From the NCBI GenBank assembly GCA_030789695.1, contig CM061141.1:278573871-278637870 (forward strand): a stretch of 64,000 nt of DNA, given 5' to 3'. Source of the DNA: Scilla litardierei (lineage: Eukaryota; Streptophyta; Magnoliopsida; Asparagales; Asparagaceae). The position numbers and the translations under genes are program-made. Positions within the stretch are counted from its first letter, which is position 1; every line of letters starts with the position of its first letter. Positions 1 to 64,000 of this stretch are shown in pieces. A model generated the notes under the pieces. That model saw nothing but the letters and a program-made list of their open reading frames with translations. It had not been told where the DNA came from and did not search any database.

Positions 1-425
1 AACCCTAACTTGAGGTTTCCTTAAAGCCCACTTGTAGCAACCCTACAAGTGCAATCGAATACAATCGATGTCCTTGACTCCCACAACTTGGGAGCAAGCA
101 AACACTCTCACAACTGAGAGCACAAATAAAATAACGAAAGTTATGAAATATGAAATCAACACTTACAATCACCTATGCCTTGAAGTAGAACTTGAAGGAG
201 AAGTGTGATGTGTGTTGAAGAACTCTCTTGGAAGAGAGGTGAAAGCCCTTTCTCTTGACTGCACCAAATGCCTAGAAGATTAATCTTTGGTTCTAGGTTG
301 GAGAGCAAGAGAACAAGATTTCGAAATACTTAGGGCTTTGGATTTGAGAGCTTTGATCTTTGGAAATGAAAGCTTGAAGGATTTTGCAATGAATGAGTAA
401 CCTTCCAATGGAACAGTAGAAGCTC

Positions 426-433
426 TATTTATA
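426..433 (-). promoter_or_regulatory. TATA box of the minus-strand LTR
   Basis: TATAAATA on the minus strand, directly downstream of the CAGTCGACTG array. The same octamer follows the arrays in the Sirevirus and Athila LTRs. Confidence 0.6.
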
Positions 434-520
434 GCTTTCTCAAATCCACAAAACAGTTTTGGCAAAAACCCAATCGAAATCCGTGAGAAAAATCTCAACG
501 GATATAATCTGAACTCGCGA

Positions 521-1178
521 CAGTCGACTGTTGAACAATCTACAGTCGAATGTTGCACAGTCAGCAAGGGTAGGTAAGAATTCATAACGGTAACTTACCA
601 CGTGGACAGTCGACTGATGAAGCAAAGACAGTCGTCTGTTAAACCAACAGTCGACTGTACATTCTTCGACAGGCGACTGGTCGAGAGAAGAGTAAGTTAG
701 ACAAATACTGGAAATCTCACAAGATACAGGACAGACGACTGATGAAAGGAACACAGTCGATTGTTAATCAGAACAGGCGACTGTATATCCTTAAACAGAT
801 GACTGTCAATAGCAGGAGAAATTTCCAGAGAGCTGAGTCAAAGAAATGACTTACAGACAGGCGATTGTTGCAGCATAGACAGTCGACTGATCTAATAAAC
901 AGTCAACTGTATATACAGCATAAGTCGACTGGCCGTAGAACTCAGGTCAAACAGAGTTTGGGCATGAAGAGACAGGGGCGACTGATTTACAATACACAGT
1001 CGACTGTCACTAGGACAGACGCCTGAGAATCGTTCAATAGTAGCCTATGCGAGAAAATCAGAGAAGGCCCAAAAACTACATTGTAATAGTCTGTGCATAA
1101 CAGGCGACTGTAGAAAAAAACACAGTCGACTGTTGTTGAGACAGGCGACTGTAAACTGTTAAGCAGTCGGCTGTTATA
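521..1178 (-). repeat. Array of CAGTCGACTG palindromes in LTR
   Basis: About two dozen copies or near copies of CAGTCGACTG, itself a 10-bp palindrome, and variants (CAGGCGACTG, CAGTCGTCTG, CAGTCGATTG) occur every 20-40 bp. The array stops 88 bp upstream, in transcription order, of the TATA box at 426-433. Palindromic LTR motifs are known in Sireviruses; this array uses a different core from the one in the Sirevirus at 9375-21865. Confidence 0.85.
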
Positions 1179-1570
1179 AACAATCCTAGCCAAACACAAG
1201 AGGATTGAATTGGGATCAAATGACAAAAGTCTAAAGATGTCCTATGACAGAATGTAGATGTGTGTGAGTGCTCCATCAAAGTTCTACTTCTAAGCTACAT
1301 ACTAGAAGAGATAAAAGAAAAATTACATTGACGAATAATCTCTTCTTTCCATCGTATGAGCTTGAAGTCTTTACAGAGCTTCAATCATCAATCTACGATC
1401 ATCCAATTCATATCATTTGCCTTCAATGACGTTTGTGAGTCATACATTGCTAGTTGATCTTCATAATAAGCTTAGGCAATGGATTAACTACAAAATAGGG
1501 GATTAGTCACAAGTATTTATGTTTGCTCATCATTAACACCAAGTAGGGAGAAGTCCAATACTCAACAACA

Positions 1571-3079
1571 CTTACATCACAAAAGAGATGATAATTATAT
1601 GATATCATTCCAGACTCCATTGCTGAAATGCAAACGTAGAGATTGGCTAAATGTGGAACGAGGCAATAAAAGCTGAGCTGGACTCGCTTATGAAACGTGA
1701 AGTGTTTGGACCTGAAGTCCAAACACCTAAAGGTGTCAAACCTGTAGACATAATAAGTATTGCATAAATAAAATTATAAGTATAAAATCGTATGCTATAA
1801 GGTGCAGCCTATAGCTCGAGGATTTTTTGCTGAAACTAGGGAATGAACAATTAAGATGAGATATATTCACTTATATAAATGATGCATCATATGCCCTAGT
1901 TATAAATTGTGAATACCTTACGATTTGGCAAAGGAAATTTTGGGTATGCTACTATTGGATGTTATGACAGCATACCTCTATAAATATCTTGATAGAGAAA
2001 AATTACACATTTCCTTAAATGGCTAAATAGACTTCAGGACGTCTATTCTATTGAAGAAATAAAATATTGTACAACCAAGGGAATCTCTTAACAAAACAAG
2101 GATTCCTACTAAGGGTTGTCTTTACATCTTTATAAAAAGCAAAGAACATGATTCAAGATTATAGTTGTTAACAACTTAAATCTCATTGGATCTCCTGAAG
2201 AGAAAACCAAAATATCTGTTCTAGACTGACTATCAAAGACCTAGGCAACATAAAAATATGTCATGGCTCACAGATTTATTATCTAAAAAAATAAAATTGT
2301 GTTACATTAAACTTCATACACCCAGAGTGTGTTAAAGAAATTATAGCAAGAACCATTGTCATCCAATAAGTACACTTATGATAATACGTTCACTGGATGT
2401 ACAAAAAGACCCCTTTTGTCAGCTGGAAGATGTGGAGGATATTCCATATCCTGAAATTCCTTATCTAAGTGCAATCAGAGCACTTCTAACTAATTGCACG
2501 CATCCAGATATAGTAGTTGCAGTAAATTCACTAGCCAGTACAGTATTGCGCCTAAAAAGCACCACTAGCCCGAGTTAAATATCTTCTGTGCTACCTCTAA
2601 GTGTCGATGGATTTCGGCTTTTATTATAAAGAATTATCCTTCATACTTATGCAGATGCATGTTACAAATTTGATCCCCATAATGAGAAGTCACAGACTAC
2701 GTACATACGGTGGGATGGCCATCTACTGTAGATCTGCAAAGCAAACTATAAAGGCAACATCATTCTATCATTCCGAGATCCTCACCATTCCAGAAAAAAC
2801 CAAGGTTGTGTTTGGGTGCGCCGAGTGGTACATCACATTCCAGTGATGACTGGGTAAAAGGCTGATGATTTGGAGCTGACCACACAGTCTGAAGACCAAG
2901 CCTTTGCTTACCTCAACTTTGAGGAGAACACATTAGAGGCGACAAAACAAAGCACACATATCCAGAGTTTTTGGATTCAGCGGTTGCTTAATGATGGTGA
3001 TATTTATAATTTTGTATATTTTCGGAATGTTGTAAATAGGAGTAATGAAAAATGCCTAAGAGATCTGAAAGCCTAATGT
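1571..3079 (+). pseudogene. Copia pol remnant (reverse transcriptase to RNase H)
   Basis: Broken plus-strand copia polyprotein. Around 1650-1730 the frame reads the start of the RT domain ('ELDSLMKREVFGPEVQTPKG'), 1955-2040 reads an RT segment ('VMTAYLYKYLDREKLHISLNG' region), and 2440-2560 reads the 'YLSAIRALLTNCTHPDI' segment between RT and RNase H. RNase H pieces follow to 3076. Stops and frameshifts break it every 60-250 bp. The 5' part (gag, protease, integrase) is missing because the minus-strand LTR abuts at 1567. It is clearly related to the second copia element (31600-32034), which shares the WNEAIK-type RT start and its surroundings. Confidence 0.8.
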
Positions 3080-3282
3080 CTTGCACAGATCAGGGGAAGT
3101 TAAAGGAGAACTGTACTCTTTGTATTAGCTATGGTTTTATCCCACAATATTTTCCATAGCCAAAGGTTTTAACGAGTCAAATCACATTAACTCAAGATTC
3201 CAAAGTACACCCCCCCCTTCTGATACTCATATGATGCTCAAAATCCCGAAGTATTCATGAACAGAGTTCACACTTATGGCGT

Positions 3283-3416
3283 GATAAGAGGGAGTGTTAT
3301 GAATATGTTATCTTGTAGAGATGTGGAGTTTGTATTCTATTCAAGCATTGTATCCTATCATTGTATAAACTCTTCATATCCCATATAAATAAAGACATGT
3401 GATCTCTCCCAGAAAA
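3283..3416 (+). mobile_element. Short 3' LTR of the copia remnant, with polypurine tract
   Basis: The purine run AAGAGGGAG (to 3294) precedes TGTTATGAATATG at 3295, the expected PPT-LTR junction. The LTR holds an ATAAATAAAG element as in the second copia LTR (26720-26873). At 3416 it is cut by a Helitron; the expected last bases (TCATTTACA) lie at 25594-25602, giving an LTR of about 131 bp. Confidence 0.65.
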
Positions 3417-6400
3417 TCTATTATACATTTGACAGAGATTTTTGAATCCTAGGGCTGACTAGGACAAGCTGACTAGGACAAAGGGGTTGATAGAAAGAGG
3501 GCCAGGATTAAATCTTGGGAAATTAATGGTTGAGATAATGTTTTAAGAAAATTTTGGGGGAAAACTTAGTTGGGGAAAACCATTATTTTAATCAGTCATA
3601 ATTTAGCATGAAAAACACAGTGTCGTTTGAAATGTTTTTGAGACTGCACGTTCTTTTTGGAGTGATCCGTGTGTTCTCCCTTTGAACAAATCTCAGCCCT
3701 CCAATTTTGGAGTGATCCGTGTGCTCTTCCTTTGAACAAATCTCAACCCTCCCATCTTCATTTGAACAAATCTCAGAACCACCCCCACTTCCATCTTTCT
3801 CCAATCTGAAGAGAAGAAAGAAGGAAAGAATCAAATTAAAGCAAAGAATCGAAGCTCGAGGGGAAGTTCATGGTTTGGTCCTGAAACGAAGCAGGAGAGC
3901 TTCAACAGAGCTCTATACCCTCGCCATTGATGAGTTGTTCATAGGCCTCGCCTCGCTTCTGATCAGTCCCAGCAACATTCCCTTTCAAGATCGGAAATCT
4001 CTTATCCAGAGGTTAATTTGATTCTTGATTTCTGCTGGCATGGATGATTCTGGAGAGGCTCGGCCTCGAATGGTGGTGATTTAGAAGGAAGAGGAAAAGG
4101 GAGGAGAATGGATGAGATTTTAGCAGTGAGAAGGCACTCTCATGGTGTCATCGATCGATACACCAGCTGCCATTCGTCTTCTGGTATTTCTCAGCTTCTT
4201 TGTAATTCACCTTAAATTCATATTATTACTTTTTTTGAATTTTTCTTCATTTTTATGTGAAGATATATTAGTTTGCTAGAGTTATTGTCTCAAATCTTCG
4301 AAAATTTATGGTTTGCTCTTGGCATGAAATCATTTGCAAAGTTAAAAAGTGAAAATCTAGGAATTGATGAAACCTGTAGCTTTACTATTGGGAGTTGCAT
4401 GTCGCTCCAAGGCATCAAGGCATTGTATCAATAAAAAAGCTGAGCCGACGCTCATCCCCGTTACTTCAGGTTACATGGTAGGGTAAAGTTAAGGAAGACT
4501 TTTGTGTTGAAAAATGTTTACAAACAAAGATGATATTGCTTAGACAACTCAGTTCTAAACTACAAACCCGATGGATATGAGAGAGGAGTTTCAAGTGAAG
4601 AACCTGAAAGTTGTTCTATTAATTTAGGCAAAGCTCATGTTTAGTTTGGACGTTAACTAATGGATCTTGAAAGAGAGAATATTTTTGGTTAATGGGAGCG
4701 AGGTTTATTTGAGAAGGGGAAGAGGGTGAGAGAGCAAATGGGCCCTGTCAGATCCCGGGACATCGTCAAAGCCTGTCATCATGGAGCTCAGCATGATCGC
4801 CGACATCCATCTCATGTTTCCTTAAATTTATTCCATTTTACTCAGTTGTGCTAAAAAACTATGCCTTTTTCAAATAAAAATAGTGTCCTTAAATTTTAGA
4901 TTAACATCTCACATGAATCTTTCTCCTTGAGCTCAGCTTGCAGGTAATCTTTTATTTTAAAAATTCATGTATTCATCCCTCATTGGTTGCATGTTTTGAG
5001 ATTGTGACGAAAAAGCTTTGATCTTGACAACATTTGATGTGTTTTTGTTGGATTCGATCAGGTTTTTGTGTAATTTGTGTTGCAACTGATGGAAACCAGC
5101 AGAAAAATGGATCCGATCTATTCACGGTAGAGGTCGAGCTCCACATCTCCCTCAAATCTTTCTCCTCGAGCTCAACTTGCAGGTAATATTTTTACAAATG
5201 ATATGGTTCATACAGGCTATGTTATTTACAGATGTTGTTGTCGTTGTTGGACATACATGTTATGATATTTACAGGTAATAAACATTTACAAATGATGTAA
5301 TGTCCAAAATAAGAAATGATATTTTGGACATTACAGGAAAAACCATTTTCAGAATAAGAAAAACCATTAACAGATGATGTTGTTGTTGGACATACAGGTA
5401 ATACAAATGATGTTGCCGAAAGTTGTTACCTTATTTTACTCATTCAGTAATTTTGTGAGGTTGAAAATGGATTTTCTTATATTTTTAAGTGTTGCTTTGG
5501 TATCGATTGTAGTTTGCAGATGAGATAACCAGTATTTGGTGGCAGTATCTATTGAAGATTTGAAGTTGCACAAGGTTTCAAGAACAACCTGTTGTTTAAT
5601 TAGTAGGGAACATCGTTGTATTATTTTTAGCCCCAAATGATTAGGTATTGTGGACATTTTCTTACAGTTGATTTGGCAATGGGAATGAGTTTATTGCTAG
5701 GATTTTACTTGCCAACTTATGTGTAGGATTTGGAAATTTATCATGTGGAGATTAACGTGTTTTGTGTTATGCCTAATCTTTTGAAGTTTTGTAGTAACAA
5801 TGTTTCATTTTTGTGTCATACGGGTCAGTTGTTGCATGATTTTAATGGATAAGTTTGGCAGGAAGGTGCTACATATGGGGAGTTTCTTTGGCATGGTATA
5901 CATTTCTTTACCATTTTAGAGATCATATTTCCAAGTATTATAACTTCTTATTACTTTCGGCACCATCATTTGTATTACGTTATGTTGTAATATGTATTAT
6001 TATAATTCAGTCAATGTCAATGGCCCTTCAAGCCTGCGGGGGAAGTTTTCTCGACTCATATATGATCTTGATTTTTAAATGTTTGTGGAATGTTGTTGTA
6101 AGTACTAAACACATATCTGATCTTGAATTTTCTTCTATGGAAAGCAAAGAATATGTTTTCTTCCAAGTTACATTGGAATACCTTTCTATTTTGGCTATTC
6201 TAATACAGTTATCGAAAAATTAGCATTGCTTAGTAGATGGTGCTAGAAAGTAAGCAATGAATTACATTCAAATTTTAGTAATATTGATTTGGATCAAAGA
6301 TATGTACTGTGTAATGGTGCTGGTGTGGCAACAATTAGATAGAAATTTATAATATTATAATGATAAGACTAAATACAATAATTTTGAGGTAGAGCGGATA

Positions 6401-7400
6401 AAGGTGGAGAGAAAGGTGAAGAGAACCTTTAGAGTCTAAAATGTTAGAGACTTGGAGTCACTAAGATGAAAATAGAATTTGTGTAAAATAAATTTAGAAA
6501 AACAAGTACTAAAGATTTTGCTTGGGCTTAAGCATGAGCTGGCAAATATATTCAGGTTATTATATAAGTTGGCAAATATATTAATTGTGTATGGTTCATA
6601 CAGTTGATTGTGCTTGGGCTTAAGCATGAGCTCGAGAGATTAAGACATGAGAATAGTTGATTGGGCTTAAGCATCAGCTGGAGATATTAAGCATCAGCTG
6701 GAGATATTAAGCGAGGCTGAGGAGCATGTGGGATCAAGCCACCACTAGAAATTACGGCGTTCTTCACAATCGGCTTCTCATTGTGTTGCAGCAATAAGTA
6801 CAAACATGAGAGGTAGGTAAATTATATTATTAGTTTGTTATAAATATTGTTAATAAATCGTGTTGAGTAACATTACTCATTAAGTTGTGCTGATTCATTA
6901 TGTTAATGAATTGTGTTGTTTAATATGTAGATAGAAGTCAAGTCCAAATGAAAATCAACAGAGGTAATCAAGAATTGGGAGACGGTACATCTTTTGACAA
7001 GCTATAGAGTCTTTGGGTGTCCCGAATATTGATGGTTCTTTTCCGAGGAGGATATGCTACTTGAAATTTTTGGGGGAACATCTTTTGTAAAGAATGGTTC
7101 ATTGTAGTGTAATGGTGAAAATCCATTTTTGAGAAACGTATATGGAAACTTCATATTTTTCTTGATTCAAGATTCACATGGTTGTAGAACTGCAATAAAA
7201 AATAAAGCGACATGTATGTAGTTTTTCATAGACTAGGGGGTCTCATTCGTCTGAATGCAACTATTTAAAAGATGAATGGTCTACATGAAACTCAGTGATA
7301 TATAAAGGGGGTCTTAATGCCAATGTACTTGATGCTGCTATTGTTATTAAGAACATATTATTGATGTTGCATACTACAGATGTAGTTATAATTTCTTAGT
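3417..7400. other. Helitron A 5' half: no identifiable gene
   Basis: Mostly AT-rich, intron-like sequence. 3654-3770 holds an imperfect tandem duplication of about 56 bp (core TGATCCGTGTG...CCTTTGAACAAATCTCA). 3880-4185 is higher in GC with exon-like composition and a GT at its end (4182), and might be a captured first exon, but I do not recognise the protein. 4915-4950 and 5155-5185 repeat one another (CTTTCTCC..GAGCTCA.CTTGCAGGTAAT). 6530-6710 repeats GGGCTTAAGCATGAGCTGG-like units. The ORFs here are short and unconvincing. Confidence 0.5.
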
Positions 7401-7469
7401 GTAATTGAAACGAATTGGTTTTTATTTAATTTCATACTGTCTCGGATTCCATTTTGTGATGATGATGGC

Positions 7470-7921
7470 CAAGTTCGTGTTGAGAGTTGAGAAAATCATG
7501 GTCTATGGTGATGGTCAAGTTCGTGTCAACATTGGCAAGAACAAAGTAGATATCAGCATTCAGGTATCTACTACAAGACACTTTGTTTAGCTTCTTAAAA
7601 CCATTTTATCAGTGTTATACTTAAATTTTGGTGTTTCTGGCATAAATCACTGTTAGTAGCACTTCATTTTTCAAATAATCTTTTTGGTCAATTTTCAGTA
7701 GGACCTCTCAATTATGTACTTGCTCACATTCTTTATCTTGGACACGTCTAACTAGATATCCTTACTTTTATGAATGCAGGCTGGATCACATGTTGTTTAC
7801 TCCAAGTATGCAGGAACAGAGTTGGAATTCAATGGAACACGGCATCTTCTATTGAAGGAGGGTTCTGGATACTGATGATGTCAAGTATCTGAAACCCCTG
7901 AATGACAGTGTATTAATCAAG
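7470..7921 (+). pseudogene. CPN20: Captured fragment of plastid co-chaperonin CPN20 (GroES-like)
   Basis: Two exon pieces of the plastid 20-kDa co-chaperonin, which caps the Cpn60 chaperonin ring. The first ends in 'IGKNKVDISIQ' with a GT donor at 7564. The second starts after a TTTTATGAATGCAG acceptor at 7780, reads 'AGSHVVYSKYAGTELEFNG' and, after a frameshift and stop near 7873, 'DDVKYLKPLNDSVLIK' to a GT donor at 7922. The second piece spans the junction between the two GroES-like domains typical of plant CPN20. Both introns share a short word (CAGTAGGACCTCTCAATTAT at about 7698 and 7971). It is broken and has no start, so it is a captured fragment. Family assignment is from recognised motifs; no search was run. 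Confidence 0.8.
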
Positions 7922-9235
7922 GTCCGTCCTTCATCTTTTAAACATGTTTGGCAATTTTTACAGAATTTTCAGTAGGACCTCTCAATTATTTTTGTCCTGC
8001 ATTGCCGCACCCAAAGTCATATGACCTTTACATTGTTCTGAGAGGTTCTTCAATGGTGATTGATCGGCAGAATCATCTACATAAGCTATGGTGGCTCTCC
8101 ATTGTTGCGGCCTGAATGTGGAGGATATCATACTGCAGAGGCATCACGGGTACCTGCTTCAAGGGATGTTCAACTTTGACTTTATTGGAAGCACAGTCAT
8201 GTGTTCTATCCCGGAGGGCCTTGAGTTGTAACTGATGGTTGCTTATGGAGCGGAGCCTTGCTGATGGCCCTACATCTTCATGCAAGCAACAACTTCAAGT
8301 CAACTACTTCATCAAACCCCACCCACCCACCCACCCACACACACACACACACACAGCACATGATGCAAGTAAAGAGGGCAGGCCACATGCAACAAGGAAT
8401 GGAGGGCATTCATGTTAGCAGGGATGAAAAATTAATGCAAGAGGGCAATGCAGCAATTAATTGATCAGATGGAGAAAGAATGCCATCAGTTGTTGTACAT
8501 GCACGATTGTTGTCGTGTGAGTTTCTTGGGATTCGAAATATTCAGAATGCTGAGGCAAGATGTGGAGGTAAGGAATGTGGAGTGCATGTCTGTTGGTCCT
8601 TGCATATATGATATGTTTGCATAGCCCCATTTGACTCATGAAACCTTGAAGTGGTTCAACCATAACAAAAAAATTAACATTAATCTTGCTCTAAATGGTT
8701 CTTGGCAGACCTGATATGTGATGATGTGTGATGTGATTTTACTTGAAGTTTTTGTTTTAAGTTCTGAATTGAGATACATTGTTGTGACTGAAGAACATGC
8801 AAATATCTTGAGTTTTCTGATAATCCTCCATTGTTATCATTAATTATTGATGTATTCAAAGAGCACTAAAACCATCTTCTATCCATTTGATCACACGCCA
8901 GAGCTTTCATATGTAATTTTTCTGTTTGGCTTTATATTGTAGCAGCTGCGTTTGAATTCTAACAAGAATTAGTTTCTTCCATTTTTTATTTCATCTTTAT
9001 ACTTATTTAAACGTCAATTTAATTCTCTATTTGTATCAGACATGACTGCCCTTTACTTGAGGAGTGGAGCCTTGCTGTGTGCCATGATGTATGGGAGGCT
9101 GGATGGGCAGCAATCTGATCTAAATGCAAAGATTTGAAGGTTTTGTAATTAAACAGATGCCATAACCTATGTGACAGAGGGTTGCATGCCTTTGGATATG
9201 GCTGTTGTGGCTTCGGTTGTTGCATTCTGGTGATG
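7922..9235. other. Helitron A middle: no identifiable gene
   Basis: Intron-like sequence and short exon-like patches (8040-8290, 8463-8660, 9040-9230) that I cannot assign. 8317-8356 is a (CCCA)n(CA)n microsatellite. Confidence 0.5.
8317..8356. repeat. (CCCA)n(CA)n microsatellite
   Basis: CCCA repeated about six times, running into CA repeated about ten times. Confidence 0.95.
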
Positions 9236-9369
9236 GAGAAGTTTAGCTACAGGGCGAGGGACATGTATGTGAACAGGTGGAAGGGGTTCACACATAGCAA
9301 TGCGAGGATCAACAAGGTCATCGGCGGGCAGTTCAGTCTTTTCGACGGGTCAGTGACTGGGACGAATGA

Positions 9370-9374
9370 GGTGT
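9370..9374. repeat. Target site duplication GGTGT (left)
   Basis: GGTGT directly before the 5' LTR; the same five bases follow the 3' LTR at 21866-21870. Confidence 0.95.
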
Positions 9375-9798
9375 TGTTGAATATTGGACTCCCCGGATTT
9401 GGTTTTGATGATGAGCAAACATAAATAATCCATGAACTAACAATTTGTGAGCGCAGTATTGGAGATCGTCGCCAATTTCACGAGAACATTCAAAGCGACA
9501 TCTCAACACTTCCCAAAGCTCGTATTCATGCCTAAAGCTTCGTTGAAGCTCTTGCGCCGTTTTGGAAGTTATGAAGATTCAATCGAAGCTCTCGAAGACC
9601 GTTTATTAAGGTTTTATTTATAGTCTTTTAGCTTCGATATATAGTATGTTAAGCCTTGAGTATATCTTACGTTTCTATCTTCATTACGCTCATTTCGTAG
9701 CTCTAGGATCATTGCACAACTTCATTCTAGCTTCCTCGAAGCATCGCGCTTCGATTCGGACTTTATTGTGCATGTTAGTTGGTACAAGAACAAGTACT

Positions 9799-10312
9799 GA
9801 CCGACTAGATGGTGATCTAGTCGGTCGGCAACTGTTCTTGGACCGACTAGTTTAATTCCTTAATTTCTTGGACTTTACTGTTTACAGTTAGTCGGTCTAC
9901 GTTGACTCACCGACCGACTAGTTTGTGAACTAGTCGGTCAGTGATGCTTCTTTGACCGACTAGTTGTGACTTACTGTTCATGCTAAAATTCTCCTAAGCT
10001 ACTGTTTATCGTTAGTCGGTCTAAGAACGTTTGGTGACCGACTAGTTGACAATTTAGTCGGTCAACTTTTGTTCTTAGACCGACTAAGTCACTTTATACT
10101 CAGACTAATTCTTTTTGCTCTTAGTCGGTCTACGTTCACTGACTGACCGACTAGTTGTGAAACTAGTCGGTCAGAAAGTCTTCTTGGACCGACTAGATTT
10201 CTAGGTCTGAATATCTATCTCTTCTCAGATCTACTCTTAGTCGGTCCACGCTGTTTGACTGACCGACTAGTTGATGAACTAGTCGGTCAGTGATTGTTCT
10301 TTAACCGACTAA
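9799..10312 (+). repeat. Nested ACCGACTAG palindrome array, 5' LTR
   Basis: About 17 copies of ACCGACTAG or its complement CTAGTCGGT. After a lone hairpin (9799-9826: 12-bp arms, 4-bp loop) there are four units of about 110-125 bp starting at 9888, 10012, 10121 and 10237. Each unit is an outer pair (TTAGTCGGTC ... GACCGACTAA-like) around an inner hairpin (ACCGACTAGTT ... AACTAGTCGGT, loop 4-6 bp), so the whole unit is palindromic. It ends 55 bp before the TATA box. Confidence 0.95.
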
Positions 10313-10366
10313 CTCTCACAGATTTCTATCCGTTGGTGAATGACCTAACTTGTTTTTATGGGACCC

Positions 10367-10374
10367 TATAAATA
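10367..10374 (+). promoter_or_regulatory. Sirevirus LTR TATA box
   Basis: TATAAATA within GACCCTATAAATACG, 55 bp after the array; the copy in the 3' LTR is at 21096-21103. Likely core promoter of the genomic RNA. Confidence 0.75.
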
Positions 10375-11128
10375 CGAACCTAGGTCATTTCTATCTAGGT
10401 GAGAGCTGCCATTAAGAGATTCATTGAGTTCTAAAGAGATAGCCATTCTCACTCTAATCTAAAGCTCTCTTCCTCACAAGAAACCCATTCTCTCTCATTC
10501 CTAGATCTAGAATCCATCTAGAGAGAAGGTTGTTCTTGGTGAGCTCTTCAAGCTATTGCTTGATCCAAGTCTCCAAATCATTCCTAGGCATCGATTGCTG
10601 GTCATTTCCTTGGTGCTAGGTCTTGGTGACTTCATCTTCCTCAAATCCTTCATTTCACCATTTGGGTAAGAAAAACTCAAGGTATAGGATTTTGTGGTAA
10701 GATTGTTTATTTCATATTAAACTCTTTAATATTGCTTTGTGATTCTCTCGGTTGTGAGAGAAGGTTGTGATCCCGGGTTGTGGGATTCACGTTTGCTATT
10801 GCATGTATGATTTGATCTTGTGAAGGTTTTTCACAAGATATTCATAGTGGAAATCTTGAGTTAGGGTTTCTAACTCAAGTATCCGGAGGGGATCCGAGTG
10901 GTTGGGACGTAGGATCACCGGAAACAAGTCGGGGAGACTTGGGTGGATCCGAACCCATTAACATCATTTGTTTGCATTGTTAATTTTGTGTTGTCATTCA
11001 ATTTAAGCTTCCGCAAATTGATTTGGTAGTTGTTTGCAATTTAATTTGGAATTATACTCCTTATTATTTTAAAGTACTATTCACCCCCCCCTCTAGTACT
11101 TGTGCAGTAGCTGGTAGGGCATTACATT

Positions 11129-11140
11129 TGGTATCAGAGC
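11129..11140 (+). other. Primer binding site (initiator tRNA-Met)
   Basis: TGGTATCAGAGC two bases after the 5' LTR, complementary to the 3' end of plant initiator tRNA-Met, as usual for copia elements. Confidence 0.95.
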
Positions 11141-11153
11141 CAGATACTCAGCT

Positions 11154-13394
11154 ATGTCTGCCAACGACAACAAGACCGTGCATCCACCTTCCAACTATGA
11201 CACCTTCAGGAACCGTGAAGGAGCATCTTCGGTGATGGAAGGACATTCCTCTACGAGGCCTCCATTCTTCAACGGTACCAACTATGGGTATTGGAAATGC
11301 CGGATGGAAACCTTCCTCCGGAGTGCATCCTTATGGAGGACTACAATGAAGGAATACATCGAACCCAAAGAAGAAGACTTTGAGAAATGGACTACCGCGG
11401 AGGTCGCCGCGGAGGTAAGCAATGCCAAGGCAATGAACGCCTTGCAATGCGCATTGGAGCCCGAGGATTTCAATAAGATATGCACATGTAAGAGTGCATA
11501 TCAAATTTGGAACTCCCTCCTCATTCTTCATGAAGGGACGAGTAGGGTAAGAGACTCTAAACTCGTAGTCGTAAACAAAGATTACGAAATGTTTCATATG
11601 CAACAGGGCGAGAAGATGAAAGAATATTACGCTCGTTTTGTTGACATAATAAACGAGTTAGAGGCCCTCGGCAAGTCCTACACTCAAAAGGAGAAGTGCT
11701 CAAAGCTTATTGAAGGACTTCCCTCTTCTTGGGAAAAACGTACCTTCGCCATCGAGGAAGGTAATGACATGAACAAATATACCGTAGTTCAACTAATGGG
11801 TACTTTGATGTCATACGAGGTACGCAAAGATAGCAAGGTGAAGTTACAAGAAAAGATGAAGTCCTATTTGAACCTAGATGCGCCTAAGAAAAAGGCGATT
11901 GCATTCAAGGCGGCTTCATCCACCTCTACCGATGATGAGGACTCGGAAGAAGAAATGGACATGGAATCCATTGCACTCATGGCAAAGAAGTTCAATCGCT
12001 TCTTCCGAAAGGGTAACTTCAAACAAAAATCTAAGTTTACTTCTACTAACGCCTCTCCACCTTTGTGCTTTAAATGCAATAAGCCAGGACACATCAAAGC
12101 GGATTGTCCTCAAAACAAGCAAAAGGAGAAGTGGAAGGCGCCGAAGTTCGACAAGTCAAAGAAGTACAAAAAGGGGTACAAAAAGGGACTTGTCGGAACA
12201 ACATTCACCGACTCCGAGGATTCCTCAAGCGGAGAGTCGGATGATGAGAACGTGGAGCAAGCGCACATGTGCTTCATGGCAAGAGAGGAGCACGATCAAG
12301 GATCCTCCTCTTCCGATGATAGTGATGTCGAAAGCGATGAGGTAACCATGGACGATCTTAGGAATGCTAACTCTCAACTTTGGTCAAAATACACTAAATT
12401 AGTAAATAGATATACTAAAGTAAAAGATGACCTAGCTAGCATTCAAATATCGCCTAAGACTATCATCACCAACAACGACACCGTTGTTGAAGAGTTAAGA
12501 AATGAGATTGTTAATCTCAAATCTAAACTTGAACATGTTAGCATTGAGGATGCGGAAGAACATAAGATAGCGGATTTAACTTCTCAAAACTCGACTTTGA
12601 GTATTGAGAACGAGAATCTTAAATCTCGTGTTTATGTGCTCACATCGCAAATATCCACTTTGGATATTTCTTTGCATTCTCTCAAAGAGAAATATGAGGA
12701 CACATTGGGCCGAATCAACAAATTCAACAAGGGTAAGGGCCACTTGGATAATATCCTAAAAGACTTACTTCCGGCCAAACACCACATTGGCTTGGGGTAT
12801 ATGATGGGAAATTCATCCAAGTCGGTCACTACTTTTGTAAGGCCAACTTCCGAAGCCTCAACGAGTGGGAGCAAACACTCTATTGGTAGTTCATCTACCA
12901 ATGGTGCTTCCACCTCATCCACACCCTCTTTTGGAAAGAAACCCACTTTGGGTGGACCTCCAAAGAAGGGGCATGCTTATATGTACACAAATACCATGCC
13001 ACGTAGGAACACACGTCCTACTCCACCATCTCACACATATGATGATTTCTATGCTACACGTTCACGGGCACGTGCACACCATGTGAGACACCCTCACGCA
13101 CGTGTTTCCACACATGCATATGTTCACCCACATCATCGTATGAATAATTCTCATCATGCACCATTCCATCATGTCCCGTATGCCTATCCACGTCATGCAT
13201 CACGTAGAAATCAACGTCGCATGCATGCACCCAATAGGATGATGGCTCCCAAAATTTTCACTATTTGGAGCCCAAAGGACACAAGCATGGACGAAAAACA
13301 AATGTATATGAATGCTTATTTTTCGAATGTTGTGCATAGTAGGAATTATGTGGGGAAGTCAAAGTCCAATTGGACTTGGCTTCCAAAGGTCTAA
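11154..13394 (+). CDS. gag: Sirevirus Gag polyprotein
   Basis: 746 aa, open throughout. Forms the virus-like particle that packages element RNA in the cytoplasm. The N-terminal part (about 40-240) is the copia gag domain ('FFNGTNYGYWKCRMETFL' near the start). A CCHC zinc knuckle lies at about 305-318 (C305, C308, H313, C318; CFKCNKPGHIKADC). Acidic Ser-rich stretches follow, then heptad-like sequence (about 400-540) that could be a coiled coil, and a His/Arg-rich tail (about 620-700). The start 14 bp after the PBS is the first in-frame ATG. The ORF stops in frame with pol; several stops and a probable frameshift separate them (13392-13448). Confidence 0.93.
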   Translation: MSANDNKTVHPPSNYDTFRNREGASSVMEGHSSTRPPFFNGTNYGYWKCRMETFLRSASLWRTTMKEYIEPKEEDFEKWTTAEVAAEVSNAKAMNALQCALEPEDFNKICTCKSAYQIWNSLLILHEGTSRVRDSKLVVVNKDYEMFHMQQGEKMKEYYARFVDIINELEALGKSYTQKEKCSKLIEGLPSSWEKRTFAIEEGNDMNKYTVVQLMGTLMSYEVRKDSKVKLQEKMKSYLNLDAPKKKAIAFKAASSTSTDDEDSEEEMDMESIALMAKKFNRFFRKGNFKQKSKFTSTNASPPLCFKCNKPGHIKADCPQNKQKEKWKAPKFDKSKKYKKGYKKGLVGTTFTDSEDSSSGESDDENVEQAHMCFMAREEHDQGSSSSDDSDVESDEVTMDDLRNANSQLWSKYTKLVNRYTKVKDDLASIQISPKTIITNNDTVVEELRNEIVNLKSKLEHVSIEDAEEHKIADLTSQNSTLSIENENLKSRVYVLTSQISTLDISLHSLKEKYEDTLGRINKFNKGKGHLDNILKDLLPAKHHIGLGYMMGNSSKSVTTFVRPTSEASTSGSKHSIGSSSTNGASTSSTPSFGKKPTLGGPPKKGHAYMYTNTMPRRNTRPTPPSHTYDDFYATRSRARAHHVRHPHARVSTHAYVHPHHRMNNSHHAPFHHVPYAYPRHASRRNQRRMHAPNRMMAPKIFTIWSPKDTSMDEKQMYMNAYFSNVVHSRNYVGKSKSNWTWLPKV

Positions 13395-13448
13395 CCTCTG
13401 AGGACCCAATGACCTTGGGTACCATGATATGAAAGTTTCTATCTTTAG

Positions 13449-16400
13449 GTACTCAAGGAAAAGAAAAAGAAGAGGAGCAACAAATTTAAATTTAGCTCCA
13501 AAGGGAATTGGATATTCGATAGCTGGTGTTCAAAACACATGACGGGTGACGCTCAATTGCTCTCCGGAGTGGTTCCCATTGCAAATGGAAATCACGTCGT
13601 ATTTGGAGGCAACGAGAGCGGAACCATCGTCGGTGTTGGTAAAGTGGGTAACCCTTCTAAACCCTTAATTAGTGATGTTTATCTAGTTGATGGTTTAAAT
13701 CATAATCTTATTTCAATAAGCCAACTTTGTGACAAAGGTTACAAAGTTAGCTTTGCGAAAGGATTGTGTCATATTTCAAATGATAATAATAAATTATTAT
13801 TTTCCGGCACACGCCATAAAGATATTTATATTTTGGATCTTCCTAAGTCATATGAACAATGTCTCGTTGCCAACACAACTGAACAACACTTATGGCATCG
13901 ATGCTTTGGACATGTGAACTTTGGAACACTTTATAAACTTTCGAAATTAAATTCCATTAAAGGTTTTTCGAAGCTCGATTTCGAAAAGAAAAGTTTTTGT
14001 GATTCTTGTCAACGTGGCAAGCTTCCTAAATCTTCATTTAAACCTAAGAAAAGCATTTCTACGAAACGGCCACTAGAACTATTACATCTAGATTTATTTG
14101 GGCCAACTAGAGTTGCTTCCTTAGGAAATGCAAGATATGGACTAGTCATCGTTGATGATTATTCAAGATTTACATGGGTATTTTTCTTATGTAATAAAAA
14201 TGAAGCTTTTGAAAACTTCACAATATTTGTGAAGAAAGTACAAAATCTCATCGGAACCACCATTGGCACTATTCGTAGTGATCATGGGGGTGAATTTGAG
14301 AATGAGTCTTTCTCAAATTTTTGTGATGATCTTGGAATTACTCACACGTTTTCTTTCCCTCGCGCACCTCCTCAAAATGGTGTTGTTGAGAGGAAGAATA
14401 GAACGCTTGTGGAGTGTGCTCGCACTATGCTCGAAGATAGTCAACTTGGTTATCAATTTTGGTCGGAAGCAGTACACACCGCTTGTTATGTGTTTAATAG
14501 AATACTTTTGAGGCCCGGCACCAAACAAACTTGCTATGAATTGTTGTTTGGTAGATTGCCTCAAGTTAAACATTTTCGTGTTTTCGGCGCAAAATGTTTT
14601 ATTAAAAACACATATGATAATTTGGACAAGTTTGATCCGAGATCGGATGAGGGGATATTTGTTGGGTATTCCTCACGTAGCAAAGCCTACCGGGTATACA
14701 ACAAAAGATCCTCTACGATCGAGGAATCACTTCATGTCTCTTTTAATGAGAATTTTACTACTTCTAGAATTTCAAATGATAATGATTCTATGGATGTTTT
14801 ATGTGATTCATTTGAAAATTCTAAGTCTATTGATTCAATTGATTCTATTGAGACTAACCCGACTAATGAAGTTGTTGAGAATGTGCCTAGTGACCAAGGT
14901 ATTCCCAAGCGGCTTCATACCGTTCGCGACCATCCCCATGAGCAAGTTATTGGCAATATTAATGATAGTGTCAAGACGAGATCTCAAGTCCACCACTTCG
15001 CCAATTGTGCCTTTGCCTCATCAATAGAGCCAAAGAATATCGTTGAAGCGTGCGAATATAGTGCTTGGATCCTTGCCATGGAGGAGGAACTCATTCAATT
15101 CGAGAGGAATGAGGTATGGGAGCTTATTCCTTTGCCATCGAAGAACCACACCGTCATAGGGACAAAGTGGATCTTCAAGAACAAAACCGACGAAAATCAA
15201 GTCGTCGTCCGGAACAAAGCTCGGTTAGTAGCTCAAGGCTATCGCCAAGAGGAAGGTATCGATTTCGAAGAATCCTTCGCTCCGGTAGCTAGATTAGAAT
15301 CAATTAGACTTTTATTGTCTTATGCATGCCATAAAAATTTTAAGTTATTTCAAATGGATGTTAAAAGTGCATTTTTAAATGGAGATGTCGTTGAGGAAGT
15401 TTACGTTTCTCAACCTCCGGGCTTCATAAATGAAAAATTTCCAAATCATGTTTTTAAACTAAAGAAAGCTCGTTATGGTTTGAGACAAGCTCCTCGAGCT
15501 TGGTATGATCGCCTAAAGAATTTTCTTTTGGATTTGAATTTTAAAATGGGCGAAGCCGATTCTACACTTTTTGTTAAGCATGCGAATAATGATATTTTAT
15601 TAGTTCAAATTTATGTTGATGATATCATTTTCGGTGCTACTAACTTCACTCTTTGCGAAGAGTTTTCTAATGTTATGAAGGAACAATTTGAGATGAGCCA
15701 CATGGGCGAACTCAAATATTTCTTAGGTCTCCAAATTCGCCAATTGAACGATGCAATCTTCATCCACCAAACGAAGTATATGGTGGAGTTGCTTAAGCAA
15801 TTTAGAATGGAAAGTGCTTCCGGGAAAAAGACTCCAATGAGCACGACTACGCATCTTGACAAGGATACGGGCGGTAAGGATGTAGACATTCATCTATATC
15901 GAGGTATGATAGGTAGTTTACTTTATCTTACCGCAAGTAGGCCCGATATTATGTTTGCCGTATGCATATGTGCTCGTTATCAGTCTCAACCTAAGGAGTC
16001 TCACTTAGTAGCGGTAAAGCGTATTTTCCGTTATCTAAGTTACACTTTAGATTTTGGATTACTTTATCCGAAATCTAGCACGTATGAGTTAGTCTCATAC
16101 AGTGATGCTGATTATGCGGGATGCAAATCCGACAGGAAAAGTACTAGTGGCACTTGCCATTTTCTAGGAAATTCTCTTGTCTATTGGTTTTCCAAGAAGC
16201 AAAATTCCGTATCACTTTCAACCACCGAGACGGAATATATTGCCGCCGGTGCCGCTTGTGCCCAGGTTCTTTGGATGAGACACACTTTGAAGGATTTTGG
16301 TATTCACTGTGATACTAGCCCTATCATGGTGGATAACCAAAGTGCTATCTGTCTTTCAAAGAATCTGGTGCACCATTCCCGATCAAAACACATAGATGTC

Positions 16401-16562
16401 CGACACCACTTTTTAGATGATCATGTAGCTAAAAAGGACATCATTTTAGTGTACGTTGAAACCCAAAAGCAAATCGCCGATATTTTCACGAAACCCCTAA
16501 AGGAGGACTCCTTTGTGCGGTTGCGTCGAGAATTGGGGATTATGGGTGAATCCGAGATATAG
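13449..16562 (+). CDS. pol: Sirevirus Pol: protease, integrase, reverse transcriptase, RNase H
   Basis: Open from the stop at 13446-13448; the first ATG is at 13539, giving 1007 aa. Numbers below are from that Met. The protease motif lies just before the Met at 13518-13538 and reads D-S-W-C-S-K-H, where copia proteases have D-S-G. Integrase: HHCC finger (HLWHRCFGH ... CDSCQRGK), catalytic D185, D248, E284 (D,D-35-E). [11 protein letters not shown], then YVDD at 692-695. RNase [18 protein letters not shown] and TETEYIA near the C-terminus. Domain order PR-IN-RT-RH is Ty1/copia. RT and IN motifs look intact; the protease change and upstream stops make this copy doubtful as autonomous. Confidence 0.92.
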
Positions 16563-16797
16563 GATTCATATTTCATTCAAATATCTTGCATGCTATTATA
16601 TTTCGCGAATGCTAGATTTATTGAATTTTTGGGAATTTTATGTGATTTGTTCGAATTTATTGCTCGAAATCGTATTTCAATGTCGTATTTAAGATTTCGA
16701 CGTTTTATGGGGTAATTTAGATGACTAATGAGAGAGTTATGATGTTTCATCCAAGTGGTTTGTGAAGAGAAATCAATTATCAATTTTTGGACTCTTC

Positions 16798-17180
16798 TAG
16801 TCAGTCTAAGTTCATTTGTCAACCGACTAGATGCTCATCTAGTCGGTCAGCAAGTGAACTCAGACCGACTAGATCAAGCTTTTATATAACTCCTATCTTT
16901 TTCTTTCGTTAGCCGGTCATAGTACACTTACCGACCGACTAGATTGAAAACTAGTCGGTCAGTGAATATACAGCGACCGACTAATTCTTGCCCTAGAAAT
17001 TCATCTGTGCCTCTGTTTCGACTTAGTCGGTTCAAGCTCATTGACCGACCGACTAGATGGTAATCTAGTCGGTCAGTACTTGAACTGTGACCGACTAAGT
17101 GGTTTAGGGCATTTGTGTATTTTTGCTTCCAGACCAACTTAAACTCACTTTCATTCGACTAAAACTCACTTTTAGTCGGT
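16798..17180 (+). repeat. Internal ACCGACTAG palindrome array ahead of the extra ORF
   Basis: Three units of the LTR design (outer CTTAGTCGGT / ACCGACTAA around an inner ACCGACTAGAT ... CTAGTCGGT hairpin) lie in the 3' internal region, not in an LTR. A TATATAA lies inside it at about 16882. It is followed by a CT-rich leader-like stretch (17200-17330) and the extra ORF. It may act as a second promoter. Confidence 0.85.
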
Positions 17181-17457
17181 TTGTCTCTCAGCTCAAGCCC
17201 GATAACTCCCAAAACCCGATCGAGCCCCTTCAAATTCTCGTCGTCTCCGGCCATATCTCCGGCCATCCTCACCGTCCGCCGCCGTCGCCTCCTCCTCCTA
17301 GGTATCTCCCTCCCTCTCCTAGGTCGATTCCTACCCTAGGGTTCGATTTTATCTCATCTAGCTCCTAGGGTTTCCGAATTGTTTCACTTAGGGCTTGTGC
17401 ATCTAGGGTTTGTGTGTTCGGATTTCTTTTGATCTCTAGAGCTTGTGTTGCTAGTGA

Positions 17458-19113
17458 TTGCTTGCTTGTACTCGTCGTGCCTCGACCATGGCAAAGACGA
17501 GGATTCCCATCGCCTCTTCCGGGGCTTCTCCTATGACCGTAGGGCCTTCCGACCCTAGGAATCCCCCTAAGCCTAAACGTCGTGCCAAGTCTACCCAAGC
17601 TTCCCCGTCTTCGCCTCCTCTGAAGAAGCAGAGGACGGCGACCGTCAAGCCCCGCAAATCTAAGACCAAAAATCCCATACTCCACTCACCGGCTACTCCT
17701 CCCGATTCCGACACTGAATTTGTGCCTGAGGATGAGCCTATCACTAGGGAACCCACTCCTCCACTCCGTCCTAGGACTCGCCAGCCAAAGGGAAAGGGCC
17801 CAATGCCAGCGGGGGGTGTTGACATATCGTTGTGTCGCGATGACCCTTTGTGTCTCGCGGCCTACAACCGTATTGAACACTGCCCGATGTTATTGGAGCA
17901 CTACGTCCAGTTTTCAGATTTCCTTGGCTTAGCCGATCTCCTGTCCTATAGTGGTCTCCTTGATTATCTCCGCTATGATCCTAAGGCCAATCCCAAACCG
18001 TATCCTCGCCTTGTGAAATTGTTCTATGCCAATCGCGTTCGAGGCCAGTACGATGCCAGCCACTCCATTGAGACGACTGTCTTGGGAACTCCTATAGTTC
18101 TCACGGCAGAAATCTTGGGGGAGATTCTTGGTTGCTCGTCCTGTGGTCTCCTTCCTTCGAACATTTCGGTCGATGATATTTCCTCCTTGGATCAGTCAAT
18201 TCTTGCAGATATCTTCCAGGTTATCCCCTCCGCATTCATTGGTGTTCCATCGAAATCTTTCAAGCCGAATGCGTGGGTTCTTAACCTAATCTTGAAGTCA
18301 TGTCTTCTCCCTAAATATGGATCCTCTTCTCTTCCATCCCAGCCGTTCTTGAAATTGATCTACGCTCTTTTCTTGGGGTGCGAGATTAATTGGGCTCGCG
18401 TGATACTCGATAAGATGGACTCTTTCGAGTGTATACGCAAGACCAATAAGTCTGCGCATATTCCATATCCTTGTCTGTTGACCCTTGTGTTTCGTCATTT
18501 CCGAGTCCCTCTCCCTCCTGACGATGAGCGTCCCTTGGGTACTCCTCTGAACGCGACGGCCGTGAAGAAATCTCTAGCGGCGCTTCGTCACGTACAGAGG
18601 TCTACCACATCTGCTTCTCAGGCGACTCCCTCTGCTGCTGGTGCCCCCTCTCGTCCTGCTACTTTGGATGATGTCGTACGGATACTTCGTCGGCACGAGT
18701 CTCGCTTGGCTCGTACCGAGGAGGTAGTTTGCCGTATGGCTCGTCAGATGGGCATTGATCTTCCTCCGTCCGTGTCTGAGGACGAGGAGATGGACGATGA
18801 GGAGCTTGACGAGCTTGTCACTTATTTTGCCCGTGGCGATGAGGCCACTGCTGCTGCTGCTACATCTTCTGCTCCTGGTGTTGGCACCTCTACCGGTGCT
18901 CTAGAGACCTCTGCTACAGTAGTTCAGACTTCTGAGCCTGCTGCCTCTCCTGCTGACACTCCTGTTGTGCCTGCTGATGTTGAGCCTGTTGTTGTTGCTT
19001 CCACACCTACCCCGACGATCCCGTCTGTTGAGACACCTCTACTCCCTGCAGAGCCTGAGTCCACTCCGTCGACTAGACCCACGGAGACTGCAGATCCAGC
19101 CACTTCCTCGTGA
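17458..19113 (+). CDS. Sirevirus extra ORF with plant transposon-protein-like domain
   Basis: 551 aa, fully open; a second Met at 17488 in better context could be the true start. Residues 1-125 are basic and Pro/Ser-rich with nuclear-localisation-like clusters (KPKRRAKS, PPLKKQRTATVKPRKSK). Residues about 150-365 form a globular domain (FYANRVRG, LTAEILGEILG, SAHIPYPCLLTLVFRHF) resembling the 'putative plant transposon protein' domain found in extra ORFs of large plant retrotransposons. An acidic patch (SEDEEMDDEELDEL) and an Ala/Thr/Pro/Ser-rich tail follow. I see no signal peptide or membrane span, so it does not look like the env-like ORF described for SIRE1. Function unknown. Confidence 0.75.
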   Translation: MLACTRRASTMAKTRIPIASSGASPMTVGPSDPRNPPKPKRRAKSTQASPSSPPLKKQRTATVKPRKSKTKNPILHSPATPPDSDTEFVPEDEPITREPTPPLRPRTRQPKGKGPMPAGGVDISLCRDDPLCLAAYNRIEHCPMLLEHYVQFSDFLGLADLLSYSGLLDYLRYDPKANPKPYPRLVKLFYANRVRGQYDASHSIETTVLGTPIVLTAEILGEILGCSSCGLLPSNISVDDISSLDQSILADIFQVIPSAFIGVPSKSFKPNAWVLNLILKSCLLPKYGSSSLPSQPFLKLIYALFLGCEINWARVILDKMDSFECIRKTNKSAHIPYPCLLTLVFRHFRVPLPPDDERPLGTPLNATAVKKSLAALRHVQRSTTSASQATPSAAGAPSRPATLDDVVRILRRHESRLARTEEVVCRMARQMGIDLPPSVSEDEEMDDEELDELVTYFARGDEATAAAATSSAPGVGTSTGALETSATVVQTSEPAASPADTPVVPADVEPVVVASTPTPTIPSVETPLLPAEPESTPSTRPTETADPATSS

Positions 19114-20103
19114 TTGTCAGTTTCGAGGACTCTCCACTACACTTCGGATGATATATTTTTTAGTGAGAGTATTTTGGGTTTGGATGGGTTTTGAGAGTTG
19201 TTTTGATGTATTTTTGAGCTTTCAGGGTTTCGGTGTTGGTTGTTTTGATACACTTTGGATGATGTTGCTGATGGTTATTTTGTTGTATTTTGATGTTGAC
19301 GATGATGATGTATCTTTTGATGTTTATATCCATGGTCGTTTGTATTTTGATGTACTCGTTGGGATATCTCTTTGGATGTACTCATGATGTTATCATTTAT
19401 ATATATACTTCGTCGTTCTCTTTGTCTTAATTCGTCGTGCACATTTAATATTCGTTCAATGCATGTAATGTGTGTATTCGTCGCTCGACGCATGCAACCT
19501 TGGTTAAATAGATTTAAATTCTATAATTGTATAGAATTGTTTTCCATGCACAAATTTAGCCAAGAATATTGAATATTGAAGAGTATGTTTCTTTATTCAC
19601 GAAATGAATAATTATTTGGTATTTTTGATGATTTTGATTATTTGTTTTTGATAATGGACATTTTGGCACACCTTGATTTGATTTCCACATTTTTCCCTTG
19701 GTGTCAATTTGGTCCATCGTCATTGTCTACGACTCCCGATGTTGCATTTTCCATTTCCTAATTGTTGTCGTTGTATGCCCCCCCCCCCCATTTTTTGGGA
19801 TAATGCCAAAGGGGGAGAGATAATGATAATAAATAGCGCAAATGAAAATTTAACTCAATTTCCAAGAATCTAGTTTGATATGTTAGATTCAGGGGGAGTT
19901 AAGATACATATAAGGATTTTCAAAATCCGATATTTCGAAAATTGATTCTCTTTATTTATCTTACTCATCTGATTGATGCAATTCATATATATTCATTTTG
20001 GAATTAACGTGTCATCAATGCAGGGGGAGTAAGTATTTTACATTTGAATCATTATTTTTGATTATTATTTATGTTGGTTTGTCATCACCAAAAAGGGGGA
20101 GAA
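19114..20103 (+). other. Sirevirus 3' internal region with repeated purine tracts and PPT
   Basis: Non-coding. A C run sits at about 19779-19788. GGGGGAG recurs at about 19811, 19891, 20024 and finally in the polypurine tract AAAAAGGGGGAGAA (20090-20103), which abuts the 3' LTR and primes plus-strand synthesis. Multiple PPT-like tracts are characteristic of Sireviruses. Confidence 0.8.
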
Positions 20104-21865
20104 TGTTGAATATTGGACTCCCCGGATTTGGTTTTGATGATGAGCAAACATAAATAATCCATGAACTAACAATTTGTGAGCGCAGTATTGGAGATCGTCG
20201 CCAATTTCACGAGAACATTCAAAGCGACATCTCAACACTTCCCAAAGCTCGTATTCATGCCTAAAGCTTCGTTGAAGCTCTTGCGCCGTTTTGGAAGTTA
20301 TGAAGATTCAATCGAAGCTCTCGAAGACCGTTTATTAAGGTTTTATTTATAGTCTTTTAGCTTCGATATATAGAATGTTAAGCCTTGAGTATATCTTACG
20401 TTTATATCTTCATTACGCTCATTTCGTAGCTTTAGGATCCTTGCACAACTTCATTCTAGCTTCCTCGAAGCATCGCGCTTCGATTCGGACTTTATTGTGC
20501 ATGTTAGTTGGTACAAGAACAAGTACTGACCGACTAGATGGTGATCTAGTCGGTCGGCAACTGTTCTTGGACCGACTAGTTTGATTCCTTAATTTCTTGG
20601 ACTTTACTGTTTACAGTTAGTCGGTCTACGTTGACTCACCGACCGACTAGTTTGTGAACTAGTCGGTCAGTGATGCTTCTTTGACCGACTAGTTGTGACT
20701 TACTGTTCATGCTAAAATTCTCCTAAGCTACTGTTTATCGTTAGTCGGTCTAAGAACGTTTGGTGACCGACTAGTTGACAATTTAGTCGGTCAACTTTTG
20801 TTCTTGGACCGACTAAGTCACTTTGTACTCAGACTAATTCTTTTTGCTCTTAGTCGGTCTACGTTCACTGACTGACCGACTAGTTGTGAAACTAGTCGGT
20901 CAGAAAGTCTTCTTGGACCGACTAGATTTCTAGGTCTAAATTTCTATCTCTTCTCAGATCTACTCTTAGTCGGTCCACGCTGTTTGACTGACCGACTAGT
21001 TGATGAACTAGTCGGTCAGTGATTGTTCTTTGACCGACTAACTCTCACAGATTTCTATCCGTTGGTGAATGACCTAACTTGTTTTTATGGGACCCTATAA
21101 ATACGAACCTAGGTCATTTCTATCTAGGTGAGAGCTGCCATTAAGAGATTCATTGAGTTCTAAAGAGATAGCCATTCTCACTCTAATCTAAAGCTCTCTT
21201 CCTCACAAGAAACCCATTCTCTCTCATTCCTAGATCTAGAATCCATCTAGAGAGAAGGTTGTTCTTGGTGAGCTCTTCAAGCTATTACTTGATCCAAGTC
21301 TCCAAATCATTCCTAGGCACCGATTGCTGGTCATTTCCTTGGTGCTAGGTCTTGGTGACTTCATCTTCCTCAAATCCTTCATTTCACCATTTGGGTAAGA
21401 AAAACTCAAGGTATAGGATTTTGTGGTAAGATTGTTTATTTCATATTAAACTCTTTAATATTGCTTTGTGATTCTCTCGGTTGTGAGAGAAGGTTGTGAT
21501 CCCGGGTTGTGGGATTCACGTTTGCTATTGCATGTATGATTTGATCTTGTGAAGGTTTTTCACAAGATATTCATAGTGGAAATCTTGAGTTAGGGTTTCT
21601 AACTCAAGTATCCGGAGGGGATCCGGGTGGTTGGGACGTAGGATCACCGGGAACAAGTCGGGGAGACTTGGGTGGATCCGAACCCATTAACATCATTTGT
21701 TTGCATTGTTAATTTTGTGTTGTCATTCAATTTAAGCTTCCGCAAATTGATTTTGGTAGTTGTTTGCAATTTAATTTGGAATTATACTCCTTATTATTTT
21801 AAAGTACTATTCACCCCCCCCCCCCCCCCCTCTAGTACTTGTGCAGTAGCTGGTAGGGCATTACA
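20104..21865 (+). repeat. Sirevirus 3' LTR
   Basis: 1762 bp; the 10-bp excess over the 5' LTR is a longer C tract (17 against 8) and one T. The palindrome array is at 20528-21042 and the TATA box at 21096-21103. Confidence 0.95.
20528..21042 (+). repeat. Nested ACCGACTAG palindrome array, 3' LTR
   Basis: Same architecture as 9799-10312 with only a few substitutions. Two differences (a motif restored to TGACCGACTAA at about 21031, and GGACCGACTAAG at about 20806) fall in motif copies or their flanks. Confidence 0.95.
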
Positions 21866-21870
21866 GGTGT
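21866..21870. repeat. Target site duplication GGTGT (right)
   Basis: Matches 9370-9374. Collapsing the two restores an uninterrupted AHA1 reading frame. Confidence 0.95.
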
Positions 21871-22156
21871 TGCGTGAAGCGAAGCTAATTATGCAGATGT
21901 GGAGGTTCGGTAGTTGTGCAGAAGGGATCCATTCTATGGTGAGCTATTCGAATCAAAAATCGAGTTTTCTTAAATGAAATCAACTAACTATCAATACTGA
22001 CAACTTCATGCTAGATATTGTTATTTGAGATTGTTATGCTAAAATTGCTTTTTGATTGCAAATGTTATGAATGTAGGTGAGGATGGTATTAGATGAACTG
22101 GAACCTGGCGTGACAGTCGTGAAACTTACTCAGACGAATGCCCCCGAGGAAGATAG

Positions 22157-23443
22157 GTAAATTTCATCTTTTGGGCTCATCGAAATGGGACAGTTGTGTG
22201 GATGAGCAGAAGATGTTACGATATGTGGCTCATCGAAATGGGGCCGTTGTGTACCAAGCTCACTCCGCTCTATAAAAATTTGTCAGCCTTCATATTTTTT
22301 GATGCCATCCATCCATCAGATAGAATATACAAGTTGGTTGCCGAGTAATCCATGAATAATGTTATGCCCCAGTTGTATTGATCTATATTACATATGCAAA
22401 TTGTTCCGTAATGTTGTGTAACAAAAAGAAATTGATTTTTATATTGATGATATTTCATGTGTAACAAAGAGAATTATCAGACAATGTCCACGTGCAAATT
22501 ATATATTCAGCAAATTTTCAAGAAATTATTGGGAGTTGCAAAAGGAACTTGCATTTATATTTATGATATTTCATGTGTTTAACAAGGTGAATACTCATGA
22601 AATGTGGTGTGTGTGTGTGTGTGTGTGTCATTAACTGTTTCCTTTGAGTGACATGGCCAGATGATTGCTTCCCCTAAATGTCGATGCCTATCATTAGCCG
22701 TTTAATTTTAGCAGCCACGACTGTCACAACATATGGCTGAAATTAAGGTGATTCGGACTCTCCTGAATCAAAAGAGTAGCTCATCCTGCTGTAACCAAAA
22801 GAGTATATGGCTCATCCATACTAACAGCACTTATTTATTATACAAAAGAGTATGCCACATCGCCACACGGGACAACCACATCACCCTAATGACCCAAAAG
22901 TCACCAAAAAATCCCCTCACCATAATGACCCAAAAGTCACCAAAAATCCCAACAATTACACACTCCAATCAAATAACACCCAAAAACAAATCTAAAGAGC
23001 ACACCCCAAGCTCAAATAACACCCAAAAATAAATCCAACTTGGTGCTCGCGTCAAAGGCGCCCGTGTCGCTGCTAAAATTTTTTACGCTAATTTGTTATT
23101 CCGCGCTGAAGGCGCCCGCACGTTTTTCTTGCTGAAGGCGCTTGCGCCGAATTTGTTGTTCCACGCCGAATTTGCCGAAGGCGCTTGCGCCGAATAATGT
23201 TATGCCCCAGTTGTATTGATCAATAATACATATGCAAATTGTTCCGTAATGTTGTGTAACAAAAAGAAATTGATTTTTATATTGATGATATTTCATGTGT
23301 AACAAAGAGAATTATCAGACAATGTCCACGTGCAAATTATATATTCAGCAAATTTTCAAGAAATTATTGGGAGTTGCAAAAGGAACTTGCATTTATATTT
23401 ATGATATTTCATGTGTTTAACAAGGAGAATACTCATGAAATGT

Positions 23444-23477
<34 letters not shown>

Positions 23478-24206
23478 ATTAACTGTTTCCTTTGAGTGAC
23501 ATGGCCAGATGATTGCTTCCCCTAAATGTCGATGCCTATCATTAGCCGTTTAATTTTAGCAGCCACGACTGTCACAACATATGGCTGAAATTAAGGTGAT
23601 TCGGACTCTCCTGAATCAAAAGAGTAGCTCATCCTGCTGTAACCAAAAGAGTATATGGCTCATCCATACTAACAGCACTTATTTATTATACAAAAGAGTA
23701 TGCCACATCGCCACACGGGACAACCACATCACCTTAATGACCCAAAGTCACCAAAAAATCCCCTCACCCTAATGACCCAAAAGTCACCAAAAATCCCAAC
23801 AATTACACACTCCAATCAAATAACACCCAAAAACAAATCTAAAGAGCACACCCCAAGCTCAAATAACACCCAAAAATAAATCCAACTTGGTGCTCGCGTC
23901 AAAGGCGCCCGTGTCGCTGCTAAAATTTTTTACGCTAATTTGTTATTCCGCGCTGAAGGCGCCCGCACGTTTTTCTTGCCGAAGGCGCTTGCGCCGAATT
24001 TGTTGTTCCACGCCAATGGAGCCCGCGCCGTATTTTTTGTTCCACGCCGAAGGCGCCCGCGCCGAAGTTGCCCGTGTCGCTAAATATTTTTATGTTAATT
24101 TGTTGTTCTTTTAAATTTTGGTCGTGCAAATATTTTTTTGGGGAACAAAGATTTTGTGGGGGAAAATCTTAAATAAACCGTGCCCGCGGGCACGGGTTAT
24201 GACTAG
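22157..24206. other. Helitron A 3' part: no gene, duplicated and repeat-rich
   Basis: After the last AHA1 exon there is intron-like sequence, then a direct tandem duplication (22354-24013), then short repeats of the type GAATTTGTTGTTCC(G/A)CGCC(GAAGGCGC) that run into the terminal hairpin. Confidence 0.7.
22354..24013. repeat. Direct tandem duplication, about 0.84 kb x 2
   Basis: Copy 1 is 22354-23191 and copy 2 is 23192 to about 24013. Both run from GAATAATGTTATGCCCC through a GT microsatellite to GCGCTTGCGCC. They are nearly identical except for GT tract length (about 11 against 17 repeats) and a few bases, so the duplication is recent. It contains no coding sequence that I recognise. Confidence 0.92.
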
Positions 24207-24709
24207 TCTATATTACATTTGATGACTGTTTTTGAATTCTAGGGTTGAATAGGACAATCTGACTAGACAAAAAGGTTGATAGAAGAACGGCTGTAATTTA
24301 ATCTTGAAGAATGAATGGTTGAGATGAGATTATGTGGAAATTTTTGGCGGGAAAAACATTTCTGGGGAAGTGAAAGTTTCTTGGGAATGAAAGTTTCTGG
24401 GGAATAGCAGAGTGCACGCAGTTAATGCATTTGGGGAAAAAATTTTAACCTGCACTTAATGCTGCAGATTGAATGCTGCTGTAGATCGAATAATCTCTCC
24501 CTCAACGTGTGGTCCATCGTCTCGCCGAAGGCGCTCGCGTCAAATTTGTTGTTCTATGCCAAATTTGTTGTTCCATGCTAAAGGCACCCGTGCCGTTAAA
24601 TATTTTTACGCTAATTTGTTGTTCCGCGCAATTTTGGCTATGGAAGTAATTTTTTTGGGAACAAAGATTTCGCGGTGGAAAATCTTAAATGACCTGCGCC
24701 TATGACTAG
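24207..24709 (+). mobile_element. Helitron B (small, non-autonomous)
   Basis: 503 bp. Starts TCTATATTACATTTGATGACT immediately after Helitron A's CTAG and ends ATGACTAG at 24709; the terminal hairpin is degraded (only GACCTGCGCC remains). Shares its 5' 200 bp with A and C and its 3' repeats (TTTGTTGTTCC, GCTAAATATTTTTACGC) with all members. Confidence 0.7.
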
Positions 24710-25321
24710 TCTATATTACATTTGATGACTATTTTTGAATTCTAGGGCTGACTAGGACAAAGCTGGCTATGACAAAAGGGTTGATAGAAGAACGGCTGAG
24801 ATTTAATCTCGAGAAATGAATGGTTGAGATGAGATTTTGTGGAAAGTTTTGGAGGGAAAAACATTTCTGGGGAAATGAAAATTTTTGGTGAATGAAAGTT
24901 TCTATGGAATAACAGAGTGCACGTAATTAATGCATTTGAGAGAAAAACTTTAACTTGCACTTAATGCTGTAAATCGAATGCTGCTGCAGATCGAATGATC
25001 TCTCCCTCAACGCGGAGCCCATCGTCTCTTCGACGCATATGACAACAAGATGAGAATAATTTCCCGCACCGATGGTGCTGATAAATTGTTTTACGCTAAT
25101 TTGTTGTTCTGCGCTGAAGGCGCCCACTAAAATTTTTTACGCTAATTTGTTGTTCCGCACCGAATTTGTTGTTTCGCACCGAATGCATGGTGCCGCTAAA
25201 TATTTTTATGCTAATTTGTTGTTCCGTGCAATTTTGGCTGTGGAAATAATTTTTTGGTGAATAAAGATTTCGTAGGAGAAAATCTTAAATGAACCGTGCT
25301 CGCAAGCACGTGTTATAACTA
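24710..25321 (+). mobile_element. Helitron C (small, non-autonomous)
   Basis: 612 bp. Starts TCTATATTACATTTGATGACT directly after B's CTAG. The 3' hairpin CGTGCT-CGCA-AGCACG is at 25295-25310, followed by TTATAACTA (the expected final G is lost). Confidence 0.7.
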
Positions 25322-25593
25322 TCTATATTACATTTGAGTCCCGAAGGCACCCGCAAAATTTTTTATGCTACTTTATTGTTCCGCGCCGAAGGCGTCGCGC
25401 CGAATTTGTTGTTCTATGCTGCGTTTGTTGTTCCACGCCGAAGGCACCTACACCAAATTTGTTGTTCCGCGTCGAAGGTACAATAATTTGTTGTTCTTTT
25501 AAATTTTGGCTGTGGAAATAATTATTTGGGACTAAAGATTTCGCGGGCAAAAAATCTTAAATGAACCGTGCCAATGGTACGGTTTATGACTAA
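25322..25593 (+). mobile_element. Helitron D (small, 5'-diverged)
   Basis: 272 bp. Starts TCTATATTACATTTGAG directly after C and passes at once into the TTGTTGTTCCGCGCCGAAGGC repeats. The 3' hairpin is at 25566-25582 (one mismatch) and CTAA at 25590-25593, followed by T. It lacks most of the body found in B and C. Confidence 0.65.
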
Positions 25594-25602
25594 TTCATTT
25601 AC
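25594..25602 (+). repeat. Likely last bases of the copia LTR begun at 3295
   Basis: TCATTTACA directly follows the last Helitron's CTAA. Joined in position to the LTR that stops at 3416, it gives the expected ...CA terminus and resembles the end of the second copia LTR (ATTCATAACA). Confidence 0.5.
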
Positions 25603-26719
25603 AATAAGGAACATATTTTTCGTCGCAATTTTTTTTTGAAAATTTTCGAAAAGAACACTTAGGCTGTGTTTGGTTGCAAGGAAAAGGAAAGAAAAGGAAA
25701 GAAAAGGGATGCAAAAGTTAATTTCATTTGTTTGGTTGTCAAGAAAAGTAAAAGGAAAGAAAATGAGGGGGGAAATGAAAGAAAAAATATATATAATTTT
25801 TCTCTCTATTTTTCTCTCCCAAATCGGAAGGAAAATGATTTCTTTCCCAAAAGATTTCTTCCCTTTTCTTAGGCAGCGAAAGACCGCGGCTTCTCGGTGA
25901 GAACATCGATGTTCCCATTGAGCACCAGCCTCCATCAGTCGTCGCTCCGATCAGTCGCCACTCTGATCAGTCCTCTTTCCTATCATCAGTTCTCTCGCTT
26001 CTGATCTTCATGGATCATCCCCTCCATCAGCTCCGGCCCCTCCAAATAACTGGTGGAGAGCCAGAGAACGCGACTGTTATCATGATCCCACCAAGCCCAA
26101 ACAGCTGAGGGTAGCAAACCCCATCCCAGATCCAGTAATTGTTCTCGAATTGCATAGAACCCATCGCTTCCTTTTAATACCGCACCAATCCAATTTGCAC
26201 TTAAACGAAGCTTTTGTTCAAAATCCGTAGAAAAAATTCAAAATCCGTCAGCAAAGAAGACTATTTAAGTAAAAAAAATTAAATATGAAATATATATCAA
26301 ACATCACAGGACAGAATTCAGCATATGAGTGAGTAAGAGAATGAAATATAAATCAAGAGGTGACGTTCATCAACATACCGAGATCAGAGCGAGATTGGCA
26401 CTGAGATCGAGATCTCGAACCCTTTTGATCTCGTTCGTCTTCGTTGAGGAGGAGGAGAATACCTTTCAATCTTTTTCTTTAAATAAAAATAAATAAATAA
26501 ATAGGATTTGTTTCTTTTTCTCGCCCTCCCCCTTTGATTTTATTCTACTGTTAACGAAAAAGAAGAGGAAACGAACCTCTCACATGGAATAAATGAAAAT
26601 TCTTGTTATTGAACCATGTTAAAGTTCATTTATCTATACAGCTTAATAAGATAATTTTAAAAAAATTTATCATCAACAAAAAAATATTTTTGTTATTGCT
26701 CATTTTTTTATTTCAGTAG
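25603..26719 (-). other. Intergenic segment with exon-like minus-strand sequence
   Basis: Contains the word GGCTGTGTTTGGTTGCAAGG (25663-25682), of a kind common at plant DNA-transposon ends, then purine-rich sequence. On the minus strand, 26370-26460 looks like a 5' leader ending in a GT donor (GTATGTTG at about 26380), and 26000-26230 reads an open stretch with a Met and the peptide 'FENNYWIWDGVCYPQLFGLG' (about 26090-26150). I do not recognise it. It may be a transposon-captured gene start; I could not find a matching second terminus. Confidence 0.35.
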
Positions 26720-26873
26720 TGTTGTAAAGGGATAATACCGAGTTGATCAGTCGGTTGGGATCACGGCTCATCTATAGATGAGACCGTATCCATTGTATAA
26801 TATCTGTATACGCTCCTCTATATGCTATAAATAAAGAGCTGGGGGTTCCTCCTCCAGATGATGATTCATAACA
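26720..26873 (+). repeat. Short copia 5' LTR
   Basis: About 154 bp from TGTTGTAAAGG to ATTCATAACA, with an ATAAATAAAG element at about 26828. Followed by CATTATCAGCACGAGAC (26874-26890), a PBS form frequent in plant copia elements. Length and layout match the 3295-3416 LTR. Confidence 0.65.
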
Positions 26874-28719
26874 CATTATCAGCACGAGACTTTAATTAAA
26901 TTTTTACACACAAAAATCGATCGTTACGAAAGCGAATGAAGGCGGGAGATCCATGCGCGCGGCGTTATGTATATCAAACGAGCGTCATCATCCACGTAGG
27001 CTTCGTTCAACCGTCGCTATATCCGAAGGACGGAATCTTGCTAAAATGTTAATTTTATCGAACGTATGATAATTTTATCGATATATCTCGCAAGATCGGA
27101 GTGGAAATAGGGCTAATCGTCCAAATCGACTTTTATCGTCTAAAAACATGTTTTTAACATAATTCAATCAGAAATTGTATAATAAAATTATTTTGCATCC
27201 CCTCGGCATCGCCGGCGGCCTTGCCGCCAGCCTCCGCTATTTTCGCCGCCCCGTTGGCGTTGCCCCCCCCCCCCCGAAGTGGGTGGCTGCCGCCTATCCC
27301 CCCACGAAAGCAGGGGGCTACCGACTATCCCCTCCCCCCCGCCTGAAGCAGGGGGCTACCGCCTGTTCCACCCCATGCCTGAAGCAAGGGGCTGCTACCT
27401 GTCCCCCCTGAACGGCGGAGGGGGAGCCCTTCGACCACCCCCTTACTGTAATAGGCAGACCGCCACATCCCCTTTCCCCCCCCACGCCTCCATGTGGAGG
27501 GGGACGCCTGATCACAAGTGGGGTTTCCCGACCAGAGGAGATCTCGGGGCGGCGGCAACCCTAGCCGCAGCCCCCTTTAGTTTCGTGGGCCTATAACCCA
27601 TAAACGAAAGAAGAAGAGAAACAAAACAAAACTAGACTGCGGCCTGAAGCCCTCAGCCAAGCGATGGGCCTAAGGCCCGCAAGCATTCATTTTCCTATTT
27701 TAAAAATTGAGATTGCGGGCCTGAAGCCCACAGCCACACTACGGGCTTCAGGCCCGCAGTCTGTTTTACTGAAAAAACAGAACATTTTACTTTTTTAAAG
27801 AATGGGGCATTTGGGGGCTAAAATAAGCTTTAAAAGGCTTTTGGGGGATAAAAATAAGTTTAAAAGGGTTCAGGGGCCTAAAAATTCATGAAAAATCATG
27901 ATAAAATATAGGACATTAAGGGAATATTTGGGGACATTTGGAGATATATTGGGGATAATTTAAAAGGAAAACTTCTTCCTTTTTCATGAAGAACATGTCA
28001 TATTTGGGCTCTTTTTCATTTTCTTTTGAATAATCCCAACTAGCATAACTTTTTGCATTATATGATGCCTTTTTAGGATCATAATTATATGCTCTGCATC
28101 AATTTTTTGGCTTATTCTGTGGATAAACCGCTATTTGGTTGTGCAATAATAAACTTAATAATTAGGAAGATCCTGCGACCGCTTTGCCGTTAGCCACCTA
28201 ACCTAACGGTGTATGACATTGTCCAATGGTCCAATAATTATTAAGTATTTAAATTGTTTATCCTTCTATAAATATGATGCATGTGATGAAAATGTCCGAT
28301 AAAAATGTCTGCTGAAAATATTTGATGAGCACAAATTTTTGCATGGATGGCTAATTGTGGTTTTGGATCGGCTGTTTAAGTCCGACATTTTATTTCATGA
28401 ACTTTTCTTTTACTTTTGAGAGAAATTGTAGTGAGGAATTTATGTAATGTCCAAGACCGAAGACTACTTTCCATGGAGAAGAAGGCAACACTTAAAGCTG
28501 AAGATCTTATATGGGACCCACGGGGTTTCTAAAGTTGTAATTTCTTTTTAAAAGCTTTCATTTGTGTAATATGGACTATAATAAGACTTTGGACTTTTTA
28601 TTTATGTAGGACTGGCTGATCCACGCAATTAGCTGATCTTCATATAAAAATTGTCTCCGCATGAAAATGTTTATTGTTTAAATTATTAATTAATGCAAAT
28701 TTGTGCTCTGCTAAATAAA
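26874..28719 (+). other. Copia leader with GC-rich repeats
   Basis: About 1.85 kb without coding potential. 27272-27420 holds three imperfect GC-rich units of about 45 bp (core GCCTGAAGCAGGGGGCTACC). 27715-27757 is a perfect 15-bp inverted repeat GCGGGCCTGAAGCCC with a 13-bp loop, and a third, partial copy of the arm is at 27637-27652. 27800-27960 is GGGG-rich (TTTGGGGG units). The rest is AT-rich with nothing recognisable. Confidence 0.65.
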
Positions 28720-29679
28720 ATGGCTAAAATCGCAAGTGTCGATTTCGAAGTGCTGGATGCATTAGGAAGAAACTATCTGAGCTGACAGCTCGATGTGAAG
28801 TTTCATCTGCGGGCTAAGTCCCTCATTTCGGTTGTGACTAATAATGAAAATGTAAGCGATATAGAAAAGGCGCAAGACATTATCTATATTCATCGCCATG
28901 TGGACAAGACCCTAAAGGCGGAATACCTTACGGTCGAAGATCCATTTGAGCTGTGGACTGCCTTTGAGGATAGGTATAAACATCAGAAAGATGTTATACT
29001 ACCAAGGGCACGATATGAGTAGGAGAACCTGAGACTGCAGGACTTTAAGTCCATAGCTAAGTACAACTCAGCTCTCTTTAGCATCACCTCACGCCTGAAG
29101 TTGTGTGATGAAAAGTCTCAGAAGATCGCATGCTGGAAAAGACGTACACGTCTTTCCATGAGAAAGATGCGATACTAATGCACAATACCGTGAACGCAAG
29201 TTTACCAAGTATTCTGAACTGCTGTCATGTTTACTCATGGCTGAATAGAACAGAGAGCTTCTCCTCGCCACTCACAACATGTGCCCCTGGCACTGCCCCT
29301 ACCAGAAGCTCATAATGCCTCTTCTTTTTCCAAAATGAAGAGAGACAATAAACGAAAAGAAAGACAACGAAAAGGGGGACAAAACAAAAGGGCTAGGGGT
29401 TAAGTCCAGCATCGAAGAAATGAAGGGAAGCGTAAGTTCATCTGGCGTAGAAATGACAACAAGAAGAATGATGCACCCCCACCCAAGAGGGATTGGGAAG
29501 ACCAGTGCCATAACTGTGGCATGAAAGGCTACTGGTCCAGAGTGTGTCAAACTCCGCAGCATCTCCAGGATTTGTATAAAGAAAACAAGAAAAATAAAAC
29601 GGAAACAAACCTGGTGACCTCTGATGCTCCAGTCAAGTTTACAGCTGACGACTTTGAAAATGAAGATCTGCTTGATTAG
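28720..29679 (+). pseudogene. Copia gag remnant
   Basis: Starts MAKIASVDFEVLDALGRNYL, the usual start of this type of plant copia gag, then hits an in-frame TGA (about 28783). Further pieces include DPFELWTAFEDRY, RLQDFKSIAKYNSAL and a CCHC knuckle (CHNCGMKGYWSRVC, about 29509-29550), ending LVTSDAPVKF and FENEDLLD before TAG. At least three stops or frameshifts (28783, 29020, 29120-29180). Confidence 0.85.
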
Positions 29680-30034
29680 CCTTCTATTTTTATCTTAGCT
29701 ACTTGTTTTTAGAACATTTCATGTTATGAGAGCTTTTTGAATTATGTAATTTGATTTTGAATGAAAATGTTTCTCTGAAAATGTGCCTATATGATTCATC
29801 TTTTAATAGATGAACTGCTCTCATAACTGATTAGTAGACAATAAATAAACACATACGATCCTTTAAAACAAAGCACAATATCAGGGCCATATTGAAGGTT
29901 CTGGGAACGCAACACTGTTGCTCCCAAATGACACAAAAATAAAGGATGCACTAATCTCTCCGAATTCCAATCGAAACTTACAAGTTTCAAGGACATCCGT
30001 TTCAACGGATTCCATTTCGAAACAACAAATGTAA

Positions 30035-32034
30035 ATGAAAAAAAAATTATTGTATGTAACGTCTCAAGAAAAAGGAGTAAAATCCATACTTGAACGTTTT
30101 GAGAACCTTGCAACAGGCATCTACTATACAAAGATTTGGACAGAGGAAGCGGATTTAATGGAGCACCTGAAGTGCCCGACATCGGCCAAGTTTTTACTTT
30201 GGCATGATAGACATGGCCACCCTGGATCAGCGATGATGCACCGCATCTTATCCTATGGGTATGACTTGAAGAACCAGAAGATTCTTCAGAAGGGAGAATT
30301 CCCTCGCATCCCTTGCTGTAAGGGAAAACAAATAATAAGGCCATCTCTATTAAAATCTGACAAAAGAATCTACACGCTTCTTCGAAACAAAATAAGGAGA
30401 TTGATGTGGACAAATCCACCCCCTAGTAAGCTATTTCGTTACTCTATGGTACTGATAAATGCATCCTCAAAATATTCGTATGTGTGTCTACTATCGACCC
30501 GCAACTTAGCTTTTCCAAAGCTATTGGCACAAATAATAATGCTGCGGGCACATTTTCCAGACAATCAAATAAAGAAAATAAGTTTGGATAATGTTGGGAA
30601 ATTTACCTCCCGGTCATTTCAAGAGTACTGCCAAGCAACGAGAATAGAAAATGAATATACAGTGCCGCATGTTCATACCCAAAATGGGTCGGCAGAGTCA
30701 CTGATAAATAGACTCCAATGGATTGCACGTCCATTGTTAATGAAATCCCAATTGCCGGTGGATGCATGGGGACATGTAAATTCTGCATGCTGCATCGTAA
30801 ATGAAAATAAGACCCACTAGAGGTCAGAGTCTCCAATGCAACTTGCATATGGAATGCCACCGAATATTTCTCTCTTGAGAATCTTCGGTCGTGCAGTTTA
30901 AATCCCCATCGCACCACCACAGAGGACAAAAATGTGTCCTCAACGTCGCCTAGATATCTATGTAGGGTTTGACTCATCCTCAATATAAGATACCTAGAAC
31001 CCCAAACAGGGGACGCATTTAAGGCACATCTTGAAGACTGTGATTTCGACGAGACGAGTTTTCCCAAACTGGGCCCAGATATTGAAAAATCTGGTACAAA
31101 GCAAATTATAACGTGGGATACAAAAAGTTTGACCCACTATGATTCGGTAACGAAACAATGTGAAGATGAGATCCTGAAGATCCTCCACATACACAATAAT
31201 GTTCACCAGTTACCGAACTCATTTACTGATAACCAGAAGATTGTCAGATCACACATCCCTGCTGCAAATACTCCAGCAAGGATTGACATCCACGAGAATG
31301 GATGCAATCCACCAACAGCAGAAGTGGCTATTCCTCAACAGAAAAGAGGCAGATCACTAGGCTCCAAGGATAGAAACTCCTGGAGACCATAAGACAATAC
31401 TACCACAGGACCATGAGCTCATGTCTACACCCTCACCCTTCCCGGAATCCACTGCAGAGGAAATGCCGGGAAAAACTGAAATTGAAAGTAAATGTTGTAC
31501 GTACTGGGGAGGTGTTGGACAAAAAGAACATAATTGTCAACAATGTATTCACGTATCATATTGCCAAATACATCGCAAAAGTGATGATGTTTATAAAATA
31601 TCGTGCCATACTCCGTTGCTAAAATGCAAACATAGAGATTGGCCAAATGTGGAACGAGGCAATAAAAGATGAGCTGGACTCACCTATGAAACGTGAAATG
31701 TTTGGACCTGAAGTATAGACACAAAAAGGTGTCAAATCTGTGCGTAAAATAAGGATTGCACACATAAGAAAAAAAAATAAATACAAAATCGTATGCTATA
31801 AGGTAAAACCTATAGCCCGAGGATATCTTCGTTGAAACTAGGGAATGACCAAATTAAAATGAGCATGACTCATAAATGATGCATCAGACTCCCTAAGTTA
31901 TCAAATGCGAATACCTTACAATTTGGCAAAGGAAAATTTGGATTTGCTGTTATTGGATGTTGTGACGGCATACCTTTGTGGATATCTTGGTAAAGATAAA
32001 TTCCACATTTCCTTAAATGCCTAAATAGACTTCA
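30035..32034 (+). pseudogene. Copia pol remnant (integrase, start of RT)
   Basis: 30035-30820 is one 261-aa stretch with the integrase zinc region (LWHDRHGHPGSAMMHRIL ... CCKGKQ) and core (STRNLAFPKLLAQII, FPDNQIKKISLDN, VHTQNGSAESLINRLQWIAR). The downstream linker is broken (30821-31400). An RT start similar to 1650 lies at 31640-31740. The region between gag and integrase (29680-30030), where the protease belongs, is unreadable. Cut at 32034. Confidence 0.82.
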
Positions 32035-34257
32035 TGTAACGCCCCACTTTCCAAAAAGCACGGAAGCGAGAACGTTACGAAGGTCCGCATGAACTGGAGC
32101 GGTGAAGCTCGAGTTCACTAAGCATCTGTGATAACAACACAACAGGTTCTTGCATGCAATCAGAACAATAGAATATTATTCATTCAATAGCCATATCTAG
32201 AAGTTCATACATGAAATGAAAACAACAGGGCCTCAGCATGGCAAAGGAAACTACAACAAGGGACCTACTCTAAAACAAGTACTAAAGCAAAACTAAAAGA
32301 AGGCAGCAACGGCACGACTCAGTGTCAACAGCATACGCCTAGCTCTCTGGGTCAGGCGTCTCAACCAAGTCCTCCTGGTACTCTAGCTGATGATCTGACA
32401 TATATTCCAAAACACGAATGTATGTCAGCAAGGGTCTGCAAGCAAAAGGAAGACGTCCCAAGGCAAGGTGTACGAATAAAAACAAACTATGAAACACTAA
32501 TTCTTTGCACAAGATGTCAGCAGCATGGTTATAAACATGGCAATTTTAAAGAAAAGTAAAGTACTTCTAAGCATGGCAGTTCTACGGAATTTAAAGGTAA
32601 GCAGATATGACATGGCAGTCCAAGTGAATTAGAAAGTAAGCAGTTATAAACATGGCAATTCTACGTGTGAGTAAAGTGGCAACAATTATTACAAATTCAA
32701 TGAAAATGTTTTCTATCATGCATAAGGTTCATGCATTTAAGTCGCGGAGAGTAGGTCGATCCTTCTCACGGGGGTATAATCGTGATTGACGCCACCCACC
32801 GCCTAGGTGGTGCTCTTGAAGGGGGCCTCTACACGCACGCTCAGTGGCTGCTCAACCCTAACCCCACCCAAAACTGTGCTGAAACACGGTCCAGCCTAAC
32901 GATTTGCACGAGTTCACGAATTCAAGATTTTGCCTTTAAGGCGCACGAATTCGCGAGTTCAAGTATTTGAGATGTTCCACAAGTGTCCAATCCAACAACG
33001 TGTGTATAATTAAAATGTGGAGCGGTAAGTGACCATATTAAATTTCAGCATATCATGAATTACAACATCCTAAAACAATTTAAACAACGAAATTAAATGG
33101 GTTGTTTGTTAAACATGATGCAATCAAATATTTTTCGTTATTTACTCTTGAATCATAAATATGCGAAATTTTATGTGAATGTGTCTCATTTTAAGCATGG
33201 GTCATCATGGTATTTTTTGTGAACATCATTTCACAGGTCTAATTCTTGTTAATCAGCTTTAAGTGAAAAAGAGCATTTAAATATTAAACTTCAAAAATTC
33301 ATAACAATTCGCACACTTGCCTGATTTTGATGAACTTGGTGTCTTTGGGTTCGTATTGACAAGCACTACGTACGGTTCGATCGGTTCTTTGGTTTTATTA
33401 AACATACAACTGAAATTAGGTTCTTTCCAACATCTTAAGAGTAATAAAGCGATTCTTACGACGTCTAGTGATTCGGGTTTATTATGTTTTCTAACCTAGA
33501 GTGTGGGTTATATGTTATTAAGTTAGGATCACTAACCGGTGACATAGTTCCTGCGGAGGAGGGTTAGGGTGTCCGAGGGTTGAAGGGGAGTGGGTTTGTT
33601 TCGGTGAGAGGCTGAGAGATAGTGCTGCCTCTTTTTTTTGTTTGGGTTTTGAGTAAGCTGGGGCAGTCGAAAATGGCCTGGGGTTGCTTGGTTGCGTGAA
33701 AGCCTAGGGGAAGTAGGACTATGTTAGCTTTTTGTAGGGAGGAGTTAGAGGGAGAGAGTGTGTGTGTACGTGGGAGAGATATGGGGACGTGGGGAGTAGT
33801 TGTACTGGTTTGGAGAAAAGGGAGGGGGAAGTTGGCATTTAATATGAATGGGTTTTGATTGGTTAAGTTTTGATTTCCCCGGATCCTTCAAATTTGAATT
33901 GGAGAGATAGTATGTATTTTTAATACGTTTGATTCTTAACAGGTTGAGTTGAATTTTGAAATTTGTTTTTTTATAAAAGAACTTTATTTTAAAAACTATG
34001 TCAGATTTTATTACATTAAAATTTTGAATAAAGATATAGTAGAAAGTTAATAATAATAATAATCATATTATTGCAATTTTACCTCTTGGCATCCAAAAAT
34101 TAAAAGAAAATGTCGGCGCGATCGCGCCTTCGAGAGGGTCGTCGATACGGAGTCCGGTCACGCGTCTGAGCTACGAAAAATAAAAAAATAAATACGAATA
34201 TACGCATTCGAACAACATACGTACTAAAATACGTACAACTAAAAAGTGATCGTTAAT
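32035..34257 (-). mobile_element. Gypsy-type LTR, minus strand
   Basis: Plus-strand left end TGTAACGCCCCACTTTCC is the complement of a GTTACA LTR end, and the next 90 bp (CCAAAAAG.ACGGAAGCGAGA) align with the complement of the solo LTR's end at 41000-41098. The right end (CGTTAAT, 34251-34257) is preceded on the minus strand by the PPT-like AAGGTGGTAAGG after GAGGACGGAATT, the same layout as 48226-48264. About 2.2 kb, non-coding. It interrupts copia RT at 32034; no duplication can be checked because the right flank is different DNA. Confidence 0.7.
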
Positions 34258-35774
34258 CCTTACCACCTTAAGAAAAATTCCGTCCTCGGAATTCTTATCA
34301 ACCAATATGCAGGGAATAAGTGAGGATGGTGCTCGTGCACTTCCTCTTCCAATATACACGCACCACACTTTCTACTGCGCTCATACGCTACCCATAAATA
34401 ACAGTCATGCCATCACACATAAACGCTCAATTATTATTAACACTAATTATAATAGCAGTAGTAATACTACAACTAATACTAGTTATCAATCATACTTATA
34501 ATAATATTAACACTCGCCCATACATCACTAATAATATGTCAATAATAATACTAAGAAACTACAACACAATTCATATAATACAATTGTATAATACAATTAA
34601 AACCAATATTATAATTGAGACAAATAGTAGCACTTTACTATACACACCTATCAACTTACTAACTGCAAGTGTGCCATCATGTTGCACACTCACGTTATTA
34701 CTAATGCATAACGCCCTACCATATTTATACAACCAGAATCTCCAATCATATTGTTTTACACGTCATATAAACACATCACTCAATACCAATACATAAGCCT
34801 AATCCTATTCAATCAAATAATATCACCATAGTATAATCACTTTACCATTACGTAACACACTATACACACTGCACAATACATATCATTACACACTTATATG
34901 CACACCATAGATTACACCATTCACAAACATGGACATGTCCTAGTTACATGGCACTAGGACCACTACAATCTACACACCTTAAAATCAAGTTCGTCCTCTG
35001 ACTTCCTTGAATAGGGGCAACTTATGAATGAGCGGACTAAGGTTACTCTATCCCAGACATACATATACTATAACAACAATGTATGCCCACATTCTTACAC
35101 TTACACATACATCATATAGTCTCATACATATAAATACATGCATACACATTACACACGTATCCATTCTTATGTTATTACATACATACCTTATATATACGTA
35201 AAACTTAGATACACTTACTATATATTCACCCTAGTATACACAACCATAGTAATCTACATAGAGCTAGTATACTACTATATATACACACCTATACATAGTT
35301 ATAAACATACAATCATATATACCTCCTGGTATACACATGCACGTACATCATCCCGTAGGGGCAAATAATACAACATAATATTATAATTCTACTACTATAC
35401 GTAAATCACACATATTTATACAATATGTATATGTATCTATAACTAAGCACATACATATCCACACATGAGCACAAGCACATACGCACTAATATATGGATCA
35501 TACAATAAATATGCACACCAACTATAAACACACCTATTATCATGTACATTACACTCAACATGCAGATAACTTTATTAACATACCATTTCAAACATTGACT
35601 AATACATCTAAAATACATGCACTCCTAGTAGATAGTCAAACACTAATTCTAGTACGCACAGATATTCCTATAGTGATATAGCTATCCACCCACATATGTA
35701 TAAGTATAACACTTACTACCTTATATACAACTATATATATATGCACAAAAAGTGTATATTAAACACCAAAATAA
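34258..35774 (-). other. AT-rich gypsy remnant, no gene
   Basis: Tyr/Ile/Thr-rich ORFs here reflect TA- and TACA-rich sequence only. At about 34967-35005 a second PPT-like block occurs on the minus strand (GAGGACGAACTTGATTTTAAGG, then TGTAGTGGTCC at 34967), suggesting another LTR start nested or in tandem with the first. The boundary with the caulimovirid leader is near 35765-35775. Confidence 0.45.
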
Positions 35775-36240
35775 AAATACTTACAGCTTGAAGCCGTAGC
35801 CTTCAAGCACTGGCTCCAGTTTGTATAAAAACTAAAAAATTAAAAGGAAAGAAGGAAAGAAAGAAAGCTCATAAAAGATACAAGTGTATAACACTGAGAG
35901 AGGTGGTAAAAGGATTGATGCTGAGGGAGAAGCCTTCGGCATCCATTTATAGCTGTGAGGGCTCCTTACGAGTGATCCTTAATGACAGCTGGTGGTTGAG
36001 TGCGTAGTCCTCTCACCAAGTAGTGAAGATGCTTCAATAATGAAGATGCCTCAATAATTCAGATTGAAACGATGCTATTTTGTTTGTTGGTGCGGCGCTT
36101 CAGAATGCTATAGTACTGCTACAGTGATTTGCTACAGTACTGCTACAATGTTGTACTATTTGAGAATCTTCATTGTGCTTATTGTGACTCTATTTCGTCT
36201 TCTTATGCTGAGTCACTACTGCTGATATCTTCCACTAAGA
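35775..36240 (-). promoter_or_regulatory. Pararetrovirus-type promoter and leader
   Basis: On the minus strand: TGACTCAGC at about 36210, repeated TGTAGCAGTACTGTAGCA-like words (36105-36150), repeated CATCTTCA (36020-36055), then CTATAAATGG (TATAAA at 35946-35951) and a CT-rich stretch. Enhancer-like repeats just ahead of a TATA box and a long leader are typical of caulimovirid genomic promoters. Inferred from layout only. Confidence 0.5.
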
Positions 36241-36519
36241 GCGGCTCCCCGAGGCTCAACTCAAAGTAAAGTAAGATAGGTGTCGGGTACTCCTTGGGCC
36301 CCATCGCGCACCAAATCTTCTTTTCTCTGATCTGATCATAGCTTCGGGAAGTGCAAAAGAGAAAGGTCTCTAATCTTATCTTCAGAGGTAGCAGAAGAGA
36401 TATATATCAAAAGATAAGTATAACTTTTACAGAAAGTAAAATAATTTACCGAAGAGAGTATAACTCTTCATAAGAAATTTCTTATAATTCCTTGATACTT
36501 ATCTAGTATCTTTGAAATT

Positions 36520-37200
36520 CTATTTTGAGTCATAACTCATAACGGGTAGATTGATACCAAGAGGGTCATAATGGATGTGATATATAACTGCAATTTCCTT
36601 TGATCCAGGGATAAATTCACACCCTTGAGTCTGGATATAAAGACTCATAACTTCAAATATATTTGAATCTTTTAGAGATAAACTCAAATTGGGGTATATA
36701 TTAAAATATACCAGTTTGCTCTTAAGATAAGGGCAATGGAAGAAAAATGGAGTAAACTTCTTTATGTTAATCTTAACTCCATTAAGAGAGTGTGACCAAG
36801 ATTGTGTCCAACCGGAGCTTCGATCATCATGAAGAGAAGCGAATAATGACATATTAAGTCCTCTTGGCGTTAGGGGTTGAAACGTAATTTGGACTAGTCC
36901 AATATGGACATAATCATATCGACCCATATATGGTTCGATATCTTTATGATTGAGCAACTGTATAGTCTGCTCATTGTGATCAATAATATTGGTTTTTTCT
37001 AAAAGCCTGTAGTCAAAGAAACCAATTTTTTCACTAGTAGGGATATCAGGTATTGAGTTGATAAAACTCTTTGGAGTATTACTCTTCATCTGAACAGCCT
37101 GATTACCAGAAGCCGAATGATCAAGAGTCGAAGTATGACTTCTTCTCTGCCAACCCTCCTTCCCTAGAGAGAGAGAGAGAGAGGAGTCAAGATGGTTCAT
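36520..37200 (-). pseudogene. Caulimovirid movement-protein-like fragment
   Basis: Open on the minus strand within a 251-aa ORF (36520-37275). About 37090-36540 resembles the 30K-superfamily movement protein of caulimovirids (segments 'YVHIGLVQITF' and, near the end, 'GSKEIAVIYHIHY'), which in a virus lines plasmodesmata for cell-to-cell spread. It starts about 60 bp after the RNase H region ends, separated by a (CT)n run at 37164-37184, and is followed by the promoter, an order not expected for the family. Confidence 0.65.
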
Positions 37201-38508
37201 GAGTACCCTGTAAAAACTTACGAGTGAGAAAATCAGGTAAATGATCATCACGACCACGAATAAATTGAATATCAAATTGGTACATGGATAATTCTACATG
37301 CCATCAAGCAAATATTTGTTTAGAAACAAGATTCTTAACATCTTTTTCAATAACAGATTTAGCAGAGCTACAATCTATTTTTAAAATAAATTGCTGATTG
37401 AGAATATCATCTCGAAATTTATGAAAGCATTTAATAATAGCTAACATCTCCTTTTTAATGGTGGAATAATTAAATTGTGCTTGATCCCATTTACCAGAGG
37501 TAAACCGAACTAATTGCTCTTTAAGAGTAATAGGATCAATCTGTTTGAGATACCTCCAAAACCAATGGTAGACGCATCCGTCTCAACAATCTTAGACCAA
37601 TGTGTATGAGCAAGATGTACACAAGGTAAATATTTAACATTAAGTTTGACTGTTCGGACAGCGGCAGTATGTTGATCTATCCAAGGGGAAGCATTCTTCC
37701 TTAATCTACTATATAAAATAGCAGTGTCAGATGCAAGATTATGGTAATAATCTGTAACATAATTGAGTGCACCAAGAAATCGTTGCAACTGTTTAGTATC
37801 ACTAATGATATCATGGAATTTAGAAGCAAATTCAATACTTCTATCAATATGAACTATAATTCCTTTGTGAATATTATGACCCAAAAATCTTATTTGAGTC
37901 TGGAACAATTTCATCTTTGGGGCTGATATAGCAAGCCCATTTCGAACTGCTAAGTTACGAAAAACATCTAGATGCTTAATATGTTGATCAAAGGTCAGTG
38001 AAACGACCAAAACATCATCTATGTATGACAAGATGAAATCTGTATAAGGAATAAATATGGTATTCATAATATTCTGGAACTCAGAAGGAGCATTCTTTAG
38101 TCCAAATGGCATTACATTCCATTTAAAATGGCCGAAAGGAACAACAAATGCCATTTATAGCAATCTTTTTCTTCAATAAGTATCTGATAATATCCAGATT
38201 TAAGATCGAATTTAGAGAATATTTTCGCATTATTAATGCGATTGAGTAAATCTCTTTTGTTGGGAATAGGGTACCTAATCCACTTTAAAACCGCATTTAA
38301 GGGTTTATAATTAATAACAAGACGAGGAATACCTCTTTCTTTCTCAGCATTGATGTTGACATAAAATGTTGTACAACTCCAAGGAGAGTATGACTTCCTT
38401 ATGAGTTTCCTCTCAAGTAAAGGACTTATTTCTTTTTTACAAAGATCAAGATATTCCTGATTCATCTGGCATGGCCTAGATTTAGTAGGAATGTCTTTTC
38501 TTTGAAGT
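37200..38508 (-). pseudogene. Caulimovirid reverse transcriptase and RNase H fragment
   Basis: Minus strand. 38465-38112 covers the RT fingers/palm ('GIPRLVINYKPLNAVL', 'FSKFDLKSGYYQI'). 38154-37510 covers the palm with the catalytic YIDD (about 38020) and thumb, then an RNase H start (ETDAS). RNase H continues in another frame to about 37215, with a stop near 37300. Domain order RT then RNase H without integrase is caulimovirid. At least two frameshifts. Confidence 0.85.
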
Positions 38509-38513
38509 CATCT
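38509..38513. repeat. TSD CATCT (left of solo LTR)
   Basis: Same five bases at 41099-41103. Confidence 0.93.
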
Positions 38514-41098
38514 TGTAACGACTGGTATTTGTCTGTGTTTTGACTATTATATATATATTCTGGTTGTTCCCTCCCTTGTGTGTTTTCCCCTGTTGGACGT
38601 TTTCTTTCAGTTCTTCCGATCTTTTTCTTCGATGAGCTTCATAGCATCCATATCTTAGAGCTAGGTTGATCTTAAAAGCCATAAGAATCTTTCCGAAGCC
38701 ATGCGCTTCAATTCGACACTTTTTGTGTATTTTAGTTGGTTCAAGAAGGAGAACCAACCGACTAGATTGCAATCTAGTCGGTCGGCAACTCTTCAAGAAC
38801 CAGCTAGTTCATCTTGATTATTTCAGCTGAGTTACTGTTTACCCTTAGTCGGTCTGAGCACATCCATCGACCGACTAGTTCCCAAACCAGTCGGTTAGAA
38901 CTTGTTCTCAGAACGACTAATTCTGAGATCTTTCTGACAGCCGAGTTACTGTTTACGGTTAGTCGGTCAAAGAACAACTATCGACCGACTAGTTGATAAA
39001 CTAGTCGGTTAGAGTTTCTTCTCAGACCGACTAACACTTTGTGCTTATTTTTCTATCATATTCACCCTTAGTCGGTCAATGAACATTCACCGACCGACTA
39101 GTTTCCAAACTAGTTGGTTGACGAGCCTTCACAGACCGACTAAATCTGTCTACCCTGTGTCGACCCTGTTCACGGTTTGACTTTTAGTCGGTGTCAGTTG
39201 GACGACCGACCGACTAGTTCCCAAACTAGTTGGTCAACCACTCTTCACTGACCGACTAATATGCCCAGAAACCCTAGGTTAAGTCGTAGCCGCCGCTTTT
39301 TATTTCTATTTAAACCATATATGTTTTCACTTCTCCTCTCACTTTTGCTATCCGATTTTCTTCCCCAATCATCCCCCAACCTTCCTCCTACCCTTCCTCA
39401 TCCTCACGTGCTCCCTTTCACCCCTCATTGCGTCGGCACCACCCCGCGAGCCGCCGGCCGACCCCAAAACCCCCTCAAATTCTCTTTTGCTCCAGTTTTC
39501 CCCTATATTCTCCATTCTACAGATCCGATTATACCTCAGCCGTGAGGAGTTCCCTTCAGCCGCAACTTCTTCCTCGGATCGGTCTTCCGTTACCGTGCTA
39601 AGCTCAGATTTGGTGACGGTAATCCGGATACGTCGAGATCCTCTCCTACCTGCAAATTCGTAGGCGTCTTGGATCGTCGATTCTTCCGCTTCACATACGG
39701 TTAGTGTTCCACCCTTAATTTTCCCATAACCCACACTATAATTTAGAAAACCTAATAAAAATGGATTACTAGACGTCGTAGGATTTCGGTTACAAATCTA
39801 GATGAGATCTTTCAGTTCTGATTTCTGCTTTGGCCATAACAGCGAACCCATTTCCCCGTAGAGTAGCGATTTTTGAGACGAACTCTCGTCGATCGTCATC
39901 ACCGGAACCAGGCAAGTGAAACTTGCCAACCTTGTTTTAGGCCATGCCTTAGGCCATTTCTTTGCTTTTAGCGTGAAAGAGACTAGACCGTGAAATGATA
40001 GCGGTCTAGGCGCAATTTCAAATTCTAGCTTGACAACGAAGCTAGAATTGCCTTTTGTCATGTCATGTCATGCATTTGCCTGTCACGTTTAATTTCTCTA
40101 ACGGTACGCATTTTTAATTGAATATCTGCCATGCATTTGCATTCTTACATGCCATTTGATTTGTATGTTGCATCGTCGCACACGCTACCAAATACTTGTA
40201 TAATCCGTGTTTCCGGCTAGGCACCTGCTATGCGGGCATAACCCTACGCCATACTTGTTAAAAACACTTCCTGGCTCGTGATCCAGAGGCGGGCCACCTG
40301 TGTTGGTTGATAACCAATGCCCGATACACATGGAGGGGTAGGGATAAACGGTCACTTGAGCGTAAGAGTTGGCCCGTACAGCCTCTCTAGCCAAAGGGCG
40401 GAATCTCTGTGCACGACGTGCTTACTATACATGTACTTGTCCTTGCGAATGTTTACTTGTTTCCCTTGCTTCCATGGCATGTTTACTCCTTGCCATGTCA
40501 TACTTGCTGTGTTTACTTATTTGCTGCACATCTTATATATATTCCATGTCATGCACACTTTAGAATTGCTAGGTTACTTTTACCTTTCTTTTAGTTTCCT
40601 TGCACAAAGTCTTGTAGACTTTGTTGACATGTGCCCATTCTCTTTGGGTGTCGCATGTTAGTTGCTGAGCCAGAGACCGTAGCTGGGGATGACGAGTTCG
40701 TGGAGTTTGAGCCTGATTCCGTTGCTGACGTGGAGTACGAGGACACCGGTGACCAGTCCTAGTGTTCCTTCGTCGTTTCTCTTTCTTAGTCTGTTGTTAG
40801 CTTGTCGGTGAGTAGCACCATTTTTTGTTAGTTGCTTTCATTGTTGGCCATGATGGGCCTTTCTTTTGGACTCTTTTATGAGCCTAGTGGCTTTTCTGGT
40901 TGTTGGACAATTTTATTGGACATTGAGATGAAAATTTTATTTATTTGCCTCTTTCTATTATTGTTATCTTTGTTCTGTGTCACATTACAAGGATCTGCGT
41001 GATATTACTAGACGCTTTACAGGCTGGATCCTCACAGCTCCAAGCCTGAGCGGGCCTCGCCTCGCCTCGCCTCCATTTTTGGGAAGCGGGTCGTGACA
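38514..41098 (+). mobile_element. Gypsy solo LTR (TGTAACG...GTGACA family)
   Basis: 2585 bp, TGTAACGACTGG to GGGTCGTGACA, flanked by CATCT on both sides, no internal coding. Ends match those of the giant-LTR element (TGTAACGG ... GGCGTGACA), so it is a related family reduced to one LTR, presumably by LTR-LTR recombination. Contains an ACCGACTAG array (38756-39260), a TATTTAAA at about 39308 and a CT-rich leader. Confidence 0.88.
38756..39260 (+). repeat. Nested ACCGACTAG palindrome array in gypsy LTR
   Basis: Opens with a lone hairpin (ACCGACTAGATTGCAATCTAGTCGGT, written here only by position 38757-38782), then four units: outer TTAGTCGGT / ACCGACTAA around inner ACCGACTAGTT ... AACTAGT(C/T)GGT. 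Motif, inner spacing and the 'ACTGTTTAC' word before several units are the same as in the Sirevirus LTR (9799-10312), although this is a Ty3/gypsy LTR. Confidence 0.93.
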
Positions 41099-41103
41099 CA
41101 TCT
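41099..41103. repeat. TSD CATCT (right of solo LTR)
   Basis: Matches 38509-38513. Confidence 0.93.
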
Positions 41104-41856
41104 TCATACGGAAGAGACACAATATGACATTTTCTATCCCAAAATGCATTAAGGATATAACTACAGACAGTTTTATAAAAACGGTCTTCAATCTGGGTTA
41201 TTAACCATATCCTCTTTTTAATTTGCTCTTCAATTTGAACAAATGAGACTTCTTCTTTAAGAAAATTAATCTGTCTTTCTTTTAGAAAGATATCCTTGAC
41301 CTCGTTTAATATACGAGTCTGGGGATCAGTTATAAACTGAAATAGTACTCATTTTCCATTATAAGTGGCTTGAATACCATATGTGTCTATCTTCTGCATA
41401 GGCATAATATTATGCAGAAATGGTGTTCCTAATATGATGTGTTGTGAAAGATTCTTCACAAGAACACATGGTATAGGAATACAAGTATTTTGAACACATA
41501 TATGAGCTGAAGGTAGCTTGAATCTTACTTCAAGTTGATTACCTCCTGCACCACTCAAAGATTGCGTGGTTGGCTCAAAGAATTTGGAAGGCACAATTTA
41601 TTCACGAATGCAGTTAAGATCTGCACCACTATCAATTAGAGCTATAAGATCTAAATAAATACTTGTTTGGATATAACCAAAGTCACATTGATGTACCATT
41701 TTTGATATGTTACTTGCTGTAACAAATTCAGAAATTCATTTTTATGAGATATCTCGGCATTATGAATGCTTGATAGATCATGTTGAGGAATGTCCTCCTT
41801 ATCCATTTTAGAGAGAATATTATTCTCATGTTTTAGAAGTTGAATCTCTTTATAGA
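41104..41856 (-). pseudogene. Caulimovirid protease region fragment
   Basis: Minus strand. The pepsin-like retroviral protease active-site motif D-S-G-A-D lies at about 41628-41642, just before the 81-aa ORF 41594-41349, which continues the domain to a conserved-looking 'HIILGTPFLHNIMP' end. The stretch 41855-41690 is the linker upstream of the protease. A stop lies at about 41600 and others near 41345 and 41665. Interrupted at 41856 by the giant-LTR element. Confidence 0.8.
41852..41856. repeat. TSD ATAGA (left of giant-LTR element)
   Basis: Same five bases at 62385-62389. Confidence 0.92.
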
Positions 41857-42394
41857 TGTAACGGTCGCTTTCCGACCTTATGATTTTTCTACGTGCACGT
41901 GCTTTATCGTGCACGTATTTTATTTGGCTATTTCTGAGCTCTGGCATATGTGATACGATATGCCGTTGCGATCGTTTTGGGGTGTTCGATTTTATTGTAA
42001 TTTTTGGGAACGTCGTTTCACGGCTCGTTTTCTCGCAAAACGACTTTGAACGATAGGGGCGTTTTAGTCATTTGACTCAAAATGCCGTTTCCAATTTTAC
42101 GTAAATTCTTGGTAGGAGTTACACACGATCAGGCTCTGTAGATCTGTGCGTCTCATCTCCACGATCGCCACGGTATTTTCGGATTATTTTTCTGACGCCC
42201 GGATTGCGAGATATCACCCGGATAAACCTCGACCGTCGATCTCCCTCAATCAGATTCAAATTTCGAATTGTTGCCAAATCTGGCGATATCTGGCTATTAA
42301 TTTGTTTAAAATCTTTCCTAATCTTCTTCTCTAATCTCCCCTAGACTTACCCCTACTTGTACACCCTCTACCTCTTTATCTATCCCCTTTTAGC

Positions 42395-42401
42395 TATAAA
42401 T
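42395..42401 (+). promoter_or_regulatory. TATA box and telo-box-like leader of giant LTR
   Basis: TATAAAT; the 3' LTR has it at 48803-48809. About 40 bp downstream is AACCCTATAATCCCTAACCC and then TAACCCTAACCCTAAAA (42459-42475). Confidence 0.6.
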
Positions 42402-43483
42402 CTTATAGATATATATCAAATTATTATTATTATATAACCCTATAATCCCTAACCCTAAGTTAACCCTAACCCTAAAATTCACAGCCGCCGCCACACAAAT
42501 TTCCGAGGAGAGAGAGAGGCTCTCTCTTCTCCCTCTCCCGTACACAAAAATTTTCCCCCTCACGCACCTCTCGCATCCATGACGAGGCCACACCGCAGAC
42601 CGCCACCCGCTTCTCCGCACCTCCTGATCGCCAGCTCCCCGCCTCCTCGGCAGCCTCCCCGCGCCGTCTCTCTCCCTCTCTCTCGCCCTCAGCCGCCAAG
42701 CACCGATCGCCCCAAGCCCGAGCGCCGACCGCCGTGACCCGATCGCCTCAAGCCCTCGCATCGAGCCGCCGTCTCCCCCTCACCCGATCCCCCTCACGGC
42801 CTTAACTCCGACGCCGGCCCCCCTCACAACTCCGCCATGATCCGACGCCGACCCCTCGTGATCCATGACGTCCCTGAGCCCCGATCACCGCCGCGATTCT
42901 CACAAGGCCGCTGCCCTTGCCCCCCTCCCCCCTGCTTTTATCCGCTGTCGTACGGTTCTCGTCGCCGCCACCGAGCAAATCGCCCCACCGCCGCTGACCC
43001 CGATCCCCGTGTAGCGCCGATCTCCGCCCGCGTCCTCCTCCTTAGCGCCGCCGCCCTCACGGTTCCTCGCCCGCCTGCGCCCGCCTGCGACCCCCGACGC
43101 CACCCTCTCGTACTCAACGGCCGCCAGAGCCCCCAAGCCCCTGTGCTCCTCCTCCTCTCAGAGCTCACGGCCTCCTCCCGCGCAGAGCACAGAGAACCGC
43201 CTCCCTCATCCCTTTTCCTCCGTCGCGCCCTCATCCGCAGCTCGCTGCCGCACCGATCCACCGCGATCCAGCGCAGCCCCGCGTCGTCTAACCCCGATCA
43301 GATCCCCCTACGAACCTGAGTGCCGCCACACCTCAGCTCTCCTCCCTTGTCAGCCAGCCCACTCCCTACCGCCAAGAGCAGCCCCAAGCTCCGTCCCCAT
43401 TCTCGATGCCACACCGACACATCAGATTTCCCCGACCGTCGTCGATGTCTCGATTTCCAACCATCAAAACAGGAAATCTCATA

Positions 43484-43948
43484 TCAAGCCTTTGCTGACC
43501 CCTCCTAAGAAAGCTGCAAAGACCCTAGTTGCTGAAAGCCATGCTGATGATATCGGTTTACAATGTAGTGGATGGAAAATTGAAGGTATGGAGATAGTGG
43601 GAACATTACTGATGGAACCACAATTCTCCAAGCGATCAAATCAACTGTCGACCCTTCGACCCAAGTCGTACACCCTGAGAATCCAGACGCCAACCTTGTT
43701 AAAAGCAATGGATTTCTCTTATGCTATTATTGTGGTTAAAGAAGTCCTATCTGACGAACTTATGGGGACAACTTCAACCTGACGCTATCGGAACTAGGCT
43801 CGAGCACAATTCAAAGTGCTTACAGAGCCGTAAGTGTGTTGTAATCATCATCTCTGGAAGGCCTCTCGTTATCGAACCGTATCTGCCATCAGCGGATGCC
43901 CTTGTCGCCGCTTAGCTCCCTGGACCTGAAGGCCAAGGAGTCGCAGTC
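43484..43948 (+). pseudogene. GH3 beta-glucosidase/exoglucanase fragment captured in 5' LTR
   Basis: Frameshifted piece of a plant glycoside hydrolase family 3 enzyme (cell-wall beta-glucan hydrolase type). Visible words in successive frames: 'PKKAAKTLVAESHADDIGLQC', '[17 protein letters not shown]', '[11 protein letters not shown]'-like text, then '[19 protein letters not shown]' and '[11 protein letters not shown]'. These are consecutive parts of the C-terminal alpha/beta sandwich domain with no recognisable introns between them. A TAG near 43916 is TGG in the other LTR copy. Not functional. Confidence 0.78.
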
Positions 43949-44699
43949 ACGCACCGATCATCAGCCACTTCGCTGCGCTACCCGCAGCCGTTACGACCCT
44001 GAGGCGATCCCGAGACGACCCTTACAGCGCTACCTGCAGTCGGGGACACGAGCACCGCCACTGTTTCCAGACCCGACGCCAGATTCACGGTTAATCATCA
44101 TTCAGGTTGGTCCCCCTAACTCGTAGTAAACCCACACTGTAGCAAACTGAACCTTAACTAAAACTGGACAACAATAATTAAATTTACTTTTCCGCACCAG
44201 TAAAACGCTGCTCACCGTAGAAATCAACCATCAGACAAATTTTCTGTGCATATAGGGTAGTGGTCGATCTAGGCTGATTAAACACCAAAATGTGACTTTC
44301 GACGATTAGGGTAGTCCCGACAACCTAGAAACAAAAACTAAATAGGATTATTGAAAAACGCGACCTGACACCGTCGAAGTGACACTTTTCAGACGGACTT
44401 TTGCTGACGGGACATTTGGACGAGACGCTCCGGGAGGACGACACACTCGCCACTGCAGGCAAGTGTATCCACTTACACTTTTGGCTGTTCTTAGGCCTTA
44501 ATTTGTTAGAACTGTTAATTGTGAACAAAGAGAACCGGACGTGAAATGATAGCGTCCAGGACGCCCTTGACGGCTCAGACTTGACGACAAAGTCTGAGCC
44601 CAACAACAACAACTTTTGACATCATAGGACTATCTTGTGTGTGCGTGTGTGTGTGGACACCCTAGAATAACCTTTCCTGTCTTGTCACGTCCCGTCCAG

Positions 44700-44860
44700 T
44701 CTTACAAAGCCCAGAGGGAAATAGGGCACTCTCTGAGTGATCCCTTGTCTTGTTACACAGCCCAGAGGGCAATAGGGCACTCTCTGAGTGATCCCTTGTC
44801 GTGATACACAGCCCAGAGGGCAATAGTGCACTCGCCAAGCTAGAGCGAGTGATCCCTTGT
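44700..44860 (+). repeat. 52-bp minisatellite, about 3 copies
   Basis: Unit core CAGCCCAGAGGGCAATAGGG followed by CACTCTCTGAGTGATCCCTT and GTCTTGTTACA. Three units here; four in the 3' LTR (61404-61612). Confidence 0.9.
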
Positions 44861-45625
44861 CTTGTCTTGTCTTGTCATGTCTTGGGTTTGGGGTAGGGTT
44901 GAGCGTGCGCACGGTAAGAGGGTCTGATCCCCCTCGAACCGTAAGGCGTGAACCCTTTCATGTCACACTTGTCTTGTCTTGTCCCGCCATGTCCCAATTT
45001 GTCTTGACACCTGTTAGGTTAGTCCCGTAGTTTGGTAGCACACGCTACGACTACTACTTGTCACGTTTTAATTTCCTGCTGCGTTTACTTTTTGTTCCTC
45101 TGTTATAACCTCGGCATGCTAATCAACCAGTAAACCGTTGTTAAATAGTCGATACACTTGCAGTTTGGTCTGACCCTTTTTGTAGACCTTACCTGACGTA
45201 CAGTTCCTTCTTTTGGTGCTGTACGTCAGGTGTTGAGCCAGAGTACGTCGACGAGACAGACTTACCGGAGTATGTGGAGCCCGAGGACGTCAACATAGAG
45301 TACGTTCTGACGAGGACCAGACCTTGAGGACTTTTTGGTCGCCACCTTCATAGGTTACTACTTTTAGTTTGCTTTTTCGTTAGTTTGTAGCCATGCTTAG
45401 GCTTTCCTCTCTTTAGACTTTTGTACTCGCTGGATATTAATTTTTATTAATGAATGCAAATTTCTTTCTATACTTTCTGTTGTTTCGAACTTTATAAATG
45501 CAAGAACCTGAAAGTTTTAAAATGGTACCCCTATAGACGCTTATTGGGTCCGAGCTTCACAGCTCTGGCCTAAGCGGGCCTTAGTCACGCTTCGCCTCCG
45601 TATTTTTGGGAAGCGAGGCGTGACA

Positions 45626-48264
45626 GGTTTTAGTGGTGGCCCATGCAGGTCATGCAAAAGTTCGGAACAATAAGAGTACCGCATTCATTTAATATCCATG
45701 TACATGTCTAAATTAGATTTACCCAGTCATAGATAGTATGAAGATTTAGGTAGACGTTCCAATTTGATAGTCAGACACCTTGGTTAAGAATTAGTCATCC
45801 TTGTCTTAGGATACCAGAGTAGCTCTCACTTGGCTCTGGCCGTGTTAGATTTCTAGAGCCTTTCTTTTAGTCATTCGCTCGGGTCCATCGACTTCGGGCC
45901 CAGCAGAACTAACCTTGATTCTCTTAGGAACCTTCCCATTAGATCTTGGTTACAGTCTAGCTCATTAGAAAATCTTAGTGTCGAGCTCTACTGATCGTTA
46001 GATGACCCGATAATTAGAATCCCTAACTTCTAGCGTCTTCCTGATCATTACCCTTTCGTGTTATCGACCGTAGAGTTCCATCATAGCTTCGTGAGTCGTA
46101 TCCTGAGTGTATCCATCATGCGATCTTTTTCCTTTCTCTCAATTCACGTAATCGTTCCTGACGAGTATCGTTGATCCTTCGAGTCTTTTCCTCTGCCAAG
46201 TCTGCTTCCTCTAAAAGTATTTTCGAAATTCCTTATTAAGTCCTTCGCTCAGCTTAATTTCTTTGAAACCCTCTTGAAATTTTCGTTGTTATTATCTCGT
46301 ACTTATTTTCAAATCGGTATCTTTCATATTTTCAATTTTAAAACCTTGTTAACATTTTGATAATTCAATTTATACTTTTCTAGACTACAAAATCTATTTC
46401 TAACCACTTACCGTACATACTTTTAGAATATTTTCTAAACTAGAGGGAACTCCAATTTTTTTATTATTATTATATCGGTTCTATGTTCTTCGTGATCACA
46501 TTTCAAAATCCTTGTGTAAACCTATCTTCATTTGCAAAACAATCGTTTCTCACCCTACCCATCCCTCCTGCGTCTTACTTTTTTTCCAAAATTTTAAATT
46601 TGCTACATCTGCCCACTTTTAAGTATATATATATATATTTAAAGGTATATGATACCATATTTTGCACAAAATCCTTCTTACATCGTTAAATCATTTTTAG
46701 CAATATTCTTGTCCCGTCCATCCGACTATCTTCTTATCCTCGCCTTACATGACTTCGTTCTTTCGATCTTGTTTCGTGTCGCTTTTGGTTTCGGTCTCCT
46801 TTTATGTAGACATCAGCGCCTGTAGCTGCTTATGTCATCCCTAGCTAGTAGTGGGCTCTCTGGTTTGTGATGACGTCGTGATGTATATATAGGTATAGTG
46901 TGTAGACCTGTATAAGTGTGTTACCTTTAGGATCTTGATGATCGTCTCTTGTCTTGTATGCATACTCAGTGTGGACCGTAATATACGTATGGAGTGGTCT
47001 GAATGATAGTATTCATATAGGTGTGAATAGCGTCATAGCAGACAATTCCTTAGACTTAGTCTTTTGTACTATTGAATAGCTTATCTTGGCTGTATGTGAT
47101 TGTAACAAAACTTTTGTTTTCCTTTAAACCAAATCTTTAAAGTTTTTGAAACTAGCTTACAAGATCACAAATCACTTATCCTCCCTCATCCATTACCACA
47201 ACTCCACACGTTTTTCCAAATGTTTTAAAATGTGTCATTGGCCTTAAGTTTTCCTTTCTCTTCTCTTCTTTCTCCCTTAGAAATGTTATGTTTATTGTTG
47301 TTATATTATTGGGACTTGCTATTATTGTTATAGGATTTTGTTTGCGGGTAGGCTCAGGGTGAGATGAGATTTATTATAGTAATAATTAATTGATTTGGAA
47401 CACAAGGATATTGGATTAGATTTCTTTGGATGAAAAGAATGTGATGTCCAAGACTTATTTACAATACCGATGTGTGATGGACTCAATGGAGAATTCTGGT
47501 CGGATGAAATTATATGCAGGGAGATGATAACTTATCAGACTTGAGACTTAGACGAGTGGTAGATAGGAGTAGCTGCGGAGTATAGTATGAGTTAGGGTGG
47601 TCATAAGGATGAGTAGAGCATTTAAAGCATCAAGACTTGATTGTTAAGTTGACGTGAGAAGACATTGGGAATAACACGACGTGTTGAGATAAATGGATGG
47701 TTAGATAGTCGGACTTAATATTGGTTGGGATTAGTTACAGTGAGTAGGATAAGATGTGAGTTTGATAGTTCAATTATTTGGCGGATAAATTTATGGGAAG
47801 ATATGACAAGGAATGTATTAAGGACACGGCGAATGTTGATTTGTGAAAGGTGTTATAAGATAGACAAAGTTTTTGTCTTGGATTGGTGTTCGACTAGAAA
47901 ATTATTTTAGCGATTGAAAAATATTGGGAAGAGTTTGAGAAAATTAAGGATGTTACCGAGCAATGATGTTTAGTGGAGTGGTATGGTAAGAGAAGATGAT
48001 TATTATTCTTTTATGAGGACTTGGAGTTGGGAATTTAACAGCAGTGATGGGTCTATAGTTAAGTATTAGGATGTGAGATTAGTCGTGACGTTATCCAGTG
48101 AAAAGAAGGATTATGATGGAATATTTGAGGAACGATGTTGAAATTATAGGATTAGGGACCATTGTGTGGAGGATGAGGGTTATAGGCTTAAGTATTTATG
48201 GATTTTATAATTAGTCTTAGTAAAAGTGATTCCAAGGACGGAATCATTTCTAAGGTGGGTAGAA
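45626..48264 (+). other. Internal region of giant-LTR element, non-coding
   Basis: 2639 bp without a convincing ORF and no recognisable gag, RT or integrase word in any frame. Starts GGTTTTAGTGGTGGCCC after the LTR, which does not match the initiator tRNA-Met PBS; the primer is unclear. Ends in GGACGGAATCATTTC then TAAGGTGGGTAGAA (48251-48264), a PPT of the form used by TGTAACG-type gypsy elements. Confidence 0.75.
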
Positions 48265-49327
48265 TGTAACGGTCGCTTTCCGACCTTATGATTTTTCTAC
48301 GTGCACGTGCTTTATCGTGCACGTATTTTATTTGGCTATTTTTGAGCTCCGGCATATGCGATGTGATATGCCATTGCGATCGTTTTGGGGTGTTAGATTT
48401 TATTGTAATTTTTTAGAACGTCGTTTCACGGCTCGTTTTCTCGCAAAACAACTTTGAAAGATATGGGCGTTTTAGTCATTTGACTCAAAACACCGTTTTC
48501 AAATTTACGTAAATTCTTGGTAGGTGTTACGCACGATCAGGCTCCATAGATCTGTGCGTCTCATCTCCACGATCGCCCCGGTATTTTCGGATTATTTTTC
48601 TGACCCCCGGATTGCGAGATATCACCCGGATAAACCTCGACCATCGATCTCCCTCAATCAGATTCAAATTTCGAATTATTGCCAAATCTGGCGATATCTG
48701 GCTATTAATCTGTTTAAAATCTTTCCTAATCTTCTTCTCTAATCTCCCCTAGACTTACCCCTACTTGTACACCCTCTACCTCTTTATCTAACCCCTTTTA
48801 GCTATAAATCTTATAGATATATATCAAATTATTATTATTATATAACCCTATAATCCCTAACCCTAAGTTAACCCTAACCCTAAAATTCACAGCCGCCGCC
48901 ACACAAATTTCCGAGGAGAGAGAGAGGCTCTCTCTTCTCCCTCTCCCGTACACAAAATTTTTCCCCCTCACGCCCCTCTCGCATCCACGGCGAGGCAACA
49001 CCGCAGACCGCCACCCGCTTCTCCACGCCTCCCGATCGTCGGCTCCCCGCCTCCTCGACAGCCTCCCCGCGCCGTCTCTCTCCCTCTCTCTCGCTCTCAG
49101 CCGCCGAGCACCGATCGCCCCAATCCCGAGCACCGACCGCCGTGACCCGATCGCCTCAAGCCCTCGCATCGAGCCGCCGTCTCCCCCTCTCCCGATCCCC
49201 CTCACGGCCTCAACTCCGACGTCGGCCCCCCTCACGACTCCGTCGTGATCCGACGCTGATCCCTCGCGATCCACGGCGTCCCCGAGCCCCGATCGCTGCC
49301 ACGATTCTCGCGAGGCCTCCGCCCTCG

Positions 49328-49367
<40 letters not shown>

Positions 49368-50637
49368 CTTTCATCCACTGACGTACGGTTCTCGTCACCG
49401 CCGCCGAGCAAATCGCCCCAACGCCGCTGACCCTGATCCCCGTGCAGCGTCGATCTCCGCCGGCATCCTCCCCCTCAACGCTGTCGCCCTCGCCGTTCCC
49501 CGACCGCCTGCGCCCGCCTGCGACCCCCGACGCCACCCTCTCGCACTCAAAGGCTGCCAGAGCCCCTAAGCCCCCGTGCTCCTCCTCATCTTAGAGCTCA
49601 CGGCCTCCTCTCGTGCAGAGCCCAGAGCGCCGCCTCCCTCATCCCCTTTCCGCCGCCGCGCCCTCATCCGCAGCTCGTCGCTGTGCCGATCCGCCGTGAT
49701 CCAGCGTAGCCCCGCGCCGTCTAACCCCGATCGGATCCCCCTGCGAACCCGAGTGCCGCCGCACCTCAGCTCTCCTCCCTTGTCGGCCAGCCCACTCCCT
49801 ACCGCCAAGAGCAGCCCCAAGCTCCGTCCCCATTCTCGATGCCACACCGACACATCAGATTTCCCCGACCGCCGTCGACGTCTCGATTTCCAACCATCAA
49901 AACAGGAAATCTCATATCAAGCCTTTGCTGACCCCTCCTAAGAAAGCTGCAAAGACCCTAGTTGCTGGAAGCCATTCTGATGATATCGGTTTACAATGTA
50001 GTTGTTGGAAAATTGAAGGTATGGAGATAGTGGGAACATTACTGATGGAACCACAATTCTCCAAGCGATCAAATCAACTGTCGACCCTTCGACCCAAGTC
50101 ATATACCCTGAGAATCCAGACGCCAACCTTGTTAAAAGCAATGGATTTCTCTTATGCTATTATTATGGTTAAAGAAGTCCTATCTGACGAACTTATGGGG
50201 ACAGCTTCAACCTGACGCTATCGGAACTAGGCTCGAGCACAATTCAAAGTGCTTACATGGCCGTGAGTGTGTTGTAATCATCATCTCTGGAAGGCCTCTC
50301 GTTATCGAACCGTATCTGCCATCAGCGGATGCCCTTGTCACCGCTTGGCTCCCTGGACCTGAAGGCCAAGGAGTCGCAGTCACGCACCGATCATCAGCCA
50401 CTTCGCTGCGCTACCCGCAACCGTTACGACCCTGAGGCGATCCCGAGACGACCCTTACAGCGCTACCCGCAGTCGGGGACACGAGCACCGCCACTGTTTC
50501 CAGACCCGACGCCAGATTCACGGTTAATCATCATTCAGGTTGGTCCCCCTAACTCGTAGCAAACCCACACAGTAGCAAACTGAACCTTAACTAAAACTGG
50601 ACAACAATAATTAAATTTACTTTTCCCACACCAGTAG
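48265..50637 (+). repeat. 3' giant LTR, first part
   Basis: Aligns with 41857 to about 44214. TATA at 48803, telomere-like repeats at 48842-48884, a C run of about 38 (49328-49365) where the 5' LTR has short mixed C runs, GH3 fragment at 49917-50381. Breaks at about 50637. Confidence 0.88.
49917..50381 (+). pseudogene. GH3 glucosidase fragment, 3' LTR copy
   Basis: Counterpart of 43484-43948 with the same frameshifts; it keeps a sense codon (TGG) where the 5' copy has TAG. Presence in both LTRs at the same place means the capture predates this insertion and has been copied with the element. Confidence 0.78.
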
Positions 50638-50660
50638 CAAACCCACACATTCAGGTTGGC
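50638..50660. other. Templated filler at the LTR/Athila break
   Basis: GTAGCAAACCCACAC and ATTCAGGTTGG lie side by side between LTR sequence and truncated Athila gag. Each is a copy of sequence 80-120 bp to the left (50556-50570 and 50535-50545). Confidence 0.75.
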
Positions 50661-51921
50661 CGTATTGCTGCTGGGCGGGCTGCTGATTCCTAGGGGCATA
50701 TTGTTGATACTGTGGTGGTGGTTGTTGCTGCTGAAATTGCTGCTGCTGAAACTGCTGCTGGGGCCTAGCCGGCTGATAAGTCTGCTGTTATTGCTGAGCC
50801 GGCTGTTGGTAAGGTGCCCGGTAGCTGAGGTTCGGATGATTCCGGTTGTTGGGAGAGTAGGCTGGGTTTGAGTTGGTTCGTGGTGGAAATGGCGCATTCC
50901 CCGTAGGATTGTAAAACAATGTGCTCGCCTGATCCAACGGTGGTGAGATGTCACCACCGTCGAACTCTCCAAAAACTTCGGATTCTACCGCAGCAATCTG
51001 TTGTGAACCGGCGCCACCGGCGCCTACCATCAATGCGGAGATCTGGGTTGACAGCAAGTCAAACTTGCTTGACAATTTGTCGACGTCTTCCACTCTATGG
51101 ATGCCCCCAGACCTTGGTGTGGCTCTCTCGTCACACCACCGTTCATTGTTGGATGTCATATTTTCCAAAATTTGCTCGGCATCTTCTTCGCTTCTTGACA
51201 TGAAGGACCCTTCAGCCGCGGCGTCCATGGAAGACTTTAAATCGTCCCTCAGCCCATTATAAAACAGATTTATAATCTGCCACTTGGGGAGCTCATGGTG
51301 GGGACATCTTCTCTGCATCTCCTTGTATCTTGTCCAAGCCTCATGCAAGGACTCGTGGCTGGCCTGGGAGAAGGAGGAGATCTCACTCCTCAGCTTCATG
51401 GTCTTCCCCGGAGGAAAGAACTTCATCAGAAAAGCATTGGAGAGCTTCTCCCAGGTGTTGAATGTGTTGGAGTCCTTCCCCCTAAGCCACAGCTTGGCCT
51501 TATCTCGCAAGGAGAAGGGGAACAGCTTCAGTCGGATCGCCTCAGTTGTGACACCGTTAATCCAGAAGGTATCACATTTCTCCAAGAAGGAGTCTAGATG
51601 CTCGATCGGGCTCTCCATGGGTGCACCGGAAAATTGATCCTGCTGGATCCACGTCACCAAATATGGCTTAAGCTCGAAGCTTTGGGCCGTAATAGCTGGA
51701 GGACGGATGGCGGACGTGGACTCGATGTAAGGCATCGAGTACTCCAGCAGGGACTTGTGAGGTGGGGTGTTCTCCCCCATGGCTTCAGGATCCTCTCTTC
51801 TTCGCTTCTCGGCGGCCAAACGCCTAAGGGTGGCGTTTATTTCTGGGTCAACGGGGATCAAGTAGTCGAGATTTCTTGAACTCCTGCGCATGAAAAACAA
51901 CAAATACCCGTGAAGCGACAA
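50661..51921 (-). pseudogene. Athila gag, second copy, truncated
   Basis: 377-aa ORF 51921-50788 (MSLHGYLLFFMRRSSRN...), then a stop and continued Gln-rich sequence to the break. Carries the Athila gag core (RLKLFPFSLRDKAKLWL, 'TWEKLSNAFL', 'CPHHELPKWQIINLFYNGL'). About 97% like the copy at 59615. Confidence 0.85.
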
Positions 51922-52062
51922 GTGGGAAAGAAACAGATAAGATAAGAAATAAAAATTAAAATGAGAAAATAAAAAAAAAGAAGAATGCGAAAATTATCGC
52001 GAGTTAGGGATAAGAGCTAGACACTAGGGTTCATGAGATCCTAAAATAACAAGCATGTTGCC

Positions 52063-52080
52063 TCCCCGGCAACGGCGTCA
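52063..52080 (-). other. PBS of second internal copy (tRNA-Asp type, one mismatch)
   Basis: Minus strand TGACGCCGTTGCCGGGGA, one base from the intact PBS at 59760-59777, six bases after the LTR end. Confidence 0.85.
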
Positions 52081-53034
52081 TAAACTTGACGTGCCCCCGG
52101 TTTGCGAGCCGCAAATGGCCGGGGGACCCACGTGAGGGTTTAGATATTTGTAACCGCAAGCGCACGGTGTTGTAGTGTGGCTTGGGGGTCGAACACAGGG
52201 AGGCTAGGATGTGCTTGTGTCAAAGAGGACCGAAATCACCCCGTGGGCGAGCTAGCCCAGATCGAATGATGGGTTGTCACGGTAAAGGAATGCAGGGTAT
52301 AGACAATAAGAAAATAAAACCCGGGACTTTGGTTTCCACCCCCAACGAGCGACTCTCGTCGATACGGCCTACGGGTAGGATGGCGATTGGAATTAGGGTC
52401 TAATGGTGAGACGTTGCCTCTAAAAGTGGTACCGGCATCCCATGGGCCCGATATTCCGGTCGGTGCCCAGGATGATACGCCGGACTTCCCGGGTTCGATC
52501 AGTGGGCACTCCCGTGTCCATTAACACTGATCGACTCCAGGAGCACTAAGTTCGCAACGATAACTCCCAACGTCTCATCATGCCGCTCCCGCACGCTAGG
52601 ATTCGGCGTCTACGCTAAGGGCGTGAGCTATGGCTAGGGAGTCAACCGCCAAGTTTATTCCCCCTTGGCCCAACGGTCAAAGGCGGTCTTTTTCCCGCGA
52701 TGACAATAAAACACCCCGCGTAACCGTTAGATTCCTAATCCCTATCGATTTCCTAACCCTATGGATGCATCGGGAAGAGCCCCCGAAGGGGTTTCCGCCA
52801 AAATCCCAGATTTGGGAACTACTCACAAATATTCATTAAAAAGCGATCTAAACGAAAATGAACCGTTAAAATCATAATCAGACAATAGGAATGCGAAGGT
52901 AGTAAAGCAATTAAGATAATACTAAAGTTTTACAAAGATCCGAAAACTTACAAAAACTGGGAAATTACAGCCGTCACAATATGAAGAAAACAGTAAAAAA
53001 TAACCAACTCCCGAATCTGGGAAACCTAGGGTTC

Positions 53035-53042
53035 TATTTATA
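53035..53042 (-). promoter_or_regulatory. TATA box, inner Athila LTR
   Basis: TATAAATA on the minus strand right after the palindrome array; the outer LTR copy is at 60732-60739. Confidence 0.7.
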
Positions 53043-53052
53043 GAAAACGACA

Positions 53053-53443
53053 TCACCCGATCAGTTGATAAGTCAACCGATCGGGTGAGCCGCTTCACAA
53101 AATCACAGCGCAATGCGAGGGTTTCACCCGGTCAGTATGAACCGGTCGGTTGGAACTTGGTGCGGTCGGTTGGATCTTGGTGCCGACCGGTTGGATCTTG
53201 GAGCGGACCGGGTGAGGAGATCGGTTGGAGCTCCGAGTCTTGGCTGTTGAAATTCAGCTACAGGTGAACCGATCGGGTGAAGGTCACCCGATCGGTTGGA
53301 AATCAGCTTCGAATTTCCAGAGACTTTGAGCTTTTGACCCGGTCACTGAACCGACCGGGCGACTTCTCGTGAGCTCCAAGCTGCGTCCGGGTGATACATG
53401 CGTGCATCACCCGATCGGTTGGAGATGACCAACCGACCGGGTG
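53053..53443 (-). repeat. CCGATCGG palindrome array, inner Athila LTR
   Basis: Repeated hairpins built of (C)ACCCGATCGGTTG and its complement: 53053-53086 (15-bp arms, one mismatch), 53267-53298 (14-bp perfect arms, 3-bp loop), 53408-53443. Single motifs CCGGTCGGTTGG lie between. Ends 11 bp from the TATA box. Confidence 0.9.
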
Positions 53444-55488
53444 AGGGGCTGAAAGATGCAATCTTCGTCGTTTGACCCCCTGAATCATGTGTGACTCCTC
53501 CCGTTGCTCCGGGGACACATGATATCATCGTTTTACGTCCCAAATGCCAGCAAACTCCTGCAAAACACGGAAAATACGGAAAAGTGAAAGAAAACAAGAA
53601 AATACAAGAAAACACGAGAAAACAAATAAAAGACGGCGGTAAATACGGAAAAACATGGAAGAAAACGCGCGTAAATATATGAAATATAAACGCACGTCAA
53701 AATCCCCCAAGCTGAACTCTTCCTCGTCCTCGAGGAAGACGAGTGAGAGTAGGAGCTCGGAGGGAAAAATAGAGAGAAAGAGAGAAAAAGAAAACTCTTT
53801 ATCCTAGATCGCCCGTCAGGGCCAACAAAATCAAAACCGACACACCAAGCAAGCAAACGCCAAATCACATCACTAAACCAAGGAATATGAGTCCAAATAA
53901 GTGCCGTGGGCCCACGCGGTGAAGCGCGAGTGAGTGTGGCCGTGCGCTAGCAGTCGGTGTCGCTATCTACGATGTGCAATAAAGCTCGATATACGCAAAC
54001 CCAGGAAATGACCCAAATATCAATTCGAATTGAATAAGGCGGTGAATATATGTAGTTCAAGCATGCATGAGAATAGAGAGAGAATCGAAACATATCATGC
54101 GTCGGGGACTCCACAACTATGGTTAAGGAAATCACCACACTAAAGCCTAGATAATAGCTAAAAAGTTCCTAAGCCAAGTGTTTTCGAAAACGATGGGGGT
54201 TGAGATGATTTGGAGAAGAACACTCGGTGCAAATTCTCGCCTTCCCTTTATTCTCGATAGATAGGAAAAATATTCACACTTGAAATTTTTGGGTTTTGGG
54301 TATTTGTATTTATTTATTTTTTTTGGATTTTGGGCTATACAAAATTTTTCTTCCTTTTTTTTTCTTTTCTTTTCTTTTCTCCTTTTTTTGGATTTTTGGG
54401 TATTGGGATATATACATGTGTACTCTCCCAAGTGGGAGAACGGTACACGACGAGGGGATTTGCACCAAGTAAAATAAAAATGAAATCGGATTCTAAACAC
54501 ATGGGCAAAGGAGATATTTCTTGCTAATCAGAGCGTAGGCTAAATGGGTTATCCTAGTCCTTAATTGTGGAATCTCGACACATGCGAAATGAAGTACACG
54601 ATATATATATATATAGCATGCAGAAGCAGACAGGGGAAATATATACCACATATTCAAATCGAAGCATGATAATCTAGGGGTCATTCCTGGACAGGTATAT
54701 AAAGTAAAATCACAAAGTAGAAGCACACCACACGGTTAGGCATGACACACGACTCACAAAAAAGCTAAGTGGACCCACGATGCGTGAAATGCAAGAGGAC
54801 TCGAAATCCTAGGGTTAGTGAATGTGATGCTAGGTGCTAGGTGTGTGTGATTTTTTTGGCGATTCATCATAGGGTTCATCTCTAGGAGAAAGAGATAAAA
54901 AGAAGAAAAGAAAAAGAAAAACACGATGAAAACGACACAAAAACGAAAAAGAAAAGACTCAAATGACGCACAAAGTGTGACTCCCCCAAGCTGAATCTTG
55001 CATTGCCCTCAATGCAATAAGAGTGAGTACGGGAGGGCAATGAAAATGGGGGGGAATATGCACCGACACAAAAAGAAATGAAAAACGAGGAAAACACAGA
55101 TACGAAACTGAAAAATAAAGAAAAATCAAAATCAAACCACACGACGCAAAAAACGAAATAAAACCACATGACACGACAAAAAGCACACGCCACGACACTC
55201 AAAAGGGGAAAAACAAGCACACACACATACAAAGAAGAAAAAACAAAACACGACAACACAGCAAAACAGACTTCCCCCAAGCTAGACATGACAGTGCTAG
55301 CAAATAAAATGTGATCATGAAATGCAGAAATATGCAAGGGGGGAGTCAAAAACAAACAAAGTGAAATCAAAAATCAAAAGGAAGTGATGCGACACGTGAA
55401 TGGGTCCTCCCCCTGACCGAGACAAAGCAGGGCCCCGTAAAGACAGATGGGCACAAATATGGGGGGGAAAAGCGGGAAAGTAAAAAAA

Positions 55489-55860
55489 TCAAGCAGGGGC
55501 ACCACCCTCTGGGGGTGGTGATGGGGGTCTGCGTTGGGGACCAGGAGTCGTGGGGGGTGGAATGTGGAGCTCGGAGACATCGGGTGGGTCTTCACGGATG
55601 TGGCGAATGAAGCTTTGAAGAAAGTGGAGGTCTCGGTCGACGGACTCCTGAGTTATCCGACCACCCTGTCCAGCTAGGAGGATCGTGGCCGTGAATCGGT
55701 CGGCGTGGTCGTCGCCTTGGAATTGCATCCCATATTCGGGATCGTCAACGTGAGGGGGGGAAGTGGTGCGTTGAGCGGGGGGTTGTGTGCGACGAGTACG
55801 ACGGGTGGGCCTAGGGTTGGAAGAGCTGGCGTCGGTGGGCTTAACACGGCAGGGAGGCAT
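55489..55860 (-). CDS. Small proline-rich ORF in Athila 3' region, unidentified
   Basis: 123 aa, starting MPPCRVKPTDASSSN and ending in a Pro-rich tail (PPTTPGPQRRPPSPPPEGG). Middle part (about 45-95) is mixed sequence. No membrane span, zinc motif or known domain. It is the first open frame downstream of the internal palindrome array and TATA box (56311-56656, 56293-56298), which might express it. It could be the remaining N-terminus of an Athila extra ORF. Confidence 0.4.
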   Translation of the reverse strand: MPPCRVKPTDASSSNPRPTRRTRRTQPPAQRTTSPPHVDDPEYGMQFQGDDHADRFTATILLAGQGGRITQESVDRDLHFLQSFIRHIREDPPDVSELHIPPPTTPGPQRRPPSPPPEGGAPA

Positions 55861-56292
55861 TGTGCGGGAGTCGTGTGTGTGTGTGTGTATGCAAAATACA
55901 ATGAATCAACACAAACACGAAACACGACCAACGAGCAGAGGGAATATTTGGGGCAAAATTAAAATTGAGCTAAGGAGCGAGTTTACCCAAATGAGATGAA
56001 GATCGTTGCTTGTAGGCGCCCCGATGCTACTCGATAGGAGCACGTTGTGGAGCCTCGGCGATTTCTTCAGCAAGCTTCGAAATTGAGGAGAATGGGTGAA
56101 AGTTAGGATTTTGTGTGCGGGTGGAATCGAGGAGAATGGAGAGAAATCGATGGTGGGATGGATAGGGAGATGGGGGGAGGTCGATTGGGGTTGATTCTGG
56201 GGAGGATCGAGGTCTGGCGCAAGAGGAGGAGGCGAAACGTCGGTTGGGGATTCGAAAATGGCAAGGGCGGAACGAACGGGCGGCGATGGATG

Positions 56293-56298
56293 TTTATA
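56293..56298 (-). promoter_or_regulatory. TATA-like box after internal Athila array
   Basis: CCTATAAACA on the minus strand, 13 bp after the internal array, same placement as in the Athila LTR. Confidence 0.5.
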
Positions 56299-56310
56299 GG
56301 AATTTAAGTC

Positions 56311-56656
56311 GACCCGGTCGGGTGAGTTATCACCCGATCGATTGACCTTAGGTCGAAAATTTGATGCTGAAGAAACGCTACAGGCGACCCGATCGGTTGA
56401 GAACTCAACCGATCGGTTCACCGCTCCATACAATTTCCTGAGAACTCAGAGTTTTTCACCCGGTCCTTCAACCGGTCTGGCATATTATCACCCGGCCGGT
56501 TCGTTAATACTGAAATTTTTCCGAGAGTTCCCCCAGGTCACCCGGTTATATCAACCGGTCTCATCATTCTCCACCCGGTCGGTTCATTTGGCGACAGACA
56601 CGGCCGTAAGCTGATACATCCCAACCGATCGGGTGGGAACTCACCCGATCGGTTGA
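56311..56656 (-). repeat. CCGATCGG palindrome array inside Athila
   Basis: Hairpins of the LTR type in the 3' internal region: 56311-56345, 56377-56420 and 56620-56656, with single CACCCGGTC / CCGGTCGG motifs between. Confidence 0.88.
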
Positions 56657-56853
56657 GGCCTTGTTTTCTGCAAAAACCCAAAAATCGCCTAAGTTTCACG
56701 ACGGGAGTTCTTCCGGGTGGATTTATTTAGAAAAATAGATAAAATAAAGTTAAGAAAAAGTCCTAAAAAGCGAAGAAAAAGTTTAGAACATGGGTTGCCT
56801 CCCATGAAGCGCTTTTGTTTAACGTCGTTTAGCTCGACGCCCGTTGGTGATTT

Positions 56854-58271
56854 TCATGGTAGGCGGTACGGGTGATGCCCAAAATCCGGCATCTCTTCAG
56901 CTCCAGAGGTTGTGGCTGTCGGTGTAGTCGGTGGCTGTAAAAAGATTTGCTCGACTACCCTCCCTTTGTTGACAGGATCCGGGGGCTTCTCCCTCAAATT
57001 GGCATCCACCGCCATCTTTTTCAGGATCCGGACCTCATCACCGGTGAGGTCCATGGGTTCTTTTCCTTTTCTCCTCGTGGGAGGAGACTTAGGAAACCCG
57101 GGAGGGATCACATGTCGCGTGACCGCCTCATTAGCCACTTCATTCTTAGGGGAGCCAACTTGCTCTCCAAGGTCCCCCAAGCTATCGGGGGGATTCCTCG
57201 AGAGCACTTCCCAGGCACTCGTTTCAACAGCTTTATCTTCTTCATTCTCCAGCACATTGATACTAGGATCGTCCGGGGGGTTTGGATGCTTCATTGACAA
57301 GCCTAAGTCAAATTCGACTCTTTCTTGGCCCACATTCAGGGAAAGCTTCCCATTCTTTACGTCTATCAACACTCCGACGGTTGCCATAAAGGGTCGTCCA
57401 AGAATAATTGGTGTATGCTTGTCTTCCGGCATGTCCATCACCACAAAATCAACTGGTACATGCACCCCTTTCACATCGACAGGGAGGTCGTCCACTACTC
57501 CCACCGGATACTTGACCGAACGGTCAGCAAGTTGCAATGTCATGCCGGTGGGCTCTAAATCTCCCATCCCTATTCTCTTGTACAATGATAGGGGCATTAA
57601 GATGACGCTCGCACCAAGATCGACGAGCACCCTCTGGATTTGCACTTCCCCAATAGAGCAAGGGATGGAGAAACTTTCGGGGTCCTTGAGCTTGGGCGGA
57701 TTTGCACGCTGAATGAGAGCGCTGCACTCCGCCGTTAACACGACCTTTTCTTTTCTAGATCCCCGTGTCACCAAGTCTTTCAAGAATTTAGCATAGGAGG
57801 GGATCGTCTCTATGGCCTCAAGGAAGGGGATTTGTAAACTCATATCTTTCACCATGGCAAAGAATTTGCCATACTTCTCATCGATTTTTGCCTTGGCAGC
57901 TGTTGTGGGAAAGGCACAACGGGCTTGAATACCTTCAAATTCCCTTCTTCTTTCTTCTTCTCTTCTTCGGGGGTTCCCTCCGGAGCCACAAATTTTGGCG
58001 ACGGGGCACCGTCGTCATTAACCTTTTCAATTGGCCGCTCAACGGCCAGTGGTGCTTCCGATTCTTTGGGCAACGCTCTAGTAGGAATTTGTGTCCCGCT
58101 CCTCAAGACGATGGCGGACACGTTCTCATGCTCATGTGTGAGCGTCAAGGTCCGATTTACCCCCCTAGGATTCACTTCAGGCTGTGGCGGTAATAAATTT
58201 TGCGGTCTCTGAAGGTTCGCCACTTGCAACCCCAGCTGGGTCACCTGATCAGTGAGCACTCTTTGTCCCAT
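56854..58271 (-). pseudogene. Athila gag C-terminus and protease
   Basis: ORF 58271-57849 (140 aa, gag tail and linker) and ORF 57855-56854 (333 aa, different frame). The latter has a leading 'IPFLEAIETIPSYAKFLKDL' and the aspartic protease: V-D-L-G-A-S at about 57620, then 'PIILGRPFMATVGVLIDV', ending before a stop at 56854 with no RT following. One frameshift joins the two parts (about 57850). Athila proteases usually lead into RT-RNase H-integrase, so pol has been deleted. Confidence 0.85.
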
Positions 58272-59615
58272 CTACAGCTTCAGATTAATTTTCTCCTGGT
58301 TGGCTATGTATTGAGTCAAGAGGGACTCAACCGGAGAAATGGCCCTCTGTTGGTCGTATTGCTGCTGGGCGGGCTGCTGATTCCTAGGGGCATATTGTTG
58401 ATACTGTGGTGGTGGTTGTTGCTGCTGAAATTGCTGCTGCTGAAACTACTGCTGGGGCCTAGCCGGCTGATAAGTCTGCTGTTGTTGTTGAGCCGGCTGT
58501 TGGTAAGGTGCCCGGTAGCTGAGGTTCGGATGATTCCGATTGTTGGGAGAGTAGGCTGGGTTTGAGTTGGTTCGTGGTGGAAATGGTGCATTCCCCGTAG
58601 GATTGTAAAACAATGCGCTCGCCTGATCCAACGGTGGTGAGATGTCACCACCGTCGAACTCTCCAAAAACTTCGGATTCTACCGCAGCAATCTGTTGTGA
58701 ACCGGCGCCACCGGCACCTACCATCAATGCGGAGATTTGGGTTGACAGCAAGTCAAACTTGCTTGACAATTTGTCGACGTCTTCCACTCTATGGATGCCC
58801 CCAGACCTTGGTGTGGCTCTCTCGTCACACCACCGTTCATTGTTGGATGCCATATTTTCCAAAATTTGCCCGGCATCTTCTTCGCTTCTTGACATGAAAG
58901 ACCCTCCAGCCGCGGCGTCCATGGAAGGCTTTAAATCGTCCCTCAGCCCATTATAAAACAGATTTATAATCTGCCACTTGGGGAGCTCATGGTGGGGACA
59001 TCTTCTCTGCATCTCCTTGTATCTTGTCCAAGCCTCATGCAAGGACTCGTGGCTGGCCTGGGAGAAGGAGGAGATCTCACTCCTCAGCTTCATGGTCTTC
59101 CCCGGAGGAAAGAACATCGTCAGAAAAGCATTGGAGAGCTTCTCCCAGGTGTTGAATGTGTTGGGGTCCTTCCCCCTAAGCCACAGCTTGGCCTTATCTC
59201 GCAAGGAGAAGGGGAACAGCTTCAGTCGGATCGCCTCAGTTGTGACACCGTTAATCCGGAAGGTGTCACATTTCTCCAAGAAGGAGTCTAGATGCTCGAT
59301 CGGGCTCTCCATGGGTGTACCCGAAAACTGATCCCGCTGGATCCACGTCACCAAAGATGGCTTAAGCTCGAAGCTTTGGGCCGTAATAGCTGGAGGACGG
59401 ATGGCGGACGTGGACTTGATGGAAGGCATCGAGTACTCCAGCAGGGACTTGTGAGGCGGGGTGTTCTCCCCCATGGCTTCAGGATCCTCTCTTCTTCGCT
59501 TCTCGGTGGCCAAACGCCTAAGGGTGGCGTTTATCTCTGGGTCAACGGTGATCAAGTCGTCGAGACTTCTTGAACTCCTGCGCATGAAAAACAACAAATA
59601 CCCGTGAAGCGACAA
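58272..59615 (-). pseudogene. gag: Athila gag, first copy
   Basis: 389-aa ORF 59615-58446, then a TAG and a Gln-rich stretch in the same frame to a further stop near 58272. Retrotransposon gag domain about 95-260 (HLDSFLEKCDTF, LFPFSLRDKAKLWLRG, 'YKEMQRRCPHHELPKW'). CAG/CAA tracts code the Gln-rich region. Start is 145 bp after the PBS. Close to functional apart from two stops and one downstream frameshift. Confidence 0.88.
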
Positions 59616-59759
59616 GTGGGAAAGAAACAGATAAGATAAGAAATAAAAATTAAAATGAGAAAATAAAAAGAAAAAAGAAGAATGCGAAAATTATCGCGAG
59701 TTAGGGATAAGAGCTAGACACTAGGGTTCATGAGATCCTAAAATAACAAGCACGTTACC

Positions 59760-59777
59760 TCCCCGGCAACGGCGCCA
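59760..59777 (-). other. Primer binding site (tRNA-Asp type)
   Basis: Minus strand TGGCGCCGTTGCCGGGGA, six bases after the LTR end; this PBS is characteristic of Athila and Tat lineages. Confidence 0.9.
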
Positions 59778-59783
59778 TAAACT

Positions 59784-61396
59784 TGACGTGCCCCCGGTTT
59801 GCGAGCCGCAAATGGCCAGGGGACCCACGTGAGGGTTTAGATATTTGTAACCGCAAGCGCACGGTGTTGTAGTGTGGCTTGGGGGTCGAACACAGGGAGG
59901 CTAGGATGTGCTTGTGTCAAAGAGGACCGAAATCACCCCGTGGGCGAGCTAGCCCAGATCGAATGATGGGTTGTCACGGTAAAGGAATGCAGGGTATAGA
60001 CAATAAGAAAATAAAACCCGGGACTTTGGTTTCCACCCCAACGAGCGACTCTCGTCGATACGGCCTACGGGTAGGATGGCGATCGGAATTAGGGTCTAAT
60101 GGTGAGACGTTGCCTCTAAAAGTGGTACCGGCATCCCTTGTGCCCGATATTCCGGTCGGTGCCCAGGATGATACGCCGGACTTCCCGGGTTCGATCAGTG
60201 GGCACTCCCATGTCCATTAACACTGATCGACTCCGGGAGCACTAAGTTCGCAACGATAACTCCCAACGTCTCATCCTGCCGCTCCCGGGCGCTAGGATTC
60301 GGCGTCTACGCTAAGGGCGTGAGATATGGCTAGGGAGTCAACCGCCAAGTTTATTCCCCCTTGGCCCAGCGGTCAAAGGCGGTCTTTTTCCTGTCGATGA
60401 CAATAAAACACCCCGTGTAACCGTTAGATTCCTAATCCATATCGATTTCCTAACCCTATGGATGCATCAGGAAGAGCCCCCGAAGGGGTTTCCGCCAAAA
60501 TCCCAGATTTGCGAACTACTCACAAATATTCATTAAAAAGCGATCTAAACGAAAATGAACCGTTAAAATCATAATCAGACAATAGGAATGCGAAGGTAGT
60601 AAAGCAATTAAGATAATACTAAAGTTTTACAAAGATCCGAAAACTTACAAAAACTGAGAAATTACAGCCGTCACAAAATGAAGAAAACAGTAAAAAATAA
60701 CCAACTCCCGAATTTGGGAAACCTAGGGTTCTATTTATAGAAAACAACATCACCCGATCAGTTGATAAGTCAACCGGTCGGGTGAGCCGCTTCACAAAAT
60801 CACAGCGCAATGCGGGGGTTTCACCCGGTCAGTATGAACCGGTCGGTTGGAACTTGGTGCGGTCGGTTGGATCTTGGTGCCGACCGGTTGGATCTTGGAG
60901 CGGACCGGGTGAGGATATCAGTTGGAGCTCCAAGTCTTGGCTATTGAAATTCAGCTACAGGTGAACCGATCGGGTGAAGGTCACCCGATCGGTTGGAAAT
61001 CAGCTTCAAATTTCCAGAGACTTTGAGCTTTTGACCCGGTCACTGAACCGACCGGGCGACTTCTCGTGAGCTCCAAGCTGCGTCCGGGTGATACACGCGT
61101 GCATCACCCGATCGGTTCGAGATGACCAACCGACCGGGTGAGGGGCTGAAAGATGCAATCTTCGTCGTTTGACCCCCTGAATCACGCGTGACTCCTCCCG
61201 TTGCTCCGGGGACACATGATATCATCGTTTTACGTCCCAAATGCCAGCAAACTCCTGCAAAACACGGAAAATACGGAAAAGTGAAAGAAAACAAGAAAAT
61301 ACAAGAAAACACGAGAAAACAAATAAAAGACGGCGGTAAATACGGAAAAACACGGAAGAAAACGCGCGTAAATATATGAAATATAAACGCACGTCA
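59784..61396 (-). repeat. Athila LTR (outer, 5')
   Basis: 1613 bp, TGACGTGCG ... GCACGTCA. Palindrome array 60751-61140, TATA 60732-60739. The outer end at 61396 directly abuts giant-LTR sequence (GTCCCGTCC). Confidence 0.92.
60751..61140 (-). repeat. CCGATCGG palindrome array, outer Athila LTR
   Basis: Same design as 53053-53443 with a few substitutions, some of them inside hairpin arms (CCGATCGG to CCGGTCGG at about 60775). Starts 12 bp from the TATA box. Confidence 0.9.
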
Positions 61397-62384
61397 GTCC
61401 CGTCCCGTCTTGCACAGCCCAGAGGGCAATAAGGCACTCTCCGAGTGATCCCTTGTCTTGTTACACAGCCCAGAGGGCAATAGGGCACTCTCTGAGTGAT
61501 CCCTTGTCTTGTTACACACCCCAGAGGGCAATAGGGCACTCTCTGAGTGATCCCTTCTTGTGATACACAGCCCAGAGGGCAATTGGGCACTCACCAAGCT
61601 AGAGTAAATGATCCCTTGTCTTGTCTTGTCATGTCATGTCTTTGGTTTGGGGTAGGGTTGAGCGTGCGCACTGTAAGAGGGTCTGATCCCCCTCGAACCG
61701 TAAGGCGTGAACCCTTTCGTGTCACACTTGTCTTGTCTTGTCCCGCCATGTCCCGATTTGTCTTGACACCTGTTAGGTTAGTCCCGTAGTTTGGTAGCAC
61801 ACGCTACGACTACTACTTGTCACGTTTTACTTTCCTGCTGCGTTTACTTTTTGTTCATCTGTTATAACCTCGGCATGCTAATCAACCAGTAAACCATTGT
61901 TAAATAGTCGATACACTTGCAGTTTGGTCTGACCCTTTTTGTAGACCTTACCTGACGTACAGTTCCTTCTTTTGGTGATGTACGTCAGGTGTTGAGCCAG
62001 AGTACATCGACGAGACAGACTTACCGGAGTATGTGGATCCCGAGGACGTCAACATAGAGTACGTTCTGATGAGGACCAGACCTTGAGGACTTTTCGGTCG
62101 CCACCTTCATAGGTTACTACTTTTAGTTTGCTTTTTCGATAGTTTGTAGCCATGCTTAGGCTTTCCTCTCTTTAGACTTTTGTACTCGCTGGATATTAAT
62201 TGTTATTAATGAATGCAAATTTCTTCCTGTACTTTCTGTTGTTTCGAACTTTATAAATGCAAGAACATGAAAGTTTTAAAATGGTACCCCTACAGACGCT
62301 TATTGGGTCCGAGCTTCACAGCTCTGGCCTAAGCGGGCCTTAGTCACGCTTCGCCTCCGTATTTTTGGGAAGCGGGGCGTGACA
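61397..62384 (+). repeat. 3' giant LTR, second part
   Basis: Aligns with about 44690-45625 of the 5' LTR and ends GGGGCGTGACA. About 475 bp of LTR (5' copy 44215-44690) is missing between this part and 50637. Confidence 0.88.
61404..61612 (+). repeat. 52-bp minisatellite, about 4 copies
   Basis: One more unit than in the 5' LTR (44700-44860). The last unit in both carries the variant CACCAAGCTAGAG / CGCCAAGCTAGAG. Confidence 0.9.
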
Positions 62385-62389
62385 ATAGA
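62385..62389. repeat. TSD ATAGA (right of giant-LTR element)
   Basis: Matches 41852-41856. Confidence 0.92.
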
Positions 62390-63493
62390 AATCTGAGATA
62401 GATAGTACTGTAGAAGTATTATACTGTCTTTTCTTCATGACTTCAGACATACGATAAACATTGTCTATCTTTGGCTTATCCTCCTTATGAGTCTGACTGG
62501 TACATAAGCGAAGGAGTTTGTACTTCAAATCTGAAGGAAGATCTTCAGATAAAATTTTGGAGATTAACTCCTTACTAGTACTGATGACATTTATAGATAA
62601 ACCATTCATGTCAACAATGGCTTTCCAATAAGCCATTTTATCATTAGTCAGACAAGTATTACTTGTAGATGATGAATAACTTTCAACCTCGGATCCTTTA
62701 GTATTACTATGGATCGTTAGAGTGGTCTTATTAAGACCTTGTTCTTTCATCTGCTTCTTAATATGACATTTAGACATATAATGTTTCTGACCACATTTGT
62801 AACATTTAATATTACTAGCACCTTTCTATGAAGGTTTGTTTTTTCTTTTGGCAAAATCTCTTTCAGAGTCTCTGTCTTTAAAGAATTTCTTTTTCTTAGA
62901 AGAAGTGTGATTCTTCTTTCTGTCATTGGCAAGCTAACGATGGAAGAGAATTGATCTTCTATAGCCAATACTTGTTCTGGTATAATCAGATTATCATCTG
63001 AGGTTTCATCATCCTCAATGTGACTAATAGAAGTAGCAACTTGATCTGGTATAACCAGATCGTCATCTGATGTATCCTTAGTATTAATAACTGAAGAACT
63101 TTCTAGAGTCAAAATTTGCTTTGGTATAACCAAATCCTCTGATGTTAATTCAAGATCTGGTATGACCAAATCTTTCGCCAAAGTCTCCTGATTTGGTATA
63201 ACCAAATCATAAATGGAAGTATCTATAATATCATTATGAATGATATTAGTATCAAGATCGGGTGTAACCAAATCATTTCCAAAAGTTGCCTCATTATCAG
63301 TACAAATTACTGAAGAGGTAAAGACTGTATGAAGTCTAGAAGTACTGAGCTTTTTAGTCAAAGCTTCAATAACTTCGGCGGTTACTTTATCACTGATATT
63401 AAAATCAAAGATGTCAATGGGTGGTTTGATAGCCACCTGATTGGTTTGAATGGGAGCTTTAACTTCCTCAAACTCAATAAGAGATGGAAGAAT
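62390..63493 (-). pseudogene. Caulimovirid coat-protein-like region
   Basis: Minus strand. 63436-62747 (229 aa) carries a run of Asp-Leu-Val-Ile-Pro repeats (about 63275-62979), then breaks inside a cysteine/histidine knuckle of the kind that ends caulimovirid coat proteins: its first half lies out of frame near 62790-62830 and its second half opens the next ORF (62777). 62777-62400 continues with 'DLPSDLKYKLLRLCTSQ' and similar. Capsid assembly and RNA/DNA binding would be the ancestral role. Not functional. Confidence 0.65.
62979..63275 (-). repeat. Degenerate repeat in coat-protein region
   Basis: Six copies of a near-palindrome ATCTGGTATAACCAGAT (variants ATTTGGTATAACCAAAT, GTGTAACC), spaced 34-75 bp, each coding D-L-V-I-P on the minus strand. 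Confidence 0.85.
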
Positions 63494-64000
63494 TGTTGGA
63501 TCTGGATCCTAGCCTAGAGGGGGGTGAATAGACTAATAAAAAGTTCTCACGCAACCCACGAGAAATCACACGCAATAATGAGCACAACTAGAGTAAATCA
63601 GAGACAATCACAGAGTACGCACAGATATACCCTGGTTCGGTCGTCCCAACGACCTACTCCAGCCCCTAAAGCAGTTACTAGTATTGAATAGTGCAATAGG
63701 TACAAAACCATAAGTTAGAGCACGCTCAGAGCACCCTCTACGTCTCTACACTCGCCAGGCTCTCGGTACCCCCACACACAGTGTTTCCTCTCACTATCAA
63801 TCCTAGTAACGCTTTCTACCAGCTAGTCCCAAACTAGCTGGGTCCCACTTGTCTAGCCCCAACCAGACAAGTCCCAAAATAGTCCCCAAAGATGGTAAAG
63901 TTTCCCCTACGAAGATTTATCACAATTGCTACACAAAATAATAAAGTATTGAGTTTAGAAAGCTCAGATTATGCAGCAGCGATGTCTTCGTCAATAATCA
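63494..64000 (-). mobile_element. Copia (Sirevirus-like) LTR, truncated by window edge
   Basis: Starts TGTTGGATC at 63494 in the caulimovirid. 63515-63533 is AGGGGGGTGAATAG, the complement of the CTATTCACCCCCCTCTAG that sits near the 3' end of the Sirevirus LTR (11080-11096). So this is the 3' end of a minus-strand copia LTR. No palindrome array is visible in the part present. Confidence 0.65.

Follow-up and report, generated by a model that had tools for sequence, protein, structure and literature searches.

The LTRs of Ty1/copia Sireviruses and of Ty3/gypsy chromoviruses in Scilla litardierei contain the same collinear, promoter-proximal module of nested palindromes, and comparison of its alignment, unit order and spacing shows it to be homologous in the two kinds of element. 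LTR retrotransposon superfamilies are usually treated as separate lineages with independently evolving promoters. The reading proposed here, to which we assign a probability of about three in four, is that the module moved between the two superfamilies in the past and has been kept in both through the likely binding of a host factor.

Palindrome arrays in the window

The window, the 64-kb stretch of DNA that was analyzed, contains a solo LTR of a Ty3/gypsy chromovirus family (38514-41098; TSD CATCT at 38509-38513 and 41099-41103; termini TGTAACGACT...GGTCGTGACA) and a Ty1/copia Sirevirus, both on the forward strand, as are all features given below. The Sirevirus has its 5' LTR at 9375-11126 (TSD GGTGT; PBS TGGTATCAGAGC at 11129) and its 3' LTR at 20104-21865, the latter differing from the 5' LTR by 14 substitutions and 10 gap columns. 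Its gag (11118-13394) and pol (13449-16562), which together occupy 11118-16562, match the Pfam families Retrotran_gag_2, zf-CCHC, rve, RVT_2 and others; gag is of the copia type (PF14223), and in the pol ORF rve (207-307) stands ahead of RVT_2 (554-798). Polypurine tracts precede the 3' LTR (AAGGGGGAGA at 19809 and 20093, and two more GGGGGAG tracts), and a C-rich integrase signal lies near the LTR end (21814-21830, with the LTR ending at 21865; 11084-11091 in the 5' LTR). The search with pol found plant relatives. In viral contigs, two pattern scans yielded one stretch each but no relative, one of the two being read as an unrelated phage-like contig, and the four stretches that matched a pattern in the pol scan encode none. 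An ORF in the env position (17458-19113) matches PF20167 (Transposase_32); a homology search with it found nothing at E ≤ 0.001 in 7998 scored candidates.

A common collinear block of about 565-570 bp is present in the solo LTR and in both Sirevirus LTRs. It comprises a leader of about 55 bp and five nested-palindrome units, and a TATA-like box follows 48-55 bp past the end of the array. In the solo LTR, the leader common with the Sirevirus LTRs (38694-38731; a CGAAGC..GCTTC box and the bases after it) is followed by the array (38732-39259; units from 38732, 38845, 38959, 39068 and 39184) and, 48 bp farther on, by the TATA-like box TATTTAAA (39307-39314). In the copia 5' LTR, the leader lies at 9737-9774, as placed by alignment with that of the solo LTR, the array at 9775-10312 (units at 9775, 9888, 10012, 10121 and 10237) and the TATA-like box at 10367, 55 bp past the array; the array of the 3' LTR is at 20504-21041. 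A third Sirevirus array, of three units and without a leader, lies 5' of the env-position ORF (16797-17098) and is an addition to the earlier list of arrays.

Each unit spans 76 bp and forms a two-tier palindrome in which four motif sites (ACCGACTAR / YTAGTCGGT) alternate in orientation, and units repeat with a period of about 113 bp. The exact 8-mers ACCGACTA and TAGTCGGT occur 65 times in the window, 62 of these inside the arrays and the other three at 17173 (just past the env array), 27320 and 56925. An Rfam scan of 38500-41110 gave no match.

These results bear out the original prediction that the gypsy solo LTR and the Sirevirus LTRs carry the same nested-palindrome module, the arrays having been found in both and in collinear order. 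The intervals 9799-10312 and 20528-21042, there named as Sirevirus LTRs, are arrays within the LTRs delimited above. The lone hairpin with which the array was said to open is a complete unit, here called unit 0, with outer arms TTAGTTGGT...ACCGACTAG. An extra motif was said to precede the units often; ACTGTTTAC (or ACTGTTTAT) is indeed found 5' of units in both LTR kinds, but only of units 1 and 2, not of all four.

A collinear block common to copia and gypsy LTRs

Blastn aligns 9737-10312 with 38694-39259 in a single collinear match (69% identity over 585 bp, E 4e-56). Within it, the leader segments 38694-38747 and 9737-9790 are identical at 47 of 56 positions, and none of 200 shuffles was as good. 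Left of the leader, 130 of 200 shuffles were as good as the real comparison of the copia and gypsy LTRs, and so were 75 of 200 for the whole side to the right of the array. The nearest 500 bp on the right were equaled by only 5 of 200 shuffles; the best match there is non-collinear and lies at unequal distances from the two arrays, and we take it as a chance match. The earlier claim that the two LTRs are otherwise dissimilar is nearly correct; it needs amending for the leader, which lies left of the array and is also common to both.

When the gypsy array was treated as four blocks and compared in all 24 orders, the natural order scored best, by a small margin (368.5, next 364.0); for the spacers alone, the natural order was again the best of 24 (52, next 44.5). 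The unit steps in the window agree (113, 124, 109 and 116 in copia; 113, 114, 109 and 116 in gypsy). Steps ending in 109 and 116 also occur in the copia loci L018, L022, L023 and L030 and the gypsy loci L013 and L017 of the sample described below, with near variants in L025 (110, 116), L015/L016 (108, 115) and L024 (107, 116); they are absent from copia L028/L029 and the remaining gypsy loci of that sample.

A tree of the 13 window units joins the copia and gypsy unit 0s with support of 96/96, the sole starred branch of 10, and a left-arm substitution in unit 0 is identical in the copia and gypsy copies of the window. The window units outside unit 0 cluster largely by element, and same-numbered units 1-4 are no more alike outside the motifs than other pairings (mean 0.486 versus 0.483). 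Thus, turnover within arrays occurs, and positional likeness beyond unit 0 rests on the spacers and the spacing.

Distribution of the module in the genome

The half-unit pattern TTAGTCGGTN{10,35}ACCGACTAG has 216,826 forward and 215,890 reverse matches in the 3.68-Gb assembly, and its reversed control has none. Because an intact unit gives one match on each strand, the genome contains about 216,000 units rather than the sum of the two strands. A corresponding count for the leader refers to the copia leader tag only, with 14,425 forward and 14,392 reverse matches (control 1 and 0); this tag is present in 12 of 14 copia and in 0 of 18 gypsy LTR arrays, and the gypsy leader tag is GTGCNNATTAGCCGGT.

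Arrays were sampled from about the first 100 places of the pattern, all in C1:23-800 kb, by means of 20 stretches that cover all of these places but the cluster at C1:740105-740611. This non-random sample, from one stretch of one contig with about twice the genome-average unit density, comprises arrays of three kinds (gypsy LTR, 17; copia LTR, 12; pre-env, 4), assigned by LTR similarity and coding sequence. The gypsy loci are L011, L012, L013, L014, L017, L019, L020, L021, L027 and L029. Tblastn detected gypsy coding sequence in or beside the element at nine of these ten loci, as pieces of only 57 and 43 residues for L027 and L029, respectively; L012 gave no gypsy coding match and is placed by its LTR. 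Pfam scans of the ORFs of L011, L013, L014, L017 and L019 identified gypsy-type domains in all five, with a chromodomain in L011 only. For the copia LTR loci L016, L022 and L030, no copia coding match was obtained and placement relies on LTR similarity; L022 also shows a weak match to gypsy integrase (28%) at some distance from its array.

Three to six units per module were detected. The eight module-bearing LTR pairs in the sample are 96.9-99.0% identical over their aligned parts; thus, fairly recently active elements carry the module. The leader is recognizable in the 32 listed LTR arrays, window included, and not in the five pre-env arrays. Over 40 bp of leader, mean identity between gypsy and copia is 0.644 (234 pairs), compared with 0.262 for shuffled sequences (99.9th percentile 0.475); some pairs are weak, with local scores of 12-15 that do not exceed the right-flank background (L011-L023, L011-L025, L013-L023, L013-L025 and L021-L025). 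These identity means, like the trees of the last two units and of the whole module, leave out cop_L026, a truncated sequence.

In a set of 11 representatives of the 32 LTR arrays, local scores on the right flank of the array are 12-24 for gypsy-copia pairs, whereas gypsy-gypsy pairs score 21-75; the common block therefore ends at the array end. A TATA-like match follows in 29 of the 32 LTR arrays, 43-47 bp past the array in gypsy and 54-66 bp past it in copia, and was not found in gyp_L027, gyp_L029 and cop_L026. The leader, the collinear order, the unit steps and this 3' boundary at the array end all support the movement between superfamilies that had been predicted.

Number and direction of transfers

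All gypsy rows fall on one side of a branch in trees of the leader plus unit 0 (32 rows; 45/47), of the last two units (31 rows; 68/73) and of the whole module (31 rows, 593 columns, unrooted; 93/94), the pre-env arrays being left out of the leader and module trees and of the identity means. None of the three gypsy/copia splits reaches the program's star, the whole-module split included. To the question raised at the outset, whether copia and gypsy units intermix in trees, the answer is that there is no free intermixing, with support for the split at the values just given. The module tree is read as favoring one ancient transfer that preceded the divergence of today's families.

Two or more separate transfers, rather than one, are a real if lesser possibility. 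The AU test does not reject an alternative tree that unites copia with gypsy type 2 (p-AU 0.117). In the matrix of non-motif identity, for which 12 of the 32 LTR arrays serve as representatives, the gypsy modules of L011/L012 are closer to that of copia L018 (0.70-0.72) than to those of gypsy L013/L017 (0.55-0.57), and the mean within gypsy (0.66) barely surpasses that between superfamilies (0.63; 0.73 within copia). All 14 copia LTR arrays have the unit-0 arm TTAGTTGGT, as do 3 of the 18 gypsy arrays (the window solo LTR and L012), while the other 15 gypsy arrays have TTAGCCGGT or TTAGCCTGT. However, the placement of gypsy modules on one side of a branch in each of the three trees argues for a single event.

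The module would most likely have crossed through strand switching while co-packaged RNAs were reverse-transcribed, or else through ectopic recombination, landing in U3 immediately 5' of the TATA box. Our preferred direction is from copia to gypsy, since the accessible text of PMC2829016 describes arrays of this type as a feature of Sireviruses and that of PMC4029996 describes eudicot Del LTRs as being without CpG islands.

Conservation and possible function of the module

Between gypsy and copia, identity at motif and non-motif positions is 0.915 and 0.695 in unit 0, 0.970 and 0.585 in the penultimate unit, and 0.960 and 0.654 in the last, means in which near-copies carry weight and in which within-array conversion could raise motif uniformity. 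Per base, the motifs carry 0.023 substitutions in gypsy (18 arrays) and 0.015 in copia (13 arrays). In the solo LTR, CpG transitions account for four of the seven motif substitutions; one of these is common with the copia LTR, and the remaining ones fit methylation decay. This pattern suggests that the module may have been kept by selection after moving. Selection for the binding of one host factor would be compatible with movement, adding to it rather than replacing it.

The place, orientation, repetition and dyad symmetry of the sites and their motif-biased conservation accord with an enhancer to which a host DNA-binding protein would bind. Retention in both superfamilies would then probably be due to a host transcription factor that acts on the repeated sites and drives LTR transcription. 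The motif ACCGACTA contains ACCGAC, the DRE/CRT core, so an AP2/ERF protein of the DREB/CBF type is offered as a first guess for the candidate factor, a six-base match being weak evidence.

It is rather unlikely that the selected feature is a hairpin of RNA or single-stranded DNA, serving in packaging, dimerization or as a small-RNA substrate, and not a double-stranded protein site. All 11 units that were folded are more stable than every one of 200 shuffles (z -6.1 to -12.2). The full palindrome has a covariation score of 0.170 across the 13 window units, whereas shuffles average 0.130 and reach this score in 2 of 500 cases; 27 cells changed on both sides compare with 18.8 in shuffles (6 of 500), with the changes mainly between the motifs. 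These shuffles ignore relatedness among units. A small-RNA excess over the palindrome clusters of maize Sireviruses, mentioned in the available text of PMC10760457 (citing Bousios 2016), points the same way. However, arrays upstream of the TATA box should lie outside the 5' end of the genomic RNA. Two further measures stay within the range of the shuffles, with pairs changed on both sides numbering 14 versus 11.5 (63 of 500) and further pair types being matched in 88 of 500 shuffles; arm pairing beside the outer motif reaches 77 of 130, compared with a re-dealt mean of 68.9 (p 0.04).

It is improbable that the arrays are bound by an anti-silencing protein encoded by the elements themselves, for example by the env-position ORF, and that the gypsy elements exploit it. 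The array just 5' of the env-position ORF, in addition to those in the LTRs, and the four further pre-env arrays of the C1 sample would accord with such a protein, but env-less Sireviruses also have such arrays according to Table 3 of PMC2829016. Moreover, no such domain was found in the gypsy ORFs scanned. VANC proteins bind motif arrays of VANDAL transposons and counter their silencing, and the arrays described here are similar in being short-motif arrays within a mobile element that would be read by a trans factor. VANDALs differ in being DNA transposons with an element-encoded factor.

Convergence, in which both LTRs would have independently amplified sites for one host factor, could account for motif sites that are much more conserved than the bases between them, for units that partly cluster by element and for the lack of positional likeness outside the motif in units 1-4. 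It is nevertheless rejected as very improbable, because the leader (which lies outside the motifs), the collinear order, the unit steps, and the 96/96 grouping and substitution of unit 0 are all common to copia and gypsy.

Comparison with known LTR features

The accessible text of Bousios et al. 2010 (PMC2829016) describes the RM boxes of Sireviruses as palindromic CGG-CCG sequences, specific to Sireviruses relative to the classic Ty1/copia elements compared, and places RM arrays at 200-400 bp within the LTR, ahead of the TATA box, and also 5' of env. By database comparison, it relates RM sites mainly to sites of stress-related factors, and it calls for promoter tests (PMC2829016). The Sirevirus of the window conforms to this description, with one array at 400 bp within the LTR, ahead of the TATA-like box, and another 5' of env. 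The present palindromes resemble the published RMs in lying in the first half of the LTR before the TATA box, with more copies 5' of env, but differ in that the unit is a two-tier palindrome with four sites, repeated every ~113 bp, and in that the array also occurs in a Ty3/gypsy lineage. Its presence in elements with Ty3/gypsy coding sequence means that such arrays are not restricted to Sireviruses. The palindromic cis-region of maize Sireviruses (Bousios et al. 2016, as cited in the available text of PMC10760457) likewise consists of LTR palindrome clusters with strong predicted structure and, unlike the module described here, is reported within Sireviruses only.

On the gypsy side, the accessible text of Cruz et al. 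2014 (PMC4029996) describes Del/Tekay LTRs of 1.1-4.4 kb, with CpG islands, a TGTAAC-type U3 end, like TGTAACACCC, and a U5 end of type A with GGG at -8 to -10. The solo LTR fits in length (2585 bp); compared by hand, it matches TGTAACACCC at 7 of 10 positions of its U3 end and has T for G at -8. Membership in Del/Tekay, likewise a plant gypsy lineage with long LTRs, is a possibility. Neither 'palindrom' nor 'repeated motif' occurs in the accessible text of PMC4029996. The open-licence literature searched yielded no report of a module shared by gypsy and copia elements, and a search of literature text for the exact motif gave matches whose listed titles are unrelated. Compared with the portions of the literature available, the new features are an array that is not Sirevirus-specific, its leader, the same promoter slot in gypsy LTRs and the very high copy number.

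A more tentative extension, doubtful as it stands, is that a portable promoter cassette circulates between superfamilies and that one regulator, either a host factor or an element-encoded trans factor, drives both lineages. If true, more than 200,000 palindromic units drive one large copia lineage and one large gypsy lineage, and cross-superfamily capture of cis-regulatory sequence would be a regular route of LTR evolution. In the present case, a whole U3 module is common by descent and is conserved mainly at bases that resemble binding sites. The question of what Sirevirus palindromes do becomes testable, and two unrelated carriers of the module in one genome, with many natural variants, allow a search for the common factor and the expression response.

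The Ty3/gypsy solo LTR and its family

Judged by its relatives, the solo LTR is a member of a Ty3/gypsy chromovirus family and not a one-off. Its own assembly (3.68 Gb, 7266 contigs) was searched with it, 40 of 18,800 first-look candidates being scored and 75 matches listed. Among the matches listed, at least 23 besides the solo LTR itself span 1-2585 at 85-92% identity, and at least six pairs of loci are separated by about 7.4 kb. The internal region between two family LTRs (L031) matches gypsy gag, protease/RT and integrase, and its Pfam domains (gag, protease, RVT_1, RNase H, Integrase_H2C2, SH3_Tf2-1 and Chromo) stand in gypsy order. The terminal strings of L011 and L020, which have gypsy coding sequence, are the same as those of the solo LTR.

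The original prediction had allowed for the motif being confined to one gypsy copy, and the full-length family relatives, which carry the block, dispose of this. It had also allowed for a chimera with a Sirevirus fragment inserted at 38750-39265, as the likeness of the block to a Sirevirus piece within an otherwise gypsy LTR might suggest; such a local origin in this single solo LTR, whether by insertion or by gene conversion, has next to no probability and is ruled out by the full-length family copies and the pairs ~7.4 kb apart, and other chromovirus families carry the block in both of their LTRs.

A neighboring related LTR (41857-45625) has no array, and not every LTR of this kind therefore carries one. 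The internal region next to it (45626-48264), scanned as nine pieces, has no convincing Pfam family (best E 0.046), so its superfamily assignment rests on LTR homology. The 3' part of this LTR aligns in collinear order with the solo LTR's 3' half: for the four blocks within 39764-40763, only 0-2 of 100 shuffles do as well (7 of 100 for the next block), and the final 93 bp are 76% identical. The array-bearing blocks of the solo LTR, in contrast, match the neighbor at background level only (31-71 of 100 shuffles). Thus, these related LTRs differ mainly in their promoter half.

Coding matches within the LTR elements

The ORF in the env position of the Sirevirus (17458-19113) has a domain match to PF20167 (Transposase_32), and a large protein search that scored 7998 candidates returned zero homologues of this ORF at E <= 0.001. 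Near the LTR end of the Sirevirus, the poly-C run has a length of 8 in one LTR (11084-11091) versus 17 in the other (21814-21830).

L012 (C1:54000-63000), a locus elsewhere in the assembly, contains a gypsy-type LTR pair in which both LTRs bear the nested-palindrome array. No coding match to gypsy or copia was found between them, and L012 is possibly a non-autonomous derivative.

Surroundings of the solo LTR

Immediately adjoining the gypsy solo LTR are minus-strand ORFs (36520-38507) that match a viral movement protein (PF01107) and RVT_1 and appear like a fragment of an endogenous pararetrovirus. To its right lies an LTR-pair element (41857-62389; TSD ATAGA) with LTRs at 41857-45625 and at 48265-50636 plus 61410-62384, the latter split by a nested minus-strand element containing gag and protease ORFs. 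Its internal region (2.6 kb), scanned with Pfam in nine pieces, gave no convincing match. Elsewhere, 22354-24014 consists of two neighbouring copies of approximately 824 bp (98% identity), next to more diverged repeats that extend to approximately 25.6 kb of the window.
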